A stretch of DNA of 43,965 nucleotides from an uncultured Bacteroidota bacterium (GTDB lineage: Bacteria > Bacteroidota > Bacteroidia > Flavobacteriales > Flavobacteriaceae), in the NCBI GenBank assembly GCA_902590705.1, contig CACIXU010000015.1:1-43965 (forward strand). The letters are read 5' to 3'. A program made the translations under genes and the position numbers. This document shows, piece by piece, positions 1-43,965 of the stretch. Under the pieces are notes generated by a model, which had not been told where the DNA came from, did no database searches, and saw nothing but the letters and a program-made list of their open reading frames with translations. Numbering within the stretch: position 1 is the first letter of the stretch; each line of letters opens with the position of its first letter.

Positions 1-1314
1 GAAAATCCTACACAGCCTAATATTCAAAATCCAGATAATGGTCTAATTAATTCAAACCCAGTTACCGAGCCCACACTGCAAACCCTTGATAAAAAGGGGA
101 TTGGAATGTCATATAGGCAAAGGACCTGGTCAACAAGAATTGGCGCTTTAAAACCTTTTTGGTCATATTCATGGAATAGAGATTACAGAGAGGCTATTCC
201 CGATGGAGTTGAATTTGTTCCCATGTTTTGGGGAGCTGCTAATGTAACAGACTCTGAGATTCAAAGAATAAAGGGATTAGTTGATTCAGGAATTGTCAAG
301 AATGTCCTAGGGTTTAATGAGCCTGATCTTACCTCGCAGGCAAATATGACAGTAGAGGAAGCTATTGAATTATGGCCAAAACTCGAGGAACTTGGAGTGC
401 CTCTAGGGAGTCCAGTTCCATCTTCTGTTAACAGTGTTTGGCTTGAACAATTTATGAGTGAAGCAGAAAGTAAAAACCTTAGAGTCGACTTTGTATGTAT
501 TCACATATATAAGGGAAATAATTCAGGTTTATTTTTTCAAGCGGTTGATGATATATATGATAAATACAGAAAACCTATTTGGGTTACAGAAATGTCGATT
601 GTAGATAACGACGCCAAAACGGTTTCTGAAAATAAAATTTCCCTCGCTCAAGCTTTACCAACAATGAAATCAATCCTAAGTGGATTTTATGAAAGAAAAT
701 TCGTCCATAGATTTGCGTGGTTTTCTGGGACCACTAATTCCCCTAATTATCCTAGATTAGTTTCTTCAATTTTATATGATGAATTTGATAACTTAACTAT
801 TCTTGGAAATTACTATTCTCAATTTAGATTCAACCCTGAAAGTGGACCAGGTACTTTACCTGAGGTAATCAAGGAGATTGATGGTAATATTATTAAAAAT
901 GGAACTTTTGAAACCGGTGATATATATCCTTGGGGAGGTTTTAAAAATGCTGTGATTTCCTCAGCAGCTCAACCCCCTAATTCAGGTAATTATCTTGCAA
1001 GAATTGAGCCCCATGATGGTTCAATTTATCAAGTAATTGATCTAGAGCCAGGGGAGAAATACGAGTTAAAATTTTATCATAGATGGAAAGATATTCCTGA
1101 AAATACTTTCAAAGCAGTATTAAGAAATGAAAAAGGAAACGAAGCTAAATTTTTAGAATTTGAAATTTTAAAAACTGATGTATGGACAGAAAACAAAATA
1201 GAGTTTACTGTCCCCAGTGAGGTAACTTCGGCAAGACTAGCTTTTTATAAGCCTCAGCTAAATCCACTTTTACCAACATTCTTTTTAGATGATGTTTCCA
1301 TCATAAAGTTGTAA
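1..1314 (+). CDS. GH128-type endo-beta-1,3-glucanase with C-terminal carbohydrate-binding module (5' partial)
   Basis: Probable secreted beta-1,3-glucan hydrolase of the Asl1/GH128 type. The frame is open from base 1, so the N-terminus is outside the window; the first ATG (106) lies inside the fold. A Pro/Asn/Gln-rich linker (first ~30 residues) leads into a TIM-barrel beginning KKGIGMSYRQ. Counting from base 1, the barrel carries GFNEPD (Glu107, likely acid/base) and WVTEMS (Glu197, likely nucleophile), the two positions expected in GH128. A linker and a ~140-residue jelly-roll-like module starting NIIKNGTFETG follow; it resembles CBM4/9-type domains and recurs at the end of the lipoprotein at 4924. 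The 70 bp to the next plus-strand gene suggest co-transcription. GH128 enzymes cut beta-1,3-glucans, so laminarin is a reasonable but unproven substrate. Family call fairly sure; CBM family less so. Confidence 0.82.
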   Translation, partial: ENPTQPNIQNPDNGLINSNPVTEPTLQTLDKKGIGMSYRQRTWSTRIGALKPFWSYSWNRDYREAIPDGVEFVPMFWGAANVTDSEIQRIKGLVDSGIVKNVLGFNEPDLTSQANMTVEEAIELWPKLEELGVPLGSPVPSSVNSVWLEQFMSEAESKNLRVDFVCIHIYKGNNSGLFFQAVDDIYDKYRKPIWVTEMSIVDNDAKTVSENKISLAQALPTMKSILSGFYERKFVHRFAWFSGTTNSPNYPRLVSSILYDEFDNLTILGNYYSQFRFNPESGPGTLPEVIKEIDGNIIKNGTFETGDIYPWGGFKNAVISSAAQPPNSGNYLARIEPHDGSIYQVIDLEPGEKYELKFYHRWKDIPENTFKAVLRNEKGNEAKFLEFEILKTDVWTENKIEFTVPSEVTSARLAFYKPQLNPLLPTFFLDDVSIIKL

Positions 1315-1322
1315 AATACTGA

Positions 1323-1342
1323 AGTTCACACTTGTATGAACT
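1323..1342 (+). terminator. Weak hairpin after the glucanase gene
   Basis: AGTTCA (1323-1328) and TGAACT (1337-1342) form a 6-bp stem with an 8-nt loop, followed by a T-rich stretch. It lies just after the glucanase stop and before the next gene. It could be a weak or attenuating terminator; the stem is short and AT-rich, so this is tentative. Confidence 0.25.
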
Positions 1343-1384
1343 AGTTGTTTTAATTTTTGAATTATTTGTTATAAAAATTTAAGG

Positions 1385-4300
1385 TTGATCAAACTAATTT
1401 TAGCAATCAAACAATTAGATAGAAATAAAAAAAACTTGAATAGTAAATTTACTTTTTTTGGTAATATCTTTTTTCTATGCCTTTTGGCAAGCTCTTCCTT
1501 TGTATTAGGTCAAACAAGTAAGTTTACGAATAATAGTAACACTGGTGATGGAAGTTGGGCAACTGCTACGAATTGGACTAATGGGATACCAAACGGAGCA
1601 GGTGCTAAAGCACAAATTGCAAAGATTGTAGACCTTCCTGGACCCTACACTGTGGGTCAACTTAATTTTGTTAACGCTCAAGCTGGAGGAATTAATGCAA
1701 ATCAACTTAATAGTGCTAATGGGAACGGAGTGTTAACTATAACTGGTAATGGAGTAAATCAGCCTCTTCAGATGAATAAATTTCAACAGGCTGCTACTTT
1801 TAATATTCCAGTTATTTTCGACTCAAATGGTGCTGCAAATAATACATTTAGACAGGCTCAAGGGCAACAAAATTTGGTATTTGCTCAAGCATTTACTGTC
1901 AAGGATCCACTCATTTTTACTGCCTTAAATAATTCAAGCCAAATTAATTTCAACCATTCATTAGCGGGTGCTGGAAAAATCAAATTTGGTACATCCACTA
2001 GACCTAAATTTGGAGCGAATTATAATGGTGCTGGTTATAACGGTATTATGGAGATTGGTGGAGGAGCAGGAGCTGCTGCGGTAGCTTTAGTTTCCAACGT
2101 AGCTGATGGCGGTACCTTTTTAAAAGCCGGTGGTGTTATTGATGTAACAAATGCAGGAGTAACAATTACAGTTAATGGAGCGAATACATTTAAAGGAAAT
2201 ATTAGTGTAAATAATAATACGGTTGGCCTTGTTATTAATAAAAATCAGTCGGCAGCTGGATTAATAACTATGGGAAGTGGAAGTATTAACTTATCTGCCC
2301 ACGCGGATGTAACATCCATTGCCTTTGCTGATAATTCCGGATCAAATTGGAATACAGGAACTATTAACATAACTGGTGTTTCAAATAATGAAGTATCCTT
2401 CGGTACAAATGCCAATGGGCTAACAGCCCAGCAGTTATCTCAAATCACTCTTAACGGAGCTGCAGCACTTATCAATCCCCAAGGACAATTATACACTGCT
2501 GGCGGAGGAGGAGGTGGTAATGTAGCTAGTACTTTCAATAATGGGGGTGGAGATAATTTATGGTCAAACGCGAATAACTGGAGCAATGGTGTTCCTAATC
2601 ACGCCCAAGCAAAAGCGACTATAGAGGCAGCTTCTGTAATAGTAGATGCTGATGTTTCATTAGCTCAACTAAAATTTACTGGAAATACCCCTAGTACAGT
2701 AACATTTACCCGAACGGGTAATAATAAAATTACAATGGTAGGTGACGGTGTTAATCAGATATATCAAGCAAACAAAGGGGGTCTAACTGTAAACATGAAT
2801 CTTCCTGTTGTGGTTACCTCAGGAGGAGGAGAAAAAATTTGGCGAACAAATAATAACAATCAAACTATAAACTTTGGCGCTGGCCACACTTTAACAATAA
2901 ATACTAATTTACTTTTCACCGCTAGCAGCTTATCTAGTCAACTAAATTTTAATGGAACAATTGCAGGTGCTGGTCAACTCAAAATAGGAGCTAAATCAAA
3001 TGTTAATTTCGGATCAACATACAGCGGTGCATCCCATACCGGTGCATTTAATGTTGGAGGAGGTACTTCACCTAATAACGTAACTATAATATCTAATGTT
3101 TCCGATAATGGAACATTTTTAAATAATGGTAGGACTTTAACTATTTCAAACCAAGGAGCATCAATTACTGTTAATGGGGCAAATACTTTAAAGGGGAATA
3201 TAAATACAGGAAACAATACTGTCAGTCTTATCATAAATAAAAATCAATCATCTATAAAAAATATTACTATGGGAACAGGTGGTATTAATTTATCTGCTGA
3301 TCCCAGTGTAACCTCTATTGCTTTTGCTGATAATTCTGCTCAGACCTGGGCAACAGGAACAATCGCAATAACAGGTTTAGCAGACAATGAGGTCTCCTTT
3401 GGTACGGATGCAAGTGGGCTAACAAACGATCAGCTAGCTCAAATAACTTACAATGGATGTACTGAAGTTACGATTAATGAAAATGGACAGCTTTCTGGAA
3501 CTGGTGGTTGCCCTGCACCCCCAGCTGCAGGTAATGAACCTCCTAGTGCGGGAGTAGATTATGTAACAGTAGTGAAAAACAAGTATTCTGATCCTATTGA
3601 AGTTCTAAAAAATGATACTGATTTGGATGGAGACGAGATATCACTTTTAAACGCTTCATCAAATCAAGGTAACGGAATTATTGATGTTAATGTCAATAAA
3701 GGTACAATAGTTTATATTCCAGCCCCAGAATTCAGTGGTTCTGAGACAATTATTTACACCATTACAGATGGAACTGATCAGTCCAATGGTGTTTTATATG
3801 TTACTGTTGAGGAAAATACTATCCCAGTAGCTAATCCCATGAGTGTCTCGACAACTCAAGAAATCCCAGTAGATATTAATTTATCTGGATCTGACGCTAA
3901 CAGTGATAGCTTGTTTTATACTCTGGTTGATAACCCCTCAAATGGAGTAGTTAGCGTAATTGGAGATGGAAAAACCATATATACTCCTAATTCAGGTTTT
4001 TTCGGTTCTGATTCTTTTACTTTCAAAGTAAACGATGGTATGGATGATAGTTCAACTGCCTCAGTAACTATTACCGTTACAAGTAATGATACTGATAACG
4101 ATGGAGTTTTAAATGTAGATGATATTTGCCCAGATACCGTGGCTGGTACAGCTGTTGATATAACAGGTTGCCCAGTATTTAAATTACCTGAGAACAATAA
4201 TAAAATTGAAATAACAAGCGCATCTTGCGTTGGATCGAACGACGGATCTTTAAAGTTTAGTGTAACTGATACTTCATTTGATTATACAGTTAGATTAATT

Positions 4301-4924
4301 GGTTTAAGATCACAAAACCAAGGAATAAGTAACCATGAAATAATTGGCGCTAGTAACTCCTTATCTGTAACCGGACTTTCTGAAGGGCTATATTCTGCTT
4401 GCTTCTTAGTAAATGGTCAACCTGGTTACGAGCAATGTTTCGAGGTCTTAATTGAACAGCCTCAACCACTATCTGCATTTATTGGAATAAACGAATCCAG
4501 TTTAACTACTAATATTGAACTAGAAGGATCTAATAGTTATAACATTGAGATAAATGGAACTAAACATGATTTTAGAGGAAATAATTTCACTGCTGCTCTT
4601 AGAACAGGAATAAATAATATCAAAGTTTCGACTGATAAAAATTGTCAAGGGCTAGTCGAAAAACAAGTATTTCTTTCTGAAGAAATTCAGTATTACCCAA
4701 ATCCGACTATAAATGATGTTAATGTCCATGTATCTGGAAAGGATAAAAAAGTTAAAGTTAGCGTTTATAGTATAAAAGGTGAATTAATATATTCTAGAGA
4801 GCAGGAAATTGAGGATTTTTCTAGATTAACAGAGATTGATTTAGAATCACAAATAACTGGTACGTATATGGTAACCCTGGATGGCGAAACTGTGAGAAAA
4901 GTATTTAAAATTGTAAAGGAATAA
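1385..4924 (+). CDS. Large T9SS-exported repeat protein with Ig-like and TSP3-like domains
   Basis: 1179 residues, predicted secreted or cell-surface protein. A hydrophobic signal segment (~22-42, ending VLGQ) leads into two tandem ~325-residue units (47-369 and 384-705). Each starts with a GDGSW..ATNW / GDNLWSNANNW motif and is full of Asn/Gly/Thr beta-strand repeats resembling autotransporter-like beta-helices. Two Ig/cadherin-like domains follow (~718-806, 812-900), then a calcium-binding thrombospondin-3-like stretch (DTDNDGVLNVDD), a further beta domain with Cys residues, and a T9SS type A sorting domain (~1100-1179, starting YYPNP). No ATG fits: in-frame TGA is at 1358 and the first plausible start is TTG at 1385. 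The stop overlaps the next start as TAATG. No catalytic motif seen; a glycan-binding or adhesin role is inferred from context. Confidence 0.75.
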   Translation: MIKLILAIKQLDRNKKNLNSKFTFFGNIFFLCLLASSSFVLGQTSKFTNNSNTGDGSWATATNWTNGIPNGAGAKAQIAKIVDLPGPYTVGQLNFVNAQAGGINANQLNSANGNGVLTITGNGVNQPLQMNKFQQAATFNIPVIFDSNGAANNTFRQAQGQQNLVFAQAFTVKDPLIFTALNNSSQINFNHSLAGAGKIKFGTSTRPKFGANYNGAGYNGIMEIGGGAGAAAVALVSNVADGGTFLKAGGVIDVTNAGVTITVNGANTFKGNISVNNNTVGLVINKNQSAAGLITMGSGSINLSAHADVTSIAFADNSGSNWNTGTINITGVSNNEVSFGTNANGLTAQQLSQITLNGAAALINPQGQLYTAGGGGGGNVASTFNNGGGDNLWSNANNWSNGVPNHAQAKATIEAASVIVDADVSLAQLKFTGNTPSTVTFTRTGNNKITMVGDGVNQIYQANKGGLTVNMNLPVVVTSGGGEKIWRTNNNNQTINFGAGHTLTINTNLLFTASSLSSQLNFNGTIAGAGQLKIGAKSNVNFGSTYSGASHTGAFNVGGGTSPNNVTIISNVSDNGTFLNNGRTLTISNQGASITVNGANTLKGNINTGNNTVSLIINKNQSSIKNITMGTGGINLSADPSVTSIAFADNSAQTWATGTIAITGLADNEVSFGTDASGLTNDQLAQITYNGCTEVTINENGQLSGTGGCPAPPAAGNEPPSAGVDYVTVVKNKYSDPIEVLKNDTDLDGDEISLLNASSNQGNGIIDVNVNKGTIVYIPAPEFSGSETIIYTITDGTDQSNGVLYVTVEENTIPVANPMSVSTTQEIPVDINLSGSDANSDSLFYTLVDNPSNGVVSVIGDGKTIYTPNSGFFGSDSFTFKVNDGMDDSSTASVTITVTSNDTDNDGVLNVDDICPDTVAGTAVDITGCPVFKLPENNNKIEITSASCVGSNDGSLKFSVTDTSFDYTVRLIGLRSQNQGISNHEIIGASNSLSVTGLSEGLYSACFLVNGQPGYEQCFEVLIEQPQPLSAFIGINESSLTTNIELEGSNSYNIEINGTKHDFRGNNFTAALRTGINNIKVSTDKNCQGLVEKQVFLSEEIQYYPNPTINDVNVHVSGKDKKVKVSVYSIKGELIYSREQEIEDFSRLTEIDLESQITGTYMVTLDGETVRKVFKIVKE
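1523..3499 (+). repeat. Two tandem ~325-codon units inside the T9SS protein
   Basis: Unit 1 (about 1523-2491) and unit 2 (about 2534-3499) align over their whole length. Shared landmarks in the same order are the SW/LW..NW..G.PN start, GDGVNQ/GNGVNQ, SSQ(I/L)NFN, ITVNGANT(F/L)KGNI, INKNQS, SIAFADNS, NEVSFGT and INxxGQL. This is an internal duplication at protein level; the DNA copies have diverged. A Gly-rich linker separates the units. Confidence 0.8.
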
Positions 4925-6126
4925 TGAAAATTAATAGATACCTTAGTTTAATTATTGTCTGCTTTTTAATTTCAAACTGCTCAAGTGACGAAACCACTGC
5001 TCTTATTCCAGAAAAAGCATTATTGATATCACCCGCCGAAAATTACCCCTGCTTAACTGGTGATTCTGTTTCAGAAAGTGAAATTGAGGTAATATTTAGA
5101 TGGTCTCCTTCAAGAAATACTGATTATTATAATCTTAGAATCACTAATTTGATTTCAAATGAGGTTATAAATATAACTAATATTGAAAATACTGGAGCTA
5201 CAGTCGTTTTAGAAAAAGGTAAACCTTATTCCTGGAGTGTCAGCTCAAAAAGCGATCTTGTTAACGACGTAGGAACTAGTGACGTTAACAATTTTTATGT
5301 AGGTGGATTTGAATCAGTTACCAACGCCCCTGTACCTGTTTCGCTAACCCATCCAGATCAGGGTTCAAATGTTATATTAAGTGAAGGAGGAAAAGTCTCC
5401 TTTTCATGGAGTGAAAACTCACAAAATAATAATTCCATGAAATATACTTTATACTTAGATAAAATTGATGGAAAACAGACCCCATCATCCGAGCACACTG
5501 ACCTTACAGCTAAGACAATAGATGTTACCTTGGAAAATGGAACTACTTATTTTTGGAGAATCAAATCATTTGATGGCACAAATAGTAGTTTTTCTGCTGT
5601 AAATACCTTTAAAACTAATTCTACTGATAGTGGTTCAGAAAGTAATTCTACCTCTGGAACGAACTCCTCCCAAGAACAGGTAAAAGAAGTCTCAGGTAAT
5701 CTAATTAAAAATGGAACTTTCGAAACCGGAAGTATATCTCCTTGGGGAGGTTTTAAAAACGCAGTATTATCATCATCAATTCAACAACCGAATACAGGGC
5801 AATACCTTGCTAGAATTGAGCCGGGCGATGGGTCTCTTTATCAAATCATTTACCTTCAACCAGGAGAAGTATACCAGTTAAAGTTTTCAGCTAAGTGGAA
5901 AGACACCCCAGACAGAAGAATTTCTGTTAAATTAAAAAATGAGGAGGGAAATAAAGCCGTATTTCTTGAATACGAAATTTTTGAATCAACTGATTGGGTT
6001 GATTATGATATTGAATTTACAGTCCCAGATGGAGTTAATGTTGCTAGGCTCCTATTTTACAAATCTCAAACAAACCCTATTTTACCAAGTTTATTTCTAG
6101 ACGATTTTGTAATTAAGAAAAAATAA
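4924..6126 (+). CDS. Surface lipoprotein with two FN3-like domains and C-terminal CBM-like module
   Basis: 400 residues. The N-terminus is a lipoprotein signal with a Cys lipobox (LISNCSSDE, Cys20), so the protein should be membrane-anchored. Two fibronectin-III/Ig-like domains follow (~30-127 and ~135-230), recognisable from the FRWSPS...Y.L.I and FSWSEN...Y.L.LD patterns, each ending in a YxW(S/R) strand. After a Ser/Thr/Gly/Asn linker (~232-255) comes a ~140-residue module starting NLIKNGTFETG, roughly 60% identical by eye to the C-terminus of the glucanase at 1-1314. The gene is coupled to the preceding one by TAATG. The layout matches SusE/SusF-like or surface glycan-binding lipoproteins of utilisation loci, so capture of the glucanase substrate is likely. 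No catalytic residues are evident. Confidence 0.75.
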   Translation: MKINRYLSLIIVCFLISNCSSDETTALIPEKALLISPAENYPCLTGDSVSESEIEVIFRWSPSRNTDYYNLRITNLISNEVINITNIENTGATVVLEKGKPYSWSVSSKSDLVNDVGTSDVNNFYVGGFESVTNAPVPVSLTHPDQGSNVILSEGGKVSFSWSENSQNNNSMKYTLYLDKIDGKQTPSSEHTDLTAKTIDVTLENGTTYFWRIKSFDGTNSSFSAVNTFKTNSTDSGSESNSTSGTNSSQEQVKEVSGNLIKNGTFETGSISPWGGFKNAVLSSSIQQPNTGQYLARIEPGDGSLYQIIYLQPGEVYQLKFSAKWKDTPDRRISVKLKNEEGNKAVFLEYEIFESTDWVDYDIEFTVPDGVNVARLLFYKSQTNPILPSLFLDDFVIKKK

Positions 6127-6545
6127 AATTCATTTTTTTGTCATCCAGTCAATCATACAAAACATAGGTTTCTTATTTTTTATCTTTAATTAATAAAAAA
6201 CCAAAAGAATCTTTAACAATTGAAGGTAATATAAATCCTGCCGTATCATCTTTAATAAATCAAAATGGCTTCAAAATTTCAAATCTAAAAACAATGCATG
6301 TATCAGGATGCATATTTACAAGTTTCAATTTTTGGAATCAAGCAAAACTCTATCTAAGTAGGAGGGATTAAACAAATTTAAATACCTCCCAATAAGCTTT
6401 TTATTAAAACAAAGGTATACTTTGATAAGTCTTAGTACTTTTAAGCTACCCTATTTAAAGGATTTAAGCTCAGAAATCAATATATAAAAGTAGATAGTGA
6501 ATTTACCACCCTCTATTTAATTATTATCAATATTTATTTAATTCT
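6127..6545. other. Convergent intergenic region with a start-less reading frame
   Basis: About 420 bp between convergent gene ends. The plus strand has an open stretch from 6168 to a TAA at 6369-6371 with a protein-like composition (e.g. SLTIEGNINPAV, MHVSGCIFTSFNFW), but its only ATG is halfway along; it may be a decayed gene remnant. Small inverted repeats are present, including CAAAG..CTTTG around 6411-6425 and GGAGG/CCTCC near 6361-6389. No convincing terminator was found for either flanking operon. Confidence 0.35.
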
Positions 6546-8066
6546 TTATTGAATTTTGAATCCTTTCGGATTTTGAACCAATTTACTGGTTGCTATGGCC
6601 TCAGCAGGTATAGGTGAAATATACTGCGCCTTACCTGGTTGTCTAACCAATGGTACTTGCTCATTAGGATCTCTTTTCAAAATAGCACTCTCAAGAGTTT
6701 CTGTCCTTACCAGGTCAAACCACCTTTTGTGTTCAGCAGCTAACTCCCACCCTTTCTCATCAATTATATCCTGAACTGTTGCAGTAGTTACGTCAACTGC
6801 AGCATTAGGAGTATTTGGGTCTAAACCAGCTGCTCTTCTCTTAACTTGATTTAAAGCGTTTAAAGCAGTTGCATCAAGTCCACTTGATGCAGCTTTTGCC
6901 TCTGCATATATTAAAAGTACTTCAGCATAACGATAAATTTCAATAGCCCTGTAACCCATTGTTCTACCAACAACTGTGAGGTCCTCAGATGCTGTAAATT
7001 TCCCATACATAGGATGGAATCTTTGAGAAACACTCCATTCAATTGTTGGAGGATTTTTAGTAATTATTACTCCTCCTGAAAAACCTCGATTGGGGATATC
7101 AGTTACAAATGTTGCGTCTTTTCTTGGACCTTCAGGAAAGTCCTTAAAGAATTGTAATTCAGGATACATATCAGACCAACCTCTTGCCATGTGAAAACTT
7201 GTAGCAGCAGGATGACCATTTCTTTGGTCTTCTTCTTTAGAAAATTGAACAGAGAAAATGCTTTCTCTGCTATTGGCATTTTTCAATAACCAAAGCTCAT
7301 CTATCGGTAATAATGAGTGGTAACCCATATCAATAACCTCTTTTGCTTTGCTTGCAGCAAGGGTGTTTTTAGTGACGTCTTTTACAGGCCATCCTGCCCA
7401 TGTAAGATAAAGATCAGCAAGGAGTGTTTTGGCTGCAGCAGATGATGCTCTTCCAACACTAGAAGTAGAACCAGGGGGAGGTAAACTAGCTTCAGCAATT
7501 AAAAGATCTGCTTCAATATGTTTATAGTTTTCTAGAACAGTAGCACGTTCTTCTTCACCAGTAGGAGTCATCCCATCTAAAATAATAGGCATATTTCCAT
7601 GTTCTCTCACAAGTTGTAAATAAGCAAATGCTCTTAAAAACCTAGCCTCTCCATCAGCAACTGCCTTTAACTGGTCAGGAGCAGTGGATGTTTTTAATCC
7701 CTCAACCAGAGAATTGGCGTGATAGATGAGTTTCCAAAACCCTTTCCAATCATAATCTAACCAATTAATATCGCCATTTTCTCCATTTCCATAATTGAAT
7801 GAATCAAAAACTCTTAGAGGAGCCTTATTACCTCCCCACCATGTAGTGATATCATCAGATCCAAATGTATTAGTTCGCATGAAGTGAGGATTTCTGTATG
7901 AGTATTGAAGTCTTTTATAAACTGGTACAAGAGCAGCAACTAAGTCTCCCTCTGATTGTAAGTTTTCTAATGATAGTATTCCACTTCTGTCTTCCTCTAA
8001 GTCGCTACAAGAGAAAACGAATAAAACAGAAGTAATAAGTGTAAATATTTTATATATGTTTTTCAT
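6546..8066 (-). CDS. susD: SusD/RagB-family nutrient-binding outer-membrane lipoprotein
   Basis: 506 residues. SusD-type proteins sit on the outer face of the outer membrane, bind glycan and cap the SusC channel. The N-terminus is a lipoprotein signal (VLFVFSCSDLEED, Cys20). The body shows the SusD layout: N-terminal TPR-like helices (Y.NPHFMR, DYDWKGFWKLIYHANSL, ARFLRAFAYLQLVREHG) and the C-terminal block (YRAIEIYRYAEVLLIYAEA...LNALNQVKRRAAGL, then DEKGWELAAEHKRWFDLVRT), a family hallmark. It starts 11 bp after the SusC stop, so the two are one transcript. The glycan cannot be read from the sequence; the opposing beta-1,3-glucanase operon suggests laminarin-like glucan. Confidence 0.93.
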   Translation of the reverse strand: MKNIYKIFTLITSVLFVFSCSDLEEDRSGILSLENLQSEGDLVAALVPVYKRLQYSYRNPHFMRTNTFGSDDITTWWGGNKAPLRVFDSFNYGNGENGDINWLDYDWKGFWKLIYHANSLVEGLKTSTAPDQLKAVADGEARFLRAFAYLQLVREHGNMPIILDGMTPTGEEERATVLENYKHIEADLLIAEASLPPPGSTSSVGRASSAAAKTLLADLYLTWAGWPVKDVTKNTLAASKAKEVIDMGYHSLLPIDELWLLKNANSRESIFSVQFSKEEDQRNGHPAATSFHMARGWSDMYPELQFFKDFPEGPRKDATFVTDIPNRGFSGGVIITKNPPTIEWSVSQRFHPMYGKFTASEDLTVVGRTMGYRAIEIYRYAEVLLIYAEAKAASSGLDATALNALNQVKRRAAGLDPNTPNAAVDVTTATVQDIIDEKGWELAAEHKRWFDLVRTETLESAILKRDPNEQVPLVRQPGKAQYISPIPAEAIATSKLVQNPKGFKIQ

Positions 8067-8077
8067 GATTAAATATT

Positions 8078-11068
8078 TTAAAATGTAAGGTTAAATCCAA
8101 CTGAGAATGATCTTGATATGGGGAAAGCGTTTAAATCAATCCCTAGATCAAGATCTGAATTACCTGATGCAGTTGAAACCGGATCAAAACCAGAGTAATC
8201 TGTTATAATGAATAAATTTTCAGCATTTACAAAGACCTTTAGTTGGTCTATTCCTATATCACTTAATATATTTTTTAAGTTATAGGTTAGAGAGGCACTT
8301 CTAAGAGTGGTATAGGAACCATCCTCTAGAAATTGAGAAGACAACCACTGGTTTGAATCTCGAGCTGCTTGAGTACCAGAATGAATAGTATTACTTGGAT
8401 TTGTTGCAGACCAACTATTAATGTAATCTGCATGAACTGCATGAAACTGAGCTGAGCCAAGCCCCATCATTCTCATTCTTTGGAAATTATAAATGTCATT
8501 CCCTTGTGCTCCCTCAAAAACCATATTTAAATTGAAATCCTTATAATCAAAATTTAGGTTCCAACCCCAAGTGAAGTCAGGATTTCCATCACCAACGTTA
8601 CCAATATCCTCAGATGTAATTTTGCTATCATCGTTAAGATCTTTATACTTGGCATGTCCAGGAGTACCATCTGATGCTCCTAATTGATATACCCCATCAA
8701 AATGATAACCTCTAAAAGTACTAATAGGTTTTCCTACTTCAACTCTTGTTGGGTTTACAGGAAATGTATTTCCATAATATTGATTTCCTAAGACCATACT
8801 ATCAATTCCATCTACTAGCTTAACAACTTTATTTTTATTAGCTGATAAATTAAAATTTGAATTAATTGAAAGGTCATTTTTTTCATATAAAACAGTATTC
8901 AAAGAAATATCAATGCCATTATTTTCAACCTCACCCGCATTTTGAGTTATAAGTGTAGGACCAACGAATTCAGGTAATACCCTAGTAAGTAGGATGTCCT
9001 CAGTTTTCTTATTGTAATAGTCAATTGATAAAAAGACTCTAGAATTCCAAAGACCCAAATCAAATCCAACATTAAATTGGGTAGTGGTTTCCCATGTCAG
9101 GTCTGGATTTGCCATTCTGTTTGATGGAGCAACACCAATACTAGCTACACCTCCTGAAAAAGGATAATTATTACTAGCCGAAATTCCAGGTATTGAAATT
9201 GTAGAAAAAGGGCTTACAGCTTGGCTACCAGTTATTCCAAAACTTGCTCTTGCTTTTAATGAGCTTATTGTAGCGTGATCTTTAAGGAAGTCTTCCTGAG
9301 AAATTCTCCATGCCAAAGATCCAGAGGGGAATGTTCCCCACCGATTGTCTTTATTAAATTTACTAGACCCATCAGCTCTAACAGAGGCTGTAAATAAATA
9401 TTTATTGTAAAGGGAATAATTTATCCTTGCTAAAAAAGATTCAAGTTTTTCATTTGAGTTACCACTATCAGTATTCTGAATACCAGCAAGAGAGAGTTCC
9501 TTGAAGTTAGTAGAATTTGAAAAAAAGGAACTTGCAGTTGCTTCTCTAAAATTCATTTCAAAAGACTGCTGTTCATGAACAATGTCTGCCTGAAATGCGT
9601 GATCAGGATTATCATTCTTATATGTCAAGCGATTAGTATTCTGAAAACGAACACCTTGTTGATCACGTACAACTGCCTCTGTTACTCCATTTACTTCTGA
9701 TGAAGTGTACCTACTATTTGTTAAATCAATTTTTTCAATACCAGCTGAAATATTAAGTGTAATATTATCAGTAATGTTATAGTTGGCATAAACACTCGAA
9801 ATTAATTGATCCGAAATATTTTCAACCCTATTGTTTTCGGGACCCAAAAGAGGCATTGGAGACCCGTTACCAACTCCAGAAATAAGAGGTGCAGAGTTGT
9901 AATTACCATTTGAGTCTCTTGGTGGAGTGTTCATATCCCAGGCAATACCAGTAGCTAAGTTAGCTCTAGCACCAGTATTCTCAGAACGACTAATAAAATT
10001 ATTAATTCCAATCTTTAATTTATCATTTAACTGGGCATTTAAATTAGTTCTTAAATTTAATCTGTTAAAATCTTGATTTACAATTGTTGCCTGAGCTTTG
10101 TAGCTATTAGCTGAAATATAGTAATCAACATCGTCAGAACCTCCATTAGCAGACACAACAATATTAGAAAAAGGAGCACTTCTGAAAAAATAGTCTTGCC
10201 AATCAGCTCCTCCACCAGCTCTCAATTCAGATATTCTTGACTGAGAAATAGTTTCTACGCCATCTCTGAGATTTACTCCCTCAGCGTATTGAGCAGGAGT
10301 CATAACTGGAATTCTCTGAACAACTTCAGAAGTTCCAAAAAAAGAATCGACCTGGACTTTAGCTTTTCCTTTAGATCCAGATTTAGTAGTAATTAAAACT
10401 ACTCCATTTGCACCTCTATTTCCATAAATGGCAGTAGCAGATGCATCCTTTAATACTTCCATTGAGCTAATATCACTTGCATTTATATTATTAATATTAC
10501 CTACAACAAGGCCATCAACAACATATAGGGGAGTGTTATTCCCGGTGATTGAATTTGCACCTCGTATTCTTATTTTGTAGCCAGCACCAGGAGCACCACT
10601 GGTCTGAGTAACTGCAACACCAGCAGCTCTAGCTTGTAAAGCTTGGTCTACCCTAATTAGAGGTTGACTCTCAAAATCTTCGGAACTTATAGAAGAAATT
10701 GAACCCGTTAAGTCACTCTTTTTTACTTGTGACCCATAACCTGTAATAACAATTTCATCTAGGGCTGAAATATTTTCCTCAAGGGTTACATTTATATTTG
10801 TTTGCCCAGAAACCAAAATATTTTGTGTTACATATCCAATAAAACTGACGCTTAAAGTTCCATCGTATGGAATATTAATAGTGAAGTTCCCATCAAAGTC
10901 CGTTACGGTTCCATTAGTATTATCCTCTAAATCTAAAATCGTAACTCCAGGGATTGGCTGACCATCTTGGTCAATAACATTACCCGAAACACTTACCTGA
11001 GCCAACAGTGAGTTAACACTGATAAGTGTAGCGATAATAAAAAAAATAAATTTTTTTGCGTATTTCAT
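8078..11068 (-). CDS. susC: SusC/RagA-family TonB-dependent glycan transporter
   Basis: 996 residues. Outer-membrane TonB-dependent channel importing oligosaccharides together with the SusD lipoprotein encoded 11 bp downstream. Signal peptide 1-23 (SVNSLLAQ) is followed by a carboxypeptidase-regulatory-like Ig domain (~26-100: VSGNVIDQDGQPIPGV...G.VTDFDGNFTI), then the SusC plug motif (DEIVITGYGSQVKKSDLTGS) and YVVDGL..GNINNINASDISSMEVLKDASATAIYGNRGANG in the plug, a SusC hallmark. A 22-strand barrel ends in an aromatic terminus (SFSVGFNLTF). No N-terminal STN domain is present, so anti-sigma signalling through it is not expected. No adjacent sigma/anti-sigma or hybrid two-component regulator is seen in the window. 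Confidence 0.94.
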   Translation of the reverse strand: MKYAKKFIFFIIATLISVNSLLAQVSVSGNVIDQDGQPIPGVTILDLEDNTNGTVTDFDGNFTINIPYDGTLSVSFIGYVTQNILVSGQTNINVTLEENISALDEIVITGYGSQVKKSDLTGSISSISSEDFESQPLIRVDQALQARAAGVAVTQTSGAPGAGYKIRIRGANSITGNNTPLYVVDGLVVGNINNINASDISSMEVLKDASATAIYGNRGANGVVLITTKSGSKGKAKVQVDSFFGTSEVVQRIPVMTPAQYAEGVNLRDGVETISQSRISELRAGGGADWQDYFFRSAPFSNIVVSANGGSDDVDYYISANSYKAQATIVNQDFNRLNLRTNLNAQLNDKLKIGINNFISRSENTGARANLATGIAWDMNTPPRDSNGNYNSAPLISGVGNGSPMPLLGPENNRVENISDQLISSVYANYNITDNITLNISAGIEKIDLTNSRYTSSEVNGVTEAVVRDQQGVRFQNTNRLTYKNDNPDHAFQADIVHEQQSFEMNFREATASSFFSNSTNFKELSLAGIQNTDSGNSNEKLESFLARINYSLYNKYLFTASVRADGSSKFNKDNRWGTFPSGSLAWRISQEDFLKDHATISSLKARASFGITGSQAVSPFSTISIPGISASNNYPFSGGVASIGVAPSNRMANPDLTWETTTQFNVGFDLGLWNSRVFLSIDYYNKKTEDILLTRVLPEFVGPTLITQNAGEVENNGIDISLNTVLYEKNDLSINSNFNLSANKNKVVKLVDGIDSMVLGNQYYGNTFPVNPTRVEVGKPISTFRGYHFDGVYQLGASDGTPGHAKYKDLNDDSKITSEDIGNVGDGNPDFTWGWNLNFDYKDFNLNMVFEGAQGNDIYNFQRMRMMGLGSAQFHAVHADYINSWSATNPSNTIHSGTQAARDSNQWLSSQFLEDGSYTTLRSASLTYNLKNILSDIGIDQLKVFVNAENLFIITDYSGFDPVSTASGNSDLDLGIDLNAFPISRSFSVGFNLTF

Positions 11069-11095
11069 AATTGTTTTGGTTTAAAGTCGTACTAA

Positions 11096-11115
11096 ACTAG
11101 TGAAAACTAGTGAAA
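11096..11115. repeat. Two tandem copies of a 10-bp unit upstream of susC
   Basis: ACTAGTGAAA occurs twice head-to-tail in the susC leader, 28-47 bp upstream of the start on the minus strand. On the minus strand the repeat supplies TAGTTTTC, a near match to the Bacteroidota -7 element TAnnTTTG, with a TTG-containing stretch upstream. It may therefore be part of a promoter or a direct-repeat binding site. Tentative. Confidence 0.35.
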
Positions 11116-11189
11116 AATTCTTAAAACAAAAACACCATACGTTATGATTTTTAGATCAAGTGTTCTAAGTTTTTAAATATTAATTTTTT

Positions 11190-13406
11190 CTAAAACTTAA
11201 CATTTAAACCAAGTAGAAAATTAATTCCAGCCTGAGGGTAAAAGCCTGATCCCTCGATAGTTGTTATTTTACCTGGATCTGAATAATCATCATCGAAAGT
11301 GTAGAAATACCCATTAGAAATATACTTTACGTCCAATACATTATTGACAAGAAGAGAAATATCAATTGATTTAAATAATCCCATTTGAACAAACTGGTAA
11401 GCGATATTTAGATCTGAAATGGTATATGCTGATAATTTTGAATTATATGAATCTATATTCCCCATATACTGTTCTCCAACATGCTTAGTCAAAAGCGCTA
11501 ACTTCCAATTAGATTTGGGTTGATAGGTAATTATATTTCCAGCAACAACAGCTGGAGAAAAGGATAAGTGTGTATTTCCTAAATCTGTCAATTTTCCATC
11601 TCGTTCAAAATAGTAATCGTGGTTTCGGTTGCTACTGAGGGTAATATTTGGCTGCCATGACCAGTGATTCCCGAGGGCAAAATTCCCGTCAAGCTCGATC
11701 CCTAATCTACTACTCTTTCCAACATTTTCTCTTAGGGGGGCACCAACATCATTTATCGCACCAGTCAACACCAACTGATTGGTATAATCCATATAATAAA
11801 CGTTGGCAAGAAATGTGGACTTTTCGCTGGTAAAACGCCACCCCAATTCAAAGTCATTCAATTCCTCTGGTTCAGGGTTGCCTTGTTCAAAGTCGTCACG
11901 GATGGGTTCCCTATGAGCTCGGGCAAAGGATAGGTAAAGTTTATTTTTAGAGTTGAAATTATATACCACCCCTACCTTTGGATTAAAGAAACCATAATTT
12001 TCGTCTATGTCGATATTTTCCGGTCCTCTTACGGTTCCGCGGGCAGTGTAACTGATACTCCTATATTGAATGTCCAAATAAGAAGAAAAAAGATCATTAA
12101 ACTGGTAATTTAACTTGGCGTATAGGTTGCCTTCCGTTTTTTTTCCTTGATTTTCATAAAAACGATCCCTGGGCAATCCTTTAGAGGCATTAGCGGCAAA
12201 GATTAATTCTCCATAGTGATCCCCTATATAGCTGCTAAACATAGCACCAAAGTTTAAAGCGGTATTTCCCTTTTTAGTATTGAGGGAAAAAGTTGCGACA
12301 TAGTAGTCATTGTCCAGCCATTTTTTGATGATATTTTCTGAAGTGTCAACAGTGGCACCCCCAATTGTGATAGGCTGTAGTCCTAGATAACTAAAGTTTA
12401 TGTCATTGGAAAAATTGATATTTTGCTCAAACCATAAGTCCTTATACTCCTCGTATGCTCCTCGGCCCCACGTATAATTCAATCCAAGCGATAAGTTGGT
12501 GTAAGCATTCAACTTTTGATTCCAGTGAAATTGATAATGGTCCTGAAGGTATTCATCTACTTGCCTATCATAGTGGCCTTCTAAGTTACCATTATCGTCA
12601 TAAATCTCCCCCGCGGGGTTATAAGTTCTGTTTTTATTTAAAGTAGTTATGTCAATTCCAAACCATGATTGGTAAGTGATTTCGTGACCTCCAAAAATAA
12701 TGGCTTTGATTAGCGTATTTTCATCTTGGAAAGCTCCTTGTAGGAAGTAAGAACTCAGATCCGAAGTCGCTCTATCGATATACCCATCAGAAGTAATCTT
12801 AGACAACCGTCCTGAGATTTCAATATTGTTGTTTAGCAAGCCCGTAGAGAACATCAAAGTATGTTTGAGAGAATTAAAGCTCCCAACGGAATTGGCGATT
12901 TCTGCAAAGGCATTCTCGGATACAGCACCCGTTAAAAGATTAATACTAGCTCCAAAAGCACCTGATCCGTTGGTAGAAGTACCAACCCCTCTTTGCATTT
13001 GAAGGCTGGAAACAGAGGAAGTAAAGTCGGGTAAATCCACCCAAAACACCCCTTGACTCTCTGAGTCATTGTAGGGAATACCGTTGATAGTAACGTTTAC
13101 CCTGGTAGCATCGCTCCCTCTTACTCTAATTCCAGTGTAGCCAATTCCTGCTCCTGCGTCACTGGTTGTGACAACTCCTGGAAGGTAATTCAACATAATG
13201 GGCAGATCCTGTCCTAAATTTCTTGAAGCAAGTTCTTCCTTGTCGACGTTTGAGTAGGCAAAAGGCTGACTTTCATCTACTCTTAGTCCTGCAATTTTTA
13301 CCTCTTCCAATTCGATAGTAGGAATTGTATCTGTAACAGATATTTTTTGTGCTAGCGATTGATTAAAAAGGATAGTCGCTAAAAATCCCAAGTAAATCGT
13401 TTTCAT
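11190..13406 (-). CDS. TonB-dependent outer-membrane receptor under TPP riboswitch control (probable thiamine receptor)
   Basis: 738 residues. Probable outer-membrane receptor for thiamine or a thiamine derivative. Signal peptide ends around residue 19 (NQSLAQ); a TonB-box-like IELEEVKIAG follows, then the plug domain (LGQDLPIMLNYLPGVV...GIGYTGIRVRGSDATRVNVTINGIPYNDSESQGVFWVDLPDF) and a beta-barrel ending FLLGLNVKF. There is no SusC-type Ig domain and no SusD partner, so it is a classical receptor rather than a glycan one. Substrate assignment rests on the TPP aptamer in its leader and the adjacent PnuT-type permease, an arrangement known for Bacteroidota thiamine receptors (often called OMR1). 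A TATCTTTG element just upstream of the aptamer gives it a likely promoter of its own. Confidence 0.88.
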   Translation of the reverse strand: MKTIYLGFLATILFNQSLAQKISVTDTIPTIELEEVKIAGLRVDESQPFAYSNVDKEELASRNLGQDLPIMLNYLPGVVTTSDAGAGIGYTGIRVRGSDATRVNVTINGIPYNDSESQGVFWVDLPDFTSSVSSLQMQRGVGTSTNGSGAFGASINLLTGAVSENAFAEIANSVGSFNSLKHTLMFSTGLLNNNIEISGRLSKITSDGYIDRATSDLSSYFLQGAFQDENTLIKAIIFGGHEITYQSWFGIDITTLNKNRTYNPAGEIYDDNGNLEGHYDRQVDEYLQDHYQFHWNQKLNAYTNLSLGLNYTWGRGAYEEYKDLWFEQNINFSNDINFSYLGLQPITIGGATVDTSENIIKKWLDNDYYVATFSLNTKKGNTALNFGAMFSSYIGDHYGELIFAANASKGLPRDRFYENQGKKTEGNLYAKLNYQFNDLFSSYLDIQYRSISYTARGTVRGPENIDIDENYGFFNPKVGVVYNFNSKNKLYLSFARAHREPIRDDFEQGNPEPEELNDFELGWRFTSEKSTFLANVYYMDYTNQLVLTGAINDVGAPLRENVGKSSRLGIELDGNFALGNHWSWQPNITLSSNRNHDYYFERDGKLTDLGNTHLSFSPAVVAGNIITYQPKSNWKLALLTKHVGEQYMGNIDSYNSKLSAYTISDLNIAYQFVQMGLFKSIDISLLVNNVLDVKYISNGYFYTFDDDYSDPGKITTIEGSGFYPQAGINFLLGLNVKF

Positions 13407-13427
13407 CTGAATATTATTTATTCAAAT

Positions 13428-13437
13428 AAAAGGGGTG
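13428..13437 (-). promoter_or_regulatory. Possible riboswitch expression-platform strand
   Basis: On the transcript strand this reads CACCCCTTTT, about 30 nt upstream of the receptor ATG. It is complementary over 9 nt to AAAGGGGTG at the 5' edge of the TPP aptamer (13531-13539). Pairing would break the aptamer, so the two folds should be mutually exclusive. Role as the switching strand is inference. Confidence 0.45.
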
Positions 13438-13467
13438 ATTATTATTAGTTTTTAATTTATGAAATAA

Positions 13468-13545
13468 AATCCCTTAGCAGCATTACCTGCCCAGGTTCAA
13501 TGGGTTTGATCTCAGCCCAATTTTTATGGGCACCCCTTTGAGATA
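13468..13545 (-). promoter_or_regulatory. TPP (thiamine pyrophosphate) riboswitch, THI element
   Basis: On the minus strand the conserved TPP aptamer blocks occur in order: AAAGGGGTGCCC, a short loop, GGGCTGAGA (the pyrimidine-sensing CUGAGA), ACCC, GAACCTGGGCAGGTAATGCTG (matching the GAACCUGAUCUGGGUAAUGCC consensus) and the closing AAGGGA. It lies between the NadR-like kinase stop and the TonB receptor ATG, leaving a ~60-nt leader. TPP binding is expected to lower expression of the receptor. No clear intrinsic terminator follows, so control could act on translation or through the alternative pairing with 13428-13437. Confidence 0.95.
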
Positions 13546-13548
13546 CTA

Positions 13549-13556
13549 CAAAGATA
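13549..13556 (-). promoter_or_regulatory. Putative -7 promoter element for the riboswitch/TonB receptor transcript
   Basis: On the minus strand this is TATCTTTG, an exact match to the Bacteroidota -7 consensus TAnnTTTG, a few bases upstream of the aptamer. The -33 region is T-rich without a clear TTTG. Its position would start the transcript right at the riboswitch. Confidence 0.5.
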
Positions 13557-13585
13557 GGTTTAAGATTAAAAACTGAAAAACTTGT

Positions 13586-14152
13586 CTATGTTTTTTTTAA
13601 TAACTTATCAATTATAGCAACAGCCTTTTGTAGTCTTTGTTGTTGATTGCCCTCCAAAATAGAGTAGTTTTCTCTCAGTTGATCTAATGTGTTCTTAAAA
13701 TAATCAAACATCAATTGTCGATTGTTTGGACGGTCTCTTAGATCATCTTTTTGCCACGGTACATCAATTCCTGTGAGTAAATAATGGTCGTAATTAAATT
13801 TCGTGCAGCAGGCGGCGATTTGAGGGTCACAATATCCTTTAAAATGAGTTTCTGACCATACCCTAGTCACCACTACATTGGTGTCACAAATAAGTATTTT
13901 TTTGGCCTTAATTATGGCTTCATTCTCTGATTGTATTTGTCCCGCAACTATAATTGGTAAATCGGCTCTAGAACAAACCTCCTTTTTTTGATCCCATTTT
14001 TTTTGAAGGTAATCTCTAGCAAATTCTTCTACCCATGTTGTCCGGTAATGGGATGCCAGTTGCCTAGCCAAAGTAGTCTTTCCTGTAGATTCCGGTCCGT
14101 AAATGACTACCTTTAATAGGTTGGAAGGGACTTGTTTAAAATCTTTTTCCAT
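13586..14152 (-). CDS. NadR-type P-loop kinase, possible thiamine/nucleoside kinase
   Basis: 188 residues. It resembles only the C-terminal ribosylnicotinamide-kinase domain of NadR: Walker A GPESTGKTT (residues 19-27), EEFARDYLQKKW, the HFKGYCDPQ..A region, and a DLRDRPNNRQ segment near the C-terminus. The nucleotidyltransferase and HTH domains of enterobacterial NadR are absent. The start overlaps the PnuT-type permease gene by 40 nt, so the products are probably co-translated. Such kinases next to PnuC transporters trap the imported compound by phosphorylation. With a thiamine-binding protein and TPP riboswitch on either side, thiamine is a candidate substrate; nicotinamide riboside remains the alternative. 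Confidence 0.78.
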   Translation of the reverse strand: MEKDFKQVPSNLLKVVIYGPESTGKTTLARQLASHYRTTWVEEFARDYLQKKWDQKKEVCSRADLPIIVAGQIQSENEAIIKAKKILICDTNVVVTRVWSETHFKGYCDPQIAACCTKFNYDHYLLTGIDVPWQKDDLRDRPNNRQLMFDYFKNTLDQLRENYSILEGNQQQRLQKAVAIIDKLLKKT

Positions 14153-14745
14153 GAAAGGTATCCTAAAATAGCAATTATGGTAAATATAAGGTATTGCAAA
14201 CTAGTAAGGGTTAGCCCTTTGTAAAAATAAAGTGGAATTGAGATTAGGTCCCCAACAATCCAGAAAACCCAGTTTTCAACTTTACGCCTCGCCATCAACC
14301 ACATGCCGACAAAGAAAATTGCAGTAGTTAGCGTATCAATATAAGCTGTCCAATCATTCCATCGATCAAATACTTTATATAGACAATAAATAAAAAATAA
14401 ACTCAATATGAATAAAAATATCGAGATTCTGCGTTCCTTAGCGTTTATAAAATCAACCTGGTGAATGTAAATGGCTCCTTTTTTTTGTGACCAATAGTAG
14501 TAGCCATATCCACTCATGATAAAGTAATAAGCATTGATGATCATATCACCCAATAGGGACCACTTCAACAATAGATAGACAAAAATAGCGGTGGAAACCA
14601 TACCTGTTGGATAAACCAATACGTTGTTTTTTTTAGCGTAAACAACGCTAAGTAATCCCATGATTACCCCGGTAATTTCTAGAATAATATCTTGAGGGAG
14701 ATACTCACTATACTGACCAAATAGAAAATCAAAAACTTGGTTCAT
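14113..14745 (-). CDS. pnuT: PnuC-family permease, probable thiamine transporter PnuT
   Basis: 210 residues with about seven hydrophobic segments (~22-36, 43-60, 65-83, 100-115, 125-145, 155-172, 175-195) and the family's aromatic W/Y patterns (SGYGYYYW, VENWVFWIVGDLISIPLYFYKG). PnuC-family proteins carry vitamin precursors by facilitated diffusion across the inner membrane, driven by trapping through phosphorylation. The PnuT branch carries thiamine and is often linked to TPP riboswitches in Bacteroidota. Here it overlaps the thiamine-binding-like gene by 17 nt upstream and a kinase gene by 40 nt downstream. The family call is firm; thiamine specificity comes from context, with nicotinamide riboside the alternative. 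Confidence 0.86.
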   Translation of the reverse strand: MNQVFDFLFGQYSEYLPQDIILEITGVIMGLLSVVYAKKNNVLVYPTGMVSTAIFVYLLLKWSLLGDMIINAYYFIMSGYGYYYWSQKKGAIYIHQVDFINAKERRISIFLFILSLFFIYCLYKVFDRWNDWTAYIDTLTTAIFFVGMWLMARRKVENWVFWIVGDLISIPLYFYKGLTLTSLQYLIFTIIAILGYLSWKKILNKSLPTY

Positions 14746-14989
14746 ATTTGCTTCGGTCTCCCTTTACTATTTTCATATTTAACATTACAAACGACTCTTC
14801 TTCAAAAGTTTCTTTTATAGTCTTCTGAATGCAAGTCATTAATGTATCGTATTCTCCGAAAATTTGTGTACTTAAAGGATTTTCTATGACCTCAAAATCT
14901 AGATTTCTAATTTTTTTTATAAAGTTTTTTATTGAAGGTTCAAAATCATCGCTAAGGGGGGTCAAGGTCAACTCTATTGATACTTTCAT
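14729..14989 (-). CDS. MTH1187/YkoF-type small thiamine-binding protein
   Basis: 86 residues, no signal peptide, so cytoplasmic. It matches the MTH1187/YqgV thiamine-binding fold (ferredoxin-like beta-alpha-beta): the IELTLTPLS start, a helix (FIKKIRNLDFEVIENPL), the STQIFGEYDTLMTCIQKTIKET core (compare GT.IEGE.DE.M..IK) and a final MLNMKIVKGDRS strand. Length is slightly under the usual ~100. It starts 10 bp after the phosphopantetheinyl transferase gene and overlaps the permease by 17 nt. In Bacillus the related YkoF accompanies an ABC/ECF thiamine (HMP) transporter; here the partner is a PnuC-type permease. Binding of thiamine or TPP is inferred from fold and context. Confidence 0.78.
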   Translation of the reverse strand: MKVSIELTLTPLSDDFEPSIKNFIKKIRNLDFEVIENPLSTQIFGEYDTLMTCIQKTIKETFEEESFVMLNMKIVKGDRSKYEPSF

Positions 14990-14998
14990 AATTACTTT

Positions 14999-15631
14999 TT
15001 AAAGTTTTTTATTTATTGCTAAGGTACCGCAGTAGGTTTTTTCTACAATAAATTTTAAGGAAAAATGAAATATTTGATCGGAAACAAAAACTTTTGCACA
15101 ACCATATTTTACCCCCCACTCAAAGGGGGAAATCAGCAGTTGCTCAGAAAAATTAATCCCTTCTTTTTGGATTACTTTATACAGGGCTTCCTTCGCGGTC
15201 CAAACTAAAGTGATTTTTTCAATTACATTAGATCCTTGCCAAACAAAATCTTCCTTCGGATGCAAAAAACGCGGTGCAATATTTAAAATTTTTTTTTGAT
15301 AGCATTCCAAATCAAATCCAACAGGTTTTGATCCATACGCAATTCCAGCGAAAGTTTGGGAGTGGGAAATAGAGAGTTTTTTTCCAGATTTTAAAACTGG
15401 CGCACCCATTGAATTATAAAATAATTTCTCCGTGTTAATATCTGCAGACAAAAAAAGATTTCGAATCGCTAAAAATCCTTTTTGATTAATTACTTTTTTA
15501 CGTTTTTTTAACCTTTTTAAATCCTCAGATGTCAGTTTTATATTTTCAAAAAGTTCCTCAAGGGTTTCTTCAATATGCCAAATTAAAATTTGAAGGTCAT
15601 CTGATAAAACAATGCTATTAATTAAAGGCAT
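14999..15631 (-). CDS. 4'-phosphopantetheinyl transferase superfamily protein
   Basis: 210 residues. Transfers 4'-phosphopantetheine from CoA to a Ser on an acyl-carrier or peptidyl-carrier protein. Family motifs are visible: SISHSQTFAGIAYG (residues 87-100), PVGFDLE (Asp107 and Glu109, the Mg2+ ligands of the G(V/F)D(I/L)E motif) and WTAKEALYK (144-152, with Lys147 and Glu148). Length and layout fit the Sfp/two-domain class rather than AcpS. It is the first gene of the minus-strand thiamine block, divergent from ahcY with 56 bp between the starts. Its link to thiamine uptake is positional only; the target carrier protein is unknown. Confidence 0.85.
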   Translation of the reverse strand: MPLINSIVLSDDLQILIWHIEETLEELFENIKLTSEDLKRLKKRKKVINQKGFLAIRNLFLSADINTEKLFYNSMGAPVLKSGKKLSISHSQTFAGIAYGSKPVGFDLECYQKKILNIAPRFLHPKEDFVWQGSNVIEKITLVWTAKEALYKVIQKEGINFSEQLLISPFEWGVKYGCAKVFVSDQIFHFSLKFIVEKTYCGTLAINKKL

Positions 15632-15661
15632 TTGATATTGAAATTAAAGTACGTACTTTTG
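15631..15661 (+). promoter_or_regulatory. Bacteroidota-type promoter for ahcY
   Basis: TTTG (15631-15634), a 19-nt spacer, then TACTTTTG (15654-15661) match the -33/-7 consensus TTTG-N19-TAnnTTTG exactly. The element ends 26 bp before the ahcY ATG. It overlaps the perfect palindrome at 15646-15659. Confidence 0.68.
15646..15659. promoter_or_regulatory. 14-bp perfect palindrome, candidate operator
   Basis: AAAGTACGTACTTT is its own reverse complement and sits in the 56-bp divergent region between ahcY and the phosphopantetheinyl transferase/thiamine block. It covers the -7 element of the ahcY promoter, where a dimeric repressor would block RNA polymerase. The regulator is unknown and chance occurrence cannot be excluded. 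Confidence 0.4.
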
Positions 15662-15687
15662 TTAAAAATATCCAATAAAATAAAATT

Positions 15688-17010
15688 ATGGGAACTAAAA
15701 CGGCAGCTACCTATTTACCTTACAAGGTCAAAGATATGTCTTTAGCTGAATATGGAAGAAGAGAAATTCAATTGGCTGAAGCTGAGATGCCTGGATTGAT
15801 GGCGTTAAGAAAGGAATATGGCGAAACCCTTCCCCTAAAGGGAGCACGAATTGCTGGTTGTTTGCACATGACAATTCAAACAGCTGTATTAATTGAAACC
15901 TTAACAGCATTGGGTGCTGAAGTTACTTGGAGTTCTTGTAATATATTTTCTACTCAAGATCATGCTGCTGCTGCTATTGCTGCAGCTGGGATACCAGTTT
16001 ACGCCTGGAAAGGAATGAATGACGAAGAATTTGATTGGTGCATTGAACAGACTGTATTTTTTGGTGAAGAACGTAAACCACTAAATATGATTTTAGATGA
16101 CGGTGGGGATTTGACAAATTTAGTTTTGGATAATTATCCTGAATTAGTGGAAGGAATCAAAGGCTTATCCGAAGAAACAACTACTGGTGTTCACCGATTG
16201 TACGAGAGAATGAAAAAGGGTACTTTGCCAATGCCTGCAATTAACGTGAACGACTCAGTAACCAAATCTAAGTTTGATAATAAATATGGTTGTAAGGAAA
16301 GTGCAGTTGATGCAATTAGAAGATCGACAGATATAATGCTCGCAGGAAAGCGTGTAGTAGTTGCTGGATACGGAGACGTTGGTAAAGGAACCGCTGCCTC
16401 TTTTAAAGGCGCAGGAGCAATTGTGACAGTAACTGAAATTGATCCAATCTGCGCTTTACAAGCTGCAATGGATGGTTTTGAGGTAAAAAAAATATCCTCT
16501 GTGATTGGTAATGCTGATATAATAATCACAGCCACAGGAAATAAAGATATCATCAAAAAAGAATCTTTTCTAGCCCTAAAGGACAAAGCTATTGTATGTA
16601 ATATTGGACATTTTGATAATGAAATTGATATGGCTTGGCTAAATGACAACTATGGCCACACTAAAGTTGAAATTAAACCTCAAGTTGATCTTTACTCATT
16701 AGAGGAAGGGAAAGAATTGATTGTTCTAGCCGAAGGAAGATTAGTTAATCTAGGTTGTGCTACGGGCCATCCAAGCTTTGTGATGAGTAATTCTTTTACC
16801 AATCAAACATTGGCTCAGATAGAATTATGGAAATATTCAGAAAAATATGAAAATAAAGTCTATATGCTTCCTAAGCATTTAGATGAAAAAGTAGCTTTGC
16901 TTCATTTGGAACATTTAGGTGTTGAGCTGGATAACTTATCCAAGGACCAGGCAAGTTATATTGGAGTCACTACAGAAGGGCCCTTTAAGCCTGAATACTA
17001 TCGCTACTAA
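15688..17010 (+). CDS. ahcY: S-adenosylhomocysteine hydrolase
   Basis: 440 residues, the usual length. Reversibly splits S-adenosyl-L-homocysteine to adenosine and homocysteine in the cytoplasm, relieving product inhibition of SAM methyltransferases. Visible motifs: the substrate-domain [17 protein letters not shown] and [36 protein letters not shown] with the catalytic Asp and Lys; the NAD-binding [10 protein letters not shown] Rossmann motif; and the C-terminal [14 protein letters not shown] and PEYYRY end, which contributes the NAD Lys/Tyr. Divergent from the thiamine block, with its own promoter at 15631-15661. Confidence 0.98.
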
Positions 17011-17085
17011 CGATTTTAGCATCTATTTTAATTAAGACTGTTAACCTGGCTTTTTTACATATTTGAGAAAATTCGTCATAAAATA

Positions 17086-18342
17086 ATGGCTAGAAATACC
17101 AAATCATTAATTCTTCAACTATTAATATTACTCTTTTTACCAAAAACTTTATTTGGCCAATTGAGCGAAGGATTAGATTTAACAAAACTATCCAAGCTAA
17201 ACGATTATATTGAAAAACAAGTTAAAGCTGAAAAATTAGCCGGTGCAGAATTTCTCATAGCCAGAAATAATAAAATAGTTATGCATAGCTCACGCGGGTT
17301 TTCAAATCTAGAAACAAAAAAAAAACTAGATAAGAACAGCATTTACTTTATACAATCTATGACAAAGCCAATTATAAGCGTTGCAATTATGCAACTATAT
17401 GAAAGAGGCTTAATTGATTTTGATGATGAGGTATCGAAATATATTCCTGAAGTCGCTCGTCTAAAAGTTGCACTTGATTGGTCAAAGGGAATTAATAGCC
17501 CCACTGAAGAAATAAGGAGACCTATAACCATTGGTCAATTACTCTCCCACACCTCTGGACTTTCACATGGACTCTTGAAAAATAAATTAGACCTGGATAT
17601 CGGTAAGTTGATCTATGGGGTGAATCATCCCTTTTTTACTGATTACTCCTTGCACCAAACAGTTGAAAGTAGAGCTAAAGCTTTGCTTAGTGCTCCATTA
17701 ATGTTTCAACCTGGGACAAATTGGTGCTACAGTGCCGGTGGTGACTTACTAGCCGTAATAATTGAAAAAATAACGAAGCAAACGGTTTTCTCTTATTTGA
17801 AAGAAAATATTTTTAATCCTTTGGGTATGTATGATACGTCTTATAATGTAGATAGAGAAGCAATAGAAAGAGTAATGCTACTTCACAATACAAATAACAA
17901 CAAAAAAATTGTAATTAGTAAAAACCAGCCCCCTCGAAGGGGAACATCACTATATGGAGGTACCCATGGACTTTATTCTACTGCACTGGATTATTTGAAA
18001 TTCTGCCATATGATAATGAATGGAGGTAAATTAAATGGGAAGCGTGTTTTGAAAAAGAAAACTGTGGACCTATTGAAGATCAACCAAGTTGGTTCAATCT
18101 ATTCAAGGAAAAACCAAGGTTTTAGTTATGGATTTGCCATAGAGTACGATTCATCATTTAAAGTGGAGGAAAAGACTCAATCACTTTATTGGGGAGGCTA
18201 TTTCAACACAAGGTTTTTTATAGATCTTAAGAAAAATATTGTAGCAATCTGGATGACGCAGAAACTCCCAAATTTATCCTATGAGGGGTATCATCAAATA
18301 CTCAAAAAAAAAGTCTATAGTGCGATCACAGACATTGAATAA
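17086..18342 (+). CDS. Secreted serine hydrolase of the beta-lactamase/class C family
   Basis: 418 residues with a signal peptide (hydrophobic ~7-22, cleavage near LFG/Q). The serine beta-lactamase-fold motifs are present: SMTK (Ser91, Lys94), the YSA version of YxN (Tyr215) and a YWGGYF segment in place of the C-terminal KTG/HxG box. LLSHTSGLSHG (152-162) is typical of the esterase/D-aminopeptidase/carboxypeptidase branch. These proteins act as periplasmic or secreted esterases or peptidases; few are true beta-lactamases. It lies 75 bp after ahcY, same strand, and converges on rpmA. Substrate unknown. Confidence 0.85.
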   Translation: MARNTKSLILQLLILLFLPKTLFGQLSEGLDLTKLSKLNDYIEKQVKAEKLAGAEFLIARNNKIVMHSSRGFSNLETKKKLDKNSIYFIQSMTKPIISVAIMQLYERGLIDFDDEVSKYIPEVARLKVALDWSKGINSPTEEIRRPITIGQLLSHTSGLSHGLLKNKLDLDIGKLIYGVNHPFFTDYSLHQTVESRAKALLSAPLMFQPGTNWCYSAGGDLLAVIIEKITKQTVFSYLKENIFNPLGMYDTSYNVDREAIERVMLLHNTNNNKKIVISKNQPPRRGTSLYGGTHGLYSTALDYLKFCHMIMNGGKLNGKRVLKKKTVDLLKINQVGSIYSRKNQGFSYGFAIEYDSSFKVEEKTQSLYWGGYFNTRFFIDLKKNIVAIWMTQKLPNLSYEGYHQILKKKVYSAITDIE

Positions 18343-18372
18343 TTTTTTTAGTGTCTAGGTTTGAAAGGGGAT

Positions 18373-18633
18373 CTAAGCCTCAAATGGGACTATAGAGACG
18401 TAAGATTTATTATCTTTCTTTTTAGTAAATTTAACTAATCCATCCACCTTGGCGTGAAGGGTATGGTCTTTACCAAGATAAACATTATCCCCTGGATTGT
18501 GAGCGGTTCCACGTTGGCGGATGATAATATTTCCTGCCCTGGCAGGTTGGCCACCAAATATCTTTACGCCTAGGCGTTTCGACTGTGATTCTCTTCCATT
18601 TTTGGAACTACCTACTCCTTTTTTGTGTGCCAT
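18373..18633 (-). CDS. rpmA: 50S ribosomal protein L27
   Basis: 86 residues, standard length. Binds 23S rRNA near the peptidyl-transferase centre. The N-terminus [16 protein letters not shown], the GGQ-containing core ([20 protein letters not shown]) and [17 protein letters not shown] are diagnostic. No Firmicute-type cleavable N-extension. It is 25 bp downstream of rplU in the usual L21-L27 pair. Confidence 0.98.
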
Positions 18634-18658
18634 TTTATTGTTGTTTTATCAAAATTAT

Positions 18659-19204
18659 TTATTTGCTTAAGGCTGAAATCAATTCTGACTTCTTTAAAGT
18701 GTTATATCTTACAATTCCTTTTTCTTTTGCCTTGGATTTAAGTTCCTTAACGGTCATTTTAGAATAATCATCTGAAGTAGCTTTTTTAGAAGTGGTTTTT
18801 TTTACAGCAACTTTATCTGGTGACTTCTTTTTTACAACAGGTTTTACTGCAACTACTTTTTCCGCAGTAGATTTTGAAGCGGATTTAGATCCAGAAACAA
18901 CAATGTTTTCAATTATTAACTCGGATAAAGCCTGCCGATGTCCATTTTTAACACGGTATCCTTTTCTTCGTTTTTTCTTAAATACGATTACTTTATCCCC
19001 TTTGAGATGGCCTACTACCTTAGCTTTTACTGAAGCGCCTGTTATAGCTGGAGCACCTACAGTAACTTTTTTTCCATCATCTAACAAATAGACTTTGCCG
19101 AAAGAAACCCTACTCCCTTCTTTGTCTTGTAAACGATGTACAAAAAGCTTTTGGTCTTTAGCAACTTTAAACTGCTGTCCTGCTATCTCGACAATTGCGT
19201 ACAT
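18659..19204 (-). CDS. rplU: 50S ribosomal protein L21 with C-terminal SAP/Rho-N-like extension
   Basis: 181 residues against ~103 for a standard L21. Residues 1-~102 are canonical ([18 protein letters not shown]...[39 protein letters not shown]). Beyond is a Lys/Ser/Ala-rich linker and a compact tail [18 protein letters not shown]...[10 protein letters not shown], which has the helix-extended-helix pattern of SAP or Rho-N nucleic-acid-binding motifs. Extensions of this kind are known on L21 in some Bacteroidota; the function here is inferred as extra RNA contact. First gene of the rplU-rpmA pair, with its own likely promoter at 19224-19254. Confidence 0.96.
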
Positions 19205-19223
19205 ATTGGTTATTTTTGGATTG

Positions 19224-19254
19224 CAAATATAATTATTTTACCTTCAAAAACAAT
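19224..19254 (-). promoter_or_regulatory. Bacteroidota-type promoter for rplU-rpmA
   Basis: On the minus strand: ATTG (19254-19251), a 19-nt spacer, then TATATTTG (19231-19224), fitting the -33/-7 consensus TTG-N19-TAnnTTTG. The -7 element is 19 bp from the rplU start codon. Confidence 0.55.
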
Positions 19255-19306
19255 CCACAAAAACTTAATTTAAATAAATCAGTAGGGTGGTAGTATATAT
19301 ATTTAA

Positions 19307-20308
19307 CTATTTGCTTTTAATCACATTTAGATAGGAAATAACAGTTTTTTCAAGCCCTTTTTGAAAAGCAGTTTTGGGAGTCCAACCCAACTCTTTTTGG
19401 ATTTTAGTAGAATCGATAGCATAACGGTAATCGTGACCAAGCCTATCAGTAACATAAGTTATAAACTTTTTAGAATATCCCTCAGGTCTGCCAAGTTTAC
19501 TATCGACTAGAGCTATTAATGTATTAATGATATCAATATTACGTATTTCATTATTTCCGCCTACGTTGTAAGTCGTTCCTGCTTTTCCTTGATTAAATAT
19601 CAAGTCGATTGCCTCTACATGGTCCTCTACATAAATCCAATCGCGAATATTTTTACCATTGCCGTAAACAGGCAGTGGTTTTTCTTGTACAATATTTTGT
19701 ATAATTAGTGGAATTAATTTTTCAGGGTATTGGTCTGGTCCATAATTATTAGAACAATTTGACAATATCACGGGCAAGCCATAGGTATAAAAATAAGTTC
19801 TAACAAAATGGTCGGCTGCGGCTTTTGATGCAGAATAAGGAGATCGGGGATCATAAGAGGTGGTTTCCAAAAACTTACCTTTATCCCCCAAACTTCCATA
19901 AACTTCATCAGTGGAGATATGGTAAAATAATTTATTCTCGTAATTACCCTCCCATGCTCTACGAGTAGTCTCTAATAGTGTTAATGTACCCATTACATTG
20001 GTCTGCGCAAAACCAAAGGGTTTTTTTATGGATTGATCTACATGAGACTCGGCTGCTAAGTGAATAACACCATCAAATTCAAATTTGGTAAAGAGTCTTT
20101 TTAGAAACTTAGCATCAGTGATATCCCCCTTAAGGAAACAGTAGTTCGGGGTATTCTCGATATCTTTTAATTTTTTAGTATTTCCCGCGTATGTTAGTAC
20201 ATCGAAATTAACGAAATGGGTATCAGGATATTGATTGACCATGAATCTGACCAAATGAGAACCAATAAATCCAGCCCCGCCTGTTATTAAAATATTTTTC
20301 CCTTTCAT
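19307..20308 (-). CDS. rmlB: dTDP-glucose 4,6-dehydratase
   Basis: 333 residues. Converts dTDP-D-glucose to dTDP-4-keto-6-deoxy-D-glucose, the branch point for both dTDP-L-rhamnose and the FdtA-type amino sugar. NAD-binding ITGGAGFIGSHLV at the N-terminus, the STDEVYGSLG segment holding the catalytic Asp/Glu, and YSASKAAADH with the Tyr-Lys pair of extended SDRs. Last gene of the ~24.7-kb glycan run, adjacent to rmlD. Confidence 0.96.
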   Translation of the reverse strand: MKGKNILITGGAGFIGSHLVRFMVNQYPDTHFVNFDVLTYAGNTKKLKDIENTPNYCFLKGDITDAKFLKRLFTKFEFDGVIHLAAESHVDQSIKKPFGFAQTNVMGTLTLLETTRRAWEGNYENKLFYHISTDEVYGSLGDKGKFLETTSYDPRSPYSASKAAADHFVRTYFYTYGLPVILSNCSNNYGPDQYPEKLIPLIIQNIVQEKPLPVYGNGKNIRDWIYVEDHVEAIDLIFNQGKAGTTYNVGGNNEIRNIDIINTLIALVDSKLGRPEGYSKKFITYVTDRLGHDYRYAIDSTKIQKELGWTPKTAFQKGLEKTVISYLNVIKSK

Positions 20309-21172
20309 CTAATTCTTTAAATTAATGAGACAATCTTTTAATGCTAATTCCCAAGAATTAGGCTTTAAGTTAAATTCGTTTATTGTCTTTTCACAACTTA
20401 AAACAGAATATTTTGGTCGTTTTGCCTTAGAGGAGGAATCTTCGGTCCGAATCGGATTAATTACACAATCGGTGTTCAATTCATTTTTAATGGCACAAGC
20501 AAAATCAAACCAAGTAGTGGCTCCAGTATTAGTGAAATGATATATCTCAAATCCCTCAAAGTTAGGTTTTTGTGAAATAGCAAGCATTACAAATTGGGCA
20601 AGGTTTAGGGCATAAGTCGGAGAACCACTTTGATCAGCTACCACACTAATTTCACTTTTTTTTTGTAATAATTCAAAGATGGTTTTTACAAAGTTCTTTC
20701 CAAAGGGACTAAATAGCCAAGAAGTTCTTACAATCCATGCATCGATATTAGCGTTTAAAATTGCCTGCTCTGCTGCTGCTTTGGATTTGCCGTAGACTCC
20801 AATTGGGTTAACCGGTTCATCAGTCTCATAGGGTTTTGATGCATTTCCATCAAAAACATAATCAGTAGACAGCTGAATGATTTTGAATTCGTATATTTTG
20901 GAGAGTTCACATAAATTACTCACTATATTTAAGTTTGTTTCTAAAGTCAATTCAACTTCATCTTCAGCTTGATCAACCTCAGTATATGCTGCACAATTAA
21001 TTACAAAATCAACAAAATTAGCTTCAAAAAAGGGGTACAACTGTTCTTTAACGCGTAAATCAACTTCAGGTAAATCGATAAAAAAAAACTTAAAATTTAT
21101 AAACTGCTTTGCAACTAACTTGAAAGATTTACCCAATTGACCATTTGCGCCAGTAACAAGAATGTTAGTCAT
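20309..21172 (-). CDS. rmlD: dTDP-4-dehydrorhamnose reductase
   Basis: 287 residues from the ATG at 21172 (MTNILVTGANGQLGKS). A start 12 codons upstream would add a tail absent from the family and enlarge the overlap with rmlC, so the internal ATG is preferred; overlap with rmlC is then 8 nt. Performs the last NADPH-dependent step to dTDP-L-rhamnose. GxxGxxG motif, STDYVFDG, and YGKSKAAAEQ with the catalytic Tyr/Lys. Confidence 0.93.
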   Translation of the reverse strand: MTNILVTGANGQLGKSFKLVAKQFINFKFFFIDLPEVDLRVKEQLYPFFEANFVDFVINCAAYTEVDQAEDEVELTLETNLNIVSNLCELSKIYEFKIIQLSTDYVFDGNASKPYETDEPVNPIGVYGKSKAAAEQAILNANIDAWIVRTSWLFSPFGKNFVKTIFELLQKKSEISVVADQSGSPTYALNLAQFVMLAISQKPNFEGFEIYHFTNTGATTWFDFACAIKNELNTDCVINPIRTEDSSSKAKRPKYSVLSCEKTINEFNLKPNSWELALKDCLINLKN

Positions 21173-21740
21173 AAAGCGATTGATTATAATCAAAAAATTG
21201 GGCTGCATTAAATCTCGGAAGGGATTTATCTTTTTCAGATAAAATAATTTTATTTGCTGGCAACTGCCAATCTATATTAAGTTCTGGGTCGTCAAAGGCG
21301 ATACTAGCTTCACTCGATTGGTTATAGTAATTATCGACATGATAAATTACAGTAGCTATTTTACTTGAACAGGCATATCCATGAGCAAAACCACGAGGAA
21401 TGAAAAGATGTTTTTGATTTTTACTGCTTAATTCAACTGTGATGTGTTTTCCAAAATTAGGAGATCCTTTTCTGATATCTACCACCACGTCTAAAACTTT
21501 TCCCTCGACAACGGATATTAATTTGGATTGAGCCGCTGGTGGCATTTGATAGTGAAGCCCCCTAATAACTCCGTAGCAGGATTGTGCTCGATTTTCTTGA
21601 CAAAAATTAATCTGATGGCCTACGGCCTTCTCTAATAAATCCTTTCTAAAACTTTCAACAAACCATCCTCTAGCATCAGAGGATATTAATGTTTTTGAAA
21701 TTAGTACTTCGGGAAGACTGGTTGGATTAAAGGTCATCAA
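21165..21740 (-). CDS. rmlC: dTDP-4-dehydrorhamnose 3,5-epimerase
   Basis: 191 residues. Epimerises C3 and C5 of dTDP-4-keto-6-deoxyglucose. The cupin fold shows FCQENRAQSCYGVIRGLHYQ with the catalytic His, KGSPNFGKH, and LFIPRGFAHGYACSS. Directly abuts rmlA (stop and start adjacent) and overlaps rmlD by 8 nt. Confidence 0.96.
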   Translation of the reverse strand: MMTFNPTSLPEVLISKTLISSDARGWFVESFRKDLLEKAVGHQINFCQENRAQSCYGVIRGLHYQMPPAAQSKLISVVEGKVLDVVVDIRKGSPNFGKHITVELSSKNQKHLFIPRGFAHGYACSSKIATVIYHVDNYYNQSSEASIAFDDPELNIDWQLPANKIILSEKDKSLPRFNAAQFFDYNQSLYD

Positions 21741-22607
21741 TTAAGTTTTAAATCTTTCAAATAGATATTTTCCGTAATCAGTTTGAATATATTCCTCAGC
21801 AGCTTTTATTAATTGGTCATGAGTAATCCAATCCTTTTCAAATGCTATTTCCTCAAGGCATCCAACTTTAAGACCCTGTCTTTTCTCCACAGTATGAATA
21901 AATTGTCCTGCTTGAATAAGAGACTCGTGAGTTCCAGTATCAAGCCATGCAAATCCACGGCCTAAAATTTTAAGTTTTAATTTTCCAAGTTTTAAAAAAT
22001 GTTGATTTACTGCCGTAATCTCTAATTCGCCTCTTTCACTAGGTTTTATCTCTTTTGCAATTTCTTTAACCTCATTAGGATAAAAATATAATCCAACAAC
22101 AGCTTTATCACTTTTAGGTAGCTCAGGCTTTTCCTCAATTGATAAAACTTTTTCATCTGAATCAAACTCAACAACACCATATCTTTGAGGGTCTTTTACA
22201 GTGTAGCCAAAGATTGTAGCTTTATTTAAATTATTTATAGCTTCCTGTAAAAGCGAAACTAATCCATCACCATAAAAAATATTATCCCCTAAAATAAGAC
22301 AAACGGAATCATTTGCTATAAATTCCTCTCCAATCAAAAAAGCCTCTGCCAGACCCTTAGGGGCCTTTTGTTCGGCATATTGTATATGGATCCCGAATTG
22401 GCTCCCATCGTCCAAAAGTCTTTGATAGCCAGGTAAATCAGTGGGGGTGCTGATCAATAAAACCTCCTTGATCCCGGCCAACATCAAAACCGAAAGGGGG
22501 TAATAAATCATAGGTTTGTCATAGACAGGGATTAGTTGTTTGGAAACCCCTTTGGTTACGGGATTTAATCGTGTCCCATAACCACCTGCAAGAACGATGC
22601 CTTTCAT
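21741..22607 (-). CDS. rmlA: Glucose-1-phosphate thymidylyltransferase
   Basis: 288 residues. Makes dTDP-glucose from dTTP and glucose-1-phosphate, feeding both dTDP pathways of the locus. Signature [37 protein letters not shown], the [11 protein letters not shown] Mg2+/nucleotide site, EEKPELPKS and the C-terminal [15 protein letters not shown]. 27 bp separate it from the glycosyltransferase upstream. Confidence 0.97.
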
Positions 22608-22634
22608 AAGTTATTTTTCGTAAAGATAAGGGAA

Positions 22635-23366
22635 TCAAAAAAATTCTTTGATCTTAAATACTTTATTGAAAAAGTATTGAAAAAAGCTAAAACCAATTTT
22701 ATTTTGCTTAAACGCCCTCTGTTCTTCTTTTATAATTTTTGCTTTGCTTGCAATACCGTTGTTACTTATTCCGCCTGCCATCATTTTTACCAAGGTTAGA
22801 TCGATAAACTTGGAGCGAATATTGTTTTTCTCCAAAAAACGAAGCATTAGTTCAAAATCACCAGCAATTTCAAAGGAATCATCATATCCACCTAATTCAT
22901 CATAGATCGACTTACGACAATAGAAAGTTGGATGGGCAGGCATCCATCCTTTGGAAAAAGCATTCCTTTGATAGGGTTTTGATCGCCATTTTCTGACAAC
23001 TTTCCCTTTTTTATTAACATAATCAAGATTGGCAAAGATACAATCGGTTTGCTCATCAAATTTCTCTGATATTTTTTCTATGCTATGTTTGTCATAAAAA
23101 ACATCATCAGAATTTAAAAACCCAATAATTTCTCCACTGGCTAATTTAAGTCCTTTATTAAATGCATCATATACCCCCATGTCAGACTCGGAAATAATTT
23201 TGGAAATATGGTTAAAATTATTACAAATCTGAAGTGTGTTGTCATTAGATTTACCATCTACAACGATATGTTCTATATTATTATAGGTTTGTTTTTGAAC
23301 AGATTTTAAGGTTTGTTTTATGGTTGCTGATGAATTATACGAAATTGTAATTACTGAAATTTTCAT
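22635..23366 (-). CDS. GT2-family glycosyltransferase
   Basis: 243 residues. Inverting GT-A transferase of the WcaA type, acting at the cytoplasmic membrane face. N-terminal ITISYNSSATIKQTLKSVQKQTY and HIVVDGKSNDNT, SDMGVYDAFNKGL, and a DxD-equivalent NSDD in GEIIGFLNSDDVFYD. AHPTFYCRKSIYDELGGYDD matches the acceptor-side region of this subgroup. Overlaps its upstream neighbour by 4 nt. Donor and acceptor cannot be read from sequence; dTDP-rhamnose is available nearby. Confidence 0.88.
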   Translation of the reverse strand: MKISVITISYNSSATIKQTLKSVQKQTYNNIEHIVVDGKSNDNTLQICNNFNHISKIISESDMGVYDAFNKGLKLASGEIIGFLNSDDVFYDKHSIEKISEKFDEQTDCIFANLDYVNKKGKVVRKWRSKPYQRNAFSKGWMPAHPTFYCRKSIYDELGGYDDSFEIAGDFELMLRFLEKNNIRSKFIDLTLVKMMAGGISNNGIASKAKIIKEEQRAFKQNKIGFSFFQYFFNKVFKIKEFF

Positions 23367-24181
23367 TTTTTATTTGGGAATGAAATTCCAATACCTGCTC
23401 CAGGGTACCAGTGGTCTTTAGGTTCTTCTCTAAAAAGAATAAAATTTCTTTCATTCTCAATTGAAAATTTCAATAGTTTATCAGTGGCATGAGAATTATC
23501 CCCCAAAATTATTGCTTTAGTACTTAGCTTATTCTTAATAGTCAAGTACTCCTGATATTCATAATTCCCAGAATGATCTGAATCGTTAATGAAAATATCT
23601 ATCGTTTTTTCAAAATTTTTTAGAGATATAATGGAGTCCCCATAAATAATCTTCCCCACAGACTTATATTTATCATCCAGCAAATACCCTGCTTGATCGT
23701 TAATATCAGTTCCATAGTATTTTCCAGGAAAACCTTCCTCTTTATTTTTTAATATAGCTGAACAAAGTACAACTGCTCCGAGCCCTTTATCCACTCCTGT
23801 TTCCATAATTATCTTGGGCTTTATTGATCTTACAATTACGTACCAACCTACCCTACGCGAAAAACTAATATTGCGATCTGCAAAACTTTTAAATTCCGAT
23901 TCCTCAGTTTTTTTCTTTAAATAAATTTTAAGCTGATCGTCATTTAGTATTTCATTTAAATACTTTTGGAGTTTTTCAAATGGAACTTCTACACAAGATT
24001 CAATGATTTTTAAAAGCTCCAAATTATTTTTATCAGTAAGATCGTAAGTAAAGTTAGTGTCCTCTCTAGATGAAAATGTCCATTTTAAAATTTGAAAATA
24101 TTTTTTGTTGAAATACCTTGTTGCATTCATAAAATCCAGTAATCTTCTGATAATTAATATTTTTTTTATTAATTTTTTCAT
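23363..24181 (-). CDS. Class I SAM-dependent methyltransferase-like protein
   Basis: 272 residues. The C-terminal two-thirds has a Rossmann methyltransferase pattern: motif I ETGVDKGLGAV (127-137), acidic loop GTDIND, GDSIISLKN and IDIFINDSDH, ending ILGDNSHATDK and PGAGIG. The first ~100 residues are Lys-rich with no recognised domain. It probably O- or N-methylates a sugar of the surface glycan, but the substrate is unknown. 4-nt overlap downstream, 2-bp gap upstream. Confidence 0.65.
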   Translation of the reverse strand: MKKLIKKILIIRRLLDFMNATRYFNKKYFQILKWTFSSREDTNFTYDLTDKNNLELLKIIESCVEVPFEKLQKYLNEILNDDQLKIYLKKKTEESEFKSFADRNISFSRRVGWYVIVRSIKPKIIMETGVDKGLGAVVLCSAILKNKEEGFPGKYYGTDINDQAGYLLDDKYKSVGKIIYGDSIISLKNFEKTIDIFINDSDHSGNYEYQEYLTIKNKLSTKAIILGDNSHATDKLLKFSIENERNFILFREEPKDHWYPGAGIGISFPNKK

Positions 24182-24183
24182 TT

Positions 24184-25143
24184 TTATAATTCTACTAAAT
24201 CTTTAAAAAAGAAGGATCTAATTTTACGAGACAAATTGATAAAAGAATATTTAAAGCCTGATATGTGGTTATCTTTTTTAGAAATGAATTTATCATTAAA
24301 AACCATATTTGACTTTAACTCTCTTAGGTAAGGTATGTAAATCTTATTTAACAATATTCCTTTTAGATTTACAAAAACTCTACTTAGATTGGTATTAAAA
24401 GTTGATTTGCTGATTTGATCAATATTAGCAAAATGATAAAAAATCAATTGTTGATTATCAATAAAGATCTTATCTCCTTTACAGCTTAAATGATAGTTTG
24501 GGATATTCCAAATTGCTACATTTGCACCTTTATTTTGAATTACATAAAGGTTCTTGTAGAGACTAGGCCATCTATTAAGATATTTTTGATCCCCAAACCT
24601 ATCTTTTTCTACTTTCTGATAACACCAATCTAAGCAATTTTGCATCCATTGTGTTAAACATTTTTTACCCTCACTGTCATTTTTAAAAGTTACCCAGCCT
24701 ACATTAAATCTTCCATATTTTAATTGTCTCTTTGTTGTCCAGTGAAAGCGATGTTCTATGATAGCGATAGATTTATTTTCAATTTCGTCAAAAACTTTTT
24801 TAGGGTCAGAAAAAAAATAAAGATCTGCATCGAGATAGGTTATGGAATCAATAAAATCAAATTGACCCATCACATAATTACATACAGCGGGGCTGCAGGT
24901 AAAAAAATATTCGATGCGATTTCTATTTAATTTAGCGATTTTAAGTAAAGGGAATTTTTTTTCTAATTCTTTGATTTGTAAAATTTGAACATTATTTAAT
25001 GGATTATCATTTAAGTATTTATAGGACTTGTCATCCATACAAATCATGAATAATTTATAACTTTTGGTATTCCTTTCAAGTGATGAGGCTAAAGTTAGCG
25101 CATGTGGCAGATAATTGCTGTCAAAATGAGTACAGAAATTCAA
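24184..25143 (-). CDS. GT-A-type glycosyltransferase
   Basis: 319 residues. N-terminal MNFCTHFDSNYLPHALTLASSLERN is typical of GT8-like nucleotide-diphospho-sugar transferases, and YLDADLYFFSDP around residue 118 carries the metal-binding DxD. A W..DQKYLNRWPSLYKNLYVIQN region also fits this fold, as does the conserved NYHLSC..FYHFAN end. It overlaps the DegT aminotransferase gene by 4 nt, so transfer of the amino sugar made there is possible, but this is only positional. Confidence 0.72.
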   Translation of the reverse strand: MNFCTHFDSNYLPHALTLASSLERNTKSYKLFMICMDDKSYKYLNDNPLNNVQILQIKELEKKFPLLKIAKLNRNRIEYFFTCSPAVCNYVMGQFDFIDSITYLDADLYFFSDPKKVFDEIENKSIAIIEHRFHWTTKRQLKYGRFNVGWVTFKNDSEGKKCLTQWMQNCLDWCYQKVEKDRFGDQKYLNRWPSLYKNLYVIQNKGANVAIWNIPNYHLSCKGDKIFIDNQQLIFYHFANIDQISKSTFNTNLSRVFVNLKGILLNKIYIPYLRELKSNMVFNDKFISKKDNHISGFKYSFINLSRKIRSFFFKDLVEL

Positions 25144-26243
25144 TTCTTATAAAATTCGTTAATAGAATTACAAATATAATTTACACTCTCAGTATTTAAT
25201 CCTGGATATAAAGGAAGGCTTAACGATGTTTCTGCTAGTCTCTCAGTAATTGGAAAATCACCTTTATTATATCCCAAATGAACATAGGCTTTTTGGAGGT
25301 ATGGTGGGATGGGATAATGAATAGCTGTTCCAATTCCTTTCTCCTTTAAGAATTGTTGAAGTTGATCTCTTTTATCGACTTTGATGACATATAAATGATA
25401 TACGTGTTGGGCTCTTGGATCTATGTATGGTACTGTAATTCTATAATTTTTTGATAGGAGTTGATCATATTTTTTTGCTAACCTTTGTCTCTCTAATGTC
25501 CACTTTTCAATATATTTTAATTTGATATTTAAAATGGCTGCTTGTAATTCATCTAATCTGGAATTTGAACCAATGATATCACAAAAATACTTTTCAGAAG
25601 ACCCATAATTTCTATACTTAATTACATAATCAGAAAGTTTTTTATTCATAGTAGTTATACACCCTGCTTCTCCAAAAGCTCCAATATTCTTGGTAGGATA
25701 AAAACTAGTAGCATTGATATCTCCAAAACTACCAGTTATTTGATTGTTATATTTAGCCAAATGTGATTGAGCATTATCCTCCACAACATACAAATTATGT
25801 TTTTTTGCTATTCCCATTATTTTATCCATTTCACAAGGCTGACCATATAAATGTACAGGCATAATTGCCTTTGTTTTATTAGTGATTTTCTCTTCGATTT
25901 TGTTGGCATCTAAATTAAAAGTTTGTGGATCAGGTTCTACAGGTATAATTGTTGCTCCAACATTAGTTATAGAAAGCCAAGACGCTATGTAGGAATTGGA
26001 TGCGACGATTACCTCATCTTCTTTTGTAATTTTAAGAGCTTTTAATGATATGATCAATGCATCGAGTCCTGATCCGACTCCTACAGCAAACTTGGTGCAA
26101 TTTAATTTTGCGTAATTTTTTTCAAATTCAGTAAGATTTTTACCAAGAACATACCATTTTGACTTTATTACGGATTCTACGGCTAAAATAAGCTCTTCTG
26201 AGTGAGTTTCCAATTGTGTATTAAAAGAAATAAAGGGTATCAT
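25140..26243 (-). CDS. fdtB: DegT/DnrJ/EryC1 aminotransferase, FdtB-type sugar 3-aminotransferase
   Basis: 367 residues. PLP-dependent aminotransferase expected to aminate the 3-keto sugar made by the FdtA-type isomerase encoded two genes upstream, giving a dTDP-3-amino-3,6-dideoxyhexose. Substrate-pocket start (IPFISFNTQ), nucleotide-sugar site GVGSGLDALIISLKAL, EDNAQSHLA, and the PLP lysine in SFYPTKNIGAFGEAG (Lys185). YRNYGSSEKY and SRLDELQAAIL are family hallmarks. Overlaps both neighbours by 4 nt. The call as FdtB/QdtB type rests on the adjacent FdtA. Confidence 0.85.
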   Translation of the reverse strand: MIPFISFNTQLETHSEELILAVESVIKSKWYVLGKNLTEFEKNYAKLNCTKFAVGVGSGLDALIISLKALKITKEDEVIVASNSYIASWLSITNVGATIIPVEPDPQTFNLDANKIEEKITNKTKAIMPVHLYGQPCEMDKIMGIAKKHNLYVVEDNAQSHLAKYNNQITGSFGDINATSFYPTKNIGAFGEAGCITTMNKKLSDYVIKYRNYGSSEKYFCDIIGSNSRLDELQAAILNIKLKYIEKWTLERQRLAKKYDQLLSKNYRITVPYIDPRAQHVYHLYVIKVDKRDQLQQFLKEKGIGTAIHYPIPPYLQKAYVHLGYNKGDFPITERLAETSLSLPLYPGLNTESVNYICNSINEFYKN

Positions 26244-26911
26244 TTTATTTTTAATATTGCACCTTTAGAATGAAAAGATTTAGTTCTATAATATATCTTC
26301 CAGTTTTTTTCAAACCCTTTTTTTGATCGGACATATCCCCACGAAACTGGAAATCTTAAATCAAATAAACAAATAAAAAAAATTTTTATTTTAACAAGGA
26401 TAGTTTTTAAACTAATGATTTCTGCAGGAATAAAATAAATTAAACATACTTTTGATTCATATAGTTTCCTAAACAATTCATTTAATTGATCATCATCAAA
26501 CTCTGTATCAATTCTAGAAAGTAATACTATTGTGTTTGATGTGGAATTAATTTTAAAGTTTTTTGTAATATCAATTTTTGAAGATTTATTAAATATTTTA
26601 AATTTATTTATTCTTTTTATAGAGTCTGTATTATCAGAAACTTCACAATCCAAATTAAATTTTTTCATTAAATAATATTCCAACATACAGGACCCACTAC
26701 AAAAAGAAACTAATTTATTGAAAGAAAAATTATTTTTCATCTTCTCAAAATCAGATATAATTCTTGGTGTTGGTTTATAAGACTCTAATTTGTTTAGAAA
26801 TTCTTTTTTATTTTTCGGAATGAAATATGATTGATAGTCTATAGAATTTCTTAGTTTATTCCAGTTTTTTGAAATTTTTTTATCATGAATCGTATAGTTT
26901 TTAATTTTCAT
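26240..26911 (-). CDS. Unrecognised protein, possibly methyltransferase-like
   Basis: 223 residues from the ATG at 26911 (MKIKNYTIHD), which overlaps the upstream stop as ATGA and has AGGGG nearby. An in-frame ATG 27 codons upstream would run deep into the neighbour and is not preferred. Very Lys/Asn/Ile-rich. SFCSGSCMLEYYL (motif-I-like), DCEVSDNTDS (acidic-loop-like) and TIVLLSRIDTEF suggest a degenerate Rossmann fold; a hydrophobic stretch (VKIKIFFICLFDLRF) lies near residues 175-190. The sequence does not identify a function; context implies glycan biosynthesis. Confidence 0.6.
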   Translation of the reverse strand: MKIKNYTIHDKKISKNWNKLRNSIDYQSYFIPKNKKEFLNKLESYKPTPRIISDFEKMKNNFSFNKLVSFCSGSCMLEYYLMKKFNLDCEVSDNTDSIKRINKFKIFNKSSKIDITKNFKINSTSNTIVLLSRIDTEFDDDQLNELFRKLYESKVCLIYFIPAEIISLKTILVKIKIFFICLFDLRFPVSWGYVRSKKGFEKNWKIYYRTKSFHSKGAILKIK

Positions 26912-27555
26912 TTGACCCCTATTCCAATTGTTTGAGTCCAAAATAAATTTAGAGTTCCATAAACTCTTGAGATTAAATGAAATGCTTTCCAACCAAAAAT
27001 TGTTTTAATTACTTTCCAAAAGGGAGGCCATTTATGATATATATTACCTGTTTTGATTTGCTTAAAGCCAGCACTAGTTAGGAGGTTACCAAGGTTCATG
27101 GGGCTAAAACTGAATAAATGTTTATTCACATCGTCTTTTTTGAATTTATATAAAAAGCTGTCTAGTGGAACTACAATTATTATTTTCCCTTGTTTTTTAA
27201 GTTTTGAATAAAGATTTTTAATAATAAATAATGGGTTTTCACAATGCTCTAAAGCATGATTACTTATTATAACATCAATACTTTTATCTTGAATATGATC
27301 CAAATTTTCAAAACAATCTATCCCAAAATTAGACTTACAATAATCCCTAGCGATTGGATTAATCTCGATTCCAATCTTGTCTTTACAATCAAGATTATTT
27401 AAAAGGAACCCCCCTCCACACCCAAAATCTAAAACACTATGATTCCTTGAAATATACTTTTTAAACTTAAAAATATTGGCTTTACCTCCGAACTCACCTA
27501 TTTCTCTTTGATAATTATTAAAATACTCATTTCCATAATAATTTTTTGCTTTCAT
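26908..27555 (-). CDS. SAM-dependent methyltransferase (type 11/12)
   Basis: 215 residues. Motif I VLDFGCGGGFLLNNL, acidic loop KIGIEINPIA, and DVIISNHALEHCENPLFIIKNLYSKLKKQGKIIIVVPLD (motif II/III) are standard class I methyltransferase features. The HLFSFSPMNLGNLLTSAGFK region matches the type-11 C-terminal half. It lies between the FdtA and FdtB genes with 4-nt overlaps, so methylation of the 3-amino sugar or another residue of the repeat unit is plausible. Confidence 0.82.
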   Translation of the reverse strand: MKAKNYYGNEYFNNYQREIGEFGGKANIFKFKKYISRNHSVLDFGCGGGFLLNNLDCKDKIGIEINPIARDYCKSNFGIDCFENLDHIQDKSIDVIISNHALEHCENPLFIIKNLYSKLKKQGKIIIVVPLDSFLYKFKKDDVNKHLFSFSPMNLGNLLTSAGFKQIKTGNIYHKWPPFWKVIKTIFGWKAFHLISRVYGTLNLFWTQTIGIGVK

Positions 27556-27911
27556 TTGTTTTCAAAAATGTAGTCATTATAATCATAATATTCAGAGGCC
27601 AGAATAAGAAGAACCGTTCCCTCAGTAAAGTTATCCATCCAGTGGTAATCTTCAGGTTCAATCAATAAACCAGTTTCAGGGTTTTTTAAACTGAATTTTT
27701 TCATTTTTTCATTTTCTATTATTATATCACAACTTCCTTTTATACAAATCGCTAGCTGCCTAGTTTTTTTATGTCTATGAAAGCCTCTTTTTGAATCATC
27801 TACGTTGTAAATATAGAAGACACGTTTAATCTCAAAAGGAACTTTTTTTTCAATTACAGTTAAGGAACCTCTTGGGTCGCTATGAGTTACGAATTGGATT
27901 ATTTTAGTCAT
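27552..27911 (-). CDS. fdtA: FdtA/QdtA-type dTDP-4-keto-6-deoxyglucose 3,4-ketoisomerase
   Basis: 119 residues, single cupin. Moves the keto group of the RmlB product from C4 to C3 so it can be aminated. N-terminal THSDPRGSLTVIE, RVFYIYNV, the RGFHRHKKTRQLAICIKGS segment with the catalytic His pair (His45, His47), and LLIEPEDYHWMDNF. FdtA (galacto) and QdtA (gluco) differ in stereochemistry, which cannot be settled by eye. No FdtC/QdtC acetyltransferase is visible in the window. Confidence 0.87.
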   Translation of the reverse strand: MTKIIQFVTHSDPRGSLTVIEKKVPFEIKRVFYIYNVDDSKRGFHRHKKTRQLAICIKGSCDIIIENEKMKKFSLKNPETGLLIEPEDYHWMDNFTEGTVLLILASEYYDYNDYIFENK

Positions 27912-29004
27912 TGAGAATTAGTTGATCAAAAATTATTTTTTGGTAATGAAAGTTATATTTTTCGTCTATAATTTGCCTTACTTTTTTTTTGTCTGGCTTG
28001 AACTCTAAAAACGACTTAATTTTAATTGCCAAATCAATTGAGTCGCCCTCCTTAAAAAGGAAACCATTAACTCCTTGGATGATGGTTTCCACTTCAGGCA
28101 TTTGATTGTTGAAGTTACTATGAGAAGCAACAGCAGTTCCATAACTCAAAGAATGAATGGCGGTTAAACCAATATTTCCAGGAGAAATACAAAGGTCTGA
28201 GTTATAAATCAAACTACTAATCTCGTTTTCATCATATAATGACCCATAAAAATAAAAATTATTTAAACGAAGTTTGGTTGAAAGCTTAACTAAAAATTCT
28301 TTTTGATTACCATCTCCAATAATTAGAAGGTTTACTTTGTAGTTTGATTTGTCCAATTCTTTAACAGCACGAATTAGAATTTCAAGTTTTTTTTGTTGAG
28401 TTAGTCTGCCAATAAACAAAAGCGTAGGGTAATCATTTTTAAAATGTTCAATGCCAGAAGGTTTTTCGCTCTCCAGTTTTTCAAATAGTTTTTTTTGAAG
28501 TTCGTAGTCCAGAGAGTTATAAATTATTTCTAAATTTTCTTTTTGAAAACCATTTTTAATAAGAATCTGTTCTGCCCTTTTTTCATAAAGCAAGTGTTTG
28601 TCTGCTAATTTTAAAAAAAATAGCCTAAAGAATTTTTTAAATTCGGATTCATTGCCATAAATTCCATGACCCCAAAACCAAATTTCAATAGCTCTGATTT
28701 TGCATATAATGATTGCCAACCACGTAGAAATGACATTCATTTCCCCCATAAAAATAACAATATCAATTTTTTTTTTGCAAACTGTTTTGATCACGTTAGT
28801 TTGCCATATTAGTCTGGATTTAAAAATATAGTTTTTTAAACTATGAAATTTTTTACTCTTCAAAGAATTACTGGATTTTATTCCATTAAGTTCTTGACTA
28901 GAAAAAAAAATATTAAAATCGTAGCGTGTCTCCTCAATAAGTGATTTCCAGATGGACTCTCTATATTTAGGAAAGATATTTGTGAAGTAATATACTGACT
29001 TCAA
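27904..29004 (-). CDS. GT4-family glycosyltransferase
   Basis: 366 residues. Retaining GT-B transferase. The C-terminal half has LLFIGRLTQQKKLEILIRAVKEL, LLIIGDGNQKEFL and DLCISPGNIGLTAIHSLSYGTAVASHSN with the donor-site glutamate region PEVETI, then GVNGFLFKEGD, in the normal order. The N-terminal half is more divergent and AT-rich. Overlaps fdtA by 8 nt and follows fcl by 1 bp. Donor unknown; GDP-fucose is made by the two genes upstream. Confidence 0.87.
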   Translation of the reverse strand: MKSVYYFTNIFPKYRESIWKSLIEETRYDFNIFFSSQELNGIKSSNSLKSKKFHSLKNYIFKSRLIWQTNVIKTVCKKKIDIVIFMGEMNVISTWLAIIICKIRAIEIWFWGHGIYGNESEFKKFFRLFFLKLADKHLLYEKRAEQILIKNGFQKENLEIIYNSLDYELQKKLFEKLESEKPSGIEHFKNDYPTLLFIGRLTQQKKLEILIRAVKELDKSNYKVNLLIIGDGNQKEFLVKLSTKLRLNNFYFYGSLYDENEISSLIYNSDLCISPGNIGLTAIHSLSYGTAVASHSNFNNQMPEVETIIQGVNGFLFKEGDSIDLAIKIKSFLEFKPDKKKVRQIIDEKYNFHYQKIIFDQLILND

Positions 29005-29005
29005 T

Positions 29006-29938
29006 TCAAGAATGATTTAAAAAGTCGTAATAGGTTAGAGAAATACCTACGTTCAAATTTATTTTAGATTTCCATCCCAACTTATGAAATTTACTGCAAT
29101 CCAATAATTTCCTTGGAGTTCCGTCGGGCTTTGAGCTGTCCCAAAGTATTTTTCCTTTGAAACCTATTTCTTTTTTTATTAATTCTGCGAGTTCTAGTAT
29201 GGTAAGTTCCTCCTTGGAGCCAATATTGTAAATGCTTTCATCAAGCTCGTTTTCAATAGTAAATAATACTGCTGAAGAGAGGTCATCAACGTGAAGGAAT
29301 TCCCTTAAAGGAGTTCCTGAACCCCATAAACTTACACTGTCAAGATTATTCACTTTACCCTCGTGAAACTTTTTGATAAGTGCGGGTAAAACATGAGATG
29401 TTTTTAAATCATAATTATCATTGGGGCCATATAAGTTTGTGGGCATTAAGGAAACATAATCATAACCAAACTCTTTTTTAATTGCCTGAATCAGCTTTAC
29501 TCCAGAAATTTTGGCAATTGCATACCATTGATTAGAAGGTTCCAAGGCACTTGACAGTAAGTATTCTTCTTTTAGGGGTTGAGGGGCTAATTTTGGATAT
29601 ATACATGAGCTACCTAAAAAAATAAATTTTTTTACTTTATTATCAACTGCTGATCTAATCAAATTGTTTTGAATTAACATGTTATCCATTAAAAATCTAT
29701 AGGGGTATTCATTGTTTGCCCATATACCTCCAACAATAGCGGCTGAATCAATTATGATATCTGGTTTTTCATTAGAAATAAAACTTTCAACTTTTTTTTG
29801 ATTCCTGAGGTCTAATTCTTTAGATCCTAAAAATATTAAGTTATTGTAGCCTTTGCTTTTTAACATTCGGATACAAGCTGAACCAACCATTCCATTATGG
29901 CCAGCAATGTATATTTTTGATGATTTAGATATAGACAT
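29006..29938 (-). CDS. fcl: GDP-L-fucose synthase
   Basis: 310 residues. Bifunctional 3,5-epimerase/4-reductase turning GDP-4-keto-6-deoxymannose into GDP-L-fucose. [15 protein letters not shown] (NADP site), [37 protein letters not shown] and [12 protein letters not shown] with the Tyr-Lys pair are all specific to this family; [13 protein letters not shown] follows. TAATG overlap with gmd upstream. Confidence 0.96.
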
Positions 29939-31059
29939 TATTCAAAATGGTTTAAAGAATCATATCCCCCTTTTTCTAAATATTTTAATTTGTGAATCTG
30001 CTTCAAATCTGAATCCATCATGTCCCTTACCAACTCACCCAATGTTGTTTCAGGAACCCATCCCAATTTTTCTTTTGCTTTTGTCGCATTGCCAACCAAA
30101 ACATCTACCTCTGTGGGCCTATAGTAACTTGAGTCAATCGCCAGCACCTGCTGACCTTTTTTTAATTTATATTTTGAAGAAGAGCAATCTGCTACAATTG
30201 CAACTTCATCTATACCTTTTCCAACAAACTTTAATGTAACTCCTATATGGGCAAAACTCATTTTGACAAAATCGCGAACAGTAGTGGTTTTTCCAGTAGC
30301 AATAACCCAATCTTCAGGGATATCTGCTTGAAGAATCATCCACATCATCCTGACATAGTCTTTAGCGTGCCCCCAATCCCTTTTTGCATCCAAATTCCCG
30401 AGATATAATATATCCTGAATTCCATAAGCTATTTTAGATACAGCTCTAGTGATTTTTCTGGTCACAAAGGTTTCCCCTCTAACGGGCGATTCATGATTGA
30501 ATAAAATTCCGTTACAGGCAAAAAAATCATAGGCCTCTCTATAGTTTACTGTTATCCAATAAGCATACATCTTAGCTACACCATATGGACTTCGAGGATA
30601 GAAAGGGGTTGATTCAGTTTGTGGAATTTCTTTAACTTTTCCAAATAACTCTGAGGTTGAAGCTTGATATATTCTGACTTTCTTTTCCATTCCCAATAAA
30701 CGAATTGCCTCAAGTATTCTTAGTGTTCCTAAGGCATCTACATTTGCAGTATATTCAGGAATTTCAAATGAAACTTTTACATGGCTCATTGCAGCAAGAT
30801 TATATATCTCATCGGGTTGAACCTCTTTAAGAATTCGAATAATATTTAAACTGTCAGTTAAATCACCGTAGTGAAGGAAAAAATTTTTATTTTCGATATG
30901 TGGGTCTTGATATAAATGATCTATCCTTTGTGTATTAAACGAGGAAGATCTTCTTTTTACACCATGGACAATATATCCTTTACTTAATAAAAGCTCTGAA
31001 AGATAAGCCCCATCTTGACCAGTTATTCCTGTGATGAGCGCTTTTTTTTGATTTTTCAT
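29938..31059 (-). CDS. gmd: GDP-mannose 4,6-dehydratase
   Basis: 373 residues, standard length. Forms GDP-4-keto-6-deoxy-D-mannose, the precursor of GDP-L-fucose. [39 protein letters not shown], the YGDLTDSLN loop, [23 protein letters not shown] and [12 protein letters not shown] are diagnostic, as is [20 protein letters not shown]. Directly coupled to fcl downstream (TAATG) and overlapping the FkbM gene by 4 nt. Confidence 0.97.
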
Positions 31060-31715
31060 AATTTTCCTTTAATATAAAATAAATTCCTGTCTTCCGTTTT
31101 AAAAAGATGATACCCGTTTTTTACTAAGTATTGATTTAAAGAAATTTTGTTTTCATTTGCCTCAGTTAAAATTATTTTGATATTATATTTTGCCAAGTCC
31201 AATGATTTAAGAACTTGAAAATCGTGGCCCTCAACGTCTAAGGTAAGTAAATCAATTTTCTGACCCTCTGGGAGGTAAAGCTCAAAAACTTTACTTAATG
31301 TGATTGGCATCATTTTCTTTTTTTTAGTTGGTGTGAAGCCAATTTCATTAAGTTTTTTTAAACGATCTTTACTCAATATTCCATTAAGTGCGCTATCATT
31401 GAAAAAATAAAAATTAACTAATTTGGTGCTGTTAGAAATTATGTAATTTAAATTAATATCCCTTTTTCTAAAAGTCTCAAAAATCCATAGATTTTTTTTG
31501 TCAGCATCTATGTTTATGCCATTCCAGCCCTTTTTGTACAATATTGCAGTATTTGAAAATCTAAATGGATGGTGAGCTCCCACATCGACATAAAAACCAT
31601 TGGAAATATTTTTAAATATTTCTTGGATTATTTTTTCCTCATTTCCTTGGGAAAAATTTCTTTTCTTTATTAGTACCCAATAAAAAAAACTAATTAGTCT
31701 GTGGATTAATGTCAG
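31056..31715 (-). CDS. FkbM-family methyltransferase, start uncertain
   Basis: The first standard start (GTG at 31583) falls inside SAM motif I ([15 protein letters not shown]), which cannot be a true N-terminus. Reading upstream, the same frame stays open to a TAG at 31719-31721 and gives family-like sequence ([18 protein letters not shown], then [12 protein letters not shown]) with no ATG, GTG or TTG. CTG at 31715 is the only near-cognate start, giving ~219 residues. The rest is a good FkbM domain: [28 protein letters not shown] and IILTEANEN. Either a non-canonical start or a lost start codon or frameshift. Likely O-methylates a surface sugar; overlaps gmd by 4 nt. Confidence 0.72.
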
Positions 31716-31718
31716 AAC

Positions 31719-31806
31719 CTAAAGTTTTAAAATGATTTAAGTTTTTTTAAAAATTAGTGAAAATAACTTTTGATCATAATAAATATGAAAAAAAATTAAA
31801 AGCATG
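31719..31806. other. Largest non-coding gap in the glycan run
   Basis: 88 bp, very AT-rich, between the FkbM gene and the GT-B gene downstream. No TAnnTTTG promoter, hairpin terminator or RNA motif was recognised. It is the only gap over 40 bp in about 24 kb of same-strand glycan genes. Confidence 0.5.
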
Positions 31807-33306
31807 TTAATTCAATAACTCTTTTGTTTTCATATTCATTCTGTTGATATTTTTTATATTAATTCCATCAATTACTTTTCTCTTGATCATGTAGTCGCTT
31901 GACTTGTGGATATAATGGATGTAGTAATACTTGGCTACCTCTGTCTTAAGATTATTACAGTTTTTTAAACTATTGACATTTAAAATAAGATCCTTATACT
32001 GATTTCTGTTCTTTGCAAAAAATCCAATATTGAATGCTGATACAGGATTCTCAGCACAATATATACATTTGATCCCAAAAAAAGCCAATTCAGGAATCAC
32101 CGTGCCATGATGACTAATACCAAACTTAATATTCCTTTTAAAAAGAGAGATATTTGAAATTAATGGATTTAGCCAAATGAGATCTTTATAAATTTCCTTG
32201 ATTTTTTCTTGGAACCTTAAGCTCTCTGGAATCTGATATGGATGAGGTTTAATTGCTATTTTTAGATTGTATTCTCTTATTATATCAAGTGTAAAAATTG
32301 CCCATTCGTAAAAGTCATTAAATATTACCTCCCCATATAACTTATGTGCGTCATAAAAATCATGTAGAAAAAGAACTCCATCAATTGATTGATAATTATC
32401 AAATTGAACATTATAATCAACATATGGATTACTTTTCATTAATTTAATATATCCGGTATCGTCTTTACCCTCAAATCTTGAGCTAAAGACTTTCAAACTA
32501 TTTTGAATTATTTTATTATTAAAATCAATTTTTTTCAAAATATTTTTATAAGACTTTGTGGTTTCCATCATATAAATATCATCAAATGAGTGAAGTTTAA
32601 ACATCTGGGTGAAATTACCTGAGGTAAATACCTTTGATGATTTTTTTAAAAAAACCCTTAGGGGAATTCCGTGGTATGTATAAACAGCCTGCGAGAAAAA
32701 TACTTTTTGAAAGTTTGGAATATTTGGAAGATTTAAAAAGTAAGTAATTTGATTAATTGATCTATGAAGTGATAAAAAGTATGAAAAACTTTTAAGGTTA
32801 AGCGTTGGGATTTTTTTAGAAAACCTAACAACTGTATCGTAAATTAAATCACCACACCTAATGCCTTTATATGAAAATGATATAAGCTGTTTTTTATTTT
32901 TAATTTCAAAAAATATTTTTACTGCCTTAAATATATTTATGATTTTTAAACGAAAAGAAAGGTTTGCTTGATCATAGAACTGAGTAACACCTATAGAAGA
33001 ATACATTTTTTTTAATTTTTTCTTATTCAAATGATTGACAAAAAGTTTTATAATCATAGGAATAAGAAGAATTATATCTTTAAATTTTAGATTTAAAGGA
33101 CTACAAATTACACCATAAATTTTGTTTACGTTTTCATGTTCATTTTCAATAACAAGTGAAAATAATTTTAAATAAAAAATATCGTTCACACATTGAATAA
33201 GGATCGGTTTTCCTATGGGGTTAGGACTAAAAATTCCTTTTTGACAAAACTCTTTTTCAAACTTATCTAAAAAAATTAATTTTTTATAATTTGAAAAATT
33301 AATCAT
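31807..33306 (-). CDS. Putative GT-B/capsule-synthesis-like transferase
   Basis: 499 residues, Lys/Asn/Ile/Phe-rich, no signal peptide. The C-terminal third resembles KpsC/KpsS-like or CDP-glycerophosphotransferase-like GT-B proteins: VLFLHDFYDAHKLYG, then LKIAIKPHPYQIPES (a KPHP donor-site motif), KFGISHHGTVIPELAFFGIKCIY, NPVSAFNIGFFA. The N-terminal half has no recognised domain. It overlaps the PseA-type amidotransferase gene by 8 nt, at the downstream end of the nonulosonate block, so transfer of that sugar is a reasonable hypothesis. Family placement by motif only. Confidence 0.55.
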   Translation of the reverse strand: MINFSNYKKLIFLDKFEKEFCQKGIFSPNPIGKPILIQCVNDIFYLKLFSLVIENEHENVNKIYGVICSPLNLKFKDIILLIPMIIKLFVNHLNKKKLKKMYSSIGVTQFYDQANLSFRLKIINIFKAVKIFFEIKNKKQLISFSYKGIRCGDLIYDTVVRFSKKIPTLNLKSFSYFLSLHRSINQITYFLNLPNIPNFQKVFFSQAVYTYHGIPLRVFLKKSSKVFTSGNFTQMFKLHSFDDIYMMETTKSYKNILKKIDFNNKIIQNSLKVFSSRFEGKDDTGYIKLMKSNPYVDYNVQFDNYQSIDGVLFLHDFYDAHKLYGEVIFNDFYEWAIFTLDIIREYNLKIAIKPHPYQIPESLRFQEKIKEIYKDLIWLNPLISNISLFKRNIKFGISHHGTVIPELAFFGIKCIYCAENPVSAFNIGFFAKNRNQYKDLILNVNSLKNCNNLKTEVAKYYYIHYIHKSSDYMIKRKVIDGINIKNINRMNMKTKELLN

Positions 33307-34531
33307 TTAAGCCTGAATTAGTTACATTGTGTTTTAACTTCCACTCACCCTTTTGATCTTTGCCCCATATGTGAGGAGATCTAAATTTGTCAACAGTTTC
33401 TTGAAATTCATTTTCACTAATTTCAATGTATTCTAAAAATTCATGGAAATATTTTTTTGGGAATTCCTGATCAAATTTTCTAACCAGTGCTACCCCCTCA
33501 TCCCTAGTTATTTTACCATTTCTAATTTCCTGGGCGGCATCATAGGTGGCTCTGCCAATGCCAAACTTAATCAATGTAGTATAATAATGAAAATTATCAA
33601 TTTTGTCATCAATACTACTGTATTTTGAATATGTTCCCTCTGTTCGCTCAGTGTTTGCAGAAAATCCGTTATGTTCAGATGAATAATAATAAGCCTCTTG
33701 GGGATCCCATTTTAAATAATATCCCAAGAATTGAACATTGATTTTTGAAGATTTTATTTTTTCATATGGAAATGGAAAATAAGGAATAAAGTCATTTAAT
33801 TTATAATCGTATTGATCAATAATATCCTTTACTTTGACACCTCCTAAAATTAGATCTAATGGGCTAGATTTTTGAGAAAAATATTTTGGGTCAAGATTAG
33901 GGATTTTGTTTTCGTCAATTTCATTACCGTATTCTGCTTGATTTTCTCCGTACATTACTAAATTAATTCCAAATTTCTCAGCCATTGATGCCCCTATTTG
34001 TTTTTGACCCAATATGAAAGGTTGAAAAGGATGTAATAAGTTTTTGAAAGCTAGTTTTGTTAATAGACGATGAAGTCTACCATTGGGAGTGTATAAAATA
34101 TTATCAAAACCGCCAACGTGTACCCAATTTGTGAAATTTTTCCAACCAATTTCGGTGTAAAGGTGTGGAGCCCATGTTACAGTTAGGGGATTCATCCCAT
34201 ATTTATATTTAAGAATGTGTGATTGGAAGCCACTATCCTTTCCCCCACTTCCTGGGATTAAAACATCATAGCTTCCATCATTTTTCCTGTACTTGTCACA
34301 GAGCCTTTGAAGTAATAACTCCCTTTTCTCCCAGTTTATGTTTTTTTGTTTTTGGTCATTATAATTGCACGCCGCACAAACACCTTCTTCATCAAAGTTA
34401 ATTACTTCTTTTTTTTCATTTTTATCATGTTTAAACTCAATAGTAGAGCTTGGTCTTTGATTGGAAATGACACATTTTTTACAAAAAATGACTTTTTCGG
34501 GCAAACCGTACAGTACTTTATTATGTTTCAT
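33299..34531 (-). CDS. N-acetyl sugar amidotransferase (PseA/WbpG family)
   Basis: 410 residues. ATP-dependent enzyme that turns an N-acetyl group of a sugar into an acetamidino group using ammonia supplied by a HisH/HisF-type pair. Zinc-type CxxC pairs at Cys17/Cys20 and Cys52/Cys55 (FCKKCVISNQRPSS, GVCAACNY) precede the PP-loop SGGKDS (95-100). VTWAPHLYTEIGWKNFTNWVHVGGFDN and YGENQAEYGN are family hallmarks. Known members act on pseudaminic/legionaminic acids (PseA of Campylobacter) and on ManNAc3NAc-type uronic acids (WbpG of Pseudomonas O5). Four base pairs separate it from the hisH-like gene. With NeuB/NeuC types nearby, a nonulosonate is the more likely substrate. Confidence 0.9.
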   Translation of the reverse strand: MKHNKVLYGLPEKVIFCKKCVISNQRPSSTIEFKHDKNEKKEVINFDEEGVCAACNYNDQKQKNINWEKRELLLQRLCDKYRKNDGSYDVLIPGSGGKDSGFQSHILKYKYGMNPLTVTWAPHLYTEIGWKNFTNWVHVGGFDNILYTPNGRLHRLLTKLAFKNLLHPFQPFILGQKQIGASMAEKFGINLVMYGENQAEYGNEIDENKIPNLDPKYFSQKSSPLDLILGGVKVKDIIDQYDYKLNDFIPYFPFPYEKIKSSKINVQFLGYYLKWDPQEAYYYSSEHNGFSANTERTEGTYSKYSSIDDKIDNFHYYTTLIKFGIGRATYDAAQEIRNGKITRDEGVALVRKFDQEFPKKYFHEFLEYIEISENEFQETVDKFRSPHIWGKDQKGEWKLKHNVTNSGLND

Positions 34532-34535
34532 AGAA

Positions 34536-35165
34536 TTAGTTTTTTATAAAATTTTTTAATATTTCAAAACCAACTTTTCCACTTTTTTCAGGGTGAAATT
34601 GTAAGCCTACAATATTATTCTTCTGAACTGATGCGCATAATTTAACACCCTCATATACTGTATTTGCAATTACATTTTCATTAGTTTGAGGTTTACAACA
34701 GTATGAATGAATGAAATAAACATAATCTTCAGATCTAATATTTCTTAAAATAGAATTATTAGATAATTCAGTATTGGACTTTATGATTTTATTCCATCCA
34801 ATATTAGGTAATCTAATTTTTTTATTTTTAGAGGGAATTTTAATGACATTACCCTTAATTAACCCTAATCCATCAGTAACACCAAATTCCTCACTATATT
34901 CAAAAAGCATTTGCATCCCGAGACATATTCCCATGAAAGGTTTCCCTTGATCAATAAAGTGATAGATCGCTTCATCTAAGTGAATCTTCTTTAACTTTTC
35001 CATTGCATTTGCAAAAGCACCAACTCCAGGTAATATAAGGAAATCTGAGTCTTTAATTTTTTTATGATCACTTGTCAATACAGGAGTTGTGTCAAGTATT
35101 TTAAATGCATTGTAAAGGCTTTTTAGATTTCCAATTCCATAATCTAATACACAGACTTTTTTCAT
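34536..35165 (-). CDS. HisH-type glutaminase subunit, sugar-amidation paralogue
   Basis: 209 residues. Class I glutamine amidotransferase that hydrolyses glutamine to release ammonia. Intact triad: Cys81 in GICLGMQMLFE, and His191/Glu193 in GLQFHPEKSG; the oxyanion loop PGVGAF is at 46-51. Located between the amidotransferase and the HisF-type gene (4-bp gap and 4-nt overlap), the same trio as pseA-hisH-hisF in Campylobacter and wbpG-hisH2-hisF2 in Pseudomonas. No other histidine-biosynthesis gene is present, so it likely feeds the amidotransferase. Confidence 0.9.
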   Translation of the reverse strand: MKKVCVLDYGIGNLKSLYNAFKILDTTPVLTSDHKKIKDSDFLILPGVGAFANAMEKLKKIHLDEAIYHFIDQGKPFMGICLGMQMLFEYSEEFGVTDGLGLIKGNVIKIPSKNKKIRLPNIGWNKIIKSNTELSNNSILRNIRSEDYVYFIHSYCCKPQTNENVIANTVYEGVKLCASVQKNNIVGLQFHPEKSGKVGFEILKNFIKN

Positions 35166-35920
35166 TTCCTGACATTAAAATTATTGTTTATCATTTTCGC
35201 TTTTATTTGTCTTATAGAATAATCATCGTAATGAAGAATAGATCCAACCGCTACTCCAGAAGTGTCTGTTTCACTTGACAAAGAAATAATATCCTCGGGA
35301 CAACCCGCTCCTCCAGATGAAATAACAGGAATTGAAACTGAATTCGAAATCAATTGAATTAATTCTATATCATATCCTTTTTTGGTTCCATCCCTATCAA
35401 TTGATGTTATCAGTAATTCACCTGCCCCTAAAAATTCTAATTTTTTAGCCCAATTAATGGCATCGATTCCGGTTTCCTCCCTTCCGCTATCAATATACGC
35501 CTCCCAACTATTCCCCCTTTTTTTTGCCTCGATTGAACCAATGATTGCTTGAGAACCATAAACTCTTGATGCTTCAGTTATAAAATCTGGATTTTTAATT
35601 GCTTGGGTATTTATTGCTATCTTATCAGCTCCAGAATCTAGGGAGTGCTCAATGTCATCAAGTGTTCTTATACCGCCTCCGATTGTTAGAGGAACAAAAA
35701 TATGCTTTGATGCATTTTCAATAATTTTAAAAAGATTATTCCTCTCGTATAAACTTGCAACTGCATCGATAAAAAGAATCTCGTCGATACCTTCTTCATA
35801 ATATTTTTTTGCAGTCAATAGAGGGTCTCCAACTTTCCTTAGTCCCTCTAATTGAATCCCTTTTATTACAAAATTATTTTTTACATCTATTCTTGATATT
35901 AGGCGTAAATTTTTTTTCAA
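35162..35920 (-). CDS. HisF-type ammonia-channel subunit with altered catalytic residue
   Basis: 252 residues, TIM barrel. Keeps Asp12 (equivalent to catalytic Asp11 of Thermotoga HisF), GGGIRTLDD, TSIDRDGTKKGYD and SSGGAG phosphate-binding loops. The second catalytic position, Asp130 of Thermotoga HisF in IDAKR, is Glu131 here (GSIEAKKRG). This suggests it no longer closes the imidazole ring and instead channels ammonia from the HisH-type partner to the amidotransferase. Overlaps its neighbours by 4 nt on each side. Confidence 0.88.
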   Translation of the reverse strand: MKKNLRLISRIDVKNNFVIKGIQLEGLRKVGDPLLTAKKYYEEGIDEILFIDAVASLYERNNLFKIIENASKHIFVPLTIGGGIRTLDDIEHSLDSGADKIAINTQAIKNPDFITEASRVYGSQAIIGSIEAKKRGNSWEAYIDSGREETGIDAINWAKKLEFLGAGELLITSIDRDGTKKGYDIELIQLISNSVSIPVISSGGAGCPEDIISLSSETDTSGVAVGSILHYDDYSIRQIKAKMINNNFNVRK

Positions 35921-36762
35921 ATCCTACTTTGTTGTTTTGTGTTTAATCTTTTGTAAAAATCTTTTCCAAGGCAATAGTCAATTTTCTTCTTGTTATGGAT
36001 TCCCAGTGGATTTTCAAGTAATTCAAAAAAGTGCTGATCAAACTTTTCAATATATAAATAACTCCAATCTCTTTGTAAATTTGATTTAATGAAACGTGCA
36101 TTGGCAGTTCGACCGTCAAAAACTATTAAAGTTCCTGGGCAAAGAAAATGTTCCATAGATAAAATATCAGCAATCATAGGCATTCTATCCGGGTGTCTAG
36201 TTGATAAACCTCTTATTTCGCCTTTTGATGAGAACTGATCTGGCCCATCAACATAAATAATATCTGGTGAGATATTGGGATTAATGTCAAATAGTGTGGA
36301 GATTCGACCATTAAACTCCGACATAATAACATCTGAAAAATGTAGATTTATGATTGATTTTAATTGATTAGGAATTTTTTCGCTAGTGATTTTAATAAAC
36401 TCTTCCGAAGTGTCAATTGAATGTAATTCAAATAGGTTGGAGCATCGGATATCATTAAATGAATGATTTAAACTATTTTGAAGTATTGCATCACCCATAA
36501 CAAGGGTGCTATATCCAACACCAAATTCTAAAACGGTAGTTGCCTTTCTACTTTTAATTAGATAATGAAGTCTAATCAAATCATCAAATTCAGGGCTGAA
36601 TGGCTCTTTAATTTCTGGATTTACATTGTGAAATGGGTCAATATTATATTTCTTTGAAATTTTATCTTGGAGGTTCTTAATTCCAATAAGGTCCTCTAAT
36701 TTATTATCAATTAAATATTTTTCATAATTAAAATTATCTGGAAATAAGTCTAATAAATTCAT
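35917..36762 (-). CDS. Class I methyltransferase-fold protein of unknown function
   Basis: 281 residues. VLEFGVGYSTLVMGDA (about 76-91) is a clear motif I; ELHSIDTSEEF is an acidic-loop-like motif and IIYVDGPDQFSSKGEIRGLSTRH a motif-II-like segment with a VDGP turn. FLCPGTLIVFDGRTANARF follows. The fold is likely SAM-dependent methyltransferase, but substrate is unknown. Overlaps hisF by 4 nt, so it may belong to the nonulosonate/amidino module. Confidence 0.65.
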   Translation of the reverse strand: MNLLDLFPDNFNYEKYLIDNKLEDLIGIKNLQDKISKKYNIDPFHNVNPEIKEPFSPEFDDLIRLHYLIKSRKATTVLEFGVGYSTLVMGDAILQNSLNHSFNDIRCSNLFELHSIDTSEEFIKITSEKIPNQLKSIINLHFSDVIMSEFNGRISTLFDINPNISPDIIYVDGPDQFSSKGEIRGLSTRHPDRMPMIADILSMEHFLCPGTLIVFDGRTANARFIKSNLQRDWSYLYIEKFDQHFFELLENPLGIHNKKKIDYCLGKDFYKRLNTKQQSRI

Positions 36763-36799
36763 GTATTTTATTTAGTAATATTTGAAAATTAAGTTAAAA

Positions 36800-37597
36800 T
36801 TAAATTGCTGACCACCCTCCATCAACAACTATATTTGCTCCAGTCATGTAACTAGATGCATCAGATACAAGAAATAATATTGACCCATTAAATTCATCTC
36901 TGTTGGCCATCCTGCCTAATAAGGTTCTGTACGAATAATTTTCAATAAAAACTTTATCATGATTATCTAAAACTCCACCGGGTGTAAGACAATTGATCCT
37001 AATTCCTTTCTCTCTATAATAAGAAGCAAGATACTTAGTCATATTTAAAATTCCCGCTTTAGATATTGCATATGAAATTGGAGAGGATAATTTTTCATCT
37101 GGGTTGTAAATATTTTTTACACCGTCATAAATTCTTTGATCAGCACCAGTTATGCCATATATTGATGACACATTGATAATATTTCCATAGCCTTGTTTTA
37201 AAAATATTTTACTAGCTTCTCTGCATGATAGTGCCATTCCAACTGTATTACCCTCTATTACTTTCATTAAAGTCTCTTTTGAATAATCTTCAAAAGAATT
37301 ATAAAAACCCTCTGGTTTTACTTGTGAATTATTAATCAGTACATCTAGTTTTCCATAATAAGAGATTAAATCCTTAAAATAGAATTCAATAGATTTTTCG
37401 TCGTATAAATCTATATAAAGAGCCAAGGGGTTAGTTTTAAATTTTGCTTTCATCTCATTAGCATATACTTCACATTTTTTAAAATCAATATCTCCAATTA
37501 TAACATTGGCTCCTTTAGATGACAAAAAATTTACATATTCTGTTCCAAGGATTCCAGTTGATCCAACAATTGCTATATTTTTATTTTTAATATCCAC
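36800..37597 (-). CDS. Short-chain dehydrogenase, PtmA-like
   Basis: 265 residues. Classical SDR: AIVGSTGILGTEYVNFLSSKGANVIIGD (cofactor site, somewhat altered from TGxxxGIG), NNSQVKPEG, NVSSIYGITG and catalytic YAISKAGILNMTKYLA; the end is SSYMTGANIVVDGGWSAI. In Campylobacter the SDR PtmA acts with PtmF to supply glucosamine phosphate for GDP-linked legionaminic acid. It overlaps the Gfo/Idh/MocA gene by 1 nt, the pairing expected for PtmA-PtmF. The SDR family is certain, the PtmA role inferred. Confidence 0.78.
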   Translation of the reverse strand: MDIKNKNIAIVGSTGILGTEYVNFLSSKGANVIIGDIDFKKCEVYANEMKAKFKTNPLALYIDLYDEKSIEFYFKDLISYYGKLDVLINNSQVKPEGFYNSFEDYSKETLMKVIEGNTVGMALSCREASKIFLKQGYGNIINVSSIYGITGADQRIYDGVKNIYNPDEKLSSPISYAISKAGILNMTKYLASYYREKGIRINCLTPGGVLDNHDKVFIENYSYRTLLGRMANRDEFNGSILFLVSDASSYMTGANIVVDGGWSAI

Positions 37598-38556
37598 TAG
37601 ACTTGGTTTTTTTTTATTTTAAAACATGTTTCCATTACCGATTGATTTTCGTTAAATGAAGATAAGATAGATACTGAATCTTTTTTTTTAATAATATTGA
37701 TATAGTCATTCAATAAATCAATATACATGTCATTAATCTGAAAATCTTTAAAATTATAGCTTTCGATCAATTGATTTTTCTCTCCCTTAATAGTGATAGA
37801 ATTATTAAAAAGGTCGCAGTAAAGATTACATTTACTGCCCCCAATATAAAAGTTTCGAGAATATCCCCGATACAAATAATCTAGATGAATATTAACGAGT
37901 ACATTTTCTGATGTATTGTATATTATTTCTGCAATATCCTCAGAGTCTATAGTAACATTTGAAATTTTACGTGCAATTGAATACACTTTATCTTTAGGTT
38001 TATTTATTAAATATTCCGCAATATCAATTTCATGAACTAGGTCGAATATTACTCCTCCTCCCAATGAACTTTTGGCTGAATAATTCTCAAGATGATTTGT
38101 TTTAGGTTTCCAATCAGGAAGATATTGGCCAACAAAAAAACGGGCTGAGTGTAATCTCCCCAATAATGATTTTTTTATTATTTCTTTTACTTTTACAATA
38201 CAGGGGTGGTGTCTAAGATTAAAAGCAATTCTAGCTATTCCATCGTAATCTTTTAATAATCTGTTTAATGAGACGAGCTCACTTGGTTTATTTAAAAGTG
38301 GTTTTTCACAAAGTATATTTAACTTACTTTTGATTAAAAACTTCAGATACTTATAATGGAGAGCCGTTGGATTAGAAACAATTACAAAATCTGGGTTGAC
38401 TTCTAAAATTTGGTCAATATTGTTTATTTCGTTTATTCCATGATGATTTCCCTTTTTTTTTCTTCTAAAAAGAGTAATTTCATTTATCCCTAATGATATT
38501 AGATTGTTGACATGTCTTCTTCCAATTGACCCGTAACCAATCAACACAACTTTCAA
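37597..38556 (-). CDS. Gfo/Idh/MocA-family oxidoreductase, PtmF-like
   Basis: 319 residues. N-terminal VLIGYGSIGRRHVNNL Rossmann motif, VIVSNPTALHYKYLKF and the family's EKP motif (NILCEKPLLN); the C-terminal half has GGGVIFDLVHEIDIAEYL with the conserved His/Asp. Located between the cytidylyltransferase and SDR genes with 4-nt and 1-nt overlaps. Position and partner match PtmF of the Campylobacter legionaminate locus; the substrate is inferred. Confidence 0.8.
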   Translation of the reverse strand: MKVVLIGYGSIGRRHVNNLISLGINEITLFRRKKKGNHHGINEINNIDQILEVNPDFVIVSNPTALHYKYLKFLIKSKLNILCEKPLLNKPSELVSLNRLLKDYDGIARIAFNLRHHPCIVKVKEIIKKSLLGRLHSARFFVGQYLPDWKPKTNHLENYSAKSSLGGGVIFDLVHEIDIAEYLINKPKDKVYSIARKISNVTIDSEDIAEIIYNTSENVLVNIHLDYLYRGYSRNFYIGGSKCNLYCDLFNNSITIKGEKNQLIESYNFKDFQINDMYIDLLNDYINIIKKKDSVSILSSFNENQSVMETCFKIKKNQV

Positions 38557-39260
38557 AGTAGATTTTTTTTTAACCAGGCCTCAGCTACATACCAGTCATT
38601 CATATCATCAATACAAACAGACCTACTTACAGGCATTACATATGGAATAATATTTTGACCGTAAAGAATACCTTGCATTATCAGTTCTTTTCTGAAAACG
38701 TAAACAGCCCCATTTCTCATATACGCTTTGGGAGAGTATTCTTGCCTTGGAACTCCTTCAGGTTCATCTTTCCAAATAGGTTTTAGACGATCACCCTCAA
38801 TTTTTTTCATTAAAATCGGATGATATTGATTAGCTTCCTGAACACTAACAACACAATCTGGATTGTTTTCAATAAATAATTCTATGGAATGATCTATATC
38901 TGCAGAAATTCTTAATGGATTAGGTGGTTCTAGATAAACAATCAAATCATATTTAACATTATCAATTTTTTCCATTTCAGTTATAGCGTGTTGAATTACC
39001 CCTATTGCTTTTGCTGAGTCAGTTGATAAATATTTAGGTCTAATAAATGGAACATCTGTATTAACTTTTTTACATAAGTCCCTAATTTCGATACTATCTG
39101 TTGATACAATAAGATGGTCTATGTAATTAGATTCTCTTGCTGCGGCAATTGTATACTCAATAAGTGGTCGACCATTTAAATCTTTAATATTTTTTCCTGG
39201 AACACCTTTAGAACCTCCTCTTGCAGGAATCAATCCCAATATTTTTTTTTTATTAATCAT
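38553..39260 (-). CDS. CMP-nonulosonate cytidylyltransferase (NeuA/LegF/PtmB type)
   Basis: 235 residues. Activates a nonulosonic acid with CTP. LIPARGGSKGVPGKNIKDLNGRPLIEYTI is the CMP-sugar synthetase signature; IVSTDSIEI, FIRPKYLSTDSAKAI, YLEPPNPLR and RNGAVYVFRKELI continue the family pattern. Single-domain, without the esterase tail of some NeuA proteins. The nonulosonate could be legionaminic, sialic or pseudaminic; the PtmA/PtmF and NeuC-type partners favour legionaminic. Confidence 0.88.
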   Translation of the reverse strand: MINKKKILGLIPARGGSKGVPGKNIKDLNGRPLIEYTIAAARESNYIDHLIVSTDSIEIRDLCKKVNTDVPFIRPKYLSTDSAKAIGVIQHAITEMEKIDNVKYDLIVYLEPPNPLRISADIDHSIELFIENNPDCVVSVQEANQYHPILMKKIEGDRLKPIWKDEPEGVPRQEYSPKAYMRNGAVYVFRKELIMQGILYGQNIIPYVMPVSRSVCIDDMNDWYVAEAWLKKNLL

Positions 39261-39279
39261 CTCTTCATATTCAAATTGA

Positions 39280-40227
39280 TTAATATATCATGGTATTAAC
39301 GATTTGATTTTCTACATATTTAATGAGGTTTTTTAATTCATTTGAATTCATTTTACTGCAATTTTCACTATTTATTGAAACCTTTAATCTGGTATTTTCG
39401 TCACTATTTACCTCATTAGTTATAAAAATATAATCTTTTTCAAGTCTTGTAAATTTCAGTTCATCATCTGAGATCAAATTTTCGGATAATTCCTCCCCAG
39501 GTCTAAGACCAACTACTTCAATATTGCTTGAAAATTGTTTAGCTAAATCATTAATATTAACTGATTTCATTTGTTTTGATAAAACAAAAGCGCCTTTTTT
39601 ATTTTCTGCCTGTCTTATACACTCTTCTATTATTTCTGAAACTTCTTTGCCGTATAACATTAATCTGGTCATTGTTTTATCAGTTACTGGAATTGACTTA
39701 CCATTTTTTAAACGATTAAGCCAGAAGGGAATAACTGAACCATTACTTCCAGCAACATTTCCAAATCTTGTACAGCAAAAAATATTTTTTTCATTACTGG
39801 CTTCCATAAACATCCTCTCCATTAATAGTTTTGAATACCCATACAGATTATTAGGGCTACAAGCCTTATCTGTGCTTATTCCTATGGTTATTGGAACATT
39901 GTTACTAACTGACAATTCAATAATATTTTTTGTTCCTAATATATTTGATTTAACCATTTCTAGAGGCTGCTTCTCTGCAGTATCGACATGCTTTAATGCA
40001 GCAGCATGAATTATAATATGTGGTTTAACTTTAAGTATTATATTTTCAAGATTATTTCTATCCTCCACTGACCCTAAAATTATTTCAACTTTAGAATACG
40101 CTCTTTTTAAAGCAACTTGTGATTTTTCATTTCTAGAGTAACTATAGATTTTGTATTTATTTATATTATACTTTATAAAAAGTGAGCCTACTGTCCCACT
40201 TCCACCCGTTATCAAAATTTTTTTCAT
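39280..40227 (-). CDS. CapD/FlaA1-type short nucleotide-sugar dehydratase, LegB candidate
   Basis: 315 residues. Polysaccharide-synthesis family 2 (CapD-like) soluble form without the membrane domain. ITGGSGTVGSLFI, AAALKHVDTAEKQPLEMVKSNILGTKNI (family hallmark), STDKACSPNNLYGYSKLLMERMF with the Tyr/Lys of the active site, RFGNVAGSNGSVIPFW and GLRPGEELSENL. Such enzymes are UDP- or GDP-GlcNAc 4,6-dehydratases; within this block a LegB role fits. Its stop is near the cytidylyltransferase start (19-bp gap) and its start directly abuts the NeuC stop. Confidence 0.84.
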   Translation of the reverse strand: MKKILITGGSGTVGSLFIKYNINKYKIYSYSRNEKSQVALKRAYSKVEIILGSVEDRNNLENIILKVKPHIIIHAAALKHVDTAEKQPLEMVKSNILGTKNIIELSVSNNVPITIGISTDKACSPNNLYGYSKLLMERMFMEASNEKNIFCCTRFGNVAGSNGSVIPFWLNRLKNGKSIPVTDKTMTRLMLYGKEVSEIIEECIRQAENKKGAFVLSKQMKSVNINDLAKQFSSNIEVVGLRPGEELSENLISDDELKFTRLEKDYIFITNEVNSDENTRLKVSINSENCSKMNSNELKNLIKYVENQIVNTMIY

Positions 40228-41346
40228 CTAATAAGTTATTTTTTTTTGGATGATATTTGGACTTAAATCCAATGTTTTTATTATGCCTATTATTTTATTT
40301 GCAGACCTACCATCTCCATATGGGTTTTCAAATTCAATCCCATTATTTCTAATTTGCTTGCACTTTAAAATTGCTTTCAAAATTTCTTTTTCATCATAAC
40401 CTACATCAATAACATTTTTTGGTCGCAAACGTCCATTCTGTCTAGTCCCAATATTTACGGTAGGAATATTAAATGTAGAAGTTTCATGTATACCACTACT
40501 AGAATTACCTATTAAACCCGTGCTTCGTTTAAGTAAATTAATGTAATCAGATATCTTCAAACTCTCTATAAATTTGATATTTGATCCCTTTAATTCATCA
40601 ATAATTTTTGAATATCCTGCATCATTATTTGGTAAAATTATGATTGCATTTTCATTACTAATTTTAATTGCTGAGAGAGTTATCAAAATTTGATTACGTG
40701 AGTCACCAAATTCTGATGTAACAGGATGTTGAAGCAAAATAAAATAGTCATTATGTTTTAAGCCAAAGCGATTAAGAATGTCAGGATTGTCTTCAGTATT
40801 CAAAATAGCATCAATAGAGGGACATCCGACATTAAAAATACGCTCTGGTAACTCCCCTAGTTTAATTAAACGATTTGTAGCATCCTGATTTGAAGCAAAA
40901 TGAAAGTGAGAAAATTTTGTCATTGCATGCCTTATGGACTCATCTATTGTTCCAGTAACTTCACCTCCTTGTATGTGTGCAACTGGAATATTCATGTGTG
41001 CTCCAGCAATTGTAACTGCTAAATTGGCCCCAATGTCAAAACCACTTAGAATTAAATCGGGTTTAGAGTCCTCTAAACAATAAGTCACTTGATCCGCTAC
41101 TCTAGCAAAGGATCTAACCATCGAAGCTCCACTATCTTCTTGATCAGTAAACATTTTAATTTCATAGTGAATTTTAAACCCATCATTTAAAATCTCATTT
41201 TTAGTATACCCCATCGACTTAACAAGATGCGCTCCAGTAGCAACCAATGTATAATCAAGATCCTTATCTTCAATAATTAGTTCTAAAATAGGTTTGAACC
41301 TTGAATAATCAGCTCTACGCTCGGTAATTATGAAAATATTAATCAT
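40228..41346 (-). CDS. Hydrolysing nucleotide-sugar 2-epimerase (NeuC/LegG type)
   Basis: 372 residues. Releases the 2-epimerised amino sugar from its nucleotide as substrate for the NeuB-type synthase. ITERRADYSRFKPILELI, GAHLVKSMGYTKNEI, DLILSGFDIGANLAVTIAGAHMNIPVAHIQGGEVTGTIDESIRHAMTKFSH (family hallmark), LIGNSSSGIHETSTFNIPTVNIGTRQNGR (nucleotide site). 4-nt overlap with the NeuB-type gene. NeuC acts on UDP-GlcNAc, LegG on a diacetyl-bacillosamine derivative; by eye these cannot be separated, but the CapD-type neighbour favours LegG. Confidence 0.9.
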   Translation of the reverse strand: MINIFIITERRADYSRFKPILELIIEDKDLDYTLVATGAHLVKSMGYTKNEILNDGFKIHYEIKMFTDQEDSGASMVRSFARVADQVTYCLEDSKPDLILSGFDIGANLAVTIAGAHMNIPVAHIQGGEVTGTIDESIRHAMTKFSHFHFASNQDATNRLIKLGELPERIFNVGCPSIDAILNTEDNPDILNRFGLKHNDYFILLQHPVTSEFGDSRNQILITLSAIKISNENAIIILPNNDAGYSKIIDELKGSNIKFIESLKISDYINLLKRSTGLIGNSSSGIHETSTFNIPTVNIGTRQNGRLRPKNVIDVGYDEKEILKAILKCKQIRNNGIEFENPYGDGRSANKIIGIIKTLDLSPNIIQKKITY

Positions 41347-42377
41347 TTAAAATCTGTTCGTTTTATAAATTCATCTTTTTTTATTTTTCGAAGAGAAGTT
41401 TTTCCAATAACTGATGAAAAGTACTCTGCTTTTAAGGGTCCCGTACCCGGCCTTTTTACCCAAATGTTATTAATGCTAAAAATTTCACCCTCATTAATAT
41501 TTTCTATAGCCACAACTGAGGCAAAAGCAAATTTTGCTGTTTCAATTTCTTCCTTTACAGGTTTTTTACTCCCTCCTCTTTGTTGAAATAAAATATCTAC
41601 TCCTTCAATAAGTTCCTTGCACTCTTTTTCGTCCATTGAGCAAACTATATCAGGACCTATTCTATCCTTTGTATCAGTATAGTGCCTTTCTATAATTGAG
41701 GCTCCTAACGCAATTGCTCCGAAGGAAGAGTGATTTGATAAAGTATGATCTGAAAGTCCTATAATAGTATTTTCAAATTTAGACTTTAAGTCTTGTAATG
41801 CACCGAGCCTAACAAGATTATTTGGAGTAGGGTATAAATTTGTAGTGTGTAAAATTGCAAATGGTAAATTGTGTTTTCTGATTATTTCTACTGCTTTACT
41901 TATGCTGTTGAGATCATTCATTCCAGTACTGAGTATAATAGGTTTTCCAAAAGATGATATATGCTCAATCAAAGGATAATTATTACATTCGCCAGATCCA
42001 ATTTTATATGCAGGTATATTCCACTTATGAAGACGGTCTGCAGCTGCTCGACTAAATGGAGTACTTATAAATTCCATCGAGTTTTTTTTGACGTAATTCA
42101 TTAATTCAAATTCATCATTCTCTGAGAGTGAGCACTCATCAATTATGTCAAAGATATTTTTTTTAGTATGAACCGGTATAATCTTTTTAGCAACATCAGA
42201 CATCTCCTCGGATGCAATATGTGTCTGATGCTTAATAATTTTTACTCCAGCTCTTTTAGCTGAATCTACCATTTCCTTTGCCACCTTAAGTGAACCACCA
42301 TGATTAATTCCAATTTCGGCAATTACAGTCGGAGGGTAATTAACTCCTATTTTTATTTTACCAATTTTAAAATTCAT
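41343..42377 (-). CDS. N-acetylneuraminate/legionaminate synthase (NeuB/LegI type)
   Basis: 344 residues. Condenses PEP with a 6-carbon amino sugar to form a nonulosonic acid. NeuB barrel: VIAEIGINHGGSLKVAKEMVDSAKRAGVKIIKHQTH, FISTPFSRAAADRLHKW, AYKIGSGECNNYPLIEHI, ILSTGMNDLN, LHTTNLYPTP, GLSDHTL and IERHYTDTKDRIGPD. It ends with an SAF/antifreeze-like domain (IENINEGEIFSINNIWVKRPG...IGKTSLRKIKKDEFI), as in full-length NeuB proteins. First recognised gene of the block in the window. Choice between LegI, NeuB and PseI is by context. Confidence 0.93.
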   Translation of the reverse strand: MNFKIGKIKIGVNYPPTVIAEIGINHGGSLKVAKEMVDSAKRAGVKIIKHQTHIASEEMSDVAKKIIPVHTKKNIFDIIDECSLSENDEFELMNYVKKNSMEFISTPFSRAAADRLHKWNIPAYKIGSGECNNYPLIEHISSFGKPIILSTGMNDLNSISKAVEIIRKHNLPFAILHTTNLYPTPNNLVRLGALQDLKSKFENTIIGLSDHTLSNHSSFGAIALGASIIERHYTDTKDRIGPDIVCSMDEKECKELIEGVDILFQQRGGSKKPVKEEIETAKFAFASVVAIENINEGEIFSINNIWVKRPGTGPLKAEYFSSVIGKTSLRKIKKDEFIKRTDFK

Positions 42378-42406
42378 TTGTTTTTTTAATAGTTTGCTTT
42401 TATAAA

Positions 42407-43816
42407 TTAGATTTTACTTCCAGTTGATTTATAATCATTCAAATAACTATTTAAATTATTTACTAATAAATTTATGTTCTCACTGAAAGTAATTTTTGAA
42501 ATTTCTTCATATGCAAAGTTTACATAGCCCCGAAAATAATTCGAAGGTGTTTTTTTAATCTCATTTGAGAGCTCAGATAACTTTGGCTTAAATCCGTTCG
42601 AAATTTTTTCAATTGCATTTTTTAGCTCTAGATTTGTCTCTACTGGAAATACACCATGAAAAAATTTATAGTAAATATGTCCAAAACAAATAACTGGAAT
42701 TTCATTAAAAATTGCTTCAAGTCCCATAGTCCCTGAAATTACTCCAACCGCTTTACTGTTAAGTAAAATATTTCTTGTAGGTATATTTTCATTTATAAAA
42801 AAAACATTTTTTAGGTTATTAAGCTCTTTATAAAATTCTAAGTTTCTACCAAAAACTGGATTTTGAGCTGGATGTTCTTTTAAATAAATTATCCAGTCAC
42901 TGTTATTTAATGAATGAGAAAGCATCTTAATCATTAAGCTTTGAAAAACAAAAATATTCCCTTTAGGTGAGGTTGAAGCTTCAGGCTGGAAATGAAGTGG
43001 TACAAAAATATATTTTTTATTTAATTGAGGAGTGACTTTACATTTGATTAAATATTTTAATATTTTTTTTCTAACAATAAAATTATTTACCTTATAAATA
43101 AAATAATTAAAGAAAAGTTTTTTAGTATTTAACTCATTTAATACGAATTTTAATTTTTTAATTTTTAATCCCGTTTTCTTAAGATCATTGAAGAAATTAT
43201 TAAAATAGAACGGTTTATAATCTGGCTTTCGGAATTCTTGAATTGTAAATTTTGCATTTTTATACAATAATTCGTCTTTTTTAAAACTAGTAGGTTTTTT
43301 GATTTTAATATTTTCTTCAATGAGATATGTGTCTTGCAAATGTAATTGCTCGTGGTACAAGCTAATTCTCCCTTTTGACTTCATTAATTGATGGATAAGG
43401 AATGCTGCAGGCTCGTGGGGGACGCTTAAAAATACTGAAATTTTAATTTTATGTTTTTCAATTGTATGATTCCAAAACCTAATATGATTGAAAAACATTT
43501 TTGCTCTTTCTTCAAAATTATCTGATCCATTAAAACTTCCAAATCTATCTGACATTTTAAGAGTTAATAAACTATCAAAATTTAAACTATCGAAAACAGA
43601 TTTATCGACTGGAATCGTTTTATCTAAATTATTGTAATTTGAAGAGACTGTCTCCTCCAGATCAATATTGATAATTTCTTTACCAGAAATTTCAATGGGA
43701 TTTTGATTGGGAATCCTTATGGTAAATATTCTTTGAATCGAGGGGATTTTATTGCATATCCCCTCAAGGTAACTCCTTCCTAATTTAGTTGAAGTTTCAT
43801 CAAAGAAAATATTCAT
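42407..43816 (-). CDS. Putative GT-B/capsule-synthesis-like transferase (KpsS/KpsC-like)
   Basis: 469 residues, no signal peptide, Lys/Asn/Ile/Phe-rich. The C-terminal half has SPKGNIFVFQSLMIKML, YLKEHPAQNPVFGRN (KxHP-type donor motif), KAVGVISGTMGLEAIFNEIPVICFGHIYYKFFHGVF, which fits the Capsule_synth/KpsS-like GT-B fold. The N-terminal half contains an FNHIRFWNHTIEKHKI...PHEPAAFLIHQLMKSKG region like the first Rossmann domain. It lies 29 bp upstream of the NeuB-type gene and may transfer the nonulosonate or a Kdo-like sugar. Fold call is moderate, function inferred. Confidence 0.6.
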   Translation of the reverse strand: MNIFFDETSTKLGRSYLEGICNKIPSIQRIFTIRIPNQNPIEISGKEIINIDLEETVSSNYNNLDKTIPVDKSVFDSLNFDSLLTLKMSDRFGSFNGSDNFEERAKMFFNHIRFWNHTIEKHKIKISVFLSVPHEPAAFLIHQLMKSKGRISLYHEQLHLQDTYLIEENIKIKKPTSFKKDELLYKNAKFTIQEFRKPDYKPFYFNNFFNDLKKTGLKIKKLKFVLNELNTKKLFFNYFIYKVNNFIVRKKILKYLIKCKVTPQLNKKYIFVPLHFQPEASTSPKGNIFVFQSLMIKMLSHSLNNSDWIIYLKEHPAQNPVFGRNLEFYKELNNLKNVFFINENIPTRNILLNSKAVGVISGTMGLEAIFNEIPVICFGHIYYKFFHGVFPVETNLELKNAIEKISNGFKPKLSELSNEIKKTPSNYFRGYVNFAYEEISKITFSENINLLVNNLNSYLNDYKSTGSKI

Positions 43817-43829
43817 TTTAAATGAATCA

Positions 43830-43965
43830 TTAATTTATAATTTTTTCTAGTTCTAAATTTAATTTCTTTGGGGTTGAAATAAATTTACCTTTAAGTGGAT
43901 TGTACTTTAATGGGTCTTCTTTTTTTATTCCAATTTGAACTCTTAAAAGACTTTTATTTAAAATA
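43830..43965 (-). CDS. C-terminal fragment of an unidentified protein cut by the window edge
   Basis: The minus-strand frame is open from the right edge to a TAA at 43830-43832, about 44 codons (ending KKLNLELEKIIN). 13 bp separate it from the next gene start, so it belongs to the same operon. The residue composition (Lys/Leu/Ile-rich) matches its neighbours. Too short to identify. Confidence 0.5.
   Translation of the reverse strand, partial: ILNKSLLRVQIGIKKEDPLKYNPLKGKFISTPKKLNLELEKIIN

Follow-up and report, generated by a model that had tools for sequence, protein, structure and literature searches.

Amidination genes in an operon of a flavobacterial surface-glycan locus, very probably for a sialic-acid-like sugar

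CMP-legionaminic acid is made in Campylobacter by enzymes named LegB, LegC, LegH, LegG, LegI and LegF, together with PtmA, PtmE, PtmF, PtmG and PtmH. Enzymes of this set are named in PMC4481668 and PMC3766260, and the latter also describes a Legionella locus containing an aminotransferase and NeuD. LpNASAT (8wex) is an amidotransferase with a tetracysteine motif and a PP-loop (PMC10607449, accessible text). F. nucleatum ATCC 25586 makes fusaminic acid, a 5-acetimidoylamino-3,5,9-trideoxy-nonulosonate of tentative L-glycero-L-gluco configuration (PMC13014188, accessible text). A 2020 paper (PMC7371886) lists a single natural trideoxy-nonulosonate; a limited search of open-access literature, available in part, found no description of how a natural sugar of this kind is made. 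The bacterial Neu5Ac pathway uses NeuA, NeuB and NeuC.

The window analysed here is an entire contig of 43,965 nucleotides from an assembly that is 82.8% complete. The initial annotation had listed ten co-oriented genes at 33299-42377, and this was borne out: the ten ORFs have intact frames, all lie on the minus strand and form one tight operon with gaps of -4 to +37 bp (Table 1). The spacing was -4 bp for NeuB/NeuC, 0 for NeuC/CapD, +19 for CapD/CMP, -4 for CMP/Gfo, -1 for Gfo/SDR, +37 for SDR/methyltransferase, -4 for both methyltransferase/HisF and HisF/HisH, and +4 for HisH/amidotransferase. The window resembles the Campylobacter pathway in its NeuB, NeuC and CMP-synthetase logic, PtmA-like SDR, oxidoreductase, methyltransferase candidate and amidotransferase with HisF and HisH. 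Unlike that pathway, the operon has no LegB, LegC, LegH or PtmE, and carries CapD instead; unlike the Legionella locus, it has no aminotransferase or NeuD. These absences are soft, because the contig ends 149 bp beyond the gene upstream of the operon and the assembly is incomplete. With the Neu5Ac pathway the window shares the sequence class of NeuB, but it differs in a His at the Asn74 site, the NeuC clade, the dehydratase and the amidination cassette. NeuB, NeuC, the CMP-sugar synthetase, HisF, HisH and the PP-loop amidotransferase together support an amidinated nonulosonate, and the product is very probably a sialic-acid-like sugar with an amidine group. The gene content agrees with a CMP-nonulosonate operon, including amidination genes, within a locus for surface glycans, as annotated. 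The label 'legionaminic-type' was not supported: LegC and LegH were absent from the operon, no protein of the 82.8%-complete assembly passed the LegB cut-off (TIGR04180), and NeuB and NeuC both fell outside the Leg rows. Firm grouping of both enzymes with sialic-acid enzymes had been named as one part of the evidence against the annotation; NeuB did lie among sialate-type synthases, whereas NeuC fell in a third clade of its own. The genes present and missing suggest a rarer relative of legionaminic acid without the second nitrogen.

Table 1. Features of the operon and its two neighbours in the window
Feature	Position	Strand	Evidence
Candidate transferase, Capsule_synth, possibly a nonulosonyltransferase	42407..43816	-	PF05159; weakly related proteins next to the L023 and L024 clusters
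NeuB-family nonulosonate synthase, HTK variant	41343..42377	-	PF03102/SAF, motif comparison, trees
NeuC-family hydrolysing NDP-HexNAc 2-epimerase, third clade (GGEVTGTIDESIRHAMTK)	40228..41346	-	TIGR03568, tree
Short CapD-type NDP-HexNAc 4,6-dehydratase, STDK...YxxxK fingerprint	39280..40227	-	PF02719, alignment
CMP-nonulosonate synthetase	38553..39260	-	PF02348; 70% to the L023 enzyme
Gfo/Idh/MocA oxidoreductase	37597..38556	-	Pfam match; 46% to L023, 45% to L024
SDR, PtmA-like, below model cut-off	36800..37597	-	PtmA model 143/350; 62% to L023, 64% to L024
281-aa methyltransferase-fold candidate	35917..36762	-	Sub-threshold Methyltransf_24 PF13578, E 2.9e-4
HisF-like ammonia channel subunit, WbuZ-like	35162..35920	-	PF00977; TIGR03572
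HisH-like glutaminase, GxCLGxQ and FHPE motifs	34536..35165	-	TIGR01855 222 bits, cut-off 105
N-acetyl-sugar amidotransferase, tetracysteine and SGGKDS PP-loop	33299..34531	-	TIGR03573, motifs, tree
Protein without Pfam or NCBIfam match, possible transferase	31807..33306	-	8-bp overlap with amidotransferase gene

The genes for the PP-loop/tetracysteine amidotransferase, HisF and HisH adjoin those of the NeuB operon. HisF scored 271 bits with the WbuZ model and 267 bits with the hisF model (cut-offs 300 and 295, respectively). No other PF00977 protein turned up in the 82.8%-complete assembly, and histidine synthesis is therefore an unlikely role for HisF and HisH. The amidotransferase reached 370 bits with the WbuX/PseA family model (cut-off 203) and 536 bits with LpNASAT, which belongs to the same family. 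In the sample compared, this family occurs mostly in Leg clusters, and in 6 of the 9 other Bacteroidia genomes with a close copy, it was clustered with LegC, LegH and LegI. On the tree, the window copy groups with those of neuABC clusters, on a branch nested among the Leg-cluster copies. The HisF-HisH-amidotransferase cassette occurs beside several different nonulosonate gene sets.

NeuB matched PF03102 (E 8e-65) and scored 371 bits with NeuB_NnaB, under the cut-off of 400, 224 bits with PseI (cut-off 340) and 409 bits with SiaC of N. meningitidis (1xuu). On the thinned tree of 44 rows, including four LegI rows, it was placed in the sialate class on a long branch. At the place of N74-A-D of SiaC, the window enzyme has H70-T71-K72. 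Asn74 is on the list of SiaC active-site residues (PMC6795526, accessible part), and PMC7371886 assigns C4-C6 specificity to positions 70-85. The motif comparison covered 83 NeuB-class rows, four Leg rows and two Pse rows; with L056 (Asn), left out for its length and read separately, 76 of 84 NeuB-class rows had Asn at this position and eight had His, the latter being seven loci with the window included, since L025 and L036 are a single locus. The Asn rows are a sequence class, presumed at most to be Neu5Ac synthases. As aligned, the same position was Asp in the Leg rows and Gly in the Pse rows. On the best motif-free NeuB tree (38 rows, likewise thinned) four changes were needed, and the starred branches forced two. 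The motif was rejected as proof of several independent origins, as a single clade was not rejected (p-AU 0.054).

NeuC scored 368 bits with TIGR03568 (cut-off 236). On a thinned tree of 39 rows, it formed a clade with L023, L024, L025, L034 and L039 (support 100/98), outside the 26-row sialate-type clade and outside the Leg rows (five LegG rows used); the split of Leg from the rest had a support of only 83/69. At E<=1e-80, two relatives were found among 394 other Bacteroidia genomes, and a search of 21 further genomes of the genus at E<=1e-50 gave none.

For 94 NeuB-family genes, partner genes up to 8 kb away on the same strand were assigned from their best BLAST hits to references. L036 was excluded, as was a NeuB fragment at the L026 edge, and short contigs may hide partners. 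The references came partly from surveyed loci (L023-L028, L031), which therefore score by construction. L023-L025 had been picked by likeness to the Gfo/Idh protein of the window and the remaining loci are the best 80 of 543 by NeuB likeness, so the sample is biased; no Fusobacterium record was among those best 80. A dehydratase of the LegB class (55% or more over 250 aa) was present at all six other His loci and at 1 of 76 Asn loci. Five of the six have no aminotransferase and have a reductase-like SDR gene immediately downstream of neuC, the place that capD takes in the window. An aminotransferase was present at one of the six His loci and LegH at none; among 12 Leg-type loci the counts were 11 and 10, respectively (three of these loci by construction). 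None of the nine partner classes was nearby for 55 of 75 Asn rows. The motif is an unclean marker: L048 has His with an aminotransferase, and L113 has LegB yet Asn. The sets of the five SDR loci in the NeuC clade (LegB-NeuB-NeuC-SDR-PtmE-CMP-PtmF-PtmA) also share with the window the His motif and the lack of an aminotransferase. They differ in that CapD replaces LegB, SDR and PtmE in the window, to which the amidination cassette is added.

The CMP synthetase, Gfo/Idh and SDR proteins are 70, 46 and 62% identical, respectively, to those of L023 and 32, 45 and 64% to those of L024; L023 is thus close in all three and L024 in Gfo/Idh and SDR. Unlike the window, L025, L034 and L039 have CMP/PtmF/PtmA of another subfamily, placed upstream of neuB. 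The cytidylyltransferase scored 131 bits with the PseF model (cut-off 206). We take the Gfo/Idh/MocA protein to be PtmF-like. Seven Asn loci have both Gfo/Idh and SDR genes with no PtmE or dehydratase within 8 kb, so that PtmF and PtmA are at most possible suppliers of a GDP-sugar, the role cited in PMC4481668. For the methyltransferase-like protein, with a possible PtmH-like role, a search of 394 other Bacteroidota genomes gave a single homologue, next to CMP, NeuC and NeuB genes.

CapD matched PF02719 at 3.6e-69 and scored 220 bits with the PseB model (cut-off 408) and 30 bits with the LegB model (cut-off 475). Its best solved relatives were FlaA1 (2gn4, 161 bits) and CapE (153 bits), and a search of 295 other Bacteroidota genomes gave no match at E<=1e-60. 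Since the STDK...YxxxK fingerprint is common to C5-inverting PseB/FlaA1, CDP-glucose dehydratase and Pen (PMC8987622, available part), a D-sugar is not assured. A matching 4-keto-reductase, that is, an SDR like those of L023-L025, was found neither in the operon nor in the 82.8%-complete assembly. Six matches to these SDRs corresponded to five proteins: four that we read as RmlB, a GalE-like protein, Fcl and RmlD, and one 275-aa SDR, on contig C19, which is a candidate 4-keto-reductase.

Our first choice, held tentatively and at somewhat less than an even chance, is that the product is a CMP-activated 5-N-amidinated 3,5,9-trideoxy-nonulosonic acid, that is, a 7-hydroxy, 9-deoxy-neuraminic-type sugar, for a surface glycan. 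Gene content, motifs and clades are what the sequences show; all reactions and their sequence, the substrates, the stereochemistry and whatever Gfo/Idh and SDR do are inferred. CapD would remove the 6-hydroxyl of UDP-GlcNAc, and a putative reductase, not an aminotransferase, would act on the 4-keto group to give a hydroxyl. NeuC would cleave off the nucleotide and invert C2; NeuB, with its altered C4-C6 pocket, would join the 6-deoxy-HexNAc to PEP, and the cytidylyltransferase would activate the sugar. HisH and HisF would pass ammonia to the amidotransferase, turning the 5-acetamido into an acetamidino group, and the methyltransferase-like protein may methylate the sugar. This trideoxy product is supported by the operon having a dehydratase and no aminotransferase or acetyltransferase family in a Pfam/NCBIfam scan, by the His of NeuB and the link of LegB to His loci, and by the NeuC clade and the closeness of CMP/Gfo/SDR to L023/L024. 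It is also supported by the reported synthesis of QuiNAc and FucNAc with a dehydratase and a 4-reductase (gdr with qnr or fnr; PMC9676051) and by the existence of fusaminic acid, an amidinated trideoxy-nonulosonate of the predicted type that differs in its tentative configuration. It is weakened by the missing match to a 4-keto-reductase, the shared CapD fingerprint, the motif exceptions, the biased sample (three of the six other His loci are Algoriphagus) and the incomplete assembly, and likewise by Gfo/Idh and SDR in seven Asn loci, the nesting of the amidotransferase branch, the unproven several motif origins and the long NeuB branch.

More doubtfully, several Bacteroidota may have a fourth nonulosonate branch beside Neu, Leg and Pse, namely 9-deoxy-neuraminic acid, of which the window would make the 5-acetamidino form. 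The branch would combine a 4,6-dehydratase, a ketoreductase, a third-clade NeuC and an Asn74-to-His NeuB, with CapD and UDP in the window instead of LegB, PtmE and GDP. If so, a further class of sialic-acid-like sugars would be predictable from gene content plus a single NeuB residue, in genomes whose genes are at present annotated as neuraminic or legionaminic.

It is unlikely, though worth weighing, that UDP-GlcNAc is converted through ManNAc and Neu5Ac to 5-acetamidino-neuraminic acid, CapD serving a separate deoxy sugar. The SiaC score of NeuB fits this route, as does its sister L035 (65% identity, support 96/81); the HisF-HisH-amidotransferase cassette likewise accompanies minimal NeuB/NeuC/cytidylyltransferase clusters in L035 and L101, whose amidotransferases are the nearest to that of the window (97/94). 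However, the His-Thr-Lys at the Asn74 site, the position of NeuC outside the sialate-type clade and CapD lying within the operon, directly abutting neuC, argue against it.

Acetamidino-legionaminic acid, as initially annotated, is improbable. The enzymes of 4-amination and 4-N-acetylation would have to lie past the contig edge, be unassembled or act in trans, and in Legionella the dehydratase does lie outside the LPS locus that holds the aminotransferase and NeuD (PMC3766260, available portion). The PtmA-like SDR, the Leg-associated amidotransferase family and the pairing of a His-type NeuB with an aminotransferase in L048 are consistent with it, but the NeuB and NeuC placements and the lack of a LegB over the cut-off in the 82.8%-complete assembly are not. 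Three proteins of this assembly matched the DegT family over their full length. LegC model scores were 152 bits for that of the window, which is FdtB-like, and 214 bits for that on contig C28, which passed the PseC cut-off, so neither of the two scanned reached the LegC cut-off of 420; the third, on contig C3, is in a non-glycan context.

A C5-inverted trideoxy sugar, whether fusaminic acid or an 8-epi form, is less probable still. CapD has the fingerprint of PseB/FlaA1, with FlaA1 as its closest solved relative, and fusaminic acid is a trideoxy sugar, tentatively of L-glycero-L-gluco configuration. For such a configuration PseI- and PseG-like enzymes would be expected, yet the window has NeuB and NeuC, and the Pse enzymes over the cut-offs sit on contig C28. 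A pseudaminic acid operon was rejected, as NeuB scored higher with NeuB_NnaB than with PseI and the set of PseB, PseC and PseI over the cut-offs is on C28 and not in the operon.

In a plasmid search, CapD had one match annotated as PseB (35%), and NeuC matches were at most 37% among the matches listed (20 of 25 records). The Gfo/Idh protein had no relative among viral contigs. The 82.8%-complete assembly gave no flagellin match (PF00669), which is consistent with the earlier view of a surface-glycan rather than a flagellar setting. Downstream of the operon are genes with Pfam matches that we interpret as rmlA-D, gmd, fcl and FdtA, together with the DegT aminotransferase.

The ten genes of the module, all reported in the initial annotation, were intact on the minus strand (see the table). 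The nine junctions between them measured only -4 to +37 bp, which is strong evidence that they form a single operon.

Features of the operon, its surroundings and related loci
Feature	Location	Coordinates	Remarks
Ten-gene operon	Window, minus strand	33299-42377	
neuB, neuC, short capD-type dehydratase, cytidylyltransferase, Gfo/Idh/MocA oxidoreductase	Operon, minus strand		Genes 1-5 in transcription order
SDR, methyltransferase-fold candidate, hisF, hisH, WbuX/PseA-family amidotransferase	Operon, minus strand		Genes 6-10 in transcription order
Capsule_synth-type protein, candidate transferase	Upstream of operon	42407-43816	
Protein without Pfam or NCBIfam match	Downstream of operon		Candidate transferase at 31807-33306; 8-bp overlap with amidotransferase gene
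FdtA-like ketoisomerase	Window	27552-27911	dTDP-3-amino sugar gene
DegT aminotransferase	Window	25140-26243	dTDP-3-amino sugar gene
Pseudaminic-type cluster	Contig C28 (L009)	1-11994	PseB, PseC and PseI over curated cut-offs
NeuB-type locus	L113	9013-18428	LegB, NeuB (Asn74 kept), GalE-like SDR, NeuC, PtmE, CMP-synthetase, amidotransferase, HisF, HisH
NeuB-type locus	L035 (Neomarinimicrobiota)	4077-9507	NeuB/NeuC/cytidylyltransferase, HisF, HisH, amidotransferase
NeuB-type locus	L101 (Chromatiales MAG)	9929-15502	NeuB/NeuC/cytidylyltransferase, HisF, HisH, amidotransferase

The final three operon genes, hisF, hisH and the amidotransferase gene, form one cassette. The amidotransferase carried the tetracysteine and SGGxDS motifs, reported as the signature of its family (PMC10607449), and HisH retained GICLGMQ and FHPE. 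The sole strong solved relative of the amidotransferase was LpNASAT of Legionella (8wex, 536 bits), which shares the tetracysteine/PP-loop signature; the remaining two solved-structure matches had E values over 0.3. Among 384 other Bacteroidia genomes searched, nine carried a close copy, which was clustered with LegC, LegH and LegI in six, adjoined NeuB/NeuC without that set in one, and had no nonulosonate genes in the fetched stretch in two. From the operon position and the gene context of these relatives, we infer that the nonulosonate is the acceptor of amidination. An operon for an amidinated nonulosonate, as initially annotated, is well supported by gene content. A search for PF00977 proteins in the assembly found the HisF of the module and no other, with no HisA, so a role of HisF in histidine synthesis is unlikely. 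With this single protein found, the host may be a histidine auxotroph, although the assembly is incomplete.

The window NeuB has His70-Thr71-Lys72 at the position of Asn74 in N. meningitidis SiaC, reported as an active-site residue (PMC6795526); C4-C6 specificity has been credited to positions 70-85 (PMC7371886). Among 84 related NeuB rows, 76 had Asn at this position and eight, from seven loci including the window, had His; as aligned, four legionaminic acid (Leg) rows had Asp and two Pse rows had Gly. In a sample biased because L023-L025 were retrieved with the window Gfo/Idh protein and the named set comprises the best 80 loci kept of 543 in a capped scan, a LegB-class dehydratase (the LegB of L023-L025 being the reference itself) was found in 6/6 other His loci, whereas only one of the 76 Asn loci (L113) carried it. 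Six more Asn loci had weaker dehydratase-like neighbours. In five of the six other His loci, neuC was also followed immediately by an extra SDR of the NAD-epimerase/RmlD type. In the alignment its active site read SSV or STV instead of the dehydratase acid/base pair, and this fits a reductase. An aminotransferase was present in one of these six loci (L048) and LegH in none, which points to a C7 hydroxyl. The His motif therefore appears to be a marker of 6-deoxy substrates, although L048 and L113 would break any stricter rule. L113, which had no aminotransferase match in the stretch tabulated, may represent another type of amidinated cluster for a trideoxy-nonulosonate.

In L023-L025, LegB would dehydrate NDP-GlcNAc, the SDR would reduce C4 to give NDP-QuiNAc, NeuC would hydrolyse and epimerise this to 6-deoxy-ManNAc, and NeuB would condense it to 9-deoxy-neuraminic acid. 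The L025 locus is the same as L036 of Algoriphagus boritolerans. A dehydratase plus reductase route to QuiNAc and FucNAc has been reported (PMC9676051). Window identities to L023 and L024, respectively, were 50% and 54% for NeuC, 70% and 32% for the CMP-synthetase, 46% and 45% for Gfo/Idh, and 62% and 64% for the SDR. However, these two sets have LegB, an SDR and PtmE where the window has CapD. In the window, the route would shift from GDP- to UDP-linked precursors with the amidination cassette added, yielding 5-acetamidino-3,5,9-trideoxy-nonulosonic acid. Such a trideoxy-nonulosonate is the most probable product. As a DMB derivative, the calculated m/z would be 409.17 for the amidino-trideoxy sugar, 423.19 for its methylated form, 425.17 for an amidino-sialate and 450.20 for Leg5Am7Ac; for the Leg compound of A. 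salmonicida, a quinoxaline mass of 450.1989 has been reported (PMC7371886). Fusaminic acid of F. nucleatum ATCC 25586, one reported 5-acetamidino-trideoxy-nonulosonate (PMC13014188, PMC5595891), is the same kind of sugar as the predicted product, and its configuration is described as tentative (PMC13014188, PMC10915975). The window NeuC class was rare: 2/394 other Bacteroidia genomes carried it at E<=1e-80, and a search of 21 congeneric genomes at E<=1e-50 gave no match.

An amidino-sialate is a less probable product. The sister of the window NeuB was L035 (96/81; 92/73 with the motif columns removed; bootstrap unsettled). The window NeuB may come from sialate stock, in which case the His change arose more than once; a single His clade was not rejected (p-AU 0.054), and the window branch was long. 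In the tree of 19 amidotransferases, the window copy joined those of L035 and L101 (97/94), which come from minimal NeuB/NeuC/cytidylyltransferase clusters with amidino-neuraminic acid as the predicted product. Against an amidino-sialate, the NeuC tree grouped the window with L023, L024, L025, L034 and L039 (100/98); the 26 sialate-type NeuCs (100/100) lay in a different clade, and the five LegGs were separate as well.

The initial label of legionaminic-type was not supported. The operon contained no aminotransferase or acetyltransferase families, while 11 of 12 Leg-type comparison loci had an aminotransferase and ten had LegH. Against the LegB model, with its cut-off of 475 bits, CapD reached 30 bits, and none of the assembly's proteins passed. 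Three DegT-family proteins in the assembly gave a full-length match: an FdtB-like protein in the window, PseC on contig C28, and one on contig C3 flanked by genes read as DHFR/FabD-like and KdtA-like. Four Leg synthases formed their own NeuB clade (96/92) apart from the window; the Leg/non-Leg split of NeuC was only 83/69, with one Leg branch very long. Legionaminic acid made with genes elsewhere is a less probable alternative; the Legionella dehydratase reportedly sits outside the LPS locus (PMC3766260), and absence from the operon is thus not decisive alone. The nearest Leg-cluster amidotransferases formed a separate clade of seven (100/100), five in Leg clusters and two with no nonulosonate genes seen; further Leg-cluster copies branched outside both clades, so the window enzyme is nested among Leg-associated ones.

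Several points do not fit the trideoxy-nonulosonate route. An SDR like that of L023-L025 was absent from the window, and a search of the assembly yielded none either; contig C19 carries a 275-aa SDR that is a candidate for 4-keto reduction. The fingerprint STDK...YxxxK of the window CapD does not discriminate between C5 retention and inversion (PMC8987622). The Gfo/Idh and SDR pair also occurs in seven Asn loci without a dehydratase nearby. These loci (L037, L038, L041, L051, L053, L066 and L069) combine an Asn-type NeuB with a PtmF-CMP-PtmA trio, and neither PtmE nor a dehydratase lies within 8 kb, the L037 contig being short; PtmF and PtmA may act on the nonulosonate and not in GDP-sugar supply. 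The methyltransferase candidate had a weak family match and one relative (40% identity), which adjoins a CMP/NeuC/NeuB set in a stretch without an amidotransferase, so it is not amidine-specific.

The separate pseudaminic-type cluster on C28 indicates that the host probably makes two nonulosonates. Its neighbours were read as an aldo-keto reductase, SpsF-like, a class-III aminotransferase, GNAT and formyltransferase-like. The assembly has 59 contigs and is 82.8% complete; the window is contig C15 in its entirety, ending 149 bp past the Capsule_synth-type gene. The source genome and Algoriphagus belong to the same class, Bacteroidia. In addition to the lack of flagellar genes noted initially for the window, no flagellin matched in this 82.8% complete assembly, and a flagellar role is therefore not expected. 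No FdtC-like acetyltransferase stood beside the FdtA/DegT genes in the Pfam tables. The proposed surface-glycan setting with rhamnose, fucose and a 3-amino sugar was matched by dTDP-rhamnose, GDP-fucose and FdtA/aminotransferase family genes in the locus, which fit an O-antigen, capsule or protein O-glycan. Rare Bacteroidota O-glycan modifications reportedly include acetamidino groups (PMC12871550). GC content was 0.27-0.32 at window positions 24001-42000 and 0.33-0.38 across the remainder of the profile, the pattern expected for horizontally acquired surface-glycan genes.
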